DNA from: Limonium bicolor | Lineage: Eukaryota > Streptophyta > Magnoliopsida > Caryophyllales > Plumbaginaceae | Length of the DNA: 64,000 bases | Direction of reading: 5' to 3' | NCBI GenBank assembly: GCA_023374045.1 | Contig: CM041783.1 | Span: 93,593,298 to 93,657,297, forward strand | Shown: piece by piece, positions 1 to 64,000 of the stretch | How the letters are laid out: each line of letters begins with the position of its first letter | How positions within the stretch are numbered: the first letter of the stretch is position 1 | Made by a program: the position numbers and the translations under genes | Notes under the pieces: generated by a model | The model's input: the letters and a program-made list of their open reading frames with translations, nothing else | What the model was told of the DNA's origin: nothing | Databases searched by the model: none

Positions 1-897
1 ATTTGCTTATACTAGAAAAAAGATACACTTGAATCATAAAGGAAGTAATTACACTCTTGATGAATTGGTGCAATGACTTTAGGATAAAAGTTTAGACTTT
101 GTCACTATATGAGATAATTAGCTTGATATGCCATGGAAATATATGATTTTATTATTAAACATTCTTCCAAGCATAGTGATATTTTCTAGGTGTCATCCAG
201 ATAGTTTTGTAGTTACTTGCTTCATTTGTTGTGATATGAATTGGTTTTGTGATGAGGTAGAATGAATTGCTTTGACTAAGGCTCCTCTACTCAGGGCACC
301 CATCTAGCAATTCTACCAAATTATCAGATCTGTTTAAATAACATGTAGAATTAAACTAGTGTTGCGGTTTCTGGACCTTGTAATTTGTTCGCCTTGTATT
401 ATGGTTTCTTGGTGTTTTATTCTTACTTCATTTCCTAATCTGTATTGTATCGAGGTTTGGAGTTTTTGTGTTTCTCTTCTGAATCTTTCTACTGAAATAT
501 GTGTGAAGTCTAACGTGCGTTCCCCCCATCTCGGTATAATTTGTAAGACTGATAGTATTCCAAGTGGATATCAATTTCATATACTCCTTGTTCCCAGGAA
601 TAATTTACCAGTATACTAGAGAGTTTATCAGCAATTTATATGCTAAAGAAATGATTATTTGAATGAAAAGCATAATTGTTCTCATTCTGAAGTATACTAT
701 AGATTGAAGTTTGGGCAGATTCTGTTGGTTGAGCACCTCGTGTCATGCCTTTTTGTCCTTTCATCAGAACATCATGCTTTGAGTTATGTTACACAATCGT
801 GGACATTTTATCTTGATAACTACGGTTTCCATTGTGTTGACTGGCTTGCCTTAGGCAAATCGTTGAAGACTGTTCTCCTTTCTTTTCTGTTTTGCAG

Positions 898-3271
898 TTT
901 ATTAGGTTTCTCAGAAGAACTGAAGGGGTTGAAGCTGCTCGCAAGTTCTTCTTGGATGTACGCAACTCCCTGGATTGCACGTATCAAGTTTATGCAGCCT
1001 ATGCAATGATGGCTTTCTGTCTTGACAAAAACCCCAAGGTAATAAAAGGAACCTTTTACTTCCATCCCTTCTAATCTGTTGTTATGCTAAGTTTACTACA
1101 CTAATTTAGTTTACTTTGGTCATACAAGATATTGTGTAATTAGCATTCTATAGTTGAATTGGTGCAGAATATGGTATATCTGAACAGGGTATTTCTTCAA
1201 AAATTAATTTCTCATCTGAATAGATTTTTGCTTTTGTTGATTGGGAGAGGTATTGAGTTTCCTCCTGTAGATGAGCGTTTGTAGCTTAGTGTCTAATTTA
1301 TAAATACTCTGTTGGTGTAGGCTGCGCATGGTATCTTTGAAGCTGGTCTGAAACGATTTATGAATGAACCTGATTACATCCTTGAGTAAGAACTTGTCCA
1401 TGAACATGTATTCTGTTGCCCAATAATTACCGTATGAGCAAGTTTGCTAAGTTGTGCAGTGGATTAGAAATGATAGACTTTTCCTCTCGTTTTAGGATAA
1501 AATACCCTGCCTTGGTGGCTGTTTTGTGAGCAATCATCTTAAAACTTTCAATATCCCTGACCCCTTTCTAATGAGGTGAAATAGGTATGCAGATTTCTTG
1601 CAATGTATGAATGACGACAGAAATATCAGGGCTCTATTTGAGCGTGCATTGAGCTCACTCCCACCTGAGAATTCGGTTGAGGTTAGATATGTCTCATTTT
1701 CTAAGTTGAGTAGTTTGTACAAAATTGCATTTAGTTTCTGAATCACATACTGAGTTTTTCCTTTTGCAGGTCTGGAAAAGATTTGTTCGGTTTGAACAAA
1801 CATATGGAGATCTAGCTAGCTTGTTGAAGGTATTAGGTCCTTTAAATGTTTGTTTGATAACTTCTTGGAACTTTTGAGTGTTCAGATCTGTCATAATTCG
1901 ATGCGGTGGAATAAATAGTCTGATTGAAACTCTTAAGAATAATGTGAAGCAATAGAATTATTCGCCAAATTGCTATTTGCAAAGATGAGAGTTGAAATAA
2001 ATGTTCTCAACCAACCAAATACTACATATGTTGGTCATATATGTCATATCTTTAGAACCCCAGAAAATCAGAAAGATTATAGCTGAACCCACATTCCTTC
2101 ACAATCCTTTAGGCTTATGTAGGTTGTCTTTTAGTTAAAATGCATGATGCTCCTACTTGCTATTTTATGATTATGTGAAGACGGGTACTTATCATCTTAT
2201 GTATTTACAGTGGCTTGCTAAAACATGAACCGCAAACAGGAGAAGATTGTCAACAATGTAGCTGGTTTATTGGGTTATATTCTTGTAGCTTGACCTATCA
2301 TATTGATTAGTCACTCTCTTCATCAGATAATCATGTTAACCTTGCTCACTTGCGTGCAGATAAGGGATCTCCTGGGTTTTCTGCATCCGTCAATGTGGTC
2401 AATCCTGATGCTTCTCAGATGGTGGTTTATGATCCTGGGCAGAAACCTGGTATGCTGGTTCTCTTCATTTTGTCTTCTCTGATGAGGAGTATTATCCAAG
2501 TATGTATTGGTTGAGATTTTGATTGTCTCCTTTAAATGTTTGTTTGATAACTTCTTGGAACTTTTGAGTGGAGCAAGTTTCATGCTTCCGAATTGATATA
2601 ACATATTCATCTCATAGCAGAGATGATTGGCTGCTGTGAAGAAACAAACTAAAGTACTAGATTATCTACTAGGATTAACTACTTAGCTTAGCCAGTGCGA
2701 AGCACTATTGGTTGTTTATCTAGCATTGTTGGTTGAAGTTTATCTTGCATTGTTTAGCAGCTTCTGGCACAATACCAGGCCATGGTGCTGCTGTATCTGG
2801 TAGCAATGGAGTCGAGGGGATCCTCAAAGGAGCTCCCCCGGCATTGGTGGCATTCATAGCGAATCTGCCTTGTTGAAGGTCCGGCACCAGACGTCGATTT
2901 CGTGCTTTCCATCTGTTTGCAAAGTAATATTCCAGTGACCACTCAACCTGCAAAATTCAACCATCAATCGGGAGAGCATCCAGTGGTGGTGGTATTGGGA
3001 ATACAAATGAACACTCCGGCTCTACCAGGGGCAGACCCACACAGAGTGCTTCATCTGAAGAACAACACTAGACAGACATTCGGTCAAGAGGAAAGATCCT
3101 CACGTAAGTATGTTTGTTTGCTACTAAATTTCCTCAGTCAGAATGGAAGTGTTTTGTTTTGTTTTGTTCTTGTCAAACATCTGTTAACGGTTACCTGGGT
3201 TGTTCTTTCCAGGACAAGACGAGGATGAACCTTCCGTTCAGAGCCTGCCACTACCAAAATTCTTTAGTTAG
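898..3271 (+). pseudogene. CSTF77: Captured 3'-half fragment of CstF-77 (cleavage stimulation factor subunit 77), unit 1
   Basis: CstF-77 is the HAT-repeat scaffold of the cleavage stimulation factor in mRNA 3'-end formation. Seven exon pieces are visible with GT-AG borders: 898-1038 (starts FIRFLRRTEGVEAARKFF), 1321-1385 (AAHGIFEAGLKRFMNEP), 1585-1681 (YADFL..RNIRALFERALS), 1770-1829 (VWKRF..FEQTYGDLAS), about 2211 onward (WLAK), 2360-2449 (DASQMVVYDP), and 2761 to the stop at 3271 in two pieces (ALVAFIANLP, VLSICLQS). The exon expected between DLASLLK and WLAK is absent. This copy is broken: net 2-base loss near 2868, single-base losses near 2970, 2224 and 3103, and an early stop compared with the full protein, which continues past this point. 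Without the N-terminal HAT repeats it cannot be functional CstF-77. Confidence 0.85.
1838..2570 (+). repeat. 43-bp perfect direct repeat inside the CstF-77 fragment (1838-1880 and 2528-2570)
   Basis: The stretch beginning TCCTTTAAATGTTTG and ending CTTTTGAGTG occurs twice, once just after the donor site following DLASLLK and again in the intron before the ALVAFIANLP exon. The repeat is present in all units. It flags an internal duplication or repair event during or after capture, close to where an expected exon is missing. Confidence 0.9.
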
Positions 3272-3679
3272 TTTGACAACAGAATCGTTAAATACAACAG
3301 AATCGTTAAATACAAGCAATAGCTGTTTTGAAGGGTGCTCGGAAGTAGATGGTTGAAAGTAAAAGTTTTCAGCTATTATGTAAATCTCTTCAAAAGAGTA
3401 CTTTTTTTGTTCTACAAGAAGGGCTTACAATAATAAAAAATCCAAACGTTCTCTGAAATTATGATCTTTGCACTGCTGTAATATACTCTGTATGTTATTT
3501 TTATAGAGAGCTCCTTTACAAGGACATGTATATATATGGCAAATGAATTCAGTGGCTCTTTTGAAAGCTGGTGTGGCTGTACACATTGAATGTGTCATGT
3601 GTAATAGACAGGATTGGTTGTTAATTGTAGTTTGTGAAGCAGTATAACAAAACAAAAAATTTATTTTAAAAAAAAACAA

Positions 3680-4165
3680 GATTTATAACACGGTTGTATA
3701 TATAACCGTGTTATAAAATAATTTCGTATTATTGCGGGAAACCACTTTATAACACGGTTACATGACAAACCGTGTTATAAAACTAGACTTTATAACACGG
3801 TTTTAAGAATGAACCGTGTTATAAAACGCCTTGAATCTTCGTATGAAAAGGTTTTATAACACGGTTTGCTTAAAAAACCGTGTTGTAAAATGGGCTTTAT
3901 AACACGGTTGTCATGTAACCGTGTTGTAAAACTAGACTTTATAACACGGTTTTAAGAATGAACCGTGTTATAAACTATTTTGGCGCAAAAAAAAGTAGCG
4001 TGGTTAGCATATTTATAACACGGTTTTGGTATAAAAAACCGTGTTGTAAAACCTGTATATAACACGGTTATCAACCGTGTTGTAAAATCAAGAACAATAT
4101 ACCACCGCAGCATATAACACCCTTGATAACCGTGTTATATACAGGAAAACAACCGTGTTATAAAA
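3680..4165. repeat. CACTA 3' subterminal hairpin repeats, unit 1
   Basis: About nine inverted pairs of the motif TTATAACACGGTT and its complement AACCGTGTTATAA, with 5-17 bases between arms, fill the last 500 bp of the element. Some arms carry AACCGTGTTGTAA instead. Clustered subterminal motifs are where CACTA (En/Spm) transposases bind, so this is the likely binding array. That role is inferred from family knowledge. Confidence 0.85.
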
Positions 4166-6055
4166 CGTTTTTTCTACTAGTGCTAGGCCCCACAGTATCA
4201 AGTGGTATTCCCCACTGTAAAGTAGTGGTTCACTTTCCACTGTTTCTTCTCATGCCTTTATGCATAGGTTCGCAACGCTTAGAACTACAAATTGTAGTTA
4301 GTTTTATCGGCTTGTAAGCCACCTCGCCTCGAGCTATGCTCTGCGGGGCTGTTTATACAATTCCTACTTCTCCGTAAACCATTAAATGGTTTGGAGGTAT
4401 TGCTGGGCTCTTTGACTTGGTTGTCTCATCACGCTTCCGTACATGGAAGGCCTGAAGTATCTCGATATTAGTCGATGCCCGCTGGCAATTTAGGGTATTC
4501 CGTGTTACGTGGAAACCCTTCGGGTTCCACCCGAGTGTTCAGTTTACACCTGTGTTCTAAACACGATGTTTCGTTCAACTACTGTTGACTTTGGTACCCT
4601 TCACGGATTGCTCCAGGGTGTTACTGAGTTGCACCATTACATCTGGCTTGAACTCATGGGTATGTCTAGTTACTTACCCCACCTTGCGGTTATGTATATT
4701 TTGAAATATCCCATTTGGGTTATAACAGCTCTCGTTATTGGGTAGATAATTGGTTCTTTCTCCTTTATGTTAGGTCGTCATTCTCTTTAGTGAAGTATAC
4801 TTTGGGAATTCTATCCCGTTTATCAAACGTTAATATGTTCATTCTAGGCATTCGCCGTACCATCTACACTGGGTATTCATTCCAGTTATAAGGTATTTCC
4901 TCTTTGATTTCTAAGACATACTTAATGTCTTTTCTCATTACTCTATGCTTCTCGCACTTCTTAACGTTATATCCTTAGGTCCGTCACCTTATTGGGTTCT
5001 TGACTCGTTTAGCTTGGTAAGCTTCTCTGGGTTCTTCGATCATTCGAGGTGTCCAACGGTGTTGGTTTGAATTGGCTCTTTCGTCCGTAGTATGGAGTGG
5101 GCTACTTCCCGTGTTCCGTACTCTACTTGTATACATACATGGAGTATCTTATTGATACGTTACCACTTACCCGACTAACTCATAATTGGTCTGTCAGGCC
5201 CGCAAGCTCCTTCGGAGTGCGGTCGTTCCATGTCTCGTTTAGTACACCGTAGTGTCGGTCACTCGCCTAAGTGAAGTATTCTGTTGCCAACTCCTCTTAC
5301 ATCGTCCTATGATAACTTACCGTGATTCTCTGGTTTGGGTTTAAAAAAATTTGGGGGTTTTTGGAAAATTCTATGTTTGAAAGAAAATTTGGGTTTTGAA
5401 GGTAAATTCTTCATGGCATTTCAATGCCGGTTGCTTCTTACCAGGTCTAGCTTCTCGCTGACCGGTATGTTCTTCATACAGTGATCAGGCCCTTAGGCCT
5501 TTTCAAGGTTTTGTCTCATAGTTCTTATGGTTGTCTTGCCATATTGGCTTCTCTCGCCATTTTGGTACTTACTAAGTACTGGTCGCTTGTCAAAGCTCTT
5601 CTTATTAGTCCCGCTATTATTGCACTTGCCGTGGCAAGTGCGCGGTACTGGCGGTTTTTGGGTTAACTCATACCGGTCACGGTATTGTTCACATTGTATT
5701 TGGTAGCCCTGTTGGCTCTTCCTTGATCCCTTAGTTGGATAACTGCTCCTTGGAGCTGCTTCTCATTCCTCTTGACATGACTGTCATTCATTTAGGTGCT
5801 CCTCCACTCTCGGAGTTCCTTAATTACTTTAATTCTATGCTTTACCTCGTTGCTCGTTCCCACGTCTTTACTGTGGTTACCGAGGTTTAACTTATTTAGG
5901 TACTACTTCTGTAGTCCTATTCGGGTATATCCCGTAGTTATGCTTGTAGCTGTCTAAGTTGTATCAGTTAAGTATTGCAATCTCTTTGGGTGTGGCAGGG
6001 TGGGTGCATCTACCTTTGACTAGATTCTTAGTAAATGGGTATACCGTTGGTGGTA

Positions 6056-6493
6056 TTATTTAACTATGGCGGTCCGTAGACATGTGTCCCGGTTCTCATT
6101 ATTTCTCATGAATCCGCCTTGCTGCACTGTTGGTGCTTTCCTTCTCGCTGCTGCTTGGCCAGCCAGGTTCTCGCGACTGCTAGGCACGTCGCTCCATGCT
6201 GCCGCAATTTCCGGTATCCTTGGTTCAGGATGTCTCGACCTTCCGTCATTGCATGCAGTAATTGTCATTTCAGCGGGATCCGTCTCCAGGATTTCCAGTT
6301 CTCGGGATCTATCGCATGACAGGTTCTGGTTCAGATTGAAATATTTAACCACTGCTAGATCGGGTTTCCCCGTCTCTCTAGCTTTCTTTCCCGAGCTTTT
6401 AATACGGGGGTTGTGGAGGGCGGGTTTGGTATTGTAGGTATCCAGATCATACTGGAAGTTCCTAACTAGCGCATCTCTCACGCTACCGCTCAA
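6056..6493 (-). CDS. Hypothetical 145-codon ORF next to the primer binding site, unit 1
   Basis: This ORF starts about 77 bases downstream of the primer binding site on the element's sense strand, where an LTR retrotransposon would begin gag. The product is basic, starts MSGSVRDALVRNFQYDLDTY, and has no CCHC knuckle or other domain I recognise. Length is kept in units 1, 2 and 4 and broken by indels in unit 3. Because the units are recent copies, this conservation is weak evidence for coding. It may be a gag remnant, a leader peptide or chance. A 123-codon frame on the opposite strand overlaps it. Confidence 0.25.
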   Translation of the reverse strand: MSGSVRDALVRNFQYDLDTYNTKPALHNPRIKSSGKKARETGKPDLAVVKYFNLNQNLSCDRSRELEILETDPAEMTITACNDGRSRHPEPRIPEIAAAWSDVPSSRENLAGQAAARRKAPTVQQGGFMRNNENRDTCLRTAIVK

Positions 6494-6569
6494 CCCTTAG
6501 CCCTAAGTCTCTAATTCCTAACTTGGTATTTCCTAAGCTCGGTATTTCCAGTCATCAGAGCGATACTTC

Positions 6570-6581
6570 GCTCTAATACCA
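6570..6581 (-). other. Primer binding site, initiator-Met tRNA type, unit 1
   Basis: The minus strand reads TGGTATTAGAGC four bases after the LTR end. This is one base off TGGTATCAGAGC, complementary to the 3' end of plant initiator methionine tRNA, the usual primer of many plant LTR retrotransposons. It fixes the element's orientation as minus. Confidence 0.85.
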
Positions 6582-7207
6582 TTTTTGTAACACCCCAACT
6601 GCTAATCTCGTCATTACCTCTTAAACTGTCACAATTACCAATAATCTCGCAACGGAACTCTAAATACAACAGAGGGTGATACAACGCCGTTAGCCACCCA
6701 TAAGGCAAACCAGGCCTATCTCACATACAGTAACGGTCTGATGGACTGGAACAACCGAATACATAATACAAATACAATACTCAAATCATTTCTCTACTAT
6801 ACCGAGTCTACAATAAATGGATGCCGACAACATATTCGGTCTTACACTTCCTTCAATACATAAGTAATTAAAACAAACTACCCATGCAACCCACCGACCC
6901 CGTCCTACTCTCGAACGGTAACATCTTCGGTGTACCTGTAAAATAAAAACATCGCCCCTAGGGGCTCAGCTTAACGCTGCATATGAAATTCGCATACCCC
7001 GAGCGCTAACCGGGGTACGCCGACTACTTTTGTCGGATATACATGGAGTTCATTAGTCAAACAACATGTATCATAGCAATACATTATATATGTGTATTAC
7101 TCAAGGAATCTACATCCAATCACGGAACACAATTCCTAACTAACATAACAAGGCTGTTAGTTGTATCTGCTTACTCTTAGGCCTTGAGGGTTATACCTCA
7201 CCTTGCC

Positions 7208-7395
7208 TTGTTTACTTATTCGATATCTCACCCGCTCTCTCGGGTGACTTATTCATGTACACACCCATTCTATTGGGCTACTCATTTTAAACTCACCCAT
7301 TCTCTCGGGTTACTTATACACATTACCTCACCCACACTCTTGGGTCATTTATACTCATTATCTCACCCACACTCTTGGGTTAATTATACTCAAGC
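7208..7395. repeat. Tandem mini-hairpins with CACCC...GGGT arms in LTR 1
   Basis: Five consecutive units of roughly 35-45 bases each carry CTCACCC or CACCC, a 6-8 base pyrimidine-rich loop such as GCTCTCT or ACACTCTT, then GGGT. They form short stems of 4-6 bp. Equivalent blocks occur in LTRs 2, 3 and 4 (about 22849-23030, 38490-38670 and 54119-54300). Confidence 0.7.
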
Positions 7396-8628
7396 TCTTG
7401 TAGATTCTCGAGACACTACAGGTCTCCTACGACACGCTTGTTACTCTTAATACATACTTAGGCCAAAACTCATGGCTCTCAAGCATAGTCTTACTTCCCC
7501 GGTTTCGACCCTACTCTGGGTCTAGCATGGTGGGAAGGTTCAACTAGCTCACGGAACTCTCTCTTAGTTCCTAACTCTTTTGCTTAGGCCCGACTGCTCT
7601 CGGACTACTTACATTCCCATACACTCCTCTCTCGGAGTTATAGTAATATTATGTATATTAGTCTAGAAGCATCACTCTCGATGTTTCTAATGACCTTGGG
7701 AACATTACTTAAGTTTGGTTAATCTTAGGTTTTAAGAGTTACCCGTACATTTACTTTACTCATACTTTCGGTTATTTATATATATCAGGTAAAATCCTTA
7801 TATAGGAGGTCGACCATGTCTCAAGGGAGTTACTAATCCCTTAGGTCTCTTTTACCTTCTTCACTAGTTCACATCTTCGAACTATCTTAAATCCTCTTGA
7901 GGGAGGTTCACTTATCTTTCCACTCTCATTTGTTTCGTGGATTGTTTCAATGTGGTTTTCTAACCATTATCGGGTATTTACTCAACCCGTACTTCTCCTC
8001 ACATCCTAGGGAGTTCATATGTTTGCGTTATCGTTATACTTTAACGGATAGTTTGTGTGTTTGCACGTTTTCGTTATCATAAGCGTCGACCCGATCTATG
8101 GGTCTCTAGCCAAACGTTACTCACTACGAGTCGGTCCATTCACTACGTTAGACCACACCGGCATACAAGTATGTTAGCTCATTCAACATACAACAAGGCA
8201 TACATAATCAAACAAGGGATTATTTTCATGCGTTAATCTTGATTAAGCCGGCACACAAACACACAAATCAACGTAACTCGGTTAGCACGCGGAGTATGAG
8301 AAAATCATACCTTTCACCGGGGTTTTTACTTTTACCGTGTCATCTCACCATGCTCAGGTCACACACGACTCTCTGATAATGTTCCAAACATTATTGTTAA
8401 TACTAAGATCATACGGTACATAATAAAATGCTACTTCCGTACTTACCCCGTTATCCCGATATCTCGGTTTTACTTTTATTAATTTGAGTTCTTAATTCAC
8501 ACTAAATTCTAACACCTTCTAAGGCCTTTATGTGTGACCAAACGAGGCCTTAACATCTTATAACATCATTACCAAACCATTCCCTAGCTTAAACCCCATT
8601 TAAAACACTTATTTTTACATTTCTGGTC

Positions 8629-8883
8629 TGGTCCGGGACTTCATACGGGACTTAAGTCCCGGACCAGGCATGGTTCAAACTCTCGGCCTTTATTTTCACC
8701 TGGTTCGGGACTTTATGCAGGAGTCAGGTCCCGGACCATAATGCAGGCAGATTCTCGGTTTAGAAATTGTAGGTGGTCCGGGACTTGGGCATGGACTTAA
8801 GTCCCGGACCAAGCAAGCAGAGAACTCTCGGGGGTAAAATCAGGGGTGGTCCGGGACTTGGTCCAGGACCTAAGTCCCGGACC
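8629..8883. repeat. Quartet of GGTCCGGGACTT inverted repeats in LTR 1
   Basis: Four successive imperfect palindromes lie at 8629-8666, 8701-8738, 8774-8811 and 8848-8883. Each has a left arm TGGTCCGGGACTT (or a close variant) and a right arm AAGTCCCGGACCA. The arms are up to 13 bp and enclose about 12 bases; spacers are 35-37 bases, two of them with the word CTCGG. GC content is far above the surrounding AT-rich LTR. Confidence 0.9.
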
Positions 8884-10299
8884 CTACTACAGATTTTGCA
8901 AATTTAGCATTTTCCAACTCTGCTCAAGGTCTTCTCTTAGTCCCTTAATTAATCTATCTTCCCCACCTTAAATCCACATGTTTAAGCACTTAATTACCCT
9001 TCTAAATCACCTTAATCTAAGCACCAAGTACACTCACCATTCTAGTTAATTCCACTTAGATTCTTTTACACTTTCAAACTAGTTTTTCTCTTGTTTTCTA
9101 TCAGATTTGTAACAGATTTTGGTTTCTTCTTTAAACCATTCAAACCTCACTCACTAATGTCATTCCTAGCACCAAAATGACATTATTTTCCTCTCCAGTT
9201 CTACTCCAAGCACCCTTCTCTTCACTTCCAAATTCCAAGTGATTTACCACTCACTTTCATCTTCTAAACATACCTAGTTTATCCTAGGTTTCACACTCTG
9301 AACCACCCTTGGTTTCCAAGTAAAATTTGACAGCACTTGCTTGCTTTACTAAGCATTTTCACCACACTAAACATGTTCACAAACACCTCTTCTCCCCTGT
9401 TTGGTTTAGACATCAAAACCATATCAAAATCCCATTTATTCACCATATAAACTAGCTTAGTTCCCAAGCTTATTTCTCACACTTAAGAAACATTAAAACA
9501 GCTTCATTCATCATTAAATTGTAGTATCTCAACTACACTAATACAAGATCATCCACACCACTTACAAAAATCTGTTTGCAAGAAAATAAACCAACTCAAG
9601 GTGAGTTCATTACCTTGTAAATTTTCGGTTTTCTCTTCCCTTCTTCCTCTTCTCTTGTTCACTCTTTCTTTTCTTGTTTCCACACCACCCAAGGGAGTAT
9701 AGATTGCTAGCTACAATCTCATTCCCCCATTCACACATAACAACCTAATTAATTCACATTCTCCACACAAAAACTAGTATTTTAAGGAGCTAGTTTTTGA
9801 AGCTTAGCTTAGGTATTACCTTAGAAAGTCCAAGAGGATAGCTTGACAATCAATTGAAGAGGTTTCCAACACCCCACAAAAACACACGGTTTCGACTGAA
9901 ATGAGGGAAATTTCCAACGTGAGGGAAAAATCTCACAAATGGCAAGGATGAACTTGAAATGGCCTAAACTTAAGCTTATTATCACCTTAAAGCATCAAGG
10001 AGAAGAAGAAGGGTTGGAATCAACTCTTCAAGCTTCAAAAGCTCCAACGTCAATGGAATTGAAGGTGAAGGAATCAAGTTTTAATTGGGTGGAAACCGAA
10101 GCTCTCACCGAGAGGAGTTCAACGGTACAAATTTCGTGTGATTTGGTGGAGGAATGAGCAAGATAGAGGTGAGGCAAGGAGAGGGTTGGTGCTGTTGTTG
10201 TCGCGAGTACAGAGGAAGAAGAAGAAGTTGCAAGGCTCTGGAGCAAATCGTGAAATGAGAAGGAGAAGGTGAGAGGTATGTATTTTATTTTACTTTTTA

Positions 10300-10306
10300 C
10301 TTTATA
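10300..10306 (-). promoter_or_regulatory. Possible TATA box of the LTR promoter, unit 1
   Basis: The minus strand reads TATAAAG within an AT-rich tract (10281-10325), about 610 bases inside the LTR from its U3 end, followed by pyrimidine-rich sequence suitable for a transcription start. Similar tracts lie in the other LTRs. This is position and motif only; it could be chance in AT-rich DNA. Confidence 0.25.
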
Positions 10307-10915
10307 CTATTTGCTTTATTTACTCATTTGTCCCCATATTACTTAATAGCTAGCAAACTATTAATGGGTGCATCCTTATTAATTAAAACCGGCCCACATT
10401 AATTAATAGCCTGGGTCGTTTTTCGTCTTTTCGAATTAAACGCGTCTCGTCTCCCGGTTTCGTCACTATTCACTTACCGGGTCCGTTTTCCGGAATTTTC
10501 TCGTTTAATTAATTCTAATGGTTATTAAGCTTCCATTAATACTTAATTATAGTTATTTAATAAACTATAATTTTTACGGGTCCATTTGACCACTTAAAGT
10601 CACGTTTTCGGGTTTCCTCGAAAAACGTGCTTTAAAACTCCGTTAGCGTTTTAATCCATTATTTGGATCCGTTTTCTTCGAAGTCATTCCCATACACTAA
10701 TTAGGCCTAACTAAGCCTTAGGAATCCATCTCGGACCCTTACGAGATCATATATCTCTTATTTAAATTTAATGCGCATTTTAGCGTTTTTCGCGTTTAAC
10801 GCATTTTCTCTTTTCTTTTGGTTTTATTCTTCTACCAATACTCTCTAGGCCCCATTAGGCCCTTAATAATCATATTAGAGTAATTTAATCACCATTTTAG
10901 GTTCGGGGTATTAAA

Positions 10916-10930
10916 ATCTACCCCCCTTAA
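10916..10930 (-). other. Polypurine tract next to LTR 1
   Basis: The minus strand reads TTAAGGGGGGTAGAT directly before the LTR start. Equivalent tracts sit at 26556-26570 and 42180-42194. Just upstream on the minus strand is a readable tail, AKFLKGGRF then stop, resembling the last codons of gypsy pol polyproteins that overlap the polypurine tract. This is the only coding trace of the parent element I could find. Confidence 0.8.
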
Positions 10931-13573
10931 GGAACTTTGCCCTCAAAGTTGGTGAATCTAATATGGTTGGTCTCATGGCATTCTATGCCAAGGTTATAAT
11001 ACATGTATAACTTTACAGACTCCACAAGTCAGTCTCATTCACACTATACATACCACACATATCTCACAGCATGTATAGCAATCAAAAATACTCTTTTACT
11101 CACTCCATGGAATCGGTCCGAAGACAAGAAGGTGCTACAGTCCTCGAATCCATATTGAGTAATATACTACTGATCCCTCAGGTACCGGTCACGTTGAACA
11201 CTTACTCTTTCTGGTTCACGGCCGTTTCATGACAAATGGGCACTTACTCTCTCTGGCCCACGGTACCTTCAGTTCTGATCAAAACGTTACACATATACAT
11301 ATCCTCAGGCACTCTGGTTGACTCACTCAACACAGGAACATCTCAGGGTACTCTCCCCGTCCCACTGCCCTTGGAAAAATCACACACTGCCACCGCCCCA
11401 ACCGGTCGCTTAGGACCGCCGCACGTACGGTGCAATGGTTTCAAAACTAATACACGCCCACCGTTCTACCGGTCATCAAGACTTAAGGCCGTAGCCATCG
11501 TGGGTGATAGCAGTTTAAAAGCCAGTTTTCATTTCCATCTTCATACTTGAAGAAATTCCTTTTCAAATTCTGTTTGGAAATTGTTTTCAAAACATCACAC
11601 AACTCCAAGTTCGGTTTATGGTAGCTGCATCTTTTCTTAGCGTGATTACTTGTGACCACTTATAGGGAGCTTCAAGAATCATCCAACCCTGATGTGATCA
11701 GCATCAGTGTTGAACTATTCTTCCACCCCAATTTGTGTTCGGTTTCCCTTGATCGCTAGCAGACCAAGTTCCACCTCCCACGTCAGTTTCAAACAATCAG
11801 ATAGTCAAACATTTTCGTTTTCTATCTTTTACTCTTTCTAGTCATATTCACGAAACAATTCGTTTCAATTAATCTCTAGTTCCTAGTACTTAGGTCATTT
11901 GTCATTCTCATTGCTTCACTACTTTACCTAGGTATTCCATACTTATGGCCTCTTTTCCTCAAATTGTTACTCAATTTTAAAACACACAACATACAACTCC
12001 AAAGGATGGAATTCACTCCATCAATCATTCTCAAAAATAGAATCACCTAGGGAACTCACTCCCTACAAGGTTACACATCGGTTTCATACCGATTCATACT
12101 CATCATAACTCATGTCTAATCTCACTAGACATATACTATGAGGATTCTCATTCCCCAGGAGTTTCTCTACTCCCCTTTTTATAATTATTATATACTCGTT
12201 ACTTGCATCTCTCATGCACGATAATCATAATTACACAATGAGTGGGTGCACATGTTTATGTAACATGAGCTCCAAACATCAAAACAATTCCTTTTGTGCT
12301 ATGCACATGGTAGTTTACGCACCTATACGTAAAACATACTCTAAGCGGTTTCTCGCCCTACCCCCCTTAAAAGGGGTTACGCCCGCGTAACAGATCATAT
12401 GTTATCACTGAACACTGGTTCATTAATTCAAGCATCAAGAAGTATTTTAACTTCAATGCGGTTACTTAACTCATAACCGGGTTCGGTTCTAGCCTCTAAG
12501 GCTTAAAGGCGTTTATGATTAGCCATTTAACTTTGAATTACAACCCACTGGCTTCTGATGTGTGATCTAATAATTAGAGCTTAACTCGCCCATTTGATAT
12601 TCTTAATGTATTATCCACTCCCTTTTTATCCCTTATTGTCTTGGGAATAAAGGTTGCTCAATCGTCGCCTGGTATCTCTTACCTTATGCGAATTCGATGA
12701 GTTATAGATTTTCTCTCCAGTTCTCTGGAAATCTATTTCGTATAACACTGTATAGCTTCGTGATTATTCACTTACTTTTCCCGACTTGTTGTCGGTTAAG
12801 GTCAAGCTACTACTCAGTATGTAGTGCTTCCTTGTTTAATTTTTATGTTTGTTTGCTTGTTTCTGTACAAGAATTCTTCATTGATACTACTCTGCATTTA
12901 CCATTCATCAGTCCTAGGACCTGTGGGTTATTGCCCACGTTCTTTGTGCATCTTTGGCCAATGGCCGCACGGTTATTTCTCTAGATTCTCACTCAGCAGG
13001 CTTCGTTGACATTTCTCAATTCCTGGCTCTCTCACTCGATCATTACCGCGCAAGTGCAATACCAAAACACTCAGTCATACAGAGTGCAGAAGCGTAAACC
13101 CTTGACAGTAAATCTCTCATGAGATAGGAATAAACATGTCTCCTTTACCACATTTCTTCATCAACTTCTGATCACTATCTGAATATACTCTTACAATGGT
13201 CGCTTACTGCGTACCTTGGTCTTTCTCATTTTCATGGCATCCGCTACTACTTTAGCTTCCGCCCAGGTGTTTCCGCCATTTACACTATGGCTTGCCGTTT
13301 ACTTGGCTCAACAAAATACGCTACTCTTTAAATCTCTCTGCGCACTGCTTACTCTGCAGTTCCTATGGCACACATGCCGTGTTTACTACTCAGCCGATTA
13401 CTCTTCAGTTTCCTTTTACTGCTATTGAGGTTCCTCTTTACACTCTACTATTGTTCATATACTCCTTGGCAATATACACATGCTCAAGTTTCACTACACC
13501 GCTCTAGCGGTTTCATATTACATTCTTATGTGGTAGCCCTTCTCTGGAGGATTCACGCAATTGCCACTCCCTA
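10916..13573 (-). other. 3' internal (polypurine-tract side) region of the retrotransposon, unit 1, hairpin-dense, noncoding
   Basis: No retrotransposon protein motif is seen. In 12005-12173 alone six inverted repeats follow one another: GATGGA/TCCATC 12005-12022, TAGGGA/TCCCTA 12048-12065, ATCGGT/ACCGAT 12077-12093, ATGTCTA/TAGACAT 12112-12132, ATGAG/CTCAT 12138-12151 and GGAGT/ACTCC 12158-12173. Similar density continues to about 13000. The region ends at CTA (13571-13573), the left half of the CACTA target duplication. Unit 1 lacks an 8-base duplication (near 13343) carried by units 2 and 3. Confidence 0.75.
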
Positions 13574-13589
13574 CACTAGTAGAAAAAAC

Positions 13590-13836
13590 ATTATATAACA
13601 CGCATTTTATAACACGGTTATAGTGTAAAGGTGTTATAAAATATTTTACAACACGGTTGTACAATATAACCGTGTTATATTATGTGAGAGGAAATATCTA
13701 CTCGGAAAAATAGGGTTTTTAACACGGTTATGTTCTACCCGTGTTATAAGAGTATTAAATATAACACGGTTCTATCTACCCGTGTTATAAACTTCATTTT
13801 ATAACACCGTTGTACAATATAACCGTGTTATATTGT
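13590..13836. repeat. CACTA 5' subterminal hairpin repeats, unit 1/2
   Basis: Four to five pairs of the TTATAACACGGTT motif and its complement lie within 250 bases of the left terminus, with some arms decayed to ACCCGTGTTATAA or AAGGTGTTATAAAA. The 5' set is shorter than the 3' set, an asymmetry common in CACTA elements. Equivalent sets lie at 29237-29482 and 44860-45106. Confidence 0.85.
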
Positions 13837-14389
13837 CTTTTAACTTTCCACCAAATACTACCTTCTCCCTCAACGCGCCAGTCCCGTATCTTTTGCCCGC
13901 CTGTTTCTCTCCCGACCCTTCCAAATTCGATATCGCCGTCCCACCTACTGCATCGTCGCCATCGCCGCCACTAACATCACCTCCGACTTCGCTTCCACCG
14001 CCACCACCAACATTTGGTTTCTCATCCAGCCAACATTTGGATTCTCGCTCGCTTCTGGCATCCATCAGTAAATTGATTTGTAGTTAAGTGATATAACCGA
14101 GTTCTAGCGAGCTTTCCTCTTAAGAATTGAGCGGGGAATTTGTTTTCATTAGCAAGATTCGGCAGGTTATTCCGATCTATTCAGGCCTTAGAATCACGCG
14201 TAGAGCTGATATTAGGAGAAAAATTCCTTCGACTCAGATGTTGTTTTTATCTGATTTCCCAGCATCTAGGTTTTGGTTGTTGAACTTCTCGTGCCGTCAC
14301 ACCCCCATTTCACAACGCTAGTTGGACCAGCGTTTTATGGTTATCTACTTTGGGAAGCTAGGGGAAAGAGAGTTTCTAGTCTGAATCGT
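13837..14389 (+). other. Leader-like sequence between CACTA 5' repeats and captured gene 1
   Basis: GC-richer than its surroundings at 13860-14060, with proline/serine-rich frames on the plus strand and glycine-rich frames on the minus strand that reflect a CCGCC-type composition. It could be 5' UTR or promoter of captured gene 1, or a third captured fragment. No protein family is recognised. Confidence 0.45.
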
Positions 14390-15593
14390 ATGTCTTCTGA
14401 ATCAGAACCAGTCTCGTTGGTGAGGTTGTGGAGGACACATTTTCTGAGTCTCAGGGACGAATCACTAACCCCGACCGAGCCCTCTGCTCTACCAGTCATC
14501 CGCGATCTCATCCTTCCTCATCGCCATTCACTTGTAGCTGCTGCCACCTCTCTCCCGGTATGAGGTGAAGTTTCTTTTCTTGACTTTTCCTCTTTTCTTG
14601 ATGTATTGGCTGCATAAGTTTCTAGATGGTTGGACTGTATTTATCTGCTTTATTCAAACTTTGTGTAGGTTTCCACTGATCTGATATATCTACTGGGTGT
14701 GGCCGCTTCTTGTACTGCTTTCGCTTGTGAAGAGAACGGTGACGCAGAGATCTTCTATGTTTTTCCCGGCGTTTGTTATCTGGTACTAATTATCACGAAG
14801 GAACTTGAACATAAATCTTTATCCTCGTTCTCATTTGCGGTGTTCTTGTTGCAGATCCATGACGTGGCTTGTTCTGTCGCTCTCCCACACAGCTCACCTG
14901 CTTGGTCTCAGTTGCTCGACGCTTTCTCAAATTTGGTGGCGTTTTTTCTCAATTCAAGGAGAATTAATATCGTGTTGGGCTCAGCTGGTACGGTTGAAGC
15001 AGTGCTAAGTTGTCTGGATATTACGAGGTTGCTATATAATTCCCCTATACAGTTTGAGACCAACAAAAGAGTTTGATTCAACTTCCTTGCTTTTGCATCA
15101 GAGAACCGTAGCTAACTCAAGCAAAATGCAATTGCATCAGGTGTTTCATTGGTTCGAATGACCACAGATTATCACTTTCGGACAATGTCCAGTTACTCAA
15201 CTTTCTTCTCCATGTTGTTAATTGCTGCCATGCTCAGCTACATATATCCGTTTATCGTCAATGTGATGGTGAAACTTCTGAAGAAAGGGCACTAAACTTT
15301 CCCAAGTCAAGTTGCTTATGGAAAATACAAGCTGTGGCATTCTCCATGATTGGTGCAGCGTTCTCAAGGGACGGGTCCTTGCTGGGTGATGCCTGTGGAG
15401 ATTTGGGCATTTAACACTTGAGGTCATTGCCTTCAAATTGTTCATGTTTTCTAAACTGAAAATATCATCTGACTATGATCCTTCAATTTGGCAAGCAAAT
15501 GATGCTGGTTCTTATTCTGAATATAGTTCTTAGGAAGGTGATGGATCCATTAGCAAAAAAGGCCATTCTTTTAGAAGATGCTGTTATGCCCCG
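14390..15593 (+). pseudogene. Captured 5' fragment of an unidentified host gene (possible ARM/HEAT-type protein), unit 1
   Basis: A start codon at 14390 opens an exon beginning MSSESEPVSLVRLWRTHF. Later exons show IHDVACSVALPHSSPAWSQL (after an acceptor near 14852), LSLSDNVQLLNFLLHVVNCC (after an acceptor near 15166), LWKIQAVAFSMIGAAFSRDG, and MDPLAKKAILLEDAVMPR ending at a donor at 15593. Leucine-rich helical repeats suggest an alpha-solenoid protein, but I cannot name the gene. Unit 1 is broken: a 2-base loss near 14544 shifts exon 1, and a 5-base insertion near 15383 shifts the fourth exon. The fragment stops where intronic DNA leads into CstF-77 exons in the same orientation. Confidence 0.6.
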
Positions 15594-16548
15594 GTATCCT
15601 TCTCATTCTCAAGTTATGCCTTTTTTTATTATTTTAATGATTTATGTGCCTATTTGCTTATACTAGAAAAAAGATACACTTGAATCATAAAGGAAGTAAT
15701 TACACTCTTGATGAATTGGTGCAATGACTTTAGGATAAAAGTTTAGACTTTGTCACTATATGAGATAATTAGCTTGATATGCCATGGAAATATATGATTT
15801 TATTATTAAACATTCTTCCAAGCATAGTGATATTTTCTAGGTGTCATCCAGATAGTTTTGTAGTTACTTGCTTCATTTGTTGTGATATGAATTGGTTTTG
15901 TGATGAGGTAGAATGAATTGCTTTGACTAAGGCTCCTCTACTCAGGGCACCCATCTAGCAATTCTACCAAATTATCAGATGTTTAAATAACATGTAGAAT
16001 TAAACTAGTGTTGCGGTTTCTGGACCTTGTAATTTGTTCGCCTTGTATTATGGTTTCTTGGTGTTTTATTCTTACTTCATTTCCTAATCTGTATTGTATC
16101 GAGGTTTGGAGTTTTTGTGTTTCTCGGTTCTGAATCTTTCTACTGAAATATGTGTGAAGTCTAACGTGCATTCCCCCCATCTCGGTATAATTTGTAAGAC
16201 TGATAGTATTCCAAGTGGATATCAATTTCATATACTCCTTGTTCCCAGGAATAATTTACCAGTATACTAGAGAGTTTATCAGCAATTTATATGCTAAAGA
16301 AATGATTATTTGAATGAAAAGCATAATTGTTCTCATTCTGAAGTATACTATAGATTGAAGTTTGGGCAGATTCTGTTGGTTGAGCACCTCGTGTCATGCC
16401 TTTTTGTCCTTTCATCAGAACATCATGCTTTGAGTTATGTTACACAATCGTGGACATTTTATCTTGATAACTACGGTTTCCATTGTGTTGACTGGCTTGC
16501 CTTAGGCAAATCGTTGAAGACTGTTCTCCTTTCTTTTCTGTTTTGCAG

Positions 16549-18926
16549 TTTATTAGGTTTCTCAGAAGAACTGAAGGGGTTGAAGCTGCTCGCAAGTTCT
16601 TCTTGGATGTACGCAACTCCCGGATTGCACGTATCAAGTTTATGCAGCCTATGCAATGATGGCTTTCTGTCTTGACAAAAACCCCAAGGTAATAAAAGGA
16701 ACCTTTTACTTCCATCCCTTCTAATCTGTTGTTATGCTAAGTTTACTACACTAATTTAGTTTACTTTGGTCATACAAGATATTGTGTAATTAGCATTCTA
16801 TAGTTGAATTGGTGCAGAATATGGTATATCTGAACAGGGTATTTCTTCAAAAATTAATTTCTCATCTGAATAGATTTTTGCTTTTGTTGATTGGGAGAGG
16901 TATTGAGTTTCCTCCTGTAGATGAGCGTTTGTAGCTTAGTGTCTAATTTATAAATACTTGTTGGTGTAGGCTGCGCATGGTATCTTTGAAGCTGGTCTGA
17001 AACGATTTATGAATGAACCTGATTACATCCTTGAGTAAGAACTTGTCCATGAACATGTATTCTGTTGCCCAATAATTACCGTATGAGCAAGTTTGCTAAG
17101 TTGTGCAGTGGATTAGAAATGATAGACTTTTCCTCTCGTTTTAGGATAAAATACCCTGCCTTGGTGGCTGTTTTGTGAGCAATCATCTTAAAACTTTCAA
17201 TATCCCTGACCCCTTTCTAATGAGGTGAAATAGGTATGCAGATTTCTTGCAATGTATGAATGACGACAGAAATATCAGGGCTCTATTTGAGCGTGCATTG
17301 AGCTCACTCCCACTGAGAATTCGGTTGAGGTTAGATATGTCTCATTTTCTAAGTTGAGTAGTTTGTACAAAATTGCATTTAGTTTCTGAATCACATACTG
17401 AGTTTTTCCTTTTGCAGGTCTGGAAAAGATTTGTTCGGTTTGAACAAACATATGGAGATCTAGCTAGCTTGTTGAAGGTATTAGGTCCTTTAAATGTTTG
17501 TTTGATAACTTCTTGGAACTTTTGAGTGTTCAGATCTGTCATAATTCGATGCGGTGGAATAAATAGTCTGATTGAAACTCTTAAGAATAATGTGAAGCAA
17601 TAGAATTATTCGCCAAATTGCTATTTGCAAAGATGAGAGTTGAAATAAATGTTCTCAACCAACCAAATACTACATATGTTGGTCATATATGTCATATCTT
17701 TAGAACCCCAGAAAATCAGAAAGATTATAGCTGAACCCACATTCCTTCACAATCCTTTAGGCTTATGTAGCTTGTCTTTTAGTTAAAATGCATGATGCTC
17801 CTACTTGCTATTTTATGATTATGTGAAGACGGGTACTTATCATCTTATGTATTTACAGTGGCTTGCTAAAAACATGAACCGCAAACAGGAGAAGATTGTC
17901 AACAATGCAGCTGGTTTATTGGGTTATATTCTTGTAGCTTGACCTATCATATTGATTAGTCACTCTCTTCATCAGATAATCATGTTAACCTTGCTCACTT
18001 GCGTGCAGATAAGGGATCTCCTGGGTTTTCTGCATCCGTCAATGTGGTCAATCCTGATGCTTCTCAGATGGTGGTTTATGATCCTGGGCAGAAACCTGGT
18101 ATGCTGGTTCTCTTCATTTTGTCTTCTCTGATGAGGAGTATTATCCAAGTATGTATTGGTTGAGATTTTGATTGTCTCCTTTAAATGTTTGTTTGATAAC
18201 TTCTTGGAACTTTTGAGTGGAGCAAGTTTCATGCTTCCGAATTGATATAACATATTCATCTCATAGCAGAGATGATTGGCTGCTGTGAAGAAACAAACTA
18301 AAGTACTAGATTATCTACTAGGATTAACTACTTAGCTTAGCCAGTGCGAAGCACTATTGGTTGTTTATCTAGCATTGTTGGTTGAAGTTTATCTTGCATT
18401 GTTTAGCAGCTTCTGGCACAATACCAGGCCATGGTGCTGCTGTATCTGGTAGCAATGGAGTCGAGGGGATCCTCAAAGGAGCTCCCCCGGCATTGGTGGC
18501 ATTCATAGCGAATCTGCCTGCTGTTGAAGGTCCGGCACCAGACGTCGATTTCGTGCTTTCCATCTGTTTGCAAAGTAATATTCCAGTGACCACTCAACCT
18601 GTAAAATTCAACCATCAATCGGGGAGAGCATCCAGTGGTGGTGGTATTGGGAATACAAATGAACACTCCGGCTCTACCAGGGGCAGACCCACACAGAGTG
18701 CTTCATCTGGAAGAACAACACTAGACAAAAATTCGGTCAAGAGGAAAGATCCTCACGGTAAGTATGTTGTGTTTGCTACTAAATTTCCTCAGTCAGAATG
18801 GAAGTGTTTTGTTTTGTTTTGTTCTTGTCAAACATCTGTTAACGGTTACCTGGGTTGTTCTTTCCAGGACAAGACGAGGATGAACCTTCCGTTCAGAGCC
18901 TGCCACTACCAAAATTCTTTAGTTAG
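16549..18926 (+). pseudogene. CSTF77: Captured CstF-77 fragment, unit 2
   Basis: Exon pieces: 16549 onward (FIRFLRRTEG), about 16970 (AAHGIFEAGLKRF), about 17235 (YADFL), about 17419 (VWKRF), 17859 (WLAKNMNRKQEKIVNNAAG), about 18009 (DASQMVVYDP), 18410-18757 and 18868-18926. The last two are intact only in this unit: they join across a GT-AG intron to give SVKRKDPHGQDEDEPSVQS, then a stop at 18924. Earlier exons are broken by single-base losses near 16620 (after RNS) and near 17312 (in SLPPEN). So unit 2 is the best copy of the C-terminal exons and a poor copy of the N-terminal ones. Confidence 0.85.
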
Positions 18927-19332
18927 TTTGACAACAGAATCGTTAAATACAACAGAATCGTTAAATACAAGCAATAGCTGTTTTGAAGGGTGCTCGGAAG
19001 TAGATGGTTGAAAGTAAAAGTTTTCAGCTATTATGTAAATCTCTTCAAAAGAGTACTTTTTTTGTTCTACAAGAAGGGCTTACAATAATAAAAAATCCAA
19101 ACGTTCTCTGAAATTATGATCTTTGCACTGCTGTAATATACTCTGTATGTTATTTTTATAGAGAGCTCCTTTACAAGGACATGTATATATATGGCAAATG
19201 AATTCAGTGGCTCTTTTGAAAGCTGGTGTGGCTGTACACATTGAATGTGTCATGTGTAATAGACAGGATTGGTTGTTAATTGTAGTTTGTGAAGCAGTAT
19301 AACAAAACAAAAAAATTTAAAAAAAAAACAAG

Positions 19333-19815
19333 ATTTATAACACGGTTGTATATATAACCGTGTTATAAAATAATTTCGTATTATTGCGGGAAACCACTTT
19401 ATAACACGGTTACATGACAAACCGTGTTATAAAACTAGATTTATAACACGGTTTTAAGAATGAACCGTGTTATAAAACGCCTTGAATCTTCGTATGAAAA
19501 GGTTTTATAACACGGTTTGCTTAAAAAACCGTGTTGTAAAATGGGCTTTATAACACGGTTGTCATGTAACCGTGTTGTAAAACTAGACTTTATAACACGG
19601 TTTTAAGAATGAACCGTGTTATAAACTATTTTGGCGAAAAAAAAGTAGCGTGGTTAGCATATTTATAACACGGTTTTGGTATAAAAAACCGTGTTGTAAA
19701 CCTGTATATAACACGGTTATCAACCGTGTTGTAAAATCAAGAACAATATACCACCGCAGCATATAACACCCTTGATAACCGTGTTATATACAGGAAAACA
19801 ACCGTGTTATAAAAC
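19333..19815. repeat. CACTA 3' subterminal hairpin repeats, unit 2
   Basis: Same set of about nine AACACGGTT/AACCGTGTT inverted pairs as at 3680-4165, with single-base losses near 19440 and 19700. Further copies lie at 34978-35460 (unit 3) and 50596-51080 (unit 4). Confidence 0.85.
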
Positions 19816-19831
19816 GTTTTTTCTACTAGTG

Positions 19832-22227
19832 CTAGGCCCCACAGTATCAAGTGGTATTCCCCACTGTAAAGTAGTGGTTCACTTTCCACTTTTCTTCTCA
19901 TGCCTTTATGCATAGGTTCGCAACGCTTAGAACTACAAATTGTAGTTAGTTTTATCGGCTTGTAAGCCACCTCGCCTCGAGCTATGCTCTGCGGGGCTGT
20001 TTATACAATTCCTACTTCTCCGTAAACCATTAAATGGTTTGGAGGTATTGCTGGGCTCTTTGACTTGGTTGTCTCATCACGCTTCCGTACATGGAAGGCC
20101 TGAAGTATCTCGATATTAGTCGATGCCCGCTGGCAATTTAGGGTATTCCGTGTTACGTGGAAACCCTTCGGGTTCCACCCGAGTGTTCAGTTTACACCTG
20201 TGTTCTAAACATGATGTTTCGTTCAACTACTGTTGACTTTGGTACCCTTCACGGATTGCTCTAGGGTGTTACTGAGTTGCACCATTACATCTGGCTTGAA
20301 CTCATGGGTATGTCTAGTTACTTACCCCGCCTTGCGGTTATGTATTTTGAAATATCCCATTTGGGTTATAACAGCTCTCGTTATTGGGTAGATCATTGGT
20401 TCTTTCTCCTTTATGTTAGGTCGTCATTCTCTTTAGTGAAGTATACTTTGGGAATTCTATCCCGTTTATCAAACGTTAATATGTTCATTCTAGGCATTCG
20501 CCGTACCATCTACACTGGGTATTCATTCCAGTTATAAGGTATTTCCTCTTTGATTTCTAAGACATACTTAATGTCTTTTCTCATTACTCTATGCTTCTCG
20601 CACTTCTTAACGTTATATCCTTAGGTCCGTCACCTTATTGGGTTCTTGACTCGTTTAGCTTGGTAAGCTTCTCTGGGTTCTTCGATCATTCGAGGTGTCC
20701 AACGGTGTTGGTTTGAATTGGCTCTTTCGTCCGTAGTATGGAGTGGGCTACTTCCCGTGTTCCGTACTCTACTTGTATACATACATGGAGTATCTTATTG
20801 ATACGTTACCACTTACCCGACTAACTCATAATTGGTCTGTCAGGCCCGCAAGCTCCTTCGGAGTGCGGTCGTTCCATGTCTCGTTTAGTACACCGTAGTG
20901 TCGGTCACTCGCCTAAGTGAAGTATTCTGTTGCCAACTCCTCTTACATCGTCCTATGATAACTTACCGTGATTCTCTGGTTTGGGTTTAAAAAAATTTGG
21001 GGGTTTTTGGAAAATTCTGTGTTTGAAAGAAAATTTGGGTTTTGAAGGTAAATTCTTCATGGCATTTCAATGCCGGTTGCTTCTTACCAGGTCTAGCTTC
21101 TCGCTGACCGGTATGTTCTTCATACAGTGATCAGGCCCTTAGGCCTTTTCAAGGTTTTGTCTCATAGTTCTTATGGTTGTCTTGCCATATTGGCTTCTCT
21201 CGCCATTTTGGTACTTACTAAGTACTGGTCGCTTGTCAAAGCTCTTCTTATTAGTCCCGCTATTATTGCACTTGCCGTGGCAAGTGCGCGGTACTGGCGG
21301 TTTTTGGGTTAACTCATACCGGTCACGGTATTGTTCACATTGTATTTGGTAGCCCTGTTGGCTCTTCCTTGATCCCTTAGTTGGATAACTGCTCCTTGGA
21401 GCTGCTTCTCATTCCTCTTGACATGACTGTCATTCATTTAGGTGCTCCTCCACTCTCGGAGTTCCTTAATTACTTTAATTCTATGCTTTACCTCGTTGCT
21501 CGTTCCCACGTCTTTACTGTGGTTACCGAGGTTTAACTTATTTAGGTACTACTTCTGTAGTCCTATTCGGGTATATCCCGTAGTTATGCTTGTAGCTGTC
21601 TAAGTTGTATCAGTTAAGTATTGCAATCTCTTTGGGTGTGGCAGGGTGGGTGCATCTACCTTTGACTAGATTCTTAGTAATGGGTATACCGTTGGTGGTA
21701 TTATTTAACTATGGCGGTCCGTAGACATGTGTCCCGGTTCTCATTATTTCTCATGAATCCGCCTTGCTGCACTGTTGGTGCTTTCCTTCTCGCTGCTGCT
21801 TGGCCAGCCAGGTTCTCGCGACTGCTAGGCACGTCGCTCCATGCTGCCGCAATTTCCGGTATCCTTGGTTCAGGATGTCTCGACCTTCCGTCATTGCATG
21901 CAGTAATTGTCATTTCAGCGGGATCCGTCTCCAGGATTTCCAGTTCTCGGGATCTATCGCATGACAGGTTCTGGTTCAGATTGAAATATTTAACCACTGC
22001 TAGATCGGGTTTCCCCGTCTCTCTAGCTTTCTTTCCCGAGCTTTTAATACGGGGGTTGTGGAGGGCGGGTTTGGTATTGTAGGTATCCAGATCATACTGG
22101 AAGTTCCTAACTAGCGCATCTCTCACGCTACCGCTCAACCCTTAGCCCTAAGTCTCTAATTCCTAACTTGGTATTTCCTAAGCTCGGTATTTCCAGTCAT
22201 CAGAGCGATTCGCTCTAATACCATTTT
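19832..22227 (-). other. 5' internal hairpin-dense region of the retrotransposon, unit 2
   Basis: Counterpart of 4183-6585. The primer binding site lies at 22212-22223. Unit 2 alone lacks three bases in the small palindrome beside it (GCGATTCGC instead of GCGATACTTCGC). Also distinctive are a lost G near 19890 and a shorter TATGTATTTTG near 20340. Begins with the right-hand CTA target duplication. Confidence 0.75.
21701..22138 (-). CDS. Hypothetical 145-codon ORF beside the primer binding site, unit 2
   Basis: Same length as, and apparently identical to, the ORF at 6056-6493. No domain is recognised. See that entry for the arguments for and against coding. Confidence 0.22.
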   Translation of the reverse strand: MSGSVRDALVRNFQYDLDTYNTKPALHNPRIKSSGKKARETGKPDLAVVKYFNLNQNLSCDRSRELEILETDPAEMTITACNDGRSRHPEPRIPEIAAAWSDVPSSRENLAGQAAARRKAPTVQQGGFMRNNENRDTCLRTAIVK

Positions 22228-25200
22228 TGTAACACCCCAACTGCTAATCTCGTCATTACCTCTTAAACTGTCACAATTACCAATAATCTCGCAACGGAAC
22301 TCTAAATACAACAGAGGGTGATACAACGCCGTTAGCCACCCATAAGGCAAACCAGGCCTATCTCACATACAGTAACGGTCTGATGGACTGGAACAACCGA
22401 ATACATAATACAAATACAATACTCAAATCATTTCTCTACTATACCGAGTCTACAATAAATGGATGCCGACAACATATTCGGTCTTACACTTCCTTCAATA
22501 CATAAGTAATTAAAACAAACTACCCATGCAACCCACCGACCCCGTCCTACTCTCGAACGGTAACATCTTCGGTGTACCTGTAAAATAAAAACATCGCCCC
22601 TAGGGGCTCAGCTTAACGCTGCATATGAAATTCGCATACCCCGAGCGCTAACCGGGGTACGCCGACTACTTTTGTCGGATATACATGGAGTTCATTAGTC
22701 AAATAACATGTATCATAGCAATACATTATATATGTGTATTACTCAAGGAATCTACATCCAATCACGGAACACAATTCCTAACTAACATAACAAGGCTGTT
22801 AGTTGTATCTGCTTACTTTAGGCCTTGAGGGTTATACCTCACCTTGCCTTGTTTACTTATTCGATATCTCACCCGCTCTCTCGGGTGACTTATTCATGTA
22901 CACACCCATTCTATTGGGCTACTCATTTTAAACTCACCCATTCTCTCGGGTTACTTATACACATTACCTCACCCACACTCTTGGGTCATTTATACTCATT
23001 ATCTCACCCACACTCTTGGGTTAATTATACTCAAGCTCTTGTAGATTCTCGAGACACTACAGGTCTCCTACGACACGCTTGTTACTCTTAATACATACTT
23101 AGGCCAAAACTCATGGCTCTCAAGCATAGTCTTACTTCCCCGGTTTCGACCCTACTCTGGGTCTAGCATGGTGGGAAGGTTCAACTAGCTCACGGAACTC
23201 TCTCTTAGTTCCTAACTCTTTGCTTAGGCCCGACTGCTCTCGGACTACTTACATTCCCATACACTCCTCTCTCGGAGTTATAGTAATAATGTATATTAGT
23301 CTAGAAGCATCACTCTCGATGTTTCTAATGACCTTGGGAACATTACTTAAGTTTGGTTAATCTTAGGTTTTAAGAGTTACCCGTACATTTACTTTACTCA
23401 TACTTTCGGTTATTTATATATATCAGGTAAAATCCTTATATAGGAGGTCGACCATGTCTCAAGGGAGTTACTAATCCCTTAGGTCTCTTTACCTTCTTCA
23501 CTAGTTCACATCTTCGAACTATCTTAAATCCTCTTGAGAGGAGGTTCACTTATCTTTCCACTCTCATTTGTTTCGTGGATTGTTTCAATGTGGTTTTCTA
23601 ACCATTATCGGGTATTTACTCAACCCGTACTTCTCCTCACATCCTAGGGAGTTCATATGTTTGGTTATCGTTATACTTTAACGGATAGTTTGTGTGTTTG
23701 CACGTTTTCGTTATCATAAGCGTCGACCCGATCTATGGGTCTCTAGCCAAACGTTACTCACTACGAGTCGGTCCATTCACTACGTTAGACCACACCGGCA
23801 TACAAGTATGTTAGCTCATTCAACATACAACAAGGCATACATAATCAAACAAGGGATTATTTTCATGCGTTAATCTTGATTAAGCCGGCACACAAACACA
23901 CAAATCAACGTAACTCGGTTAGCACGCGGAGTATGAGAAAATCATACCTTTCACCGGGGTTTTTACTTTTACCGTGTCATCTCACCATGCTCAGGTCACA
24001 CACGACTCTCTGATAATGTTCCAAACATTATTGTTAATACTAAGATCATACGGTACATAATAAAATGCTACTTCCGTACTTACCCCGTTATCCCGATATC
24101 TCGGTTTTACTTTTATTAATTTGAGTTCTTAATTCACACTCAATTCTAACACCTTCTAAGGCCTTTACGTGTGACCAAACGAGGCCTTAACATCTTATAA
24201 CATCATTACCAAACCATTCCCTAGCTTAAACCCCATTTAAAACACTTATTTTTACATTTCTGGTCTGGTCCGGGACTTTATACGGGACTTAAGTCCCGGA
24301 CCAGGCATGGTTCAAACTCTCGACCTTTATTTTCACCTGGTTCGGGACTTTATGCAGGAGTCAGGTCCCGGACCATAATGCAGGCAGATTCTCGGTTTAG
24401 AAATTGTAGGTGGTCCGGGACTTGGGCATGGACTTAAGTCCCGGACCAAGCAAGCAGAGAACTCTCGGGGGTAAAATCAGGGGTGGTCCGGGACTTGGTC
24501 CAGGACCTAAGTCCCGGACCCTACTACAGATTTTGCAAATTTAGCATTTTCCAACTCTGCTCAAGGTCTTCTCTTAGTCCCTTAATTAATCTATCTTCCC
24601 CACCTTAAATCCACATGTTTAAGCACTTAATTACCCTTCTAAATCACCTTAATCTAAGCACCAAGTACACTCACCATTCTAGTTAATTCCACTTAGATTC
24701 TTTTACACTTTCAAACTAGTTTTTCTCTTGTTTTCTATCAGATTTGTAACAGATTTTGGTTTCTTCTTTAAACCATTCAAACCTCACTCACTAATGTCAT
24801 TCCTAGCACCAAAATGACATTATTTTCCTCTCCAGTTCTACTCCAAGCACCCTTCTCTTCCACTTCCAAATTCCAAGTGATTTACCACTCACTTTCATCT
24901 TCTAAACATACCTAGTTTATCCTAGGTTTCACACTCTGAACCACCCTTGGTTTCCAAGTAAAATTTGACAGCACTTGCTTGCTTTACTAAGCATTTTCAC
25001 CACACTAAACATGTTCACAAACACCTCTTCTCCCCTGTTTGGTTTAGACATCAAAACCATATCAAAATCCCATTTATTCACCATATAAACTAGCTTAGTT
25101 CCCAAGCTTATTTCTCACACTTAAGAAACATTAAAACAGCTTCATTCATCATTAAATTGTAGTATCTCAACTACACTAATACAAGATCATCCACACCACT

Positions 25201-26555
25201 TACAAAAATCTGTTTTGCAAGAAAATAAACCAACTCAAGGTGAGTTCATTACCTTGTAAATTTTCGGTTTTCTCTTCCCTTCTTCCTCTTCTCTTGTTCA
25301 CTCTTTCTTTTCTTGTTTCCACACCACCCAAGGGAGTATAGATTGCTAGCTACAATCTCATTCCCCCATTCACACATAACAACCTAATTAATTCACATTC
25401 TCCACACAAAAACTAGTATTTTAAGGAGCTAGTTTTTGAAGCTTAGCTTAGGTATTACCTTAGAAAGTCCAAGAGGATAGCTTGACAATCAATTGAAGAG
25501 GTTTCCAACACCCCACAAAAACACACGGTTTCGACTGAAATGAGGGAAATTTCCAACGTGAGGGAAAAATCTCACAAATGGCAAGGATGAACTTGAAATG
25601 GCCTAAACTTAAGCTTATTATCACCTTAAAGCATCAAGGAGAAGAAGAAGGGTTGGAATCAACTCTTCAAGCTTCAAAAGCTCCAACGTCAATGGAATTG
25701 AAGGTGAAGGAATCAAGTTTTAATTGGGTGGAAACCGAAGCTCTCACCGAGAGGAGTTCAACGGTACAAATTTCGTGTGATTTGGTGGAGGAATGAGCAA
25801 GATAGAGGTGAGGCAAGGAGAGGGTTGGTGCTGTTGTTGTCGCGAGTACAGAGGAAGAAGAAGAAGTTGCAAGGCTCTGGAGCAAATCGTGAAATGAGAA
25901 GGAGAAGGTGAGAGGTATGTATTTTATTTTACTTTTTACTTTATACTATTTGCTTTATTTACTCATTTGTCCCCATATTACTTAATAGCTAGCAAACTAT
26001 TAATGGGTGCATCCTTATTAATTAAAACCGGCCCACATTAATTAATAGCCTGGGTCGTTTTTCGTCTTTTCGAATTAAACGCGTCTCGTCTCCCGGTTTC
26101 GTCACTATTCACTTACCGGGTCCGTTTTCCGGAATTTTCTCGTTTAATTAATTCTAATGGTTATTAAGCTTCCATTAATACTTAATTATAGTTATTTAAT
26201 AAACTATAATTTTTACGGGTCCATTTGACCACTTAAAGTCACGTTTTCGGGTTTCCTCGAAAAACGTGCTTTAAAACTCCGTTAGCGTTTTAATCCATTA
26301 TTTGGATCCATTTTCTTCGAAAGTCATTCCCGTACACTAATTAGGCCTAACTAAGCCTTAGGAATCCATCTCGGACCCTTACGAGATCATATATCTCTTA
26401 TTTAAATTTAATGCGCATTTTAGCGTTTTTCGCGTTTAACGCATTTTCTCTTTTCTTTTGGTTTTATTCTTCTACCAATACTCTCTAGGCCCCATTAGGC
26501 CCTTAATAATCATATTAGAGTAATTTAATCACCATTTTAGGTTCGGGGTATTAAA
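22228..26555 (-). mobile_element. LTR 2 of the retrotransposon (4328 bp)
   Basis: Shared LTR between two internal regions: primer binding site at 22212-22223, polypurine tract at 26556-26570. Ends in TTAAA like the other three. Small differences from LTR 1 include TTTATACGGG for TTCATACGGG in the first long hairpin and a lost CG dinucleotide near 23660 (TTTGGTTATCG for TTTGCGTTATCG). Confidence 0.88.
24266..24520. repeat. Quartet of GGTCCGGGACTT inverted repeats in LTR 2
   Basis: Same four palindromes as at 8629-8883, with one substitution in the first loop. Confidence 0.9.
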
Positions 26556-29220
26556 ATCTACCCCCCTTAAGGAACTTTGCCCTCAAAGTTGGTGAATCTA
26601 ATATGGTTGGTCTCATGGCATTCTATGCCAAGGTTATAATACATGTATAACTTTACAGACTCCACAAGTCAGTCTCATTCACACTATACATACCACACAT
26701 ATCTCACAGCATGTATAGCAATCAAAAATACTCTTTTACTCACTCCATGGAATCGGTCCGAAGACAAGAAGGTGCTACAGTCCTCGAATCCATATTGAGT
26801 AATACTACTGATCCCTCAGGTACCGGTCACGTTGAACACTTACTCTTTCTGGTTCACGGCCGTTTCATGACAAATGGGCACTTACTCTCTCTGGCCCACG
26901 GTACCTTCAGTTCTGATCAAAACGTTACACATATACATATCCTCAGGCACTCTGGTTGACTCACTCAACACAGGAACATCTCAGGGTACTCTCCCCGTCC
27001 CGCTGCCCTTGGAAAAATCACACACTGCCACCGCCCCAACCGGTCGCTTAGGACCGCCGCACGTACGGTGCAATGGTTTCAAAACTAATACACGCCCACC
27101 GTTCTACCGGTCATCAAGACTTAAGGCCGTAGCCATCGGCGGGTGATAGCAGTTTAAAAGCCAGTTTTCATTTCCATCTTCATACTTGAAGAAATTCCTT
27201 TTCAAATTCTGTTTGGAAATTGTTTTCAAAACATCACACAACTCCAAGTTCGGTTTATGGTAGCTGCATCTTTTCTTAGCGTGATTACTTGTGACCACTT
27301 ATAGGGAGCTTCAAGAATCATCCAACCCTGATGTGATCAGCATCAGTGTTGAACTATTCTTCCACCCCAATTTGTGTTCGGTTTCCCTTGATCGCTAGCA
27401 GACCAAGTTCCACCTCCCACGTCAGTTTCAAACAATCAGATAGTCAAACATTTTCGTTTTCTATCTTTTACTCTTTCTAGTCATATTCACGAAACAATTC
27501 GTTTCAATTAATCTCTAGTTCCTAGTACTTAGGTCATTTGTCATTCTCATTGCTTCACTACTTTACCTAGGTATTCCATACTTATGGCCTCTTTTCCTCA
27601 AATTGTTACTCAATTTTAAAACACACAACATACAACTCCAAAGGATGGAATTCACTCCATCAATCATTCTCAAAAATAGAATCACCTAGGGAACTCACTC
27701 CCTACAAGGTTACACATCGGTTTCATACCGATTCATACTCATCATAACTCATGTCTAATCTCACTAGACATATACTATGAGGATTCTCATTCCCCAGGAG
27801 TTTCTCTACTCCCCTTTTTATAATTATTATATACTCGTTACTTGCATCTCTCATGCACGATAATCATAATTACACAATGAGTGGGTGCACATGTTTATGT
27901 AACATGAGCTCCAAACATCAAAACAATTCCTTTTGTGCTATGCACATGGTAGTTTACGCACCTATACGTAAAACATACTCTAAGCGGTTTCTCGCCCTAC
28001 CCCCCTTAAAAGGGGTTACGCCCGCGTAACAGATCATATGTTATCACTGAACACTGGTTCATTAATTCAAGCATCAAGAAGTATTTTAACTTCAATGCGG
28101 TTACTTAACTCATAACCGGGTTCGGTTCTAGCCTCTAAGGCTTAAAGGCGTTTATGATTAGCCATTTAACTTTGAATTACAACCCACTGGCTTCTGATGT
28201 GTGATCTAATAATTAGAGCTTAACTCGCCCATTTGATATTCTTAATGTATTATCCACTCCCTTTTTATCCCTTATTGTCTTGGGAATAAAGGTTGCTCAA
28301 TCGTCGCCTGGTATCTCTTACCTTATGCGAATTCGATGAGTTATAGATTTTCTCTCCAGTTCTCTGGAAATCTATTTCGTATAACACTGTATAGCTTCGT
28401 GATTATTCACTTACTTTTCCCGACTTGTTGTCGGTTAAGGTCAAGCTACTACTCAGTATGTAGTGCTTCCTTGTTTAATTTTTATGTTTGTTTGCTTGTT
28501 TCTGTACAAGAATTCTTCATTGATACTACTCTGCATTTACCATTCATCAGTCCTAGGACCTGTGGGTTATTGCCCACGTTCTTTGTGCATCTTTGGCCAA
28601 TGGCCGCACGGTTATTTCTCTAGATTCTCACTCAGCAGGCTTCGTTGACATTTCTCAATTCCTGGCTCTCTCACTCGATCATTACCGCGCAAGTGCAATA
28701 CCAAAACACTCAGTCATACAGAGTGCAGAAGCGTAAACCCTTGACAGTAAATCTCTCATGAGATAGGAATAAACATGTCTCCTTTACCACATTTCTTCAT
28801 CAACTTCTGATCACTATCTGAATATACTCTTACAATGGTCGCTTACTGCGTACCTTGGTCTTTCTCATTTTCATGGCATCCGCTACTACTTTAGCTTCCG
28901 CCCAGGTGTTTCCGCCATTTACACTATGGCTTGCCGTTTACTTGGCTCAACAAAATACGCTACTCTTTAAATCTCTCTGCGCACTTGCGCACTGCTTACT
29001 CTGCAGTTCCTATGGCACACATGCCGTGTTTACTACTCAGCCGATTACTCTTCGGTTTCCTTTTACTGCTATTGAGGTTCCTCTTTACACTCTACTATTG
29101 TTCATATACTCCTTGGCAATATACACATGCTCAAGTTTCACTACACCGCTCTAGCGGTTTCATATTACATTCTTATGTGGTAGCCCTTCTCTGGAGGATT
29201 CACGCAATTGCCACTCCCTA
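26556..29220 (-). other. 3' internal hairpin-dense region of the retrotransposon, unit 2
   Basis: Counterpart of 10916-13573. It carries the 8-base duplication GCGCACTTGCGCACTGC near 28979, shared with unit 3 but not unit 1, and CTTCGGTTT for CTTCAGTTT near 29050, also shared with unit 3. It ends with the CTA duplication at 29218-29220. Confidence 0.75.
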
Positions 29221-30036
29221 CACTAGTAGAAAAAACATTATATAACACGCATTTTATAACACGGTTATAGTGTAAAGGTGTTATAAAATATTTTACAACA
29301 CGGTTGTACAATATAACCGTGTTATATTATGTGAGAGGAAATATCTACTCGGAAAAATAGGGTTTTTAACACGGTTATGTTCTACCCGTGTTATAAGAGT
29401 ATTAAATATAACACGGTTCTATCTACCCGTGTTATAAACTTCATTTTATAACACCGTTGTACAATATAACCGTGTTATATTGTCTTTTAACTTTCCACCA
29501 AATACTACCTTCTCCCTCAACGCGCCAGTCCCGTATCTTTTGCCCGCCTGTTTCTCTCCCGACCCTTCCAAATTCGATATCGCCGTCCCACCTACTGCAT
29601 CGTCGCCATCGCCGCCACTAACATCACCTCCGACTTCGCTTCCACCGCCACCACCAACATTTGGTTTCTCATCCAGCCAACATTTGGATTCTCGCTCGCT
29701 TCTGGCATCCATCAGTAAATTGATTTGTAGTTAAGTGATATAACCGAGTTCTAGCGAGCTTTCCTCTTAAGAATTGAGCGGGGAATTTGTTTTCATTAGC
29801 AAGATTCGGCAGGTTATTCCGATCTATTCAGGCCTTAGAATCACGCGTAGAGCTGATATTAGGAGAAAAATTCCTTCGACTCAGATGTTGTTTTTATCTG
29901 ATTTCCCAGCATCTAGGTTTTGGTTGTTGAACTTCTCGTGCCGTCACACCCCCATTTCACAACGCTAGTTGGACCAGCGTTTTATGGTTATCTACTTTGG
30001 GAAGCTAGGGGAAAGAGAGTTTCTAGTCTGAATCGT

Positions 30037-31234
30037 ATGTCTTCTGAATCAGAACCAGTCTCGTTGGTGAGGTTGTGGAGGACACATTTTCTGAGTCTCA
30101 GGGACGAATCACTAACCCCGACCGAGCCCTCTGCTCTACCAGTCATCCGCGATCTCATCCTTCCTCATCGCCATTCACTTGTAGCTGCTGCCACTCATCT
30201 CTCCCGGTATGAGGTGAAGTTTCTTCTTGCTTTTCCTCTTTTCTTGATGTATTGGCTGCATAAGTTTCTAGATGGTTGGACTGTATTTATCTGCTTTATT
30301 CAAACTTTGTGTAGGTTTCCACTGATCTGATATATCTACTGGGTGTGGCCGCTTCTTGTACTGCTTTCGCTTGTGAAGAGAACGGTGACGCAGAGATCTT
30401 CTATGTTTTTCCCGGCGTTTGTTATCTGGTACTAATTATCACGAAGGAACTTGAACATAAATCTTTATCCTCGTTCTCATTTGCGGTGTTCTTGTTGCAG
30501 ATCCATGACGTGGCTTGTTCTGTCGCTCTCCCACACAGCTCACCTGCTTGGTCTCAGTTGCTCGACGCTTTCTCAAATTTGGTGGCGTTTTTTCTCAATT
30601 CAAGGAGAATTAATATCGTGTTGGGCTCAGCTGGTACGGTTGAAGCAGTGCTAAGTTGTCTGGATATTACGAGGTTGCTATATAATTCCCCTATACAGTT
30701 TGAGACCAACAAAAGAGTTTGATTCAACTTCCTTGCTTTTGCATCAGAGAACCGTAGCTAACTCAAGCAAAATGCAATTGCATCAGGTGTTTCATTGGTT
30801 CGAATGACCACAGATTATCACTTTCGGACAATGTCCAGTTACTCAACTTTCTTCTCCATGTTGTTAATTGCTGCCATGCTCAGCTACATATATCCGTTTA
30901 TCGTCAATGTGATGGTGAAACTTCTGAAGAAAGGGCACTAAACTTTCCCAAGTCAAGTTGCTTATGGAAAATACAAGCTGTGGCATTCTCCATGATTGGT
31001 GCAGCGTTCTCAAGGGACGGGTCCTTGCTGCCTGTGGAGATTTGGCATTTAACACTTGAGGTCATTGCCTTCAAATTGTTCATGTTTTTCTAAACTGAAA
31101 AATATCATCTGACTATGATCCTTCAATTTGGCAAGCAAATGATGCTGGTTCTTATTCTGAATATAGTTTCTTAGGAAGGTGATGGATCCATTAGCAAAAA
31201 AGGCCATTCTTTTAGAAGATGCTGTTATGCCCCG
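30037..31234 (+). pseudogene. Captured 5' fragment of the unidentified possible ARM/HEAT-type gene, unit 2
   Basis: This copy and the next have the best-preserved reading frames. Exon 1 is 30037-30213 (59 codons, ending HSLVAAATHLSRYE at a GT donor). The next exon begins after an AG near 30315 (VSTDLIYLLGVAASCTAFAC). Further exons follow: IHDVACSVALPHSSPAWSQL, LSLSDNVQLLNFLLHVVNCC running to LPVEIWHLTLEV, and MDPLAKKAILLEDAVMPR up to the donor at 31234. Exon 4 is uninterrupted here, unlike unit 1. The gene is truncated after about five exons. Confidence 0.6.
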
Positions 31235-32192
31235 GTATCCTTCTCATTCTCAAGTTATGCCTTTTTTTTATTATTTTAATGATTTATGTGCCTATTTGCT
31301 TATACTAGAAAAAAGATACACTTGAATCATAAAGGAAGTAATTACACTCTTGATGAATTGGTGCAATGACTTTAGGATAAAAGTTTAGACTTTGTCACTA
31401 TATGAGATAATTAGCTTGATATGCCATGGAAATATATGATTTTATTATTAAACATTCTTCCAAGCATAGTGATATTTTCTAGGTGTCATCCAGATAGTTT
31501 TGTAGTTACTTGCTTCATTTGTTGTGATATGAATTGGTTTTGTGATGAGGTAGAATGAATTGCTTTGACTAAGGCTCCTCTACTCAGGGCACCCATCTAG
31601 CAATTCTACCAAATTATCAGATCTGTTTAAATAACATGTAGAATTAAACTAGTGTTGCGGTTTCTGGACCTTGTAATTTGTTCGCCTTGTATTATGGTTT
31701 CTTGGTGTTTTATTCTTACTTCATTTCCTAATCTGTATTGTATCGAGGTTTGGAGTTTTTGTGTTTCTCGGTTCTGAATCTTTCTACTGAAATATGTGTG
31801 AAGTCTAACGTGCGTTCCCCCCATCTCGGTATAATTTGTAAGACTGATAGTATTCCAAGTGGATATCAATTTCATATACTCCTTGTTCCCAGGAATAATT
31901 TACCAGTATACTAGAGAGTTTATCAGCAATTTATATGCTAAAGAAATGATTATTTGAATGAAAAGCATAATTGTTCTCATTCTGAACTATACTATAGATT
32001 GAAGTTTGGGCAGATTCTGTTGGTTGAGCACCTCGTGTCATGCCTTTTTGTCCTTTCATCAGAACATCATGCTTTGAGTTATGTTACACAATCGTGGACA
32101 TTTTATCTTGATAACTACGGTTTCCATTGTGTTGACTGGCTTGCCTTAGGCAAATCGTTGAAGACTGTTCTCCTTTCTTTTCTGTTTTGCAG

Positions 32193-34568
32193 TTTATTAG
32201 GTTTCTCAGAAGAACTGAAGGGGTTGAAGCTGCTCGCAAGTTCTTCTTGGATGTACGCAACTCCCCGGATTGCACGTATCAAGTTTATGCAGCCTATGCA
32301 ATGATGGCTTTCTGTCTTGACAAAAACCCCAAGGTAATAAAAGGAACCTTTTACTTCCATCCCTTCTAATCTGTTGTTATGCTAAGTTTACTACACTAAT
32401 TTAGTTTACTTTGGTCATACAAGATATTGTGTAATTAGCATTCTATAGTTGAATTGGTGCAGAATATGGTATATCTGAACAGGGTATTTCTTCAAAAATT
32501 AATTTCTCATCTGAATAGATTTTTGCTTTTGTTGATTGGGAGAGGTATTGAGTTTCCTCCTGTAGATGAGCGTTTGTAGCTTAGTGTCTAATTTATAAAT
32601 ACTCTGTTGGTGTAGGCTGCGCATGGTATCTTTGAAGCTGGTCTGAAACGATTTAATGAACCTGATTACATCCTTGAGTAAGAACTTGTCCATGAACATG
32701 TATTCTGTTGCCCAATAATTACCGTATGAGCAAGTTTGCTAAGTTGTGCAGTGGATTAGAAATGATAGACTTTTCCTCTCGTTTTAGGATAAAATACCCT
32801 GCCTTGGTGGCTGTTTTGTGAGCAATCATCTTAAAACTTTCAATATCCCTGACCCCTTTCTAATGAGGTGAAATAGGTATGCAGATTTCTTGCAATGTAT
32901 GAATGACGACAGAAATATCAGGGCTCTATTTGAGCGTGCATTGAGCTCACTCCCACCTGAGAATTCGGTTGAGGTTAGATATGTCTCATTTTCTAAGTTG
33001 AGTAGTTTGTACAAAATTGCATTTAGTTTCTGAATCACATACTGAGTTTTTCCTTTTGCAGGTCTGGAAAAGATTTGTTCGGTTTGAACAAACATATGGA
33101 GATCTAGCTAGCTTGTTGAAGGTATTAGGTCCTTTAAATGTTTGTTTGATAACTTCTTGGAACTTTTGAGTGTTCAGATCTGTCATAATTCGATGCGGTG
33201 GAATAAATAGTCTGATTGAAACTCTTAAGAATAATGTGAAGCAATAGAATTATTCGCCAAATTGCTATTTGCAAAGATGAGAGTTGAAATAAATGTTCTC
33301 AACCAACCAAATACTACATATGTTGGTCATATATGTCATATCTTTAGAACCCCAGAAAATCAGAAAGATTATAGCTGAACCCACATTCCTTCACAATCCT
33401 TTAGGCTTATGTAGCTTGTCTTTTAGTTAAAATGCATGATGCTCCTACTTGCTATTTTATGATTATGTGAAGACGGGTACTTATCATCTTATGTATTTAC
33501 AGTGGCTTGCTAAAAACATGAACCGCAAACAGGAGAAGATTGTCAACAATGCAGCTGGTTTATTGGGTTATATTCTTGTAGCTTGACCTATCATATTGAT
33601 TAGTCACTCTCTTCATCAGATAATCATGTTAACCTTGCTCACTTGCGTGCAGATAAGGGATCTCCTGGGTTTTCTGCATCCGTCAATGTGGTCAATCCTG
33701 ATGCTTCTCAGATGGTGGTTTATGATCCTGGGCAGAAACCTGGTATGCTGGTTCTCTTCATTTTGTCTTCTCTGATGAGGAGTATTATCCAAGTATGTAT
33801 TGGTTGAGATTTTGATTGTCTCCTTTAAATGTTTGTTTGATAACTTCTTGGAACTTTTGAGTGGAGCAAGTTTCATGCTTCCGAATTGATATAACATATT
33901 CATCTCATAGCAGAGATGATTGGCTGCTGTGAAGAAACAAACTAAAGTACTAGATTATCTACTAGGATTAACTACTTAGCTTAGCCAGTGCGAAGCACTA
34001 TTGGTTGTTTATCTAGCATTGTTGGTTGAAGTTTATCTTGCATTGTTTAGCAGCTTCTGGCACAATACCAGGCCATGGTGCTGCTGTATCTGGTAGCAAT
34101 GGAGTCGAGGGGATCCTCAAAGGAGCTCCCCCGGCATTGGTGGCATTCATAGCGAATCTGCCTGCTGTTGAAGGTCCGGCACCAGACGTCGATTTCGTGC
34201 TTTCCATCTGTTTGCAAAGTAATATTCCAGTGACCACTCAACCTGCAAAATTCAACCATCAATCGGGGAGAGCATCCAGTGGTGGTGGTATTGGGAATAC
34301 AAATGAACACTCCGGCTCTACCAGGGGCAGACCCACACAGAGTGCTTCATCTGAAGAACAACACTAGACAACATTCGGTCAAGAGGAAAGATCCTCACGG
34401 TAAGTATGTTGTGTTTGCTACTAAATTTCCTCAGTCAGAATGGAAGTGTTTTGTTTTGTTTTGTTCTTGTCAAACATCTGTTAACGGTTACCTGGGTTGT
34501 TCTTTCCAGGACAAGACGAGGATGAACCTTCCGTTCAGAGCCTGCCACTACCAAAATTCTTTAGTTAG
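32193..34568 (+). pseudogene. CSTF77: Captured CstF-77 fragment, unit 3
   Basis: The first exon (32193 onward) is intact with RNSPDCTYQVYAAYAMMAF, probably the ancestral reading. The second has an in-frame loss of one codon (KRFNEP for KRFMNEP). YADFL, VWKRF, WLAKNMNRK and DASQMVVYDP exons are intact. The ALVAFIANLP exon is cut short: one G is missing near 34351, giving SASSEEQH and a stop at 34365-34367, and a further base change follows before SVKRKD. The final exon to the stop at 34568 is unchanged. Confidence 0.85.
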
Positions 34569-35477
34569 TTTGACAACAGAATCGTTAAATACAACAGAAT
34601 CGTTAAATACAAGCAATAGCTGTTTTGAAGGGTGCTCGGAAGTAGATGGTTGAAAGTAAAAGTTTTCAGCTATTATGTAAATCTCTTCAAAAGTGTACTT
34701 TTTTTGTTCTACAAGAAGGGCTTACAATAATAAAAAATCCAAACGTTCTCTGAAATTATGATCTTTGCACTGCTGTAATATACTCTGTATGTTATTTTTA
34801 TAGAGAGCTCCTTTACAAGGACATGTATATATATGGCAAATGAATTCAGTGGCTCTTTTGAAAGCTGGTGTGGCTGTACACATTGAATGTGTCATGTGTA
34901 ATAGACAGGATTGGTTGTTAATTGTAGTTTGTGAAGCAGTATAACAAAACAAAAAAAATATTTAAAAAAAAACAAGATTTATAACACGGTTGTATATATA
35001 ACCGTGTTATAAAATAATTTCGTATTATTGCGGGAAACCACTTTATAACACGGTTACATGACAAACCGTGTTATAAAACTAGACTTTATAACACGGTTTT
35101 AAGAATGAACCGTGTTATAAAACGCCTTGAATCTTCGTATGAAAAGGTTTTATAACACGGTTTGCTTAAAAAACCGTGTTGTAAAATGGGCTTTATAACA
35201 CGGTTGTCATGTAACCGTGTTGTAAAACTAGACTTTATAACACGGTTTTAAGAATGAACCGTGTTATAAACTATTTTGGCGCAAAAAAAGTAGCGTGGTT
35301 AGCATATTTATAACACGGTTTTGGTATAAAAAACCGTGTTGTAAAACCTGTATATAACACGGTTATCAACCGTGTTGTAAAATCAAGAACAATATACCAC
35401 CGCAGCATATAACACCCTTGATAACCGTGTTATATACAGGAAAACAACCGTGTTATAAAACGTTTTTTCTACTAGTG

Positions 35478-37871
35478 CTAGGCCCCACAGTATCAAGTGG
35501 TATTCCCCACTGTAAAGTTGGTTCACTTTCCACTGTTTCTTCTCATGCCTTTATGCATAGGTTCGCAACGCTTAGAACTACAAATTGTAGTTAGTTTTAT
35601 CGGCTTGTAAGCCACCTCGCCTCGAGCTATGCTCTGCGGGGCTGTTTATACAATTCCTACTTCTCCGTAAACCATTAAATGGTTTGGAGGTATTGCTGGG
35701 CTCTTTGACTTGGTTGTCTCATCACGCTTCCGTACATGGAAGGCCTGAAGTATCTCGATATTAGTCGATGCCCGCTGGCAATTTAGGGTATTCCGTGTTA
35801 CGTGGAAACCCTTCGGGTTCCACCCGAGTGTTCAGTTTACACCTGTGTTCTAAACACGATGTTTCGTTCAACTACTGTTGACTTTGGTACCCTTCACGAT
35901 TGCTCCAGGGTGTTACTGAGTTGCACCATTACATCTGGCTTGAACTCATGGGTATGTCTAGTTACTTACCCCCCTTGCGGTTATGTATATTTTGAAATAT
36001 CCCATTTGGGTTATAACAGCTCTCGTTATTGGGTAGATCATTGGTTCTTTCTCCTTTATGTTAGGTCGTCATTCTCTTTAGTGAAGTATACTTTGGGAAT
36101 TCTATCCCGTTTATCAAACGTTAATATGTTCATTCTAGGCATTCGCCGTACCATCTACACTGGGTATTCATTCCAGTTATAAGGTATTTCCTCTTTGATT
36201 TCTAAGACATACTTAATGTCTTTTCTCATTACTCTATGCTTCTCGCACTTCTTAACGTTATATCCTTAGGTCCGTCACCTTATTGGGTTCTTGACTCGTT
36301 TAGCTTGGTAAGCTTCTCTGGGTTCTTCGATCATTCGAGGTGTCCAACGGTGTTGGTTTGAATTGGCTCTTTCGTCCGTAGTATGGAGTGGGCTACTTCC
36401 CGTGTTCCGTACTCTACTTGTATACATGGAGTATCTTATTGATACGTTACCACTTACCCGACTAACTCATAATTGGTCTGTCAGGCCCGCAAGCTCCTTC
36501 GGAGTGCGGTCGTTCCATGTCTCGTTTAGTACACCGTAGTGTCGGTCACTCGCCTAAGTGAAGTATTCTGTTGCCAACTCCTCTTACATCGTCCTATGAT
36601 AACTTACCGTGATTCTCTGGTTTGGGTTTAAAAAAATTTGGGGGTTTTTGGAAAATTCTATGTTTGAAAGAAAATTTGGGTTTTGAAGGTAAATTCTTCA
36701 TGGCATTTCAATGCCGGTTGCTTCTTACCAGGTCTAGCTTCTCGCTGACCGGTATGTTCTTCATACAGTGATCAGGCCCTTAGGCCTTTTCAAGGTTTTG
36801 TCTCATAGTTCTTATGGTTGTCTTGCCATATTGGCTTCTCTCGCCATTTTGGTACTTACTAAGTACTGGTCGCTTGTCAAAGCTCTTCTTATTAGTCCCG
36901 CTATTATTGCACTTGCCGTGGCAAGTGCGCGGTACTGGCGGTTTTTGGGTTAACTCATACCGGTCACGGTATTGTTCACATTGTATTTGGTAGCCCTGTT
37001 GGCTCTTCCTTGATCCCTTAGTTGGATAACTGCTCCTTGGAGCTGCTTCTCATTCCTCTTGACATGACTGTCATTCATTTAGGTGCTCCTCCACTCTCGG
37101 AGTTCCTTAATTACTTTAATTCTATGCTTTACCTCGTTGCTCGTTCCCACGTCTTTACTGTGGTTACCGAGGTTTAACTTATTTAGGTACTACTTCTGTA
37201 GTCCTATTCGGGTATATCCCGTAGTTATGCTTGTAGCTGTCTAAGTTGTATCAGTTAAGTATTGCAATCTCTTTGGTGTGGCAGGGTGGGTGCATCTACC
37301 TTTGACTAGATTCTTAGTAAATGGGTATACCGTTGGTGGTATTATTTAACTATGGCGGTCCGTAGACATGTGTCCCGGTTCTCATTATTTCTCATGAATC
37401 CGCCTTGCTGCACTGTTGGTGCTTTCCTTCTCGCTGCTGCTTGGCCAGCCAGGTTCTCGCGACTGCTAGGCACGTCGCTCCATGCTGCCGCAATTTCCGG
37501 TATCCTTGGTTCAGGATGTCTCGACCTTCCGTCATTGCATGCAGTAATGTCATTTCAGCGGGATCCGTCTCCAGGATTTCCAGTTCTCGGGATCTATCGC
37601 ATGACAGGTTCTGGTTCAGATTGAAATATTTAACCACTGCTAGATCGGGTTTCCCCGTCTCTCTAGCTTTCTTTCCCGAGCTTTTAATACGGGGGTTGTG
37701 GAGGGCGGGTTTGGTATTGTAGGTATCCAGATCATACTGGAAGTTCCTAACTAGCGCATCTCTCACGCTACCCGCTCAACCCTTAGCCCTAAGTCTCTAA
37801 TTCCTAACTTGGTATTTCCTAAGCTCGGTATTTCCAGTCATCAGAGCGATACTTCGCTCTAATACCATTTT
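35478..37871 (-). other. 5' internal hairpin-dense region of the retrotransposon, unit 3
   Basis: Counterpart of 4183-6585 with primer binding site 37856-37867. Here the 145-codon ORF is broken: an extra C near 37772 removes its start region and a lost T near 37548 shifts the frame, leaving a 124-codon chimera at 37392-37766. Also distinctive are a lost AGT near 35518, a lost CATA near 36425, and CACGATTG for CACGGATTG near 35898. Confidence 0.75.
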
Positions 37872-40800
37872 TGTAACACCCCAACTGCTAATCTCGTCAT
37901 TACCTCTTAAACTGTCACAATTACCAATAATCTCGCAACGGAACTCTAAATACAACAGAGGGTGATACAACGCCGTTAGCCACCCATAAGGCAAACCAGG
38001 CCTATCTCACATACAGTAACGGTCTGATGGAGTGGAACAACCGAATACATAATACAAATACAATACTCAAATCATTTCTCTACTATACCGAGTCTACAAT
38101 AAATGGATGCCGACAACATATTCGGTCTTACACTTCCTTCAATACATAAGTAATTAAAACAAACTACCCATGCAACCCACCGACCCCGTCCTACTCTCGA
38201 ACGGTAACATCTTCGGTGTACCTGTAAAATAAAAACATCGCCCCTAGGGGCTCAGCTTAACGCTGCATATGAAATTCGCATACCCCGAGCGCTAACCGGG
38301 GTACGCCGACTACTTTTGTCGGATATACATGGAGTTCATTAGTCAAAAACATGTATCATAGCAATACATTATATGTGTATTACTCAAGGAATCTACATCC
38401 AATCACGGAACACAATTCCTAACTAACATAACAAGGCTGTTAGTTGTATCTGCTTACTCTTAGGCCTTGAGGGTTATACCTCACCTTGCCTTGTTTACTT
38501 ATTCGATATCTCACCCGCTCTCTCGGGTGACTTATTCATGTACACACCCATTCTATTGGGCTACTCATTTTAAACTCACCCATTCTCTCGGGTTACTTAT
38601 ACACATTACCTCACCCACACTCTTGGGTCATTTATACTCATTATCTCACCCACACTCTTGGGTTAATTATACTCAAGCTCTTGTAGATTCTCGAGACACT
38701 ACAGGTCTCCTACGACACGCTTGTTACTCTTAATACATACTTAGGCCAAAACTCATGGCTCTCAAGCATAGTCTTACTTCCCCGTTTCGACCCTACTCTG
38801 GGTCTAGCATGGTGGGAAGGTTCAACTAGCTCACGGAACTCTCTCTTAGTTCCTAACTCTTTTGCTTAGGCCCGACTGCTCTCGGACTACTTACATTCCC
38901 ATACACTCCTCTCTCGGAGTTATAGTAATATTATGTATATTAGTCTAGAAGCATCACTCTCGATGTTTCTAATGACCTTGGGAACATTACTTAAGTTTGG
39001 TTAATCTTAGGTTTTAAGAGTTACCCGTACATTTACTTTACTCATACTTTCGGTTATTTATATATATCAGGTAAAATCCTTATATAGGAGGTCGACCATG
39101 TCTCAAGGGAGTTACTAATCCCTTAGGTCTCTTTTACCTTCTTCACTAGTTCACATCTTCGAACTATCTTAAATCCTCTTGAGGGAGGTTCACTTATCTT
39201 TCCACTCTCATTTGTTTCGTGGATTGTTTCAATGTGGTTTTCTAACCATTATCGGGTATTTACTCAACCCGTACTTCTCCTCACATCCTAGGGAGTTCAT
39301 ATGTTTGCGTTATCGTTATACTTTAACGGATAGTTTGTGTGTTTGCACGTTTTCGTTATCATAAGCGTCGACCCGATCTATGGGTCTCTAGCCAAACGTT
39401 ACTCACTACGAGTCGGTCCATTCACTACGTTAGACCACACCGGCATACAAGTATGTTAGCTCATTCAACATACAACAAGCTACATAAAACAAGGATTATT
39501 TTCATGCGTTAATCTTGATTAAGCCGGCACACAAACACACAAATCAACGTAACTCGGTTAGCACGCGGAGTATGAGAAAATCATACCTTTCACCGGGGTT
39601 TTTACTTTTACCGTGTCATCTCACCATGCTCAGGTCACACACGACTCTCTGATAATGTTCCAAACATTATTGTTAATACTAAGATCATACGGTACATAAT
39701 AAAATGCTACTCTCCGTACTTACCCGTTATCCCGATATCTCGGTTTTACTTTTATTAATTTGAGTTCTTAATTCACACTCAATTCTAACACCTTCTAAGG
39801 CCTTTACGTGTGACCAAACGAGCCTTAACATCTTATAACATCATTACCAAACCATTCCCTAGCTTAAACCCCATTTAAAACACTTATTTTTACATTTCTG
39901 GTCTGGTCCGGGACTTCATACGGGACTTAAGTCCCGGACCAGCAGGCATGGTTCAAACTCTCGGCCTTTATTTCACCTGGTTCGGGACTTTATGCAGGAG
40001 TCAGGTCCCGGACCATAATGCAGGCAGATTCTCGGTTTAGAAATTGTAGGTGGTCCGGGACTTGGGCATGGACTTAAGTCCCGGACCAAGCAAGCAGAGA
40101 ACTCTCGGGGGTAAAATCAGGGGTGGTCCGGGACTTGGTCCAGGACCTAAGTCCCGGACCCTACTACAGATTTTGCAAATTTAGCATTTTCCAACTCTGC
40201 TCAAGGTCTTCTCTTAGTCCCTTAATTAATCTATCTTCCCCACCTTAAATCCACATGTTTAAGCACTTAATTACCCTTCTAAATCACCTTAATCTAAGCA
40301 CCAAGTACACTCACCATTCTAGTTAATTCCACTTAGATTCTTTTACACTTTCAAACTAGTTTTTCTCTTGTTTTCTATCAGATTTGTAACAGATTTTGGT
40401 TTCTTCTTTAAACCATTCAAACCTCACTCACTAATGTCATTCCTAGCACCAAAATGACATTATTTCCTCTCCAGTTCTACTCCAAGCACCCTTCTCTTCC
40501 ACTTCCAAATTCCAAGTGATTTACCACTCACTTTCATCTTCTAAACATACCTAGTTTATCCTAGGTTTCACACTCTGAACCACCCTTGGTTTCCAAGTAA
40601 AATTGACAGCACTTGCTTGCTTTACTAAGCATTTTCACCACACTAAACATGTTCACAAACACCTCTTCTCCCCTGTTTGGTTTAGACATCAAAACCATAT
40701 CAAAATCCCATTTATTCACCATATAAACTAGCTTAGTTCCCAAGCTTATTTCTCACACTTAAGAACATTAAAACAGCTTCATTCATCATTAAATTGTAGT

Positions 40801-42179
40801 ATCTCAACTACACTAATACAAGATCATCCACACCACTTACAAAAATCTGTTTTGCAAGAAAATAAACCAACTCAAGGTGAGTTCATTACCTTGTAAATTT
40901 TCGGTTTTCTCTTCCCTTCTTCCTCTTCTCTTGTTCACTCTTTCTTTTCTTGTTTCCACACCACCCAAGGGAGTATAGATTGCTAGCTACAATCTCATTC
41001 CCCCATTCACACATAACAACCTAATTAATTCACATTCTCCACACAAAAACTAGTATTTTAAGGAGCTAGTTTTTGAAGCTTAGCTTAGGTATTACCTTAG
41101 AAAGTCCAAGAGGATAGCTTGACAATCAATTGAAGAGGTTTCCAACACCCCACAAAAACACACGGTTTCGACTGAAATGAGGGAAATTTCCAACGTGAGG
41201 GAAAATCTCACAAATGGCAAGGATGAACTTGAAATGGCCTAAACTTAAGCTTATTATCACCTTAAAGCATCAAGGAGAAGAAGAAGGGTTGGAATCAACT
41301 CTTCAAGCTTCAAAAGCTCCAACGTCAATGGAATTGAAGGTGAAGGAATCAAGTTTTAATTGGGTGGAAACCGAAGCTCTCACCGAGAGGAGTTCAACGG
41401 TACAAATTTCGTGTGATTTGGTGGAGGAATGAGCAAGATAGAGTGAGGCAAGGAGAGGGTTGGTGCTGTTGTTGTCGCGAGTACAGAGGAAGAAGAAGAA
41501 GTTGCAAGGCTCTGGAGCAAATCGTGAAATGAGAAGGAGAAGGTGAGAGGTATGTATTTTATTTTACTTTTTACTTTATACTATTTGCTTTTTTACTCAT
41601 TTGTCCCCATATTACTTAATAGCTAGCAAACTATTAATGGGTGCATCCTTATTAATTAAAACCGGCCCACATTAATTAATAGCCTGGGTCGTTTTCGTCT
41701 TTTCGAATTAAACGCGTCTCGTCTCCCGGTTTCGTCACTATTCACTTACCGGGTCCGTTTTCCGGAATTTTCTCGTTTAATTAATTCTAATGGTTATTAA
41801 GCTTCCATTAATACTTAATTATAGTTATTTAATAAACTATAATTTTACGGGTCCATTTGACCACTTAAAGTCACGTTTTCGGGTTTCCTCGAAAAACGTG
41901 CTTTAAAACTCCGTTAGCGTTTTAATCCATTATTTGGATCCGTTTTCGGAAAGTCATTCCGTACACTAATTAGGCCTAACTAAGCCTTAGGAATCCATCT
42001 CGGACCCTTACGAGATCATATATCTCTTATTTAAATTTAATGCGCATTTTAGCGTTTTTCGCGTTAACGCATTTCTCTTTTCTTTTGGTTTTATTCTTCT
42101 ACCAATACTCTCTAGGCCCATTAGGCCCTTAATACATATTAGAGTAATTTAATCACCATTTTAGGTTCGGGGTATTAAA
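37872..42179 (-). mobile_element. LTR 3 of the retrotransposon (4308 bp)
   Basis: About 20 bases shorter than the others because of many small deletions, for example near 38345, 39478-39492, 39722, 41589, 41947 and 42065-42135. Polypurine tract at 42180-42194. The concentration of 1-2 base losses in this copy suggests lower consensus quality or real decay. Confidence 0.88.
39904..40160. repeat. Quartet of GGTCCGGGACTT inverted repeats in LTR 3
   Basis: Same four palindromes as in LTR 1. Three extra bases (CAG duplicated) follow the first one and one T is missing before the second. Confidence 0.9.
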
Positions 42180-44843
42180 ATCTACCCCCCTTAAGGAACT
42201 TTGCCCTCAAAGTTGGTGAATCTAATATGGTTGGTCTCATGGCATTCTATGCCAAGGTTATAATACATGTATAACTTTACAGACTCCACAAGTCAGTCTC
42301 ATTCACACTATACATACCACACATATCTCACAGCATGTATAGCAATCAAAAATACTCTTTTACTCACTCCATGGAATCGGTCCGAAGACAAGAAGGTGCT
42401 ACAGTCCTCGAATCCATATTGAGTAATATACTACTGATCCCTCAGGTACCGGTCACGTTGAACACTTACTCTTTCTGGTTCACGGCCGTTTCATGACAAA
42501 TGGGCACTTACTCTCTCTGGCCCACGGTACCTTCAGTTCTGATCAAAACGTTACACATATACATATCCTCAGGCACTCTGGTTGACTCACTCAACACAGG
42601 AACATCTCAGGGTACTCTCCCCCCGCTGCCCTTGGAAAAATCACACACTGCCACCACCCCACCGCCTCGCTTAGGACCGCCGCACGTACGGTGCAATGGT
42701 TTCAAAACTAATACACGCCCACCGTTCTACCGGTCATCAAGACTTAAGGCCGTAGCCATCGGCGGGTGATAGCAGTTTAAAAGCCAGTTTTCATTTCCAT
42801 CTTCATACTTGAAGAAATTCCTTTTCAAATTCTGTTTGGAAATTGTTTTCAAAACATCACACAACTCCAAGTTCGGTTTATGGTAGCTGCATCTTTTCTT
42901 AGCGTGATTACTTGTGACCACTTATAGGGAGCTTCAAGAATCATCCAACCCTGATGTGATCAGCATCAGTGTTGAACTATTCTTCCACCCCAATTTGTGT
43001 TCGGTTTCCCTTGATCGCTAGCAGACCAAGTTCCACCTCCCACGTCAGTTTCAAACAATCAGATAGTCAAACATTTTCGTTTTCTATCTTTTACTCTTTC
43101 TAGTCATATTCACGAAACAATTCGTTTCAATTAATCTCTAGTTCCTAGTACTTAGGTCATTTGTCATTCTCATTGCTTCACTACTTTACCTAGGTATTCC
43201 ATACTTATGGCCTCTTTTCCTCAAATTGTTACTCAATTTTAAAACACACAACATACAACTCCAAAGGATGGAATTCACTCCATCAATCATTCTCAAAATA
43301 GAATCACCTAGGGAACTCACTCCCTACAAGGTTACACATCGGTTTCATACCGATTCATACTCATCATAACTCATGTCTAATCTCACTAGACATATACTAT
43401 GAGGATTCTCATTCCCCAGGAGTTTCTCTACTCCCCTTTTTATAATTATTATATACTCGTTACTTGCATCTCTCATGCACGATAATCATAATTACACAAT
43501 GAGTGGGTGCACATGTTTATGTAACATGAGCTCCAAACATCAAAACAATTCCTTTTGTGCTATGCACATGGTAGTTTACGCACCTATACGTAAAACACTA
43601 ACTCTAAGCGGTTTCTCGCCCTACCCCCCTTAAAAGGGGTTACGCCCGCGTAACAGATCATATGTTATCACTGAACACTGGTTCATTAATTCAAGCATCA
43701 AGAAGTATTTTAACTTCAATGCGGTTACTTAACTCATAACCGGGTTCGGTTCTAGCCTCTAAGGCTTAAAGGCGTTTATGATTAGCCATTTAACTTTGAA
43801 TTACAACCCACTGGCTTCTGATGTGTGATCTAATAATTAGAGCTTAACTCGCCCATTTGATATTCTTAATGTATTATCCACTCCCTTTTTATCCCTTATT
43901 GTCTTGGGAATAAAGGTTGCTCAATCGTCGCCTGGTATCTCTTACCTTATGCGAATTCGATGAGTTATAGATTTTCTCTCCAGTTCTCTGGAAATCTATT
44001 TCGTATAACACTGTATAGCTTCGTGATTATTCACTTACTTTTCCCGACTTGTTGTCGGTTAAGGTCAAGCTACTACTCAGTATGTAGTGCTTCCTTGTTT
44101 AATTTTTATGTTTGTTTGCTTGTTTCTGTACAAGAATTCTTCATTGATACTACTCTGCATTTACCATTCATCAGTCCTAGGACCTGTGGGTTATTGCCCA
44201 CGTTCTTTGTGCATCTTTGGCCAATGGCCGCACGGTTATTTCTCTAGATTCTCACTCAGCAGGCTTCGTTGACATTTCTCAATTCCTGGCTCTCTCACTC
44301 GATCATTACCGCGCAAGTGCAATACCAAAACACTCAGTCATACAGAGTGCAGAAGCGTAAACCCTTGACAGTAAATCTCTCATGAGATAGGAATAAACAT
44401 GTCTCCTTTACCACATTTCTTCATCAACTTCTGATCACTATCTGAATATACTCTTACAATGGTCGCTTACTGCGTACCTTGGTCTTTCTCATTTTCATGG
44501 CATCCGCTACTACTTTAGCTTCCGCCCAGGTGTTTCCGCCATTTACACTATGGCTTGCCGTTTACTTGGCTCAACAAAAACGCTACTCTTTAAATCTCTC
44601 TGCGCACTTGCGCACTGCTTACTCTGCAGTTCCTATGGCACACATGCCGTGTTTACTACTCAGCCGATTACTCTTCGGTTTCCTTTTACTGCTATTGAGG
44701 TTCCTCTTTACACTCTACTATTGTTCATATACTCCTTGGCAATATACACATGCTCAAGTTTCACTACACCGCTCTAGCGGTTTCATATTACATTCTTATG
44801 TGGTAGCCCTTCTCTGGAGGATTCACGCAATTGCCACTCCCTA
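42180..44843 (-). other. 3' internal hairpin-dense region of the retrotransposon, unit 3
   Basis: Counterpart of 10916-13573. It carries the same 8-base duplication as unit 2. Private changes include CCGCCTCGC for CCGGTCGC near 42663 and a lost CCGT near 42620. CTA at 44841-44843 is the CACTA target duplication. Unit 4 has no such region because the array ends at its LTR. Confidence 0.75.
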
Positions 44844-45658
44844 CACTAGTAGAAAAAACATTATATAACACGCATTTTATAACACGGTTATAGTGTAAAG
44901 GTGTTATAAAATATTTTACAACACGGTTGTACAATATAACCGTGTTATATTATGTGAGAGGAAATATCTACTCGGAAAAATAGGGTTTTTAACACGGTTA
45001 TGTTCTACCCGTGTTATAAGAGTATTAAATATAACACGGTTCTATCTACCCGTGTTATAAACTTCATTTTATAACACCGTTGTACAATATAACCGTGTTA
45101 TATTGTCTTTTAACTTTCCACCAAATACTACCTTCTCCCCAACGCGCCAGTCCCGTATCTTTTGCCCGCCTGTTTCTCTCCCGACCCTTCCAAATTCGAT
45201 ATCGCCGTCCCACCTACTGCATCGTCGCCATCGCCGCCACTAACATCACCTCCGACTTCGCTTCCACCGCCACCACCAACATTTGGTTTCTCATCCAGCC
45301 AACATTTGGATTCTCGCTCGCTTCTGGCATCCATCAGTAAATTGATTTGTAGTTAAGTGATATAACCGAGTTCTAGCGAGCTTTCCTCTTAAGAATTGAG
45401 CGGGGAATTTGTTTTCATTAGCAAGATTCGGCAGGTTATTCCGATCTATTCAGGCCTTAGAATCACGCGTAGAGCTGATATTAGGAGAAAAATTCCTTCG
45501 ACTCAGATGTTGTTTTTATCTGATTTCCCAGCATCTAGGTTTTGGTTGTTGAACTTCTCGTGCCGTCACACCCCCATTTCACAACGCTAGTTGGACCAGC
45601 GTTTTATGGTTATCTACTTTGGGAAGCTAGGGGAAAGAGAGTTTCTAGTCTGAATCGT

Positions 45659-46856
45659 ATGTCTTCTGAATCAGAACCAGTCTCGTTGGTGAGGTTGTGG
45701 AGGACACATTTTCTGAGTCTCAGGGACGAATCACTAACCCCGACCGAGCCCTCTGCTCTACCAGTCATCCGCGATCTCATCCTTCCTCATCGCCATTCAC
45801 TTGTAGCTGCTGCCACTCATCTCTCCCGGTATGAGGTGAAGTTTCTTCTTGCTTTTCCTCTTTTCTTGATGTATTGGCTGCATAAGTTTCTAGATGGTTG
45901 GACTGTATTTATCTGCTTTATTCAAACTTTGTGTAGGTTTCCACTGATCTGATATATCTACTGGGTGTGGCCGCTTCTTGTACTGCTTTCGCTTGTGAAG
46001 AGAACGGTGACGCAGAGATCTTCTATGTTTTTCCCGGCGTTTGTTATCTGGTACTAATTATCACGAAGGAACTTGAACATAAATCTTTATCCTCGTTCTC
46101 ATTTGCGGTGTTCTTGTTGCAGATCCATGACGTGGCTTGTTCTGTCGCTCTCCCACACAGCTCACCTGCTTGGTCTCAGTTGCTCGACGCTTTCTCAAAT
46201 TTGGTGGCGTTTTTTCTCAATTCAAGGAGAATTAATATCGTGTTGGGCTCAGCTGGTACGGTTGAAGCAGTGCTAAGTTGTCTGGATATTACGAGGTTGC
46301 TATATAATTCCCCTATACAGTTTGAGACCAACAAAAGAGTTTGATTCAACTTCCTTGCTTTTGCATCAGAGAACCGTAGCTAACTCAAGCAAAATGCAAT
46401 TGCATCAGGTGTTTCATTGGTTCGAATGACCACAGATTATCACTTTCGGACAATGTCCAGTTACTCAACTTTCTTCTCCATGTTGTTAATTGCTGCCATG
46501 CTCAGCTACATATATCCGTTTATCGTCAATGTGATGGTGAAACTTCTGAAGAAAGGGCACTAAACTTTCCCAAGTCAAGTTGCTTATGGAAAATACAAGC
46601 TGTGGCATTCTCCATGATTGGTGCAGCGTTCTCAAGGGACGGGTCCTTGCTGCCTGTGGAGATTTGGCATTTAACACTTGAGGTCATTGCCTTCAAATTG
46701 TTCATGTTTTTCTAAACTGAAAAATATCATCTGACTATGATCCTTCAATTTGGCAAGCAAATGATGCTGGTTCTTATTCTGAATATAGTTTCTTAGGAAG
46801 GTGATGGATCCATTAGCAAAAAAGGCCATTCTTTTAGAAGATGCTGTTATGCCCCG
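45659..46856 (+). pseudogene. Captured 5' fragment of the unidentified possible ARM/HEAT-type gene, unit 3
   Basis: All five recognisable exons appear open and match the copy at 30037-31234: start at 45659, donor after HSLVAAATHLSRYE, exons IHDVACSVALPHSSPAWSQL, LSLSDNVQLLNFLLHVVNCC, and MDPLAKKAILLEDAVMPR up to 46856. Upstream, the leader-like region has lost two bases (CTCCCCAACG) relative to the other units. Confidence 0.6.
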
Positions 46857-47816
46857 GTATCCTTCTCATTCTCAAGTTATGCCTTTTTTTATTATTTTAA
46901 TGATTTATGTGCCTATTTGCTTATACTAGAAAAAAGATACACTTGAATCATAAGGAAGTAATTACACTCTTGATGAATTGGTGCAATGACTTTAGGATAA
47001 AAGTTTAGACTTTGTCACTATATGAGATAATTAGCTTGATATGCCATGGAAATATATGATTTTATTATTAAACATTCTTCCAAGCATAGTGATATTTTCT
47101 AGGTGTCATCCAGATAGTTTTGTAGTTACTTGCTTCATTTGTTGTGATATGAATTGGTTTTGTGATGAGGTAGAATGAATTGCTTTGACTAAGGCTCCTC
47201 TACTCAGGGCACCCATCTAGCAATTCTACCAAATTATCAGATATGTTTAAATAACATGTAGAATTAAACTAGTGTTGCGGTTTCTGGACCTTGTAATTTG
47301 TTCGCCTTGTATTATGGTTTCTTGGTGTTTTATTCTTACTTCACTTCATTTCCTAATCTGTATTGTATCGAGGTTTGGAGTTTTTGTGTTTCTCGGTTCT
47401 GAATCTTTCTACTGAAATATGTGTGAAGTCTAACGTGCGTTCCCCCCATCTCGGTATAATTTGTAAGACTGATAGTATTCCAAGTGGATATCAATTTCAT
47501 ATACTCCTTGTTCCCAGGAATAATTTACCAGTATACTAGAGAGTTTATCAGCAATTTATATGCTAAAAAATGATTATTTGAATGAAAAGCATAATTGTTC
47601 TCATTCTGAACTATACTATAGATTGAAGTTTGGGCAGATTCTGTTGGTTGAGCACCTCGTGTCATGCCTTTTTGTCCTTTCATCAGAACATCATGCTTTG
47701 AGTTATGTTACACAATCGTGGACATTTTATCTTGATAACTACGGTTTCCATTGTGTTGACTGGCTTGCCTTAGGCAAATCGTTGAAGACTGTTCTCCTTT
47801 CTTTTCTGTTTTGCAG

Positions 47817-50187
47817 TTTATTAGGTTTCTCAGAAGAACTGAAGGGGTTGAAGCTGCTCGCAAGTTCTTCTTGGATGTACGCAACTCCCTGGATTGCACG
47901 TATCAAGTTTATGCAGCCTATGCAATGATGGCTTTCTGTCTTGACAAAAACCCCAAGGTAATAAAGGAACCTTTTACTTCCATCCCTTCTAATCTGTTGT
48001 TATGCTAAGTTTACTACACTAATTTAGTTTACTTTGGTCATACAAGATATTGTGTAATTAGCATTCTATAGTTGAATTGGTGCAGAATATGGTATATCTG
48101 AACAGGGTATTTCTTCAAAAATTAATTTCTCATCTGAATAGATTTTTGCTTTTGTTGATTGGGAGAGGTATTGAGTTTCCTCCTGTAGATGAGCGTTTGT
48201 AGCTTAGTGTCTAATTTATAAATACTCTGTTGGTGTAGGCTGCGCATGGTATCTTTGAAGCTGGTCTGAAACGATTTATGAATGAACCTGATTACATCCT
48301 TGAGTAAGAACTTGTCCATGAACATGTATTCTGTTGCCCAATAATTACCGTATGAGCAAGTTTGCTAAGTTGTGCAGTGGATTAGAAATGATAGACTTTT
48401 CCTCTCGTTTTAGGATAAAATACCCTGCCTTGGTGGCTGTTTTGTGAGCAATCATCTTAAAACTTTCAATATCCCTGACCCCTTTCTAATGAGGTGAAAT
48501 AGGTATGCAGATTTCTTGCAATGTATGAATGACGACAGAAATATCAGGGCTCTATTTGAGCGTGCATTGAGCTCACTCCCACCTGAGAATTCGGTTGAGG
48601 TTAGATATGTCTCATTTTCTAAGTTGAGTAGTTTGTACAAAATTGCATTTAGTTTCTGAATCACATACTGAGTTTTTCCTTTTGCAGGTCTGGAAAAGAT
48701 TTGTTCGGTTTGAACAAACATATGGAGATCTAGCTAGCTTGTTGAAGGTATTAGGTCCTTTAAATGTTTGTTTGATAACTTCTTGGAACTTTTGAGTGTT
48801 CAGATCTGTCATAATTCGATGCGTGGAATAATATATGATTGAAACTCTTAAGAATAATGTGAAGCAATAGAATTATTCGCCAAATTGCTATTTGCAAAGA
48901 TGAGAGTTGAAATAAATGTTCTCAACCAACCAAATACTACATATGTTGGTCATATATGTCATATCTTTAGAACCCCAGAAAATCAGAAAGATTATAGCTG
49001 AACCCACATTCCTTCACAATCCTTTAGGCTTATGTAGCTTGTCTTTTAGTTAAAATGCATGATGCTCCTACTTGCTATTTTATGATTATGTGAAGACGGG
49101 TACTTATCATCTTATGTATTTACAGTGGCTTGCTAAAAACATGAACCGCAAACAGGAGATTGTCAACAATGCAGCTGGTTTATTGGGTTATATTCTTGTA
49201 GCTTGACCTATCATATTGATTAGTCACTCTCTTCATCAGATAATCATGTTAACCTTGCTCACTTGCGTGCAGATAAGGGATCTCCTGGGTTTTCTGCATC
49301 CGTCAATGTGGTCAATCCTGATGCTTCTCAGATGGTGGTTTATGATCCTGGGCAGAAACCTGGTATGCTGGTTCTCTTCATTTTGTCTTCTCTGATGAGG
49401 AGTATTATCCAAGTATGTATTGGTTGAGATTTTGATTGTCTCCTTTAAATGTTTGTTTGATAACTTCTTGGAACTTTTGAGTGGAGCAAGTTTCATGCTT
49501 CCGAATTGATATAACATATTCATCTCATAGCAGAGATGATTGGCTGCTGTGAAGAAACAAACTAAAGTACTAGATTATCTACTAGGATTAACTACTTAGC
49601 TTAGCCAGTGCGAAGCACTATTGGTTGTTTATCTAGCATTGTTGGTTGAAGTTTATCTTGCATTGTTTAGCAGCTTCTGGCACAATACCAGGCCATGGTG
49701 CTGCTGTATCTGGTAGCAATGGAGTCGAGGGGATCCTCAAAGGAGCTCCCCCGGCATTGGTGGCATTCATAGCGAATCTGCCTGCTGTTGAAGGTCCGGC
49801 ACCAGACGTCGATTTCGTGCTTTCCATCTGTTTGCAAAGTAATATTCCAGTGACCACTCAACCTGCAAAATTCAACCATCAATCGGGGAGAGCATCCAGT
49901 GGTGGTGGTATTGGGAATACAAATGAACACTCCGGCTCTACCAGGGGCAGACCCACACAGAGTGCTTCATCTGAAGAACAACACTAGACAAATTCGGTCA
50001 AGAGGAAAGATCCTCACGGTAAGTATGTTGTGTTTGCTACTAAATTTCCTCAGTCAGAATGGAAGTGTTTTGTTTTGTTTTGTTCTTGTCAAACATCTGT
50101 TAACGGTTACCTGGGTTGTTCTTTCCAGGACAAGACGAGGATGAACCTTCCGTTCAGAGCCTGCCACTACCAAAATTCTTTAGTTAG
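47817..50187 (+). pseudogene. CSTF77: Captured CstF-77 fragment, unit 4
   Basis: First exon intact but with RNSLDCTY as in unit 1, followed by a two-base loss in the intron (GGTAATAAAGGAAC). The AAHGIFEAGLKRFMNEP, YADFL and VWKRF exons are intact. The WLAKNMNRK exon has an in-frame loss of one Lys codon. The ALVAFIANLP exon shares with unit 3 the missing G that produces SASSEEQH and a stop near 49987. Final exon ends at 50187. Confidence 0.85.
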
Positions 50188-51095
50188 TTTGACAACAGAA
50201 TCGTTAAATACAACAGAATCGTTAAATACAAGCAATAGCTGTTTTGAAGGGTGCTCGGAAGTAGATGGTTGAAAGTAAAAGTTTTCAGCTATTATGTAAA
50301 TCTCTTCAAAAGAGTACTTTTTTTGTTCTACAAGAAGGGCTTACAATAATAAAAAATCCAAACGTTCTCTGAAATTATGATCTTTGCACTGCTGTAATAT
50401 ACTCTGTATGTTATTTTTATAGAGAGCTCCTTTACAAGGACATGTATATATATGGCAAATGAATTCAGTGGCTCTTTTGAAAGCTGGTGTGGCTGTACAC
50501 ATTGAATGTGTCATGTGTAATAGACAGGATTGGTTGTTAATTGTAGTTTGTGAAGCAGTATAACAAAACAAAAAAAATTTAAAAAAAAAACAAGATTTAT
50601 AACACGGTTGTATATATAACCGTGTTATAAAATAATTTCGTATTATTGCGGGAAACCACTTTATAACACGGTTACATGACAAACCGTGTTATAAAACTAG
50701 ACTTTATAACACGGTTTTAAGAATGAACCGTGTTATAAAACGCCTTGAATCTTCGTATGAAAAGGTTTTATAACACGGTTTGCTTAAAAAACCGTGTTGT
50801 AAAATGGGCTTTATAACACGGTTGTCATGTAACCGTGTTGTAAAACTAGACTTTATAACACGGTTTTAAGAATGAACCGTGTTATAAACTATTTTGGCGC
50901 AAAAAAAGTAGCGTGGTTAGCATATTTATAACACGGTTTTGGTATAAAAAACCGTGTTGTAAAACCTGTATATAACACGGTTATCAACCGTGTTGTAAAA
51001 TCAAGAACAATATACCACCGCAGCATATAACACCCTTGATAACCGTGTTATATACAGGAAAACAACCGTGTTATAAAACGTTTTTTCTACTAGTG

Positions 51096-53496
51096 CTAGG
51101 CCCCACAGTATCAAGTGGTATTCCCCACTGTAAAGTAGTGGTTCACTTTCCACTGTTTCTTCTCATGCCTTTATGCATAGGTTTGCAACGCTTATAACTA
51201 CAAATTGTAGTTAGTTTTATCGGCTTGTAAGCCACCTCGCCTCGAGCTATGCTCTGCGGGGCTGTTTATACAATTCCTACTTCTCCGTAAACCATTAAAT
51301 GGTTTGGAGGTATTGCTGGGCTCTTTGACTTGGTTGTCTCATCACGCTTCCGTACATGGAAGGCCTGAAGTATCTCGATATTAGTCGATGCCCGCTGGCA
51401 ATTTAGGGTATTCCGTGTTACGTGGAAACCCTTCGGGTTCCACCCGAGTGTTCAGTTTACACCTGTGTTCTAAACACGATGTTTCGTTCAACTACTGTTG
51501 ACTTTGGTACCCTTCACGGATTGCTCCAGGGTGTTACTGAGTTGCACCATTACATCTGGCTTGAACTCATGGGTATGTCTAGTTACTTACCCCGCCTTGC
51601 GGTTATGTATATTTTGAAATATCCCATTTGGGTTATAACAGCTCTCGTTATTGGGTAGATATTGGTTCTTTCTCCTTTATGTTAGGTCGTCATTCTCTTT
51701 AGTGAAGTATACTTTGGGAATTCTATCCCGTTTATCAAACGTTAATATGTTCATTCTAGGCATTCGCCGTACCATCTACACTGGGTATTCATTCCAGTTA
51801 TAAGGTATTTCCTCTTTGATTTCTAAGACATACTTAATGTCTTTTCTCATTACTCTATGCTTCTCGCACTTCTTAACGTTATATCCTTAGGTCCGTCACC
51901 TTATTGGGTTCTTGACTCGTTTAGCTTGGTAAGCTTCTCTGGGTTCTTCGATCATTCGAGGTGTCCAACGGTGTTGGTTTGAATTGGCTCTTTCGTCCGT
52001 AGTATGGAGTGGGCTACTTCCCGTGTTCCGTACTCTACTTGTATACATACATGGAGTATCTTATTGATACGTTACCACTTACCCGACTAACTCATAATTG
52101 GTCTGTCAGGCCCGCAAGCTCCTTCGGAGTGCGGTCGTTCCATGTCTCGTTTAGTACACCGTAGTGTCGGTCACTCGCCTAAGTGAAGTATTCTGTTGCC
52201 AACTCCTCTTACATCGTCCTATGATAACTTACCGTGATTCTCTGGTTTGGGTTTAAAAAAATTTGGGGGTTTTTGGAAAATTCTGTGTTTGAAAGAAAAT
52301 TTGGGTTTTGAAGGTAAATTCTTCATGGCATTTCAATGCCGGTTGCTTCTTACCAGGTCTAGCTTCTCGCTGACCGGTATGTTCTTCATACAGTGATCAG
52401 GCCCTTAGGCCTTTTCAAGGTTTTGTCTCATAGTTCTTATGGTTGTCTTGCCATATTGGCTTCTCTCGCCATTTTGGTACTTACTAAGTACTGGTCGCTT
52501 GTCAAAGCTCTCTTCTTAGTCCCGCTATTATTGCACTTGCCGTGGCAAGTGCGCGGTACTGGCGGTTTTTGGGTTAACTCATACCGGTCACGGTATTGTT
52601 CACATTGTATTTGGTAGCCCTGTTGGCTCTTCCTTGATCCCTTAGTTGGATAACTGCTCCTTGGAGCTGCTTCTCATTCCTCTTGACATGACTGTCATTC
52701 ATTTAGGTGCTCCTCCACTCTCGGAGTTCCTTAATTACTTTAATTCTATGCTTTACCTCGTTGCTCGTTCCCACGTCTTTACTGTGGTTACCGAGGTTTA
52801 ACTTATTTAGGTACTACTTCTGTAGTCCTATTCGGGTATATCCCGTAGTTATGCTTGTAGCTGTCTAAGTTGTATCAGTTAAGTATTGCAATCTCTTTGG
52901 GTGTGGCAGGGTGGGTGCATCTACCTTTGACTAGATTCTTAGTAAATGGGTATACCGTTGGTGGTATTATTTAACTATGGCGGTCCGTAGACATGTGTCC
53001 CGGTTCTCATTATTTCTCATGAATCCGCCTTGCTGCACTGTTGGTGCTTTCCTTCTCGCTGCTGCTTGGCCAGCCAGGTTCTCGCGACTGCTAGGCACGT
53101 CGCTCCATGCTGCCGCAATTTCCGGTATCCTTGGTTCAGGATGTCTCGACCTTCCGTCATTGCATGCAGTAATTGTCATTTCAGCGGGATCCGTCTCCAG
53201 GATTTCCAGTTCTCGGGATCTATCGCATGACAGGTTCTGGTTCAGATTGAAATATTTAACCACTGCTAGATCGGGTTTCCCCGTCTCTCTAGCTTTCTTT
53301 CCCGAGCTTTTAATACGGGGGTTGTGGAGGGCGGGTTTGGTATTGTAGGTATCCAGATCATACTGGAAGTTCCTAACTAGCGCATCTCTCACGCTACCGC
53401 TCAACCCTTAGCCCTAAGTCTCTAATTCCTAACTTGGTATTTCCTAAGCTCGGTATTTCCAGTCATCAGAGCGATACTTCGCTCTAATACCATTTT
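51096..53496 (-). other. 5' internal hairpin-dense region of the retrotransposon, unit 4
   Basis: Counterpart of 4183-6585 with primer binding site 53481-53492. Private changes include GGTTTGCAACGCTTATAAC for GGTTCGCAACGCTTAGAAC near 51181 and TCTCTTCTTAGTCC for TCTTCTTATTAGTCC near 52510. Confidence 0.75.
52967..53404 (-). CDS. Hypothetical 145-codon ORF beside the primer binding site, unit 4
   Basis: Full-length counterpart of 6056-6493, open throughout. Function unknown. Confidence 0.22.
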   Translation of the reverse strand: MSGSVRDALVRNFQYDLDTYNTKPALHNPRIKSSGKKARETGKPDLAVVKYFNLNQNLSCDRSRELEILETDPAEMTITACNDGRSRHPEPRIPEIAAAWSDVPSSRENLAGQAAARRKAPTVQQGGFMRNNENRDTCLRTAIVK

Positions 53497-56400
53497 TGTA
53501 ACACCCCAACTGCTAATCTCGTCATTACCTCTTAAACTGTCACAATTACCAATAATCTCGCAACGGAACTCTAAATACAACAGAGGGTGATACAACGCCG
53601 TTAGCCACCCATAAGGCAAACCAGGCCTATCTCACATACAGTAACGGTCTGATGGAGTGGAACAACCGAATACATAATACAAATACAATACTCAAATCAT
53701 TTCTCTACTATACCGAGTCTACAATAAATGGATGCCGACAACATATTCGGTCTTACACTTCCTTCAATACATAAGTAATTAAAACAAACTACCCATGCAA
53801 CCCACCGACCCCGTCCTACTCTCGAACGGTAACATCTTCGGTGTACCTGTAAAATAAAAACATCGCCCCTAGGGGCTCAGCTTAACGCTGCATATGAAAT
53901 TCGCATACCCCGAGCGCTAACCGGGGTACGCCGACTACTTTTGTCGGATATACATGGAGTTCATTAGTCAAATAACATGTATCATAGCAATACATTATAT
54001 ATGTGTATTACTCAAGGAATCTACATCCAATCACGGAACACAATTCCTAACTAACATAACAAGGCTGTTAGTTGTATCTGCTTACTCTTAGGCCTTGAGG
54101 GTTATACCTCACCTTGCCTTGTTTACTTATTCGATATCTCACCCGCTCTCTCGGGTGACTTATTCATGTACACACCCATTCTATTGGGCTACTCATTTTA
54201 AACTCACCCATTCTCTCGGGTTACTTATACACATTACCTCACCCACACTCTTGGGTCATTTATACTCATTATCTCACCCACACTCTTGGGTTAATTATAC
54301 TCAAGCTCTTGTAGATTCTCGAGACACTACAGGTCTCCTACGACACGCTTGTTACTCTTAATACATACTTAGGCCAAAACTCATGGCTCTCAAGCATAGT
54401 CTTACTTCCCCGGTTTCGACCCTACTCTGGGTCTAGCATGGTGGGAAGGTTCAACTAGCTCACGGAACTCTCTCTTAGTTCCTAACTCTTTTGCTTAGGC
54501 CCGACTGCTCTCGGACTACTTACATTCCCATACACTCCTCTCTCGGAGTTATAGTAATATTATGTATATTAGTCTAGAAGCATCACTCTCGATGTTTCTA
54601 ATGACCTTGGGAACATTACTTAAGTTTGGTTAATCTTAGGTTTTAAGAGTTACCCGTACATTTACTTTACTCATACTTTCGGTTATTTATATATATCAGG
54701 TAAAATCCTTATATAGGAGGTCGACCATGTCTCAAGGGAGTTACTAATCCCTTAGGTCTCTTTTACCTTCTTCACTAGTTCACATCTTCGAACTATCTTA
54801 AATCCTCTTGAGGGAGGTTCACTTATCTTTCCACTCTCATTTGTTTCGTGGATTGTTTCAATGTGGTTTTCTAACCATTATCGGGTATTTACTCAACCCG
54901 TACTTCTCCTCACATCCTAGGGAGTTCATATGTTTGCGTTATCGTTATACTTTAACGGATAGTTTGTGTGTTTGCACGTTTTCGTTATCATAAGCGTCGA
55001 CCCGATCTATGGGTCTCTAGCCAAACGTTACTCACTACGAGTCGGTCCATTCACTACGTTAGACCACACCGGCATACAAGTATGTTAGCTCATTCAACAT
55101 ACAACAAGACATACATAATCAAACAAGGGATTATTTTCATGCGTTAATCTTGATTAAGCCGGCACACAAACACACAAATCAACGTAACTCGGTTAGCACG
55201 CGGAGTATGAGAAAATCATACCTTTCACCGGGGTTTTTACTTTTACCGTGTCATCTCACCATGCTCAGGTCACACACGACTCTCTGATAATGTTCCAAAC
55301 ATTATTGTTAATACTAAGATCATACGGTACATAATAAAATGCTACTTCCGTACTTACCCTGTTATCCCGATATCTCGGTTTTACTTTTATTAATTTGAGT
55401 TCTTAACACTCAATTCTAACACCTTCTAAGGCCTTTACGTGTGACCAAACGAGGCCTTAACATCTTATAACATCATTACCAAACCATTCCCTAGCTTAAA
55501 CCCCATTTAAAACACTTATTTTTACATTTCTGGTCTGGTCCGGGACTTCATACGGGACTTAAGTCCCGGACCAGGCATGGTTCAAACTCTCGGCCTTTAT
55601 TTTCACCTGGTTCGGGACTTTATGCAGGAGTCAGGTCCCGGACCATAATGCAGGCAAATTCTCGGTTTAGAAATTGTAGGTGGTCCGGGACTTGGGCATG
55701 GACTTAAGTCCCGGACCAAGCAAGCAGAGAACTCTCGGGGGTAAAATCAGGGGTGGTCCGGGACTTGGTCCAGGACCTAAGTCCCGGACCCTACTACAGA
55801 TTTTGCAAATTTAGCATTTTCCAACTCTGCTCAAGGTCTTCTCTTAGTCCCTTAATTAATCTATCTTCCCCACCTTAAATCCACATGTTTAAGCACTTAA
55901 TTACCCTTCTAAATCACCTTAATCTAAGCACCAAGTACACTCACCATTCTAGTTAATTCCACTTAGATTCTTTTACACTTTCAAACTAGTTTTTCTCTTG
56001 TTTTCTATCAGATTTGTAACAGATTTTGGTTTCTTCTTTAAACCATTCAAACCTCACTCACTAATGTCATTCCTAGCACCAAAATGACATTATTTTCCTC
56101 TCCAGTTCTACTCCAAGCACCCTTCTCTTCCACTTCCAAATTCCAAGTGATTTACCACTCACTTTCATCTTCTAAACATACCTAGTTTATCCTAGGTTTC
56201 ACACTCTGAACCACCCTTGGTTTCCAAGTAAAATTTGACAGCACTTGCTTGCTTTACTAAGCATTTTCACCACACTAAACATGTTCACAAACACCTCTTC
56301 TCCCCTGTTTGGTTTAGACATCAAAACCATATCAAAATCCCATTTATTCACCATATAAACTAGCTTAGTTCCCAAGCTTATTTCTCACACTTAAGAAACA

Positions 56401-57822
56401 TTAAAACAGCTTCATTCATCATTAAATTGTAGTATCTCAACTACACTAATACAAGATCATCCACACCACTTACAAAAATCTGTTTTGCAAGAAAATAAAC
56501 CAACTCAAGGTGAGTTCATTACCTTGTAAATTTTCGGTTTTCTCTTCCCTTCTTCCTCTCTTGTTCACTCTTTCTTTTCTTGTTTCCACACCACCCAAGG
56601 GAGTATAGATTGCTAGCTACAATCTCATTCCCCCATTCACACATAACAACCTAATTAATTCACATTCTCCACACAAAAACTAGTATTTTAAGGAGCTAGT
56701 TTTTGAAGCTTAGCTTAGGTATTACCTTAGAAAGTCCAAGAGGATAGCTTGACAATCAATTGAAGAGGTTTCCAACACCCCACAAAAACACACGGTTTTG
56801 ACTGAAATGAGGGAAATTTCCAACGTGAGGGAAAAATCTCACAAATGGCAAGGATGAACTTGAAATGGCCTAAACTTAAGCTTATTATCACCTTAAAGCA
56901 TCAAGGAGAAGAAGAAGGGTTGGAATCAACTCTTCAAGCTTCAAAAGCTCCAACGTCAATGGAATTGAAGGTGAAGGAATCGAGTTTTAATTGGGTGGAA
57001 ACCGAAGCTCTCACCGAGAGGAGTTCAACGGTACAAATTTCGTGTGATTTGGTGGAGGAATGAGCAAGATAGAGGTGAGGCAAGGAGAGGGTTGGTGCTG
57101 TTGTTGTCGCGAGTACAGAGGAAGAAGAAGAAGTTGCAAGGCTCTGGAGCAAATTGTGAAATGAGAAGGAGAAGGTGAGAGGTATGTATTTTATTTTACT
57201 TTTTACTTTATACTATTTGCTTTATTTACTCATTTGTCCCCATATTACTTAATAGCTAGCAAACTATTAATGGGTGCATCCTTATTAATTAAAACCGGCC
57301 CACATTAATTAATAGCCCGGGTCGTTTTTCGTCTTTTCGAATTAAACGCGTCTCGTCTCCCGGTTTCGTCACTATTCACTTACCGGGTCCGTTTTCCGGA
57401 ATTTTCTCGTTTAATTAATTCTAATGGTTATTAATCTTCCATTAATACTTAATTATAGTTATTTAATCAACTATAATTTTTACGGGTCCATTTGACCACT
57501 TAAAGTCACGTTTTCGGGTTTCCTCGAAAAACGTGCTTTAAAACTCCGTTAGCGTTTTAATCCATTATTTGGATCCGTTTTCTTCGGAAGTCATTCCCGT
57601 ACACTAATTAGGCCTAACTAAGCCTTAGGAATCCATCTCGGACCCTTACGGGATCATATATCTCTTATTTAAATTTAATGCGCATTTTAGCATTTTTCGC
57701 GTTTAACGCATTTTCTCTTTTCTTTTGGTTTTATTCTTCTACCAATACTCTCTAGGCGCCATTAGGCCCTTAATAATCATATTAGAGTAATTTAATCACC
57801 ATTTTAGGTTCGGGGTATTAAA
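53497..57822 (-). mobile_element. LTR 4, the terminal (5') LTR of the retrotransposon array (4326 bp)
   Basis: On the element's sense strand this is the 5' LTR. Homology to LTRs 1-3 stops at 57822, where copia RNase H codons begin at once with no polypurine tract, so this is a genuine insertion end. The outermost kilobase (about 56796-57760) carries about ten substitutions found in no other LTR, against about three in the preceding 3.3 kb. The expected 5-bp target duplication would be GTAGC (57823-57827); its partner lies beyond the left end of the window. Confidence 0.92.
55536..55790. repeat. Quartet of GGTCCGGGACTT inverted repeats in LTR 4
   Basis: Same four palindromes as in LTR 1, arms unchanged. 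The spacer after the second hairpin has CAGGCAAATTC instead of CAGGCAGATTC. Confidence 0.9.
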
Positions 57823-58170
57823 GTAGCACTCTCTACAGCAGAGGCAGAGTATGTTTCTGCTGCAGCTTGTTGCTCCCAACTCCTTTGGATGAAACAACAA
57901 CTTCAAGACTATCATGTCACCCAAGAACAGATCCCAATCTTTTGTGACAACAAAAGCACAATCAAAATATCAGAAAACCCAGTCCAACACTCAAGAACCA
58001 AACACATCGAAATTCGCTTTCACTTCTTGAAAGACTGTGTCGAGAAAAAGCTTATCCAACTTGACTTTGTGCCCACAGAAGATCAACTTGCAGATATTTT
58101 TACTAAACCCTTGTCTACAGCAAGATTCGAAGCACTGCGATCAGCAATCGGATTGACTCTGTCTACCTAG
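57823..58170 (+). CDS. Ty1/copia pol, C-terminal RNase H fragment
   Basis: In frame from the array junction: VALSTAEAEYVSAAACCSQL, then FCDNKSTIKISENPVQHSR, KHIEIRFHFLKDCV and DQLADIFTKPL, ending at a stop at 58170 (116 codons). STAEAEY, the CDN(K)S motif, the TKHIEIRFHF block and ADIFTKPL are standard for the RNase H end of plant copia polyproteins. RNase H removes the RNA template during reverse transcription. The upstream protease, integrase and RT are cut off by insertion of the gypsy-like array. The fragment itself is open and undamaged, which suggests a young element. Confidence 0.95.
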   Translation, partial: VALSTAEAEYVSAAACCSQLLWMKQQLQDYHVTQEQIPIFCDNKSTIKISENPVQHSRTKHIEIRFHFLKDCVEKKLIQLDFVPTEDQLADIFTKPLSTARFEALRSAIGLTLST

Positions 58171-58495
58171 ACGGTCGCATCTCCTTGCCCCTACCGCAAT
58201 CTTCAGCAGGTACTCCCTCATGTCTCATAGAGTCTGTCTTTGTTTGCACTTGAATCAGTGAAATGTGTTTTATCACTTAGCATGCCTATTACTCTAGCGC
58301 TACTGTCCACGTCATCTATCCGCACCCAACCCGCCTAAATCGTCGCCCTTAATCTCGCCCTACCCTAACGTCGCCACATTTATCTCACATGACACACGCC
58401 TATTCTATAACTTCCAGCCTTTATATCTATCACCCGTCCACTCCATCTCTCTCACTTCCACTCCCTTTCCACCCAAGCATCCTTCAAATTTCCAA
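58171..58495 (+). other. Spacer between copia pol and env-like ORF
   Basis: 325 bases without an open frame in continuity with pol. It is pyrimidine-rich towards the next start codon. A splice acceptor for a subgenomic env-like mRNA could lie here (for example the CAG at 58205-58207), but nothing in the sequence proves it. Confidence 0.4.
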
Positions 58496-60133
58496 ATGGC
58501 CGGCATCAACTTCAACGGAACCAACATCCCAGCCGATATTTTCGCCGACCCCATTCGCCTTCAGGCGAACCTCCAATCGATGGCAACCCCTAATCCATCT
58601 CCACTCACCACCACCACCACTCACTCTCCCACTAAAACCACCGCTACTTCGTCTCCCACACACTCCTCCACACCACCACCTGAAACCCGTGACCCATCCA
58701 CTCATCAAACACCGTCATCCGCTACAAGAACAGAAATTCTTGAAACCGACATTGAGGAGGTCACCCCAATTCAAACCCTGCCACCATCTCCAACACCACA
58801 ACCTACCATCCCTCCTGCCGAAAACCAACCTACCGATCAACCACAAGCCCATACCAACAAATCACCCAACAAATCCCCTACACCAACCCCACAAGCATCA
58901 CCCGCTAAATCCACAACACCACCACAACAACCTCCACCCAAAACTCACAAGAGAAAAGGCCAAACCTCTACCCGACCCACAACAAAAAGAATCCTTCGTT
59001 CTTCTGTCAAGGCACAACCTGTCTCCTCTGGTTCCGGTGAATCGTCTCCAGTCCAAGAACTGCCCACAGCCAGTCACGATGCCTCTACTGGTGCTACCTC
59101 CGCCAAAGATCAAAAACCACCGAAGCCGCACCGACGAAGTGTGAAGGTCGACCCATTCACTCAACGTTACATGCTCAGGGACCCTGCCTCGGAACGGAAT
59201 ATCGTTAGGGGTAAGTTCCTCGACTTCTCTTGGGCTCTATCTTCCAACCTCGGGGAGTTAGTTACTATGCTAGAAGTTCAGGGGTGGAAACACCTCTACT
59301 GTGAGATTACGGAGTGGTATCCCACAGAGTCTGTCGACTTCTTTCAAAATCTTGTCATCCGAAACGGTGCTGCACAGTCTGTTGTTAATTCCACCCCAAT
59401 CTTCTTCGAACTTGCAAAATTGTCCCAAATTCTTGGCGTCTCTGCTACTGGCCTGTCATTCTATGAGAAAGGAATCCTTCCTGAGATCCCCGGGGTCCCA
59501 CAAAATAAAATCTACCGTTTTTTCTCCTCCAAGAAAAAGATTGGCTCCCCTATACTCCGTGGCGATCTCTCCATTTTACACCAACTCCTCCACATTCTGG
59601 TCCTCAAAAACATTGTCCCAAGGAAGGAAGGAAATCTCATGGTCAACTGCTTGGACCTCACCATAATGTACTGTATCATCAATCGTCACTCTATCAATCT
59701 AGCACATATAATTCTCCATCACCTAGCCCAGTCGGTCGACACCCCAAAACACTCCTTGGGGTACGTGTTCTGGTTGCCTCGCATATTCCATTTCTTTCAG
59801 GTACCCTTGGCGACTTCGACGCCAGAGTCCATCGAGGAGGCAGACACCATCAACCTGCGGTATCTGAATCGGCTGACTTCTATCGATAAATCAAAGCTGC
59901 TGCCCCCACCATCTACTCCAATGACGGCGGGGACATCCACTTCTCAAGAGGCAGTCCCTCAAGCTTCACTCCTACCCCTCCTGGAGAAAGTCGAGCGACT
60001 TATTGCGCACGCAGCTGAGCTGATTCAGGGCCATACACGGATGATGGAACGACTCGCCGAGATAGAGACGATAGTGGCGGCCTTGCAAGACCAACTCCTT
60101 GACATCCAATCCTCCTTAACCCCAAACCCTTAG
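58496..60133 (+). CDS. Env-like extra ORF of a SIRE-type copia element (545 codons, intact)
   Basis: The start at 58496 is the first ATG of the frame (MAGINFNGTNIPADIFADPI). Residues about 1-200 are rich in Pro, Thr and Ser and end in a basic stretch (THKRKGQTSTRPTTKRILR). Residues about 215-440 form a globular region starting RYMLRDPASERNIVRGKFLD, of the type seen in plant retrotransposon extra ORFs annotated as env-like or putative plant transposon protein. Residues about 490-540 are a likely coiled coil (LLEKVERLIAHAAELIQ). I see no clear signal peptide or membrane-spanning segment, so an envelope role is not supported here; the name is historical. The frame is complete although the rest of the element is split, and its function is unknown. 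Confidence 0.75.
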   Translation: MAGINFNGTNIPADIFADPIRLQANLQSMATPNPSPLTTTTTHSPTKTTATSSPTHSSTPPPETRDPSTHQTPSSATRTEILETDIEEVTPIQTLPPSPTPQPTIPPAENQPTDQPQAHTNKSPNKSPTPTPQASPAKSTTPPQQPPPKTHKRKGQTSTRPTTKRILRSSVKAQPVSSGSGESSPVQELPTASHDASTGATSAKDQKPPKPHRRSVKVDPFTQRYMLRDPASERNIVRGKFLDFSWALSSNLGELVTMLEVQGWKHLYCEITEWYPTESVDFFQNLVIRNGAAQSVVNSTPIFFELAKLSQILGVSATGLSFYEKGILPEIPGVPQNKIYRFFSSKKKIGSPILRGDLSILHQLLHILVLKNIVPRKEGNLMVNCLDLTIMYCIINRHSINLAHIILHHLAQSVDTPKHSLGYVFWLPRIFHFFQVPLATSTPESIEEADTINLRYLNRLTSIDKSKLLPPPSTPMTAGTSTSQEAVPQASLLPLLEKVERLIAHAAELIQGHTRMMERLAEIETIVAALQDQLLDIQSSLTPNP

Positions 60134-60587
60134 AATGACGTGTGTGTGTAGTGTTAGAACATAGGCTGTTTTTAAGTTCTAAACACTTTTTAATGGTTTT
60201 TGTGTGAATACTTTGACTGACTTTGTGATACTGTGGGCTTCCCCTCAGATGAAAGCAAAAGGGGGAAGCGGTGAATCCCGTCTGGTGTACGGGTTATTCT
60301 GCTACTGGTTTAAACTGCTTTTGGATTTGCGCTGCTGGACCACGTGGTCTAGTGTTTTAACTGCCTTATATACTATCTTGCCTATTACACTGCTTATTTA
60401 TCGTTTGCTTGCCTGGAGTCCCTCTCCGATCAAGGGGGAACCTAAATAGAGTCTTTGAATTCAGTTGCTACTGCTATTAAGGGGGAACTTTGACAGGGTC
60501 GGTTCCTCTAGTCCTTGTGTTTTTATTTCAAGATTGACTCCATCGGGATTCACGAAGGTTTGCTATCATCAGCAACAAGGGGGAAAT
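60134..60587 (+). other. Copia 3' noncoding region with four AAGGGGGAA tracts
   Basis: AAGGGGGAA recurs near 60259, 60433, 60480 and 60578. The last is the polypurine tract directly before the LTR; the earlier ones look like duplicated or spare tracts, a known habit of SIRE-type elements. Short frames here have no recognisable product. Confidence 0.7.
60577..60587 (+). other. Copia polypurine tract
   Basis: AAGGGGGAAAT lies immediately before TGTTGGGAC, the LTR start. It would prime plus-strand DNA synthesis. Confidence 0.85.
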
Positions 60588-61408
60588 TGTTGGGACATCG
60601 GAGTGTTGCAGAGATAGCCTTTCACCTCGACAGAGTCAATCATCACTTGACAGACACAAAGAGTGAGCCTCTTCAATATAGTCCGCGCAACAAAGAAGAC
60701 TTCATAGACTCTCTCGTGCTGTTACGGAAAATCAGGAGTCAACTCGGAACACCTTAAGTGCCACAACGGTCATGAAGTTCTCCCTTAACATCAGAAGATC
60801 GCGGCCCAAGTAAGAAGACCACTTAAGAGTCGTTGGAAGTTGCCCACTAAGTTAGTTCCGGTATTTTCGGAACTAACTCCTTCGACCTACTGTTGTACTT
60901 AGAGTATAAATAAGATGTGTAATAGTTAGTTTCTGGTGTGCTTTCATTGAGGATTATTCCAAAGCTTAGAGAGAGAAAGAGAATCGCATTGTAAGCCAGA
61001 AAGAGAGAGAGAATACGTACCAAGTTAGTTAGCACCTTTAGATAGACTCTACCTAGGAAGATCCTAGTTTCACTACGCTTATCATTGTTCTGATCAGAGA
61101 TTGTATTGGGTGAGTGAGTGAAAAACCGCTAAGTAGATCCCTTCTACTTAGTGGGCATTTGTAAGTTATTTTATTTGACCAGGAAATGAAATAGCTTATT
61201 TGTGTATCTTGCTGAGTTCCACAGAGTCCTTCTCTCTTTTCATCGTTTCGCTACAATTACCGCAAAAGTCTTCCGCACCCTCAGTTTAGTTAATTCGATT
61301 GAGTGCCTCTACATCACAGAGTGCTTCTCATTTACGAAGGCTGATTGAGTCAAACCAATCCTTAGACTCACACCTTTGTTTGGTTTGAGTTAGCCACCCG
61401 ATCCTACA
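60588..61408 (+). mobile_element. Copia 3' LTR (821 bp)
   Basis: Starts TGTTGGGAC and ends GATCCTACA, giving imperfect TG...CA inverted ends. The left border is set by the polypurine tract; the right border by the resumption of gypsy integrase codons (GAGGTTGAAATATTTGATG) right after it. The presumed 5-bp target duplication is TAGAG (61409-61413), with its partner outside the window. A polypurine run of GAGAGAGAAAGAGA type lies at 60969-60982. Confidence 0.85.
60905..60912 (+). promoter_or_regulatory. Probable TATA box of the copia LTR
   Basis: TATAAATA lies about 320 bases into the LTR, a normal place for the U3 promoter of an 800-bp LTR. It is the only good match on this strand in the LTR. 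Confidence 0.55.
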
Positions 61409-62328
61409 TAGAGGTTGAAATATTTGATGTTTGGGGGATTGATTTTATGGGACCCTTCCCAAATTCTTTTGGAAATTTATACATCTTAGTAGCAGTCGAT
61501 TATGTCTCTAAATGGGCGGAAGCCCTTGCTTGCTCTACTAATGATGGTAAAGTTGTGATGAAGTTCATAAAGAAGAACATTTTCAGTCGATTCGGTGTTC
61601 CTAGAGCAATAATCAGCGATGGTGGATCTCACTTCTGCAATCGCCAGTTTGATGCTCTCCTGAAGAAATATGGAGTCCGACATAAGGTTGCTCTACCATA
61701 CCATCCTCAAACGAATGGTCAGGCAGAGATAACAAATAGAGAGCTAAAATGGATTCTACAGAAGACGGTGAGCTCTTCTCGAAAGGATTGGTCCATTAAA
61801 TTGGATGATGCGCTCTGGGCATACCGTACCGCCTTCAAAACACCTATTGGCGTGTCTCCCTACAAACTAGTTTTTGGGAAGGCATGTCACTTGCCTGTGG
61901 AATTAGAGCATAAATCTTATTGGGCTCTGAAGGTGCTAAACTTCGATCTACAACAAGCCGGTGAAAAAAGAAAGTTCCAGTTGACGGAACTGGAAGAACT
62001 AAGGTACAACTCATATGAAAATGCAGTGATTTATAAGGAGAAGACCAAGCGTTGGCACGATAAGATGATTGCCAAGCGAGACTTCAAAGTGGGAGATTAT
62101 GTCCTCCTTTATAATTCCAGACTAAAGTTCTTCCCAGGTAAGTTAAAATCCTTCTGGTCTGGACCATTTAAAATAATATCCACCTCTCCTTATGGAGCTG
62201 TGGAATTGGACAATAAGAAAGGAGGATCATTTAAAGTCAATGGAGCTCGAATCAAATTATATATGGGAAACATGTTGGATAACGAAGAGGCTTCTGCGCT
62301 TCTTCTCAAAGAACCAGTCACACCTTAA
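61409..62328 (+). CDS. Ty3/gypsy (Athila-like) integrase, catalytic core and C-terminal part
   Basis: Readable in frame from the copia border ([16 protein letters not shown]), with a first Met at 61447 that is not a real start. The DD35E triad is complete: D in [10 protein letters not shown] in IISDGGSHF, and E in [16 protein letters not shown], with exactly 35 residues between the second D and E. The tail has a GPY/F-type module ([20 protein letters not shown]) and no chromodomain, ending at 62328. Integrase inserts the element's cDNA into the host genome. The N-terminal HHCC zinc finger is missing because the copia element split the gene. No internal stop or frameshift is seen. Confidence 0.95.
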
Positions 62329-63592
62329 ATCATTCAGGTACGGTCTAGCCAAAGACCATAAAGATGGGCAGCTTGGTAGGAGGCACCCTACTGTCTATCT
62401 TTATAATCTATTTTGTGTTTATTTTTTGTATCATATTTTATAAAAAAAAAGAGAAAAAAAGAGTGAAATAAAAAAAGAAAGGAGAGAGAACGAGGAGAAT
62501 TAACTTGAGTTCTTCTGGCTGTTTAGAATATTTATTACAGGAACATCTTGCACATTCCGAAAGTTGAACTCAAGTGTGGGGGAGCTACACTACGTATTCT
62601 GCATAAATCTGGGGAGTACACTATCTTTACCTTGCTCTTTAAATTTTCAATATTTCCTATTGCCATGCTTTGTGATCATTAACCAGGTAGTTTGCATGCC
62701 CTGTTATTTTAATTTCTTTTATGCAGTGAGGGCATTGCTTTGGTTCAAGTGTGGGGGAGATATAATAATCCAAAAGCTTGCTTTTAAGTTGGTCTCTTTT
62801 TTGACACTGTGTTTAAATTTGTTAAGTGATTAATAATCAAAGAAGGAGTCATAGAGGGAGTAATGCCGGTATTAACAAGTTTAAAGGGTACACACAAAAA
62901 AAAAACTCTGCTCCTTATTCAAAAAAATTCTAAGGAAATTATCATTTGAATTTTGTTTTGACTTTGAGCCTGGATTTGAATTGGAATGAAATGGTGGAAA
63001 AAGAACAAGGCAAGGTACTCCTCTGATCCAGACAGACATATTCTGATCCTAAACAGGCCTCGTCCACTCAGCTATTAAGTTCTTAGGGGTGCTTCATCAC
63101 CCGGCTACCTAAGGTACTCGGTATCTGGGATAGTAGACCCAAAACCGCTACAAGGGTGGAGAGAAAAGTTTGAGGTGAAAGAAAAATGAACTTCAAAATT
63201 GAAGTATCTGTGCATTCGGTACCAAAATGAAAAAAAAAACATCATCATTATGGATCATGAGTATGTGGCATTGAAAGGTATAATGGAATAAGATTTTACT
63301 TCATGCCCCTTGTCGTTCAAGGAAATGTGAAAGAAAATGGTGGATTGGCTCAGGGTTAAAAGCAGAATTCTCATGGTATTGCTTCTCTTTCTTTTATAGG
63401 ACTTCAGGGTTATTCTCGGAAGTTGAGAAATATATTTGAGAAAATTTTATTAGTACCCTTTTAAAAATCTGAAAAGATTGGCAATTACCTCTTCTGTGCT
63501 CTCCTTACTTGATTATTGCCTGTTTAACATGTTTAAATACTATGTTAGAAAGATTTGCTTGAGGACAAGCAAAAGATAAGTGTGGGGGAGTT
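62329..63592 (+). other. Athila-like 3' noncoding region
   Basis: No reading frame with a recognisable product and no Athila env-like ORF. AAGTGTGGGGGAG occurs at 62572-62584, 62748-62759 and 63578-63590; only the last adjoins the LTR. A purine-rich A/G tract lies at about 62439-62500. Confidence 0.75.
63578..63590 (+). other. Athila-like polypurine tract
   Basis: AAGTGTGGGGGAG is followed by TT and then TGATAAGTG, a common start of the 3' LTR in this gypsy branch. Confidence 0.75.
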
Positions 63593-64000
63593 TGATAAGT
63601 GAGAAATACGTAGACATTTAAGGGTTTAATTTACCTTATACTCACTCACTTTCAGGATAATATTACTCACTTATCGTATGTTTTTCCTAAGATTTATGTC
63701 TTGATATGGGCTGATAGATTTTATGTATCAAATACAGGAAAAAGTGTTGGAATCAAATAGTTTATTTCACAAGCTTTCCAACGCAACAAACGGCGAGTAA
63801 AACGGACTTATAACGAAGAATCTGGAGCCGGTTTAAGATTGCAGGAAAATAGAAAACAAATTCATTCTGTCTGCGGTTGTTTGGCCGGACAAGGGCCGGA
63901 CAAGACAGAGGCGTCCGGGGATGTTTGGCCGGACACAAACCCGGACGGTACACAATTGTGTCCGTGGCATGTCCGAGTAACAAAGGACGGGACACAATTG
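63593..64000 (+). mobile_element. Athila-like 3' LTR, first 408 bp (continues outside window)
   Basis: Starts TGATAAGTGAGAAATACG. From 63891 onward it contains repeated GGCCGGACA and CCGGACA words and two copies of ACACAATTG, which make small inverted repeats such as GGACACAA/TTGTGTCC (63931-63964). No promoter could be assigned in the part shown. Confidence 0.7.

Follow-up and report, generated by a model that had tools for sequence, protein, structure and literature searches.

A CACTA element that joins HEATR6 and CstF-77 gene pieces within a tandem LTR-retrotransposon array of Limonium bicolor

Pack-CACTA and other Pack-TYPE elements, as described in PMC8903248 and PMC13317346, have CACTA-type ends and carry host gene DNA drawn from several loci, and the re-mobilisation of neighbouring insertions as one is proposed there as an acquisition route. 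The element described here shares these properties. Unlike the Arabidopsis elements, it has the ends CACTAGTAG (compared with CACTACAA) and other captured genes, and it differs from the Pack-CACTA elements of those accounts in having arms from separable subfamilies, a segment of its own family at the seam between the gene pieces, and multiplication inside an LTR array. Tgm-Express1 of soybean, a 5.7-kb CACTA element for which chimeric splicing has been shown, likewise carries intron-containing pieces of several genes unrelated to one another (PMC1947982). According to the same source it holds five gene pieces and has inserted into an expressed gene, within an intron, whereas here two identified genes lie in repeat DNA and are known from sequence. 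Tandem LTR-retrotransposon arrays are also known in plants, with one reported case nested in a DNA transposon (PMC11899658). As in those arrays, LTRs and internal regions alternate here, LTRs are shared and there is one flanking duplication; unlike in them, each of five internal regions holds a gene-carrying CACTA element. The 28 tandems selected in that report have coding domains, whereas no Pfam domain was found in the single internal ORF scanned here. The element belongs to the known Pack-CACTA class, and the tandem LTR array around it is likewise of a known type; the structure is ordinary in kind, though documented with unusual completeness.

The window, a stretch of 64,000 nucleotides of the Limonium bicolor genome, contains the element at 13574-19831 (copy e1). 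The best explanation of its structure, to which we assign a probability of roughly 0.8, is a Pack-CACTA fused from two family members, altered by template-switch repair, dispersed, and then multiplied inside an LTR array. Its parts are as follows.

13574..19831, + strand: CACTA (Pack-CACTA-type) element, copy e1, 6,258 bp, with terminal inverted repeat (TIR) CACTAGTAGAAAAAAC and target site duplication (TSD) CTA
13574..13999, + strand: left arm with TATAACACGGTT-type subterminal repeats (class A)
14298..15884, + strand: HEATR6 piece, comprising 92 bp upstream of the ATG and coding exons 1-5 with introns
14390..14564, + strand: HEATR6 exon 1 with the ATG, 2 bp shorter than in copies e2 and e3
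15526..15593, + strand: HEATR6 exon 5, with the donor site after CCCCG
15885..16159, + strand: 275-bp third segment between the HEATR6 and CstF-77 pieces, which occurs in other elements of the family
16160..19183, + strand: CstF-77 piece (3' half), with eight exon pieces, the introns and part of the 3' flank
16549..16688, + strand: first of the captured CstF-77 exons, with 1 bp less than its counterparts in e2 and e3
17486..17528, + strand: 43-bp filler at a CstF-77 exon deletion, an exact copy of 18177-18219
19182..19831, + strand: right arm (class B)

Elements of the CACTA superfamily make target site duplications of 3 bp, and subterminal repeats are expected in both of their arms. The left end of e1 is CACTAGTAGAAAAAAC and the right end is its exact reverse complement, giving a perfect 16-bp TIR that starts with CACTA. 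The trinucleotide CTA flanks the element on both sides, and TATAACACGGTT-type repeats are present in both arms, with tandem copies in the right one. Three related LTR-element copies without the insertion (on C5, C2 and C8; 401 bases each) were compared with the joined flanks. They run uninterrupted through the site, with 177/218, 189/217 and 177/218 aligned bases matching; the C2 site reads CTCCCTAGGCC with a single CTA, and the other two have ATA at that position. These uninterrupted sites are direct evidence of CACTA insertion and bear out the account, in the preliminary description, of perfect termini with a CTA duplication. Related termini, whose absence from the rest of the genome had been named as grounds for giving up that account, exist: a 33-letter left-end pattern has 128 matches genome-wide (0 for a control pattern read backwards), and other elements have their own TSDs. 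A generic end test with CACTACAAGAAA and ≤2 mismatches gave a weak signal, with 15 matches against a mean of 9.3 expected and 3 of 100 shuffles reaching 15.

Fifteen ORFs of at least 85 aa overlap e1, the longest being 212 aa, and no window position is among the best 150 scored of 14,356 genome candidates for transposase. The element is probably a non-autonomous CACTA element, with no transposase seen inside it. No autonomous element with these ends emerged when the lists were compared by eye: among the best 150 of 14,356 transposase candidates, the nearest lies 284 kb from any of the 100 left ends listed out of 128. The genome carries a very heavy load of CACTA-type transposase, as judged from these first-look candidates, and many of the 150 scored share a bit score of 318.3 or 319.3 and have long open frames.

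Positions 1-57822 of the window repeat with a 15.6-kb period, and e1 is one of five CACTA copies carried by a 15.6-kb LTR retrotransposon that is itself repeated in tandem, with shared LTRs. We considered the CACTA copies in the window as independent insertions and rejected this reading, as identical flanks, an identical TSD and the 15.6-kb period indicate that one insertion was multiplied. The splice-junction coordinates 31234 and 32193, which the preliminary description assigned to e1, fall in the next array copy.

1..4182, + strand: array copy e0, 3' part
29221..35477, + strand: array copy e2, which holds 31234 and 32193
44844..51095, + strand: array copy e3
6586..10915, - strand: LTR B of the host retrotransposon, 4.33 kb
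22228..26555, - strand: LTR C
37872..42179, - strand: LTR D
53497..57822, - strand: LTR E, the right end of the array
6570..6581, - strand: primer-binding-site-like stretch TGGTATTAGAGC, adjoining an LTR and, we assume, resembling initiator tRNA
10921..10928, - strand: polypurine stretch AAGGGGGG, before an LTR
57823..58170, + strand: right half of the putative Ty1-copia RNase H frame that is split by the array, GTAG standing at either edge of the array

The array extends from C8 93559721 to window position 57822, with the 4.33-kb repeat at both ends and recurring inside. Its outer flanks encode ...SWSSKKQNFV and VALSTAEAEYVSA..., which from their motifs we take to be the separated parts of a single Ty1-copia RNase H frame; Pfam has no match for the right half. 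The duplication GTAG lies on both sides (4 bp, or 5 bp with one mismatch). From the terminal LTRs, the adjoining primer-binding-site-like and polypurine sites, the split copia frame and GTAG on both sides, it follows that a single LTR-retrotransposon insertion grew into an LTR-sharing array of five internal regions, each with a CACTA copy. Terminal LTRs, shared internal LTRs and a single TSD, which define a tandem LTR retrotransposon, are thus all present. Five LTRs were read, and a sixth, left of the window between the first and second units, is placed there from the spacing. The flanks of the left-hand CACTA copy are CTA and ATA.

The five LTRs differ by 0.16-0.90%, the outermost pair most. 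At the substitution rate adopted in PMC2612701 (1.3e-8 per site per year), 0.90% corresponds very roughly to 0.35 million years. Private substitutions number 22 in LTR A, 15 in D (clustered), 11 in E, and 3 each in B and C, and three sites have other patterns. Crossover hybrids visible as blocks in the inner LTRs were sought and discarded, as 54 of the 57 variable sites are private to one LTR. The array copies are 99% alike, and e1 and e2 differ by 12 mismatches and 18 gap events; because gap events exceed substitutions, some frame breaks may be assembly errors. Elsewhere, same-strand pairs of the LTR family lie 9.28-9.45 kb apart at C4:198.24, C7:282.19 and C8:15.77 Mb (among the best 40 of 9,930 candidates), where 9.37-9.39 kb is the unit spacing expected without the CACTA element. 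This pair spacing suggests that other arrays of the family, without CACTA, form elsewhere.

Large non-coding LTR elements (LARDs) combine long LTRs with a non-coding internal region; the host element has 4.33-kb LTRs and no Pfam domain in the one internal ORF scanned. The first array unit contains a separate LTR element (C8:93.5750-93.5828 Mb; 2106-9901 of stretch L028) with terminal repeats of at least 1,015 bp that are 99% alike, the second of which continues to the edge of the stretch analysed. The unique flank right of the array encodes a 611-aa ORF at 58298-60133 with a weak Transposase_32 match (5.1e-10, below the curated cut-off) and an integrase ORF at 61366-62328 (rve, 1.3e-19). The window has no Rfam family at gathering score and no tRNA.

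Within the element, the preliminary description had recognised the first exons of one gene, start codon included. These are exons 1-5 with the ATG, encoding about 268 residues, and the gene can now be named. A region search returned eight plant proteins, called HEAT repeat-containing protein 6, DUF4042 or hypothetical, and the alignment with Eutrema P0110 begins at query residue 14 with 33% identity; because of these matches, we identify the first captured gene as plant HEATR6. Pfam gave 0 matches for it and PDB nothing meaningful; three PDB matches with E of 0.05-0.31 were taken as chance. Homology to the donor covers element positions 725 to about 2311, its start lying 92 bp ahead of the ATG. 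The gene's own promoter, which had been thought to come with it, is mostly absent, given that just these 92 bp upstream match.

Outside CACTA elements, the HEATR6 5' exons occur in the 2.92-Gb genome only at C1:38.980-38.982 Mb (- strand) and C1:38.998-38.999 Mb (+ strand), with 43 of 43 candidates scored. DUF4042 occurs only at C1:38.967 Mb (-) and C1:39.009 Mb (+), with 16 of 16 scored. As DUF4042 sits 10-13 kb downstream of both opposite-strand sets of 5' exons, the two loci evidently form an inverted gene pair. The members of the pair (L021 and L022, C1:38.97-39.01 Mb) are 96% alike over 3.4 kb, and both have frame breaks in the assembly. Compared with the donors, the HEATR6 piece of e2 shows a divergence of 3.5-4.3% in its exons and 3.5-3.9% in its introns; exon differences from L021 number 3, 8 and 17 at codon positions 1, 2 and 3.

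The second gene is CstF-77, as seen from Pfam (Suf, 8.9e-40), PDB (CstF-77) and plant CstF-77 proteins, the top protein match in a length-limited search being Bienertia at 63%. In element coordinates, DNA derived from the locus spans about 2587-5340 and, past a deletion, 5378-5610, with exons from about 2976. The earlier account of a 3' half of CstF-77 with its introns stands as to gene, half and introns, with the correction that one exon is deleted at 17486-17528 and that the last one keeps only its first 47 bp or so. A second deletion lies at about 18913-18951. CstF-77 N-terminal exons (profile 49-89 and 141-188) were found at C2:59.38, C6:259.35 and C7:118.37 Mb, and one more (profile 271-316) was seen at the C2 and C6 loci, in a search that scored 81 of its 94 candidates. 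Over a compared stretch of 3.1 kb, these three loci agree at 99.6-99.7%, and the CstF-77-like gene in three near-identical copies (L017, L018 and L019) is 99% alike over about 9.8 kb. The possibility that these are themselves CACTA elements was dismissed, since they have no CACTA ends in 9.9 kb and retain CstF-77 N-terminal and last exons, as expected of gene loci. Exon sequence absent from the element is present there. The divergence of the CstF-77 piece from these donors is 0.8-1.3% for exons and 1.7-1.9% for introns.

Both pieces therefore retain introns and have donors with exons elsewhere in the genome, HEATR6 on C1 and CstF-77-like on C2, C6 and C7, as in Pack-CACTA elements. The proposal of DNA-level acquisition of two unrelated genes in the same orientation, to be checked by finding the parents and comparing introns, is upheld: HEATR6 precedes CstF-77, both on the + strand, and the introns differ from those of the donors to the extents given above.

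The preliminary description had the exons of the first gene followed by CstF-77; the two pieces are not joined directly, as the 275-bp segment intervenes. It has 33 matches in the genome (33 of 33 candidates scored). Ten are in HEATR6-carrying elements, and six outside them are full or near-full in length at 92-96% identity. Four, at 83-87% identity, cover positions 1-175 and are each accompanied by a second match, to 221-276, at a distance of 1.2-3.8 kb; one covers 164-276, and eight are short. Outside the HEATR6-carrying elements, a same-strand left end of the same family lies near the segment at four loci: at 0.68-0.70 kb for C1:505.26 (96%), C1:183.75 (87%) and C4:231.95 Mb (83%), and at 5.2 kb for C3:385.85 Mb. 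Near the segment at C2:252.10 and C6:8.54 Mb, the 100 left ends listed out of 128, which reach C6:135 Mb, include no exact one.

The family search scored the best 40 of 1,443 DNA candidates, so that closer partners of e1 may exist. The succession of HEATR6 piece, third segment and start of CstF-77 (element 1-2689) is found in at least six places: C8 (the array), C2, C6, C1, C3 and contig C2441, of which C8 and C2 alone keep the rest of the CstF-77 piece. As in Pack-CACTA families, there are dispersed relatives with TSDs of their own: six other elements have matching duplications, namely L009 (on C2) TGG, L011 TTT, L012 TGG, L013 TCA, L014 TTT and L026 TTA. Duplications do not match in L016 (TTT/TTA), which is 99% identical to L014, or in L024, for which the right end located gives TAC/TTG. 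The fetched stretches include only the left end of L010, only the right ends of L015, L020 and L023, and no CACTA end for L017-L019, L021, L022 and L025. In the dispersed composite L009 (C2:462.685-462.692 Mb), some 0.69 kb of the CstF-77 piece is duplicated in tandem. In the C4 CACTA relatives, L014 carries at 3216-3569 (- strand) a coiled-coil-like ORF, perhaps another captured host gene, which we assume to resemble U-box kinases.

The arms of e1 differ in their affinities. Its left arm (262 bp) is 100% identical to that of L011, with the right arm at 82.5%, and its right arm is 98.4% identical to that of L026, with the left arm at 78.5%; the same combination of A left and B right recurs in L009, L014 and L016. 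Judged by these identities, the two arms derive from different, separable subfamilies. A fusion of two neighbouring elements would fit both the hybrid arms and the family segment at the seam. Most probably, two family members had inserted close together and were mobilised as one, the first contributing left arm A and the HEATR6 5' piece, and the second, its own left end lost, contributing right arm B together with the third segment and the CstF-77 piece. Internal deletions with fillers would then have come from template switching during the repair of breaks; the 43-bp filler and a 14-bp duplication at the deletion junction of L010 and L012 look like template switching. The chain would have moved to at least six places with transposase supplied in trans, most of CstF-77 being lost in four of them. 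One copy would have inserted into an LTR retrotransposon on C8, itself within a Ty1-copia gene, and growth of the LTR-sharing array would have multiplied this insertion to five copies. The anatomy, the donors, the empty sites, the hybrid arms, the filler and the array structure are shown by the sequences; this order of events, the fusion and the transposase in trans we infer from them. The segment matches at C1:183.75 and C4:231.95 Mb count against this explanation, being partial (1-175) and just 83-87% identical, as do the two loci with no listed left end nearby and the failure to find an autonomous element among the candidates compared. Two CstF-77 scraps in L010-L013 (e1 2587-2689 and 3498-3603) speak against a simple succession in which elements fused, CstF-77 was captured and arms were exchanged.

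A less probable account, which nevertheless deserves consideration, is stepwise gap repair, in which one CACTA element gained its pieces separately as breaks were filled from ectopic donors, with no fusion of elements. The exact filler, with its source 0.69 kb downstream, and the junction duplication in L010 and L012 both speak for it, and the unequal divergence of HEATR6 (3.5-4.3%) and CstF-77 (0.8-1.9%) is expected for separate acquisitions; gap repair alone, however, leaves unexplained the hybrid arms and a seam segment that other family elements have near their left ends. That unequal divergence also weighs against a single capture of two adjacent genes, as does the third segment separating the pieces. 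The shared head-to-tail direction of the pieces would suit such an event. Adjacency of the parents, which had been named as the observation that would reduce the structure to one capture, is contradicted in this assembly because the donors are on different chromosomes, and we give this alternative almost no credence.

That the array is an assembly artefact with just one real copy is improbable: the near-identity of the copies (99%) and the abundance of small indels would suit an artefact, but each LTR copy has private substitutions, the first unit has an extra LTR element of its own, and the unit spacing minus CACTA recurs at other places of the LTR family. A functional HEATR6-CstF-77 chimeric gene producing a fusion protein is very improbable. 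It would draw support from e2 and e3, in which HEATR6 exons 1-5 are open. If HEATR6 exon 5 is joined, at assumed splice sites, to the leading CstF-77 exon of the element, however, the product is out of frame and meets a stop inside that CstF-77 exon in e1, e2 and e3; the HEATR6 frame is lost within exon 1 in e1 and right after the ATG in L009, and CstF-77 exons are shifted, deleted or cut. Most likely, the element has no useful coding capacity.

Any effect on CstF-77 would instead act via homologous RNA. Among exonic 21-mers of e2, 564 of 738 match the CstF-77 loci perfectly and 355 of 706 the HEATR6 loci, and because such exact 21-mers are common to element and donors, small-RNA action would be possible in principle. 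There is a slight chance that array growth has made the two-gene Pack-CACTA a gene-fragment satellite, whose RNA could yield small RNAs against HEATR6 and CstF-77; if so, array copy number could tune mRNA 3'-end processing.

Donors on different chromosomes, partial relatives, arms of mixed subfamily, a seam segment and an exact filler co-occur in one genome, so that fusion and repair models of capture can be compared within one family. The array represents a second, passive route for multiplying captured gene pieces, which are carried along within a tandem LTR retrotransposon.
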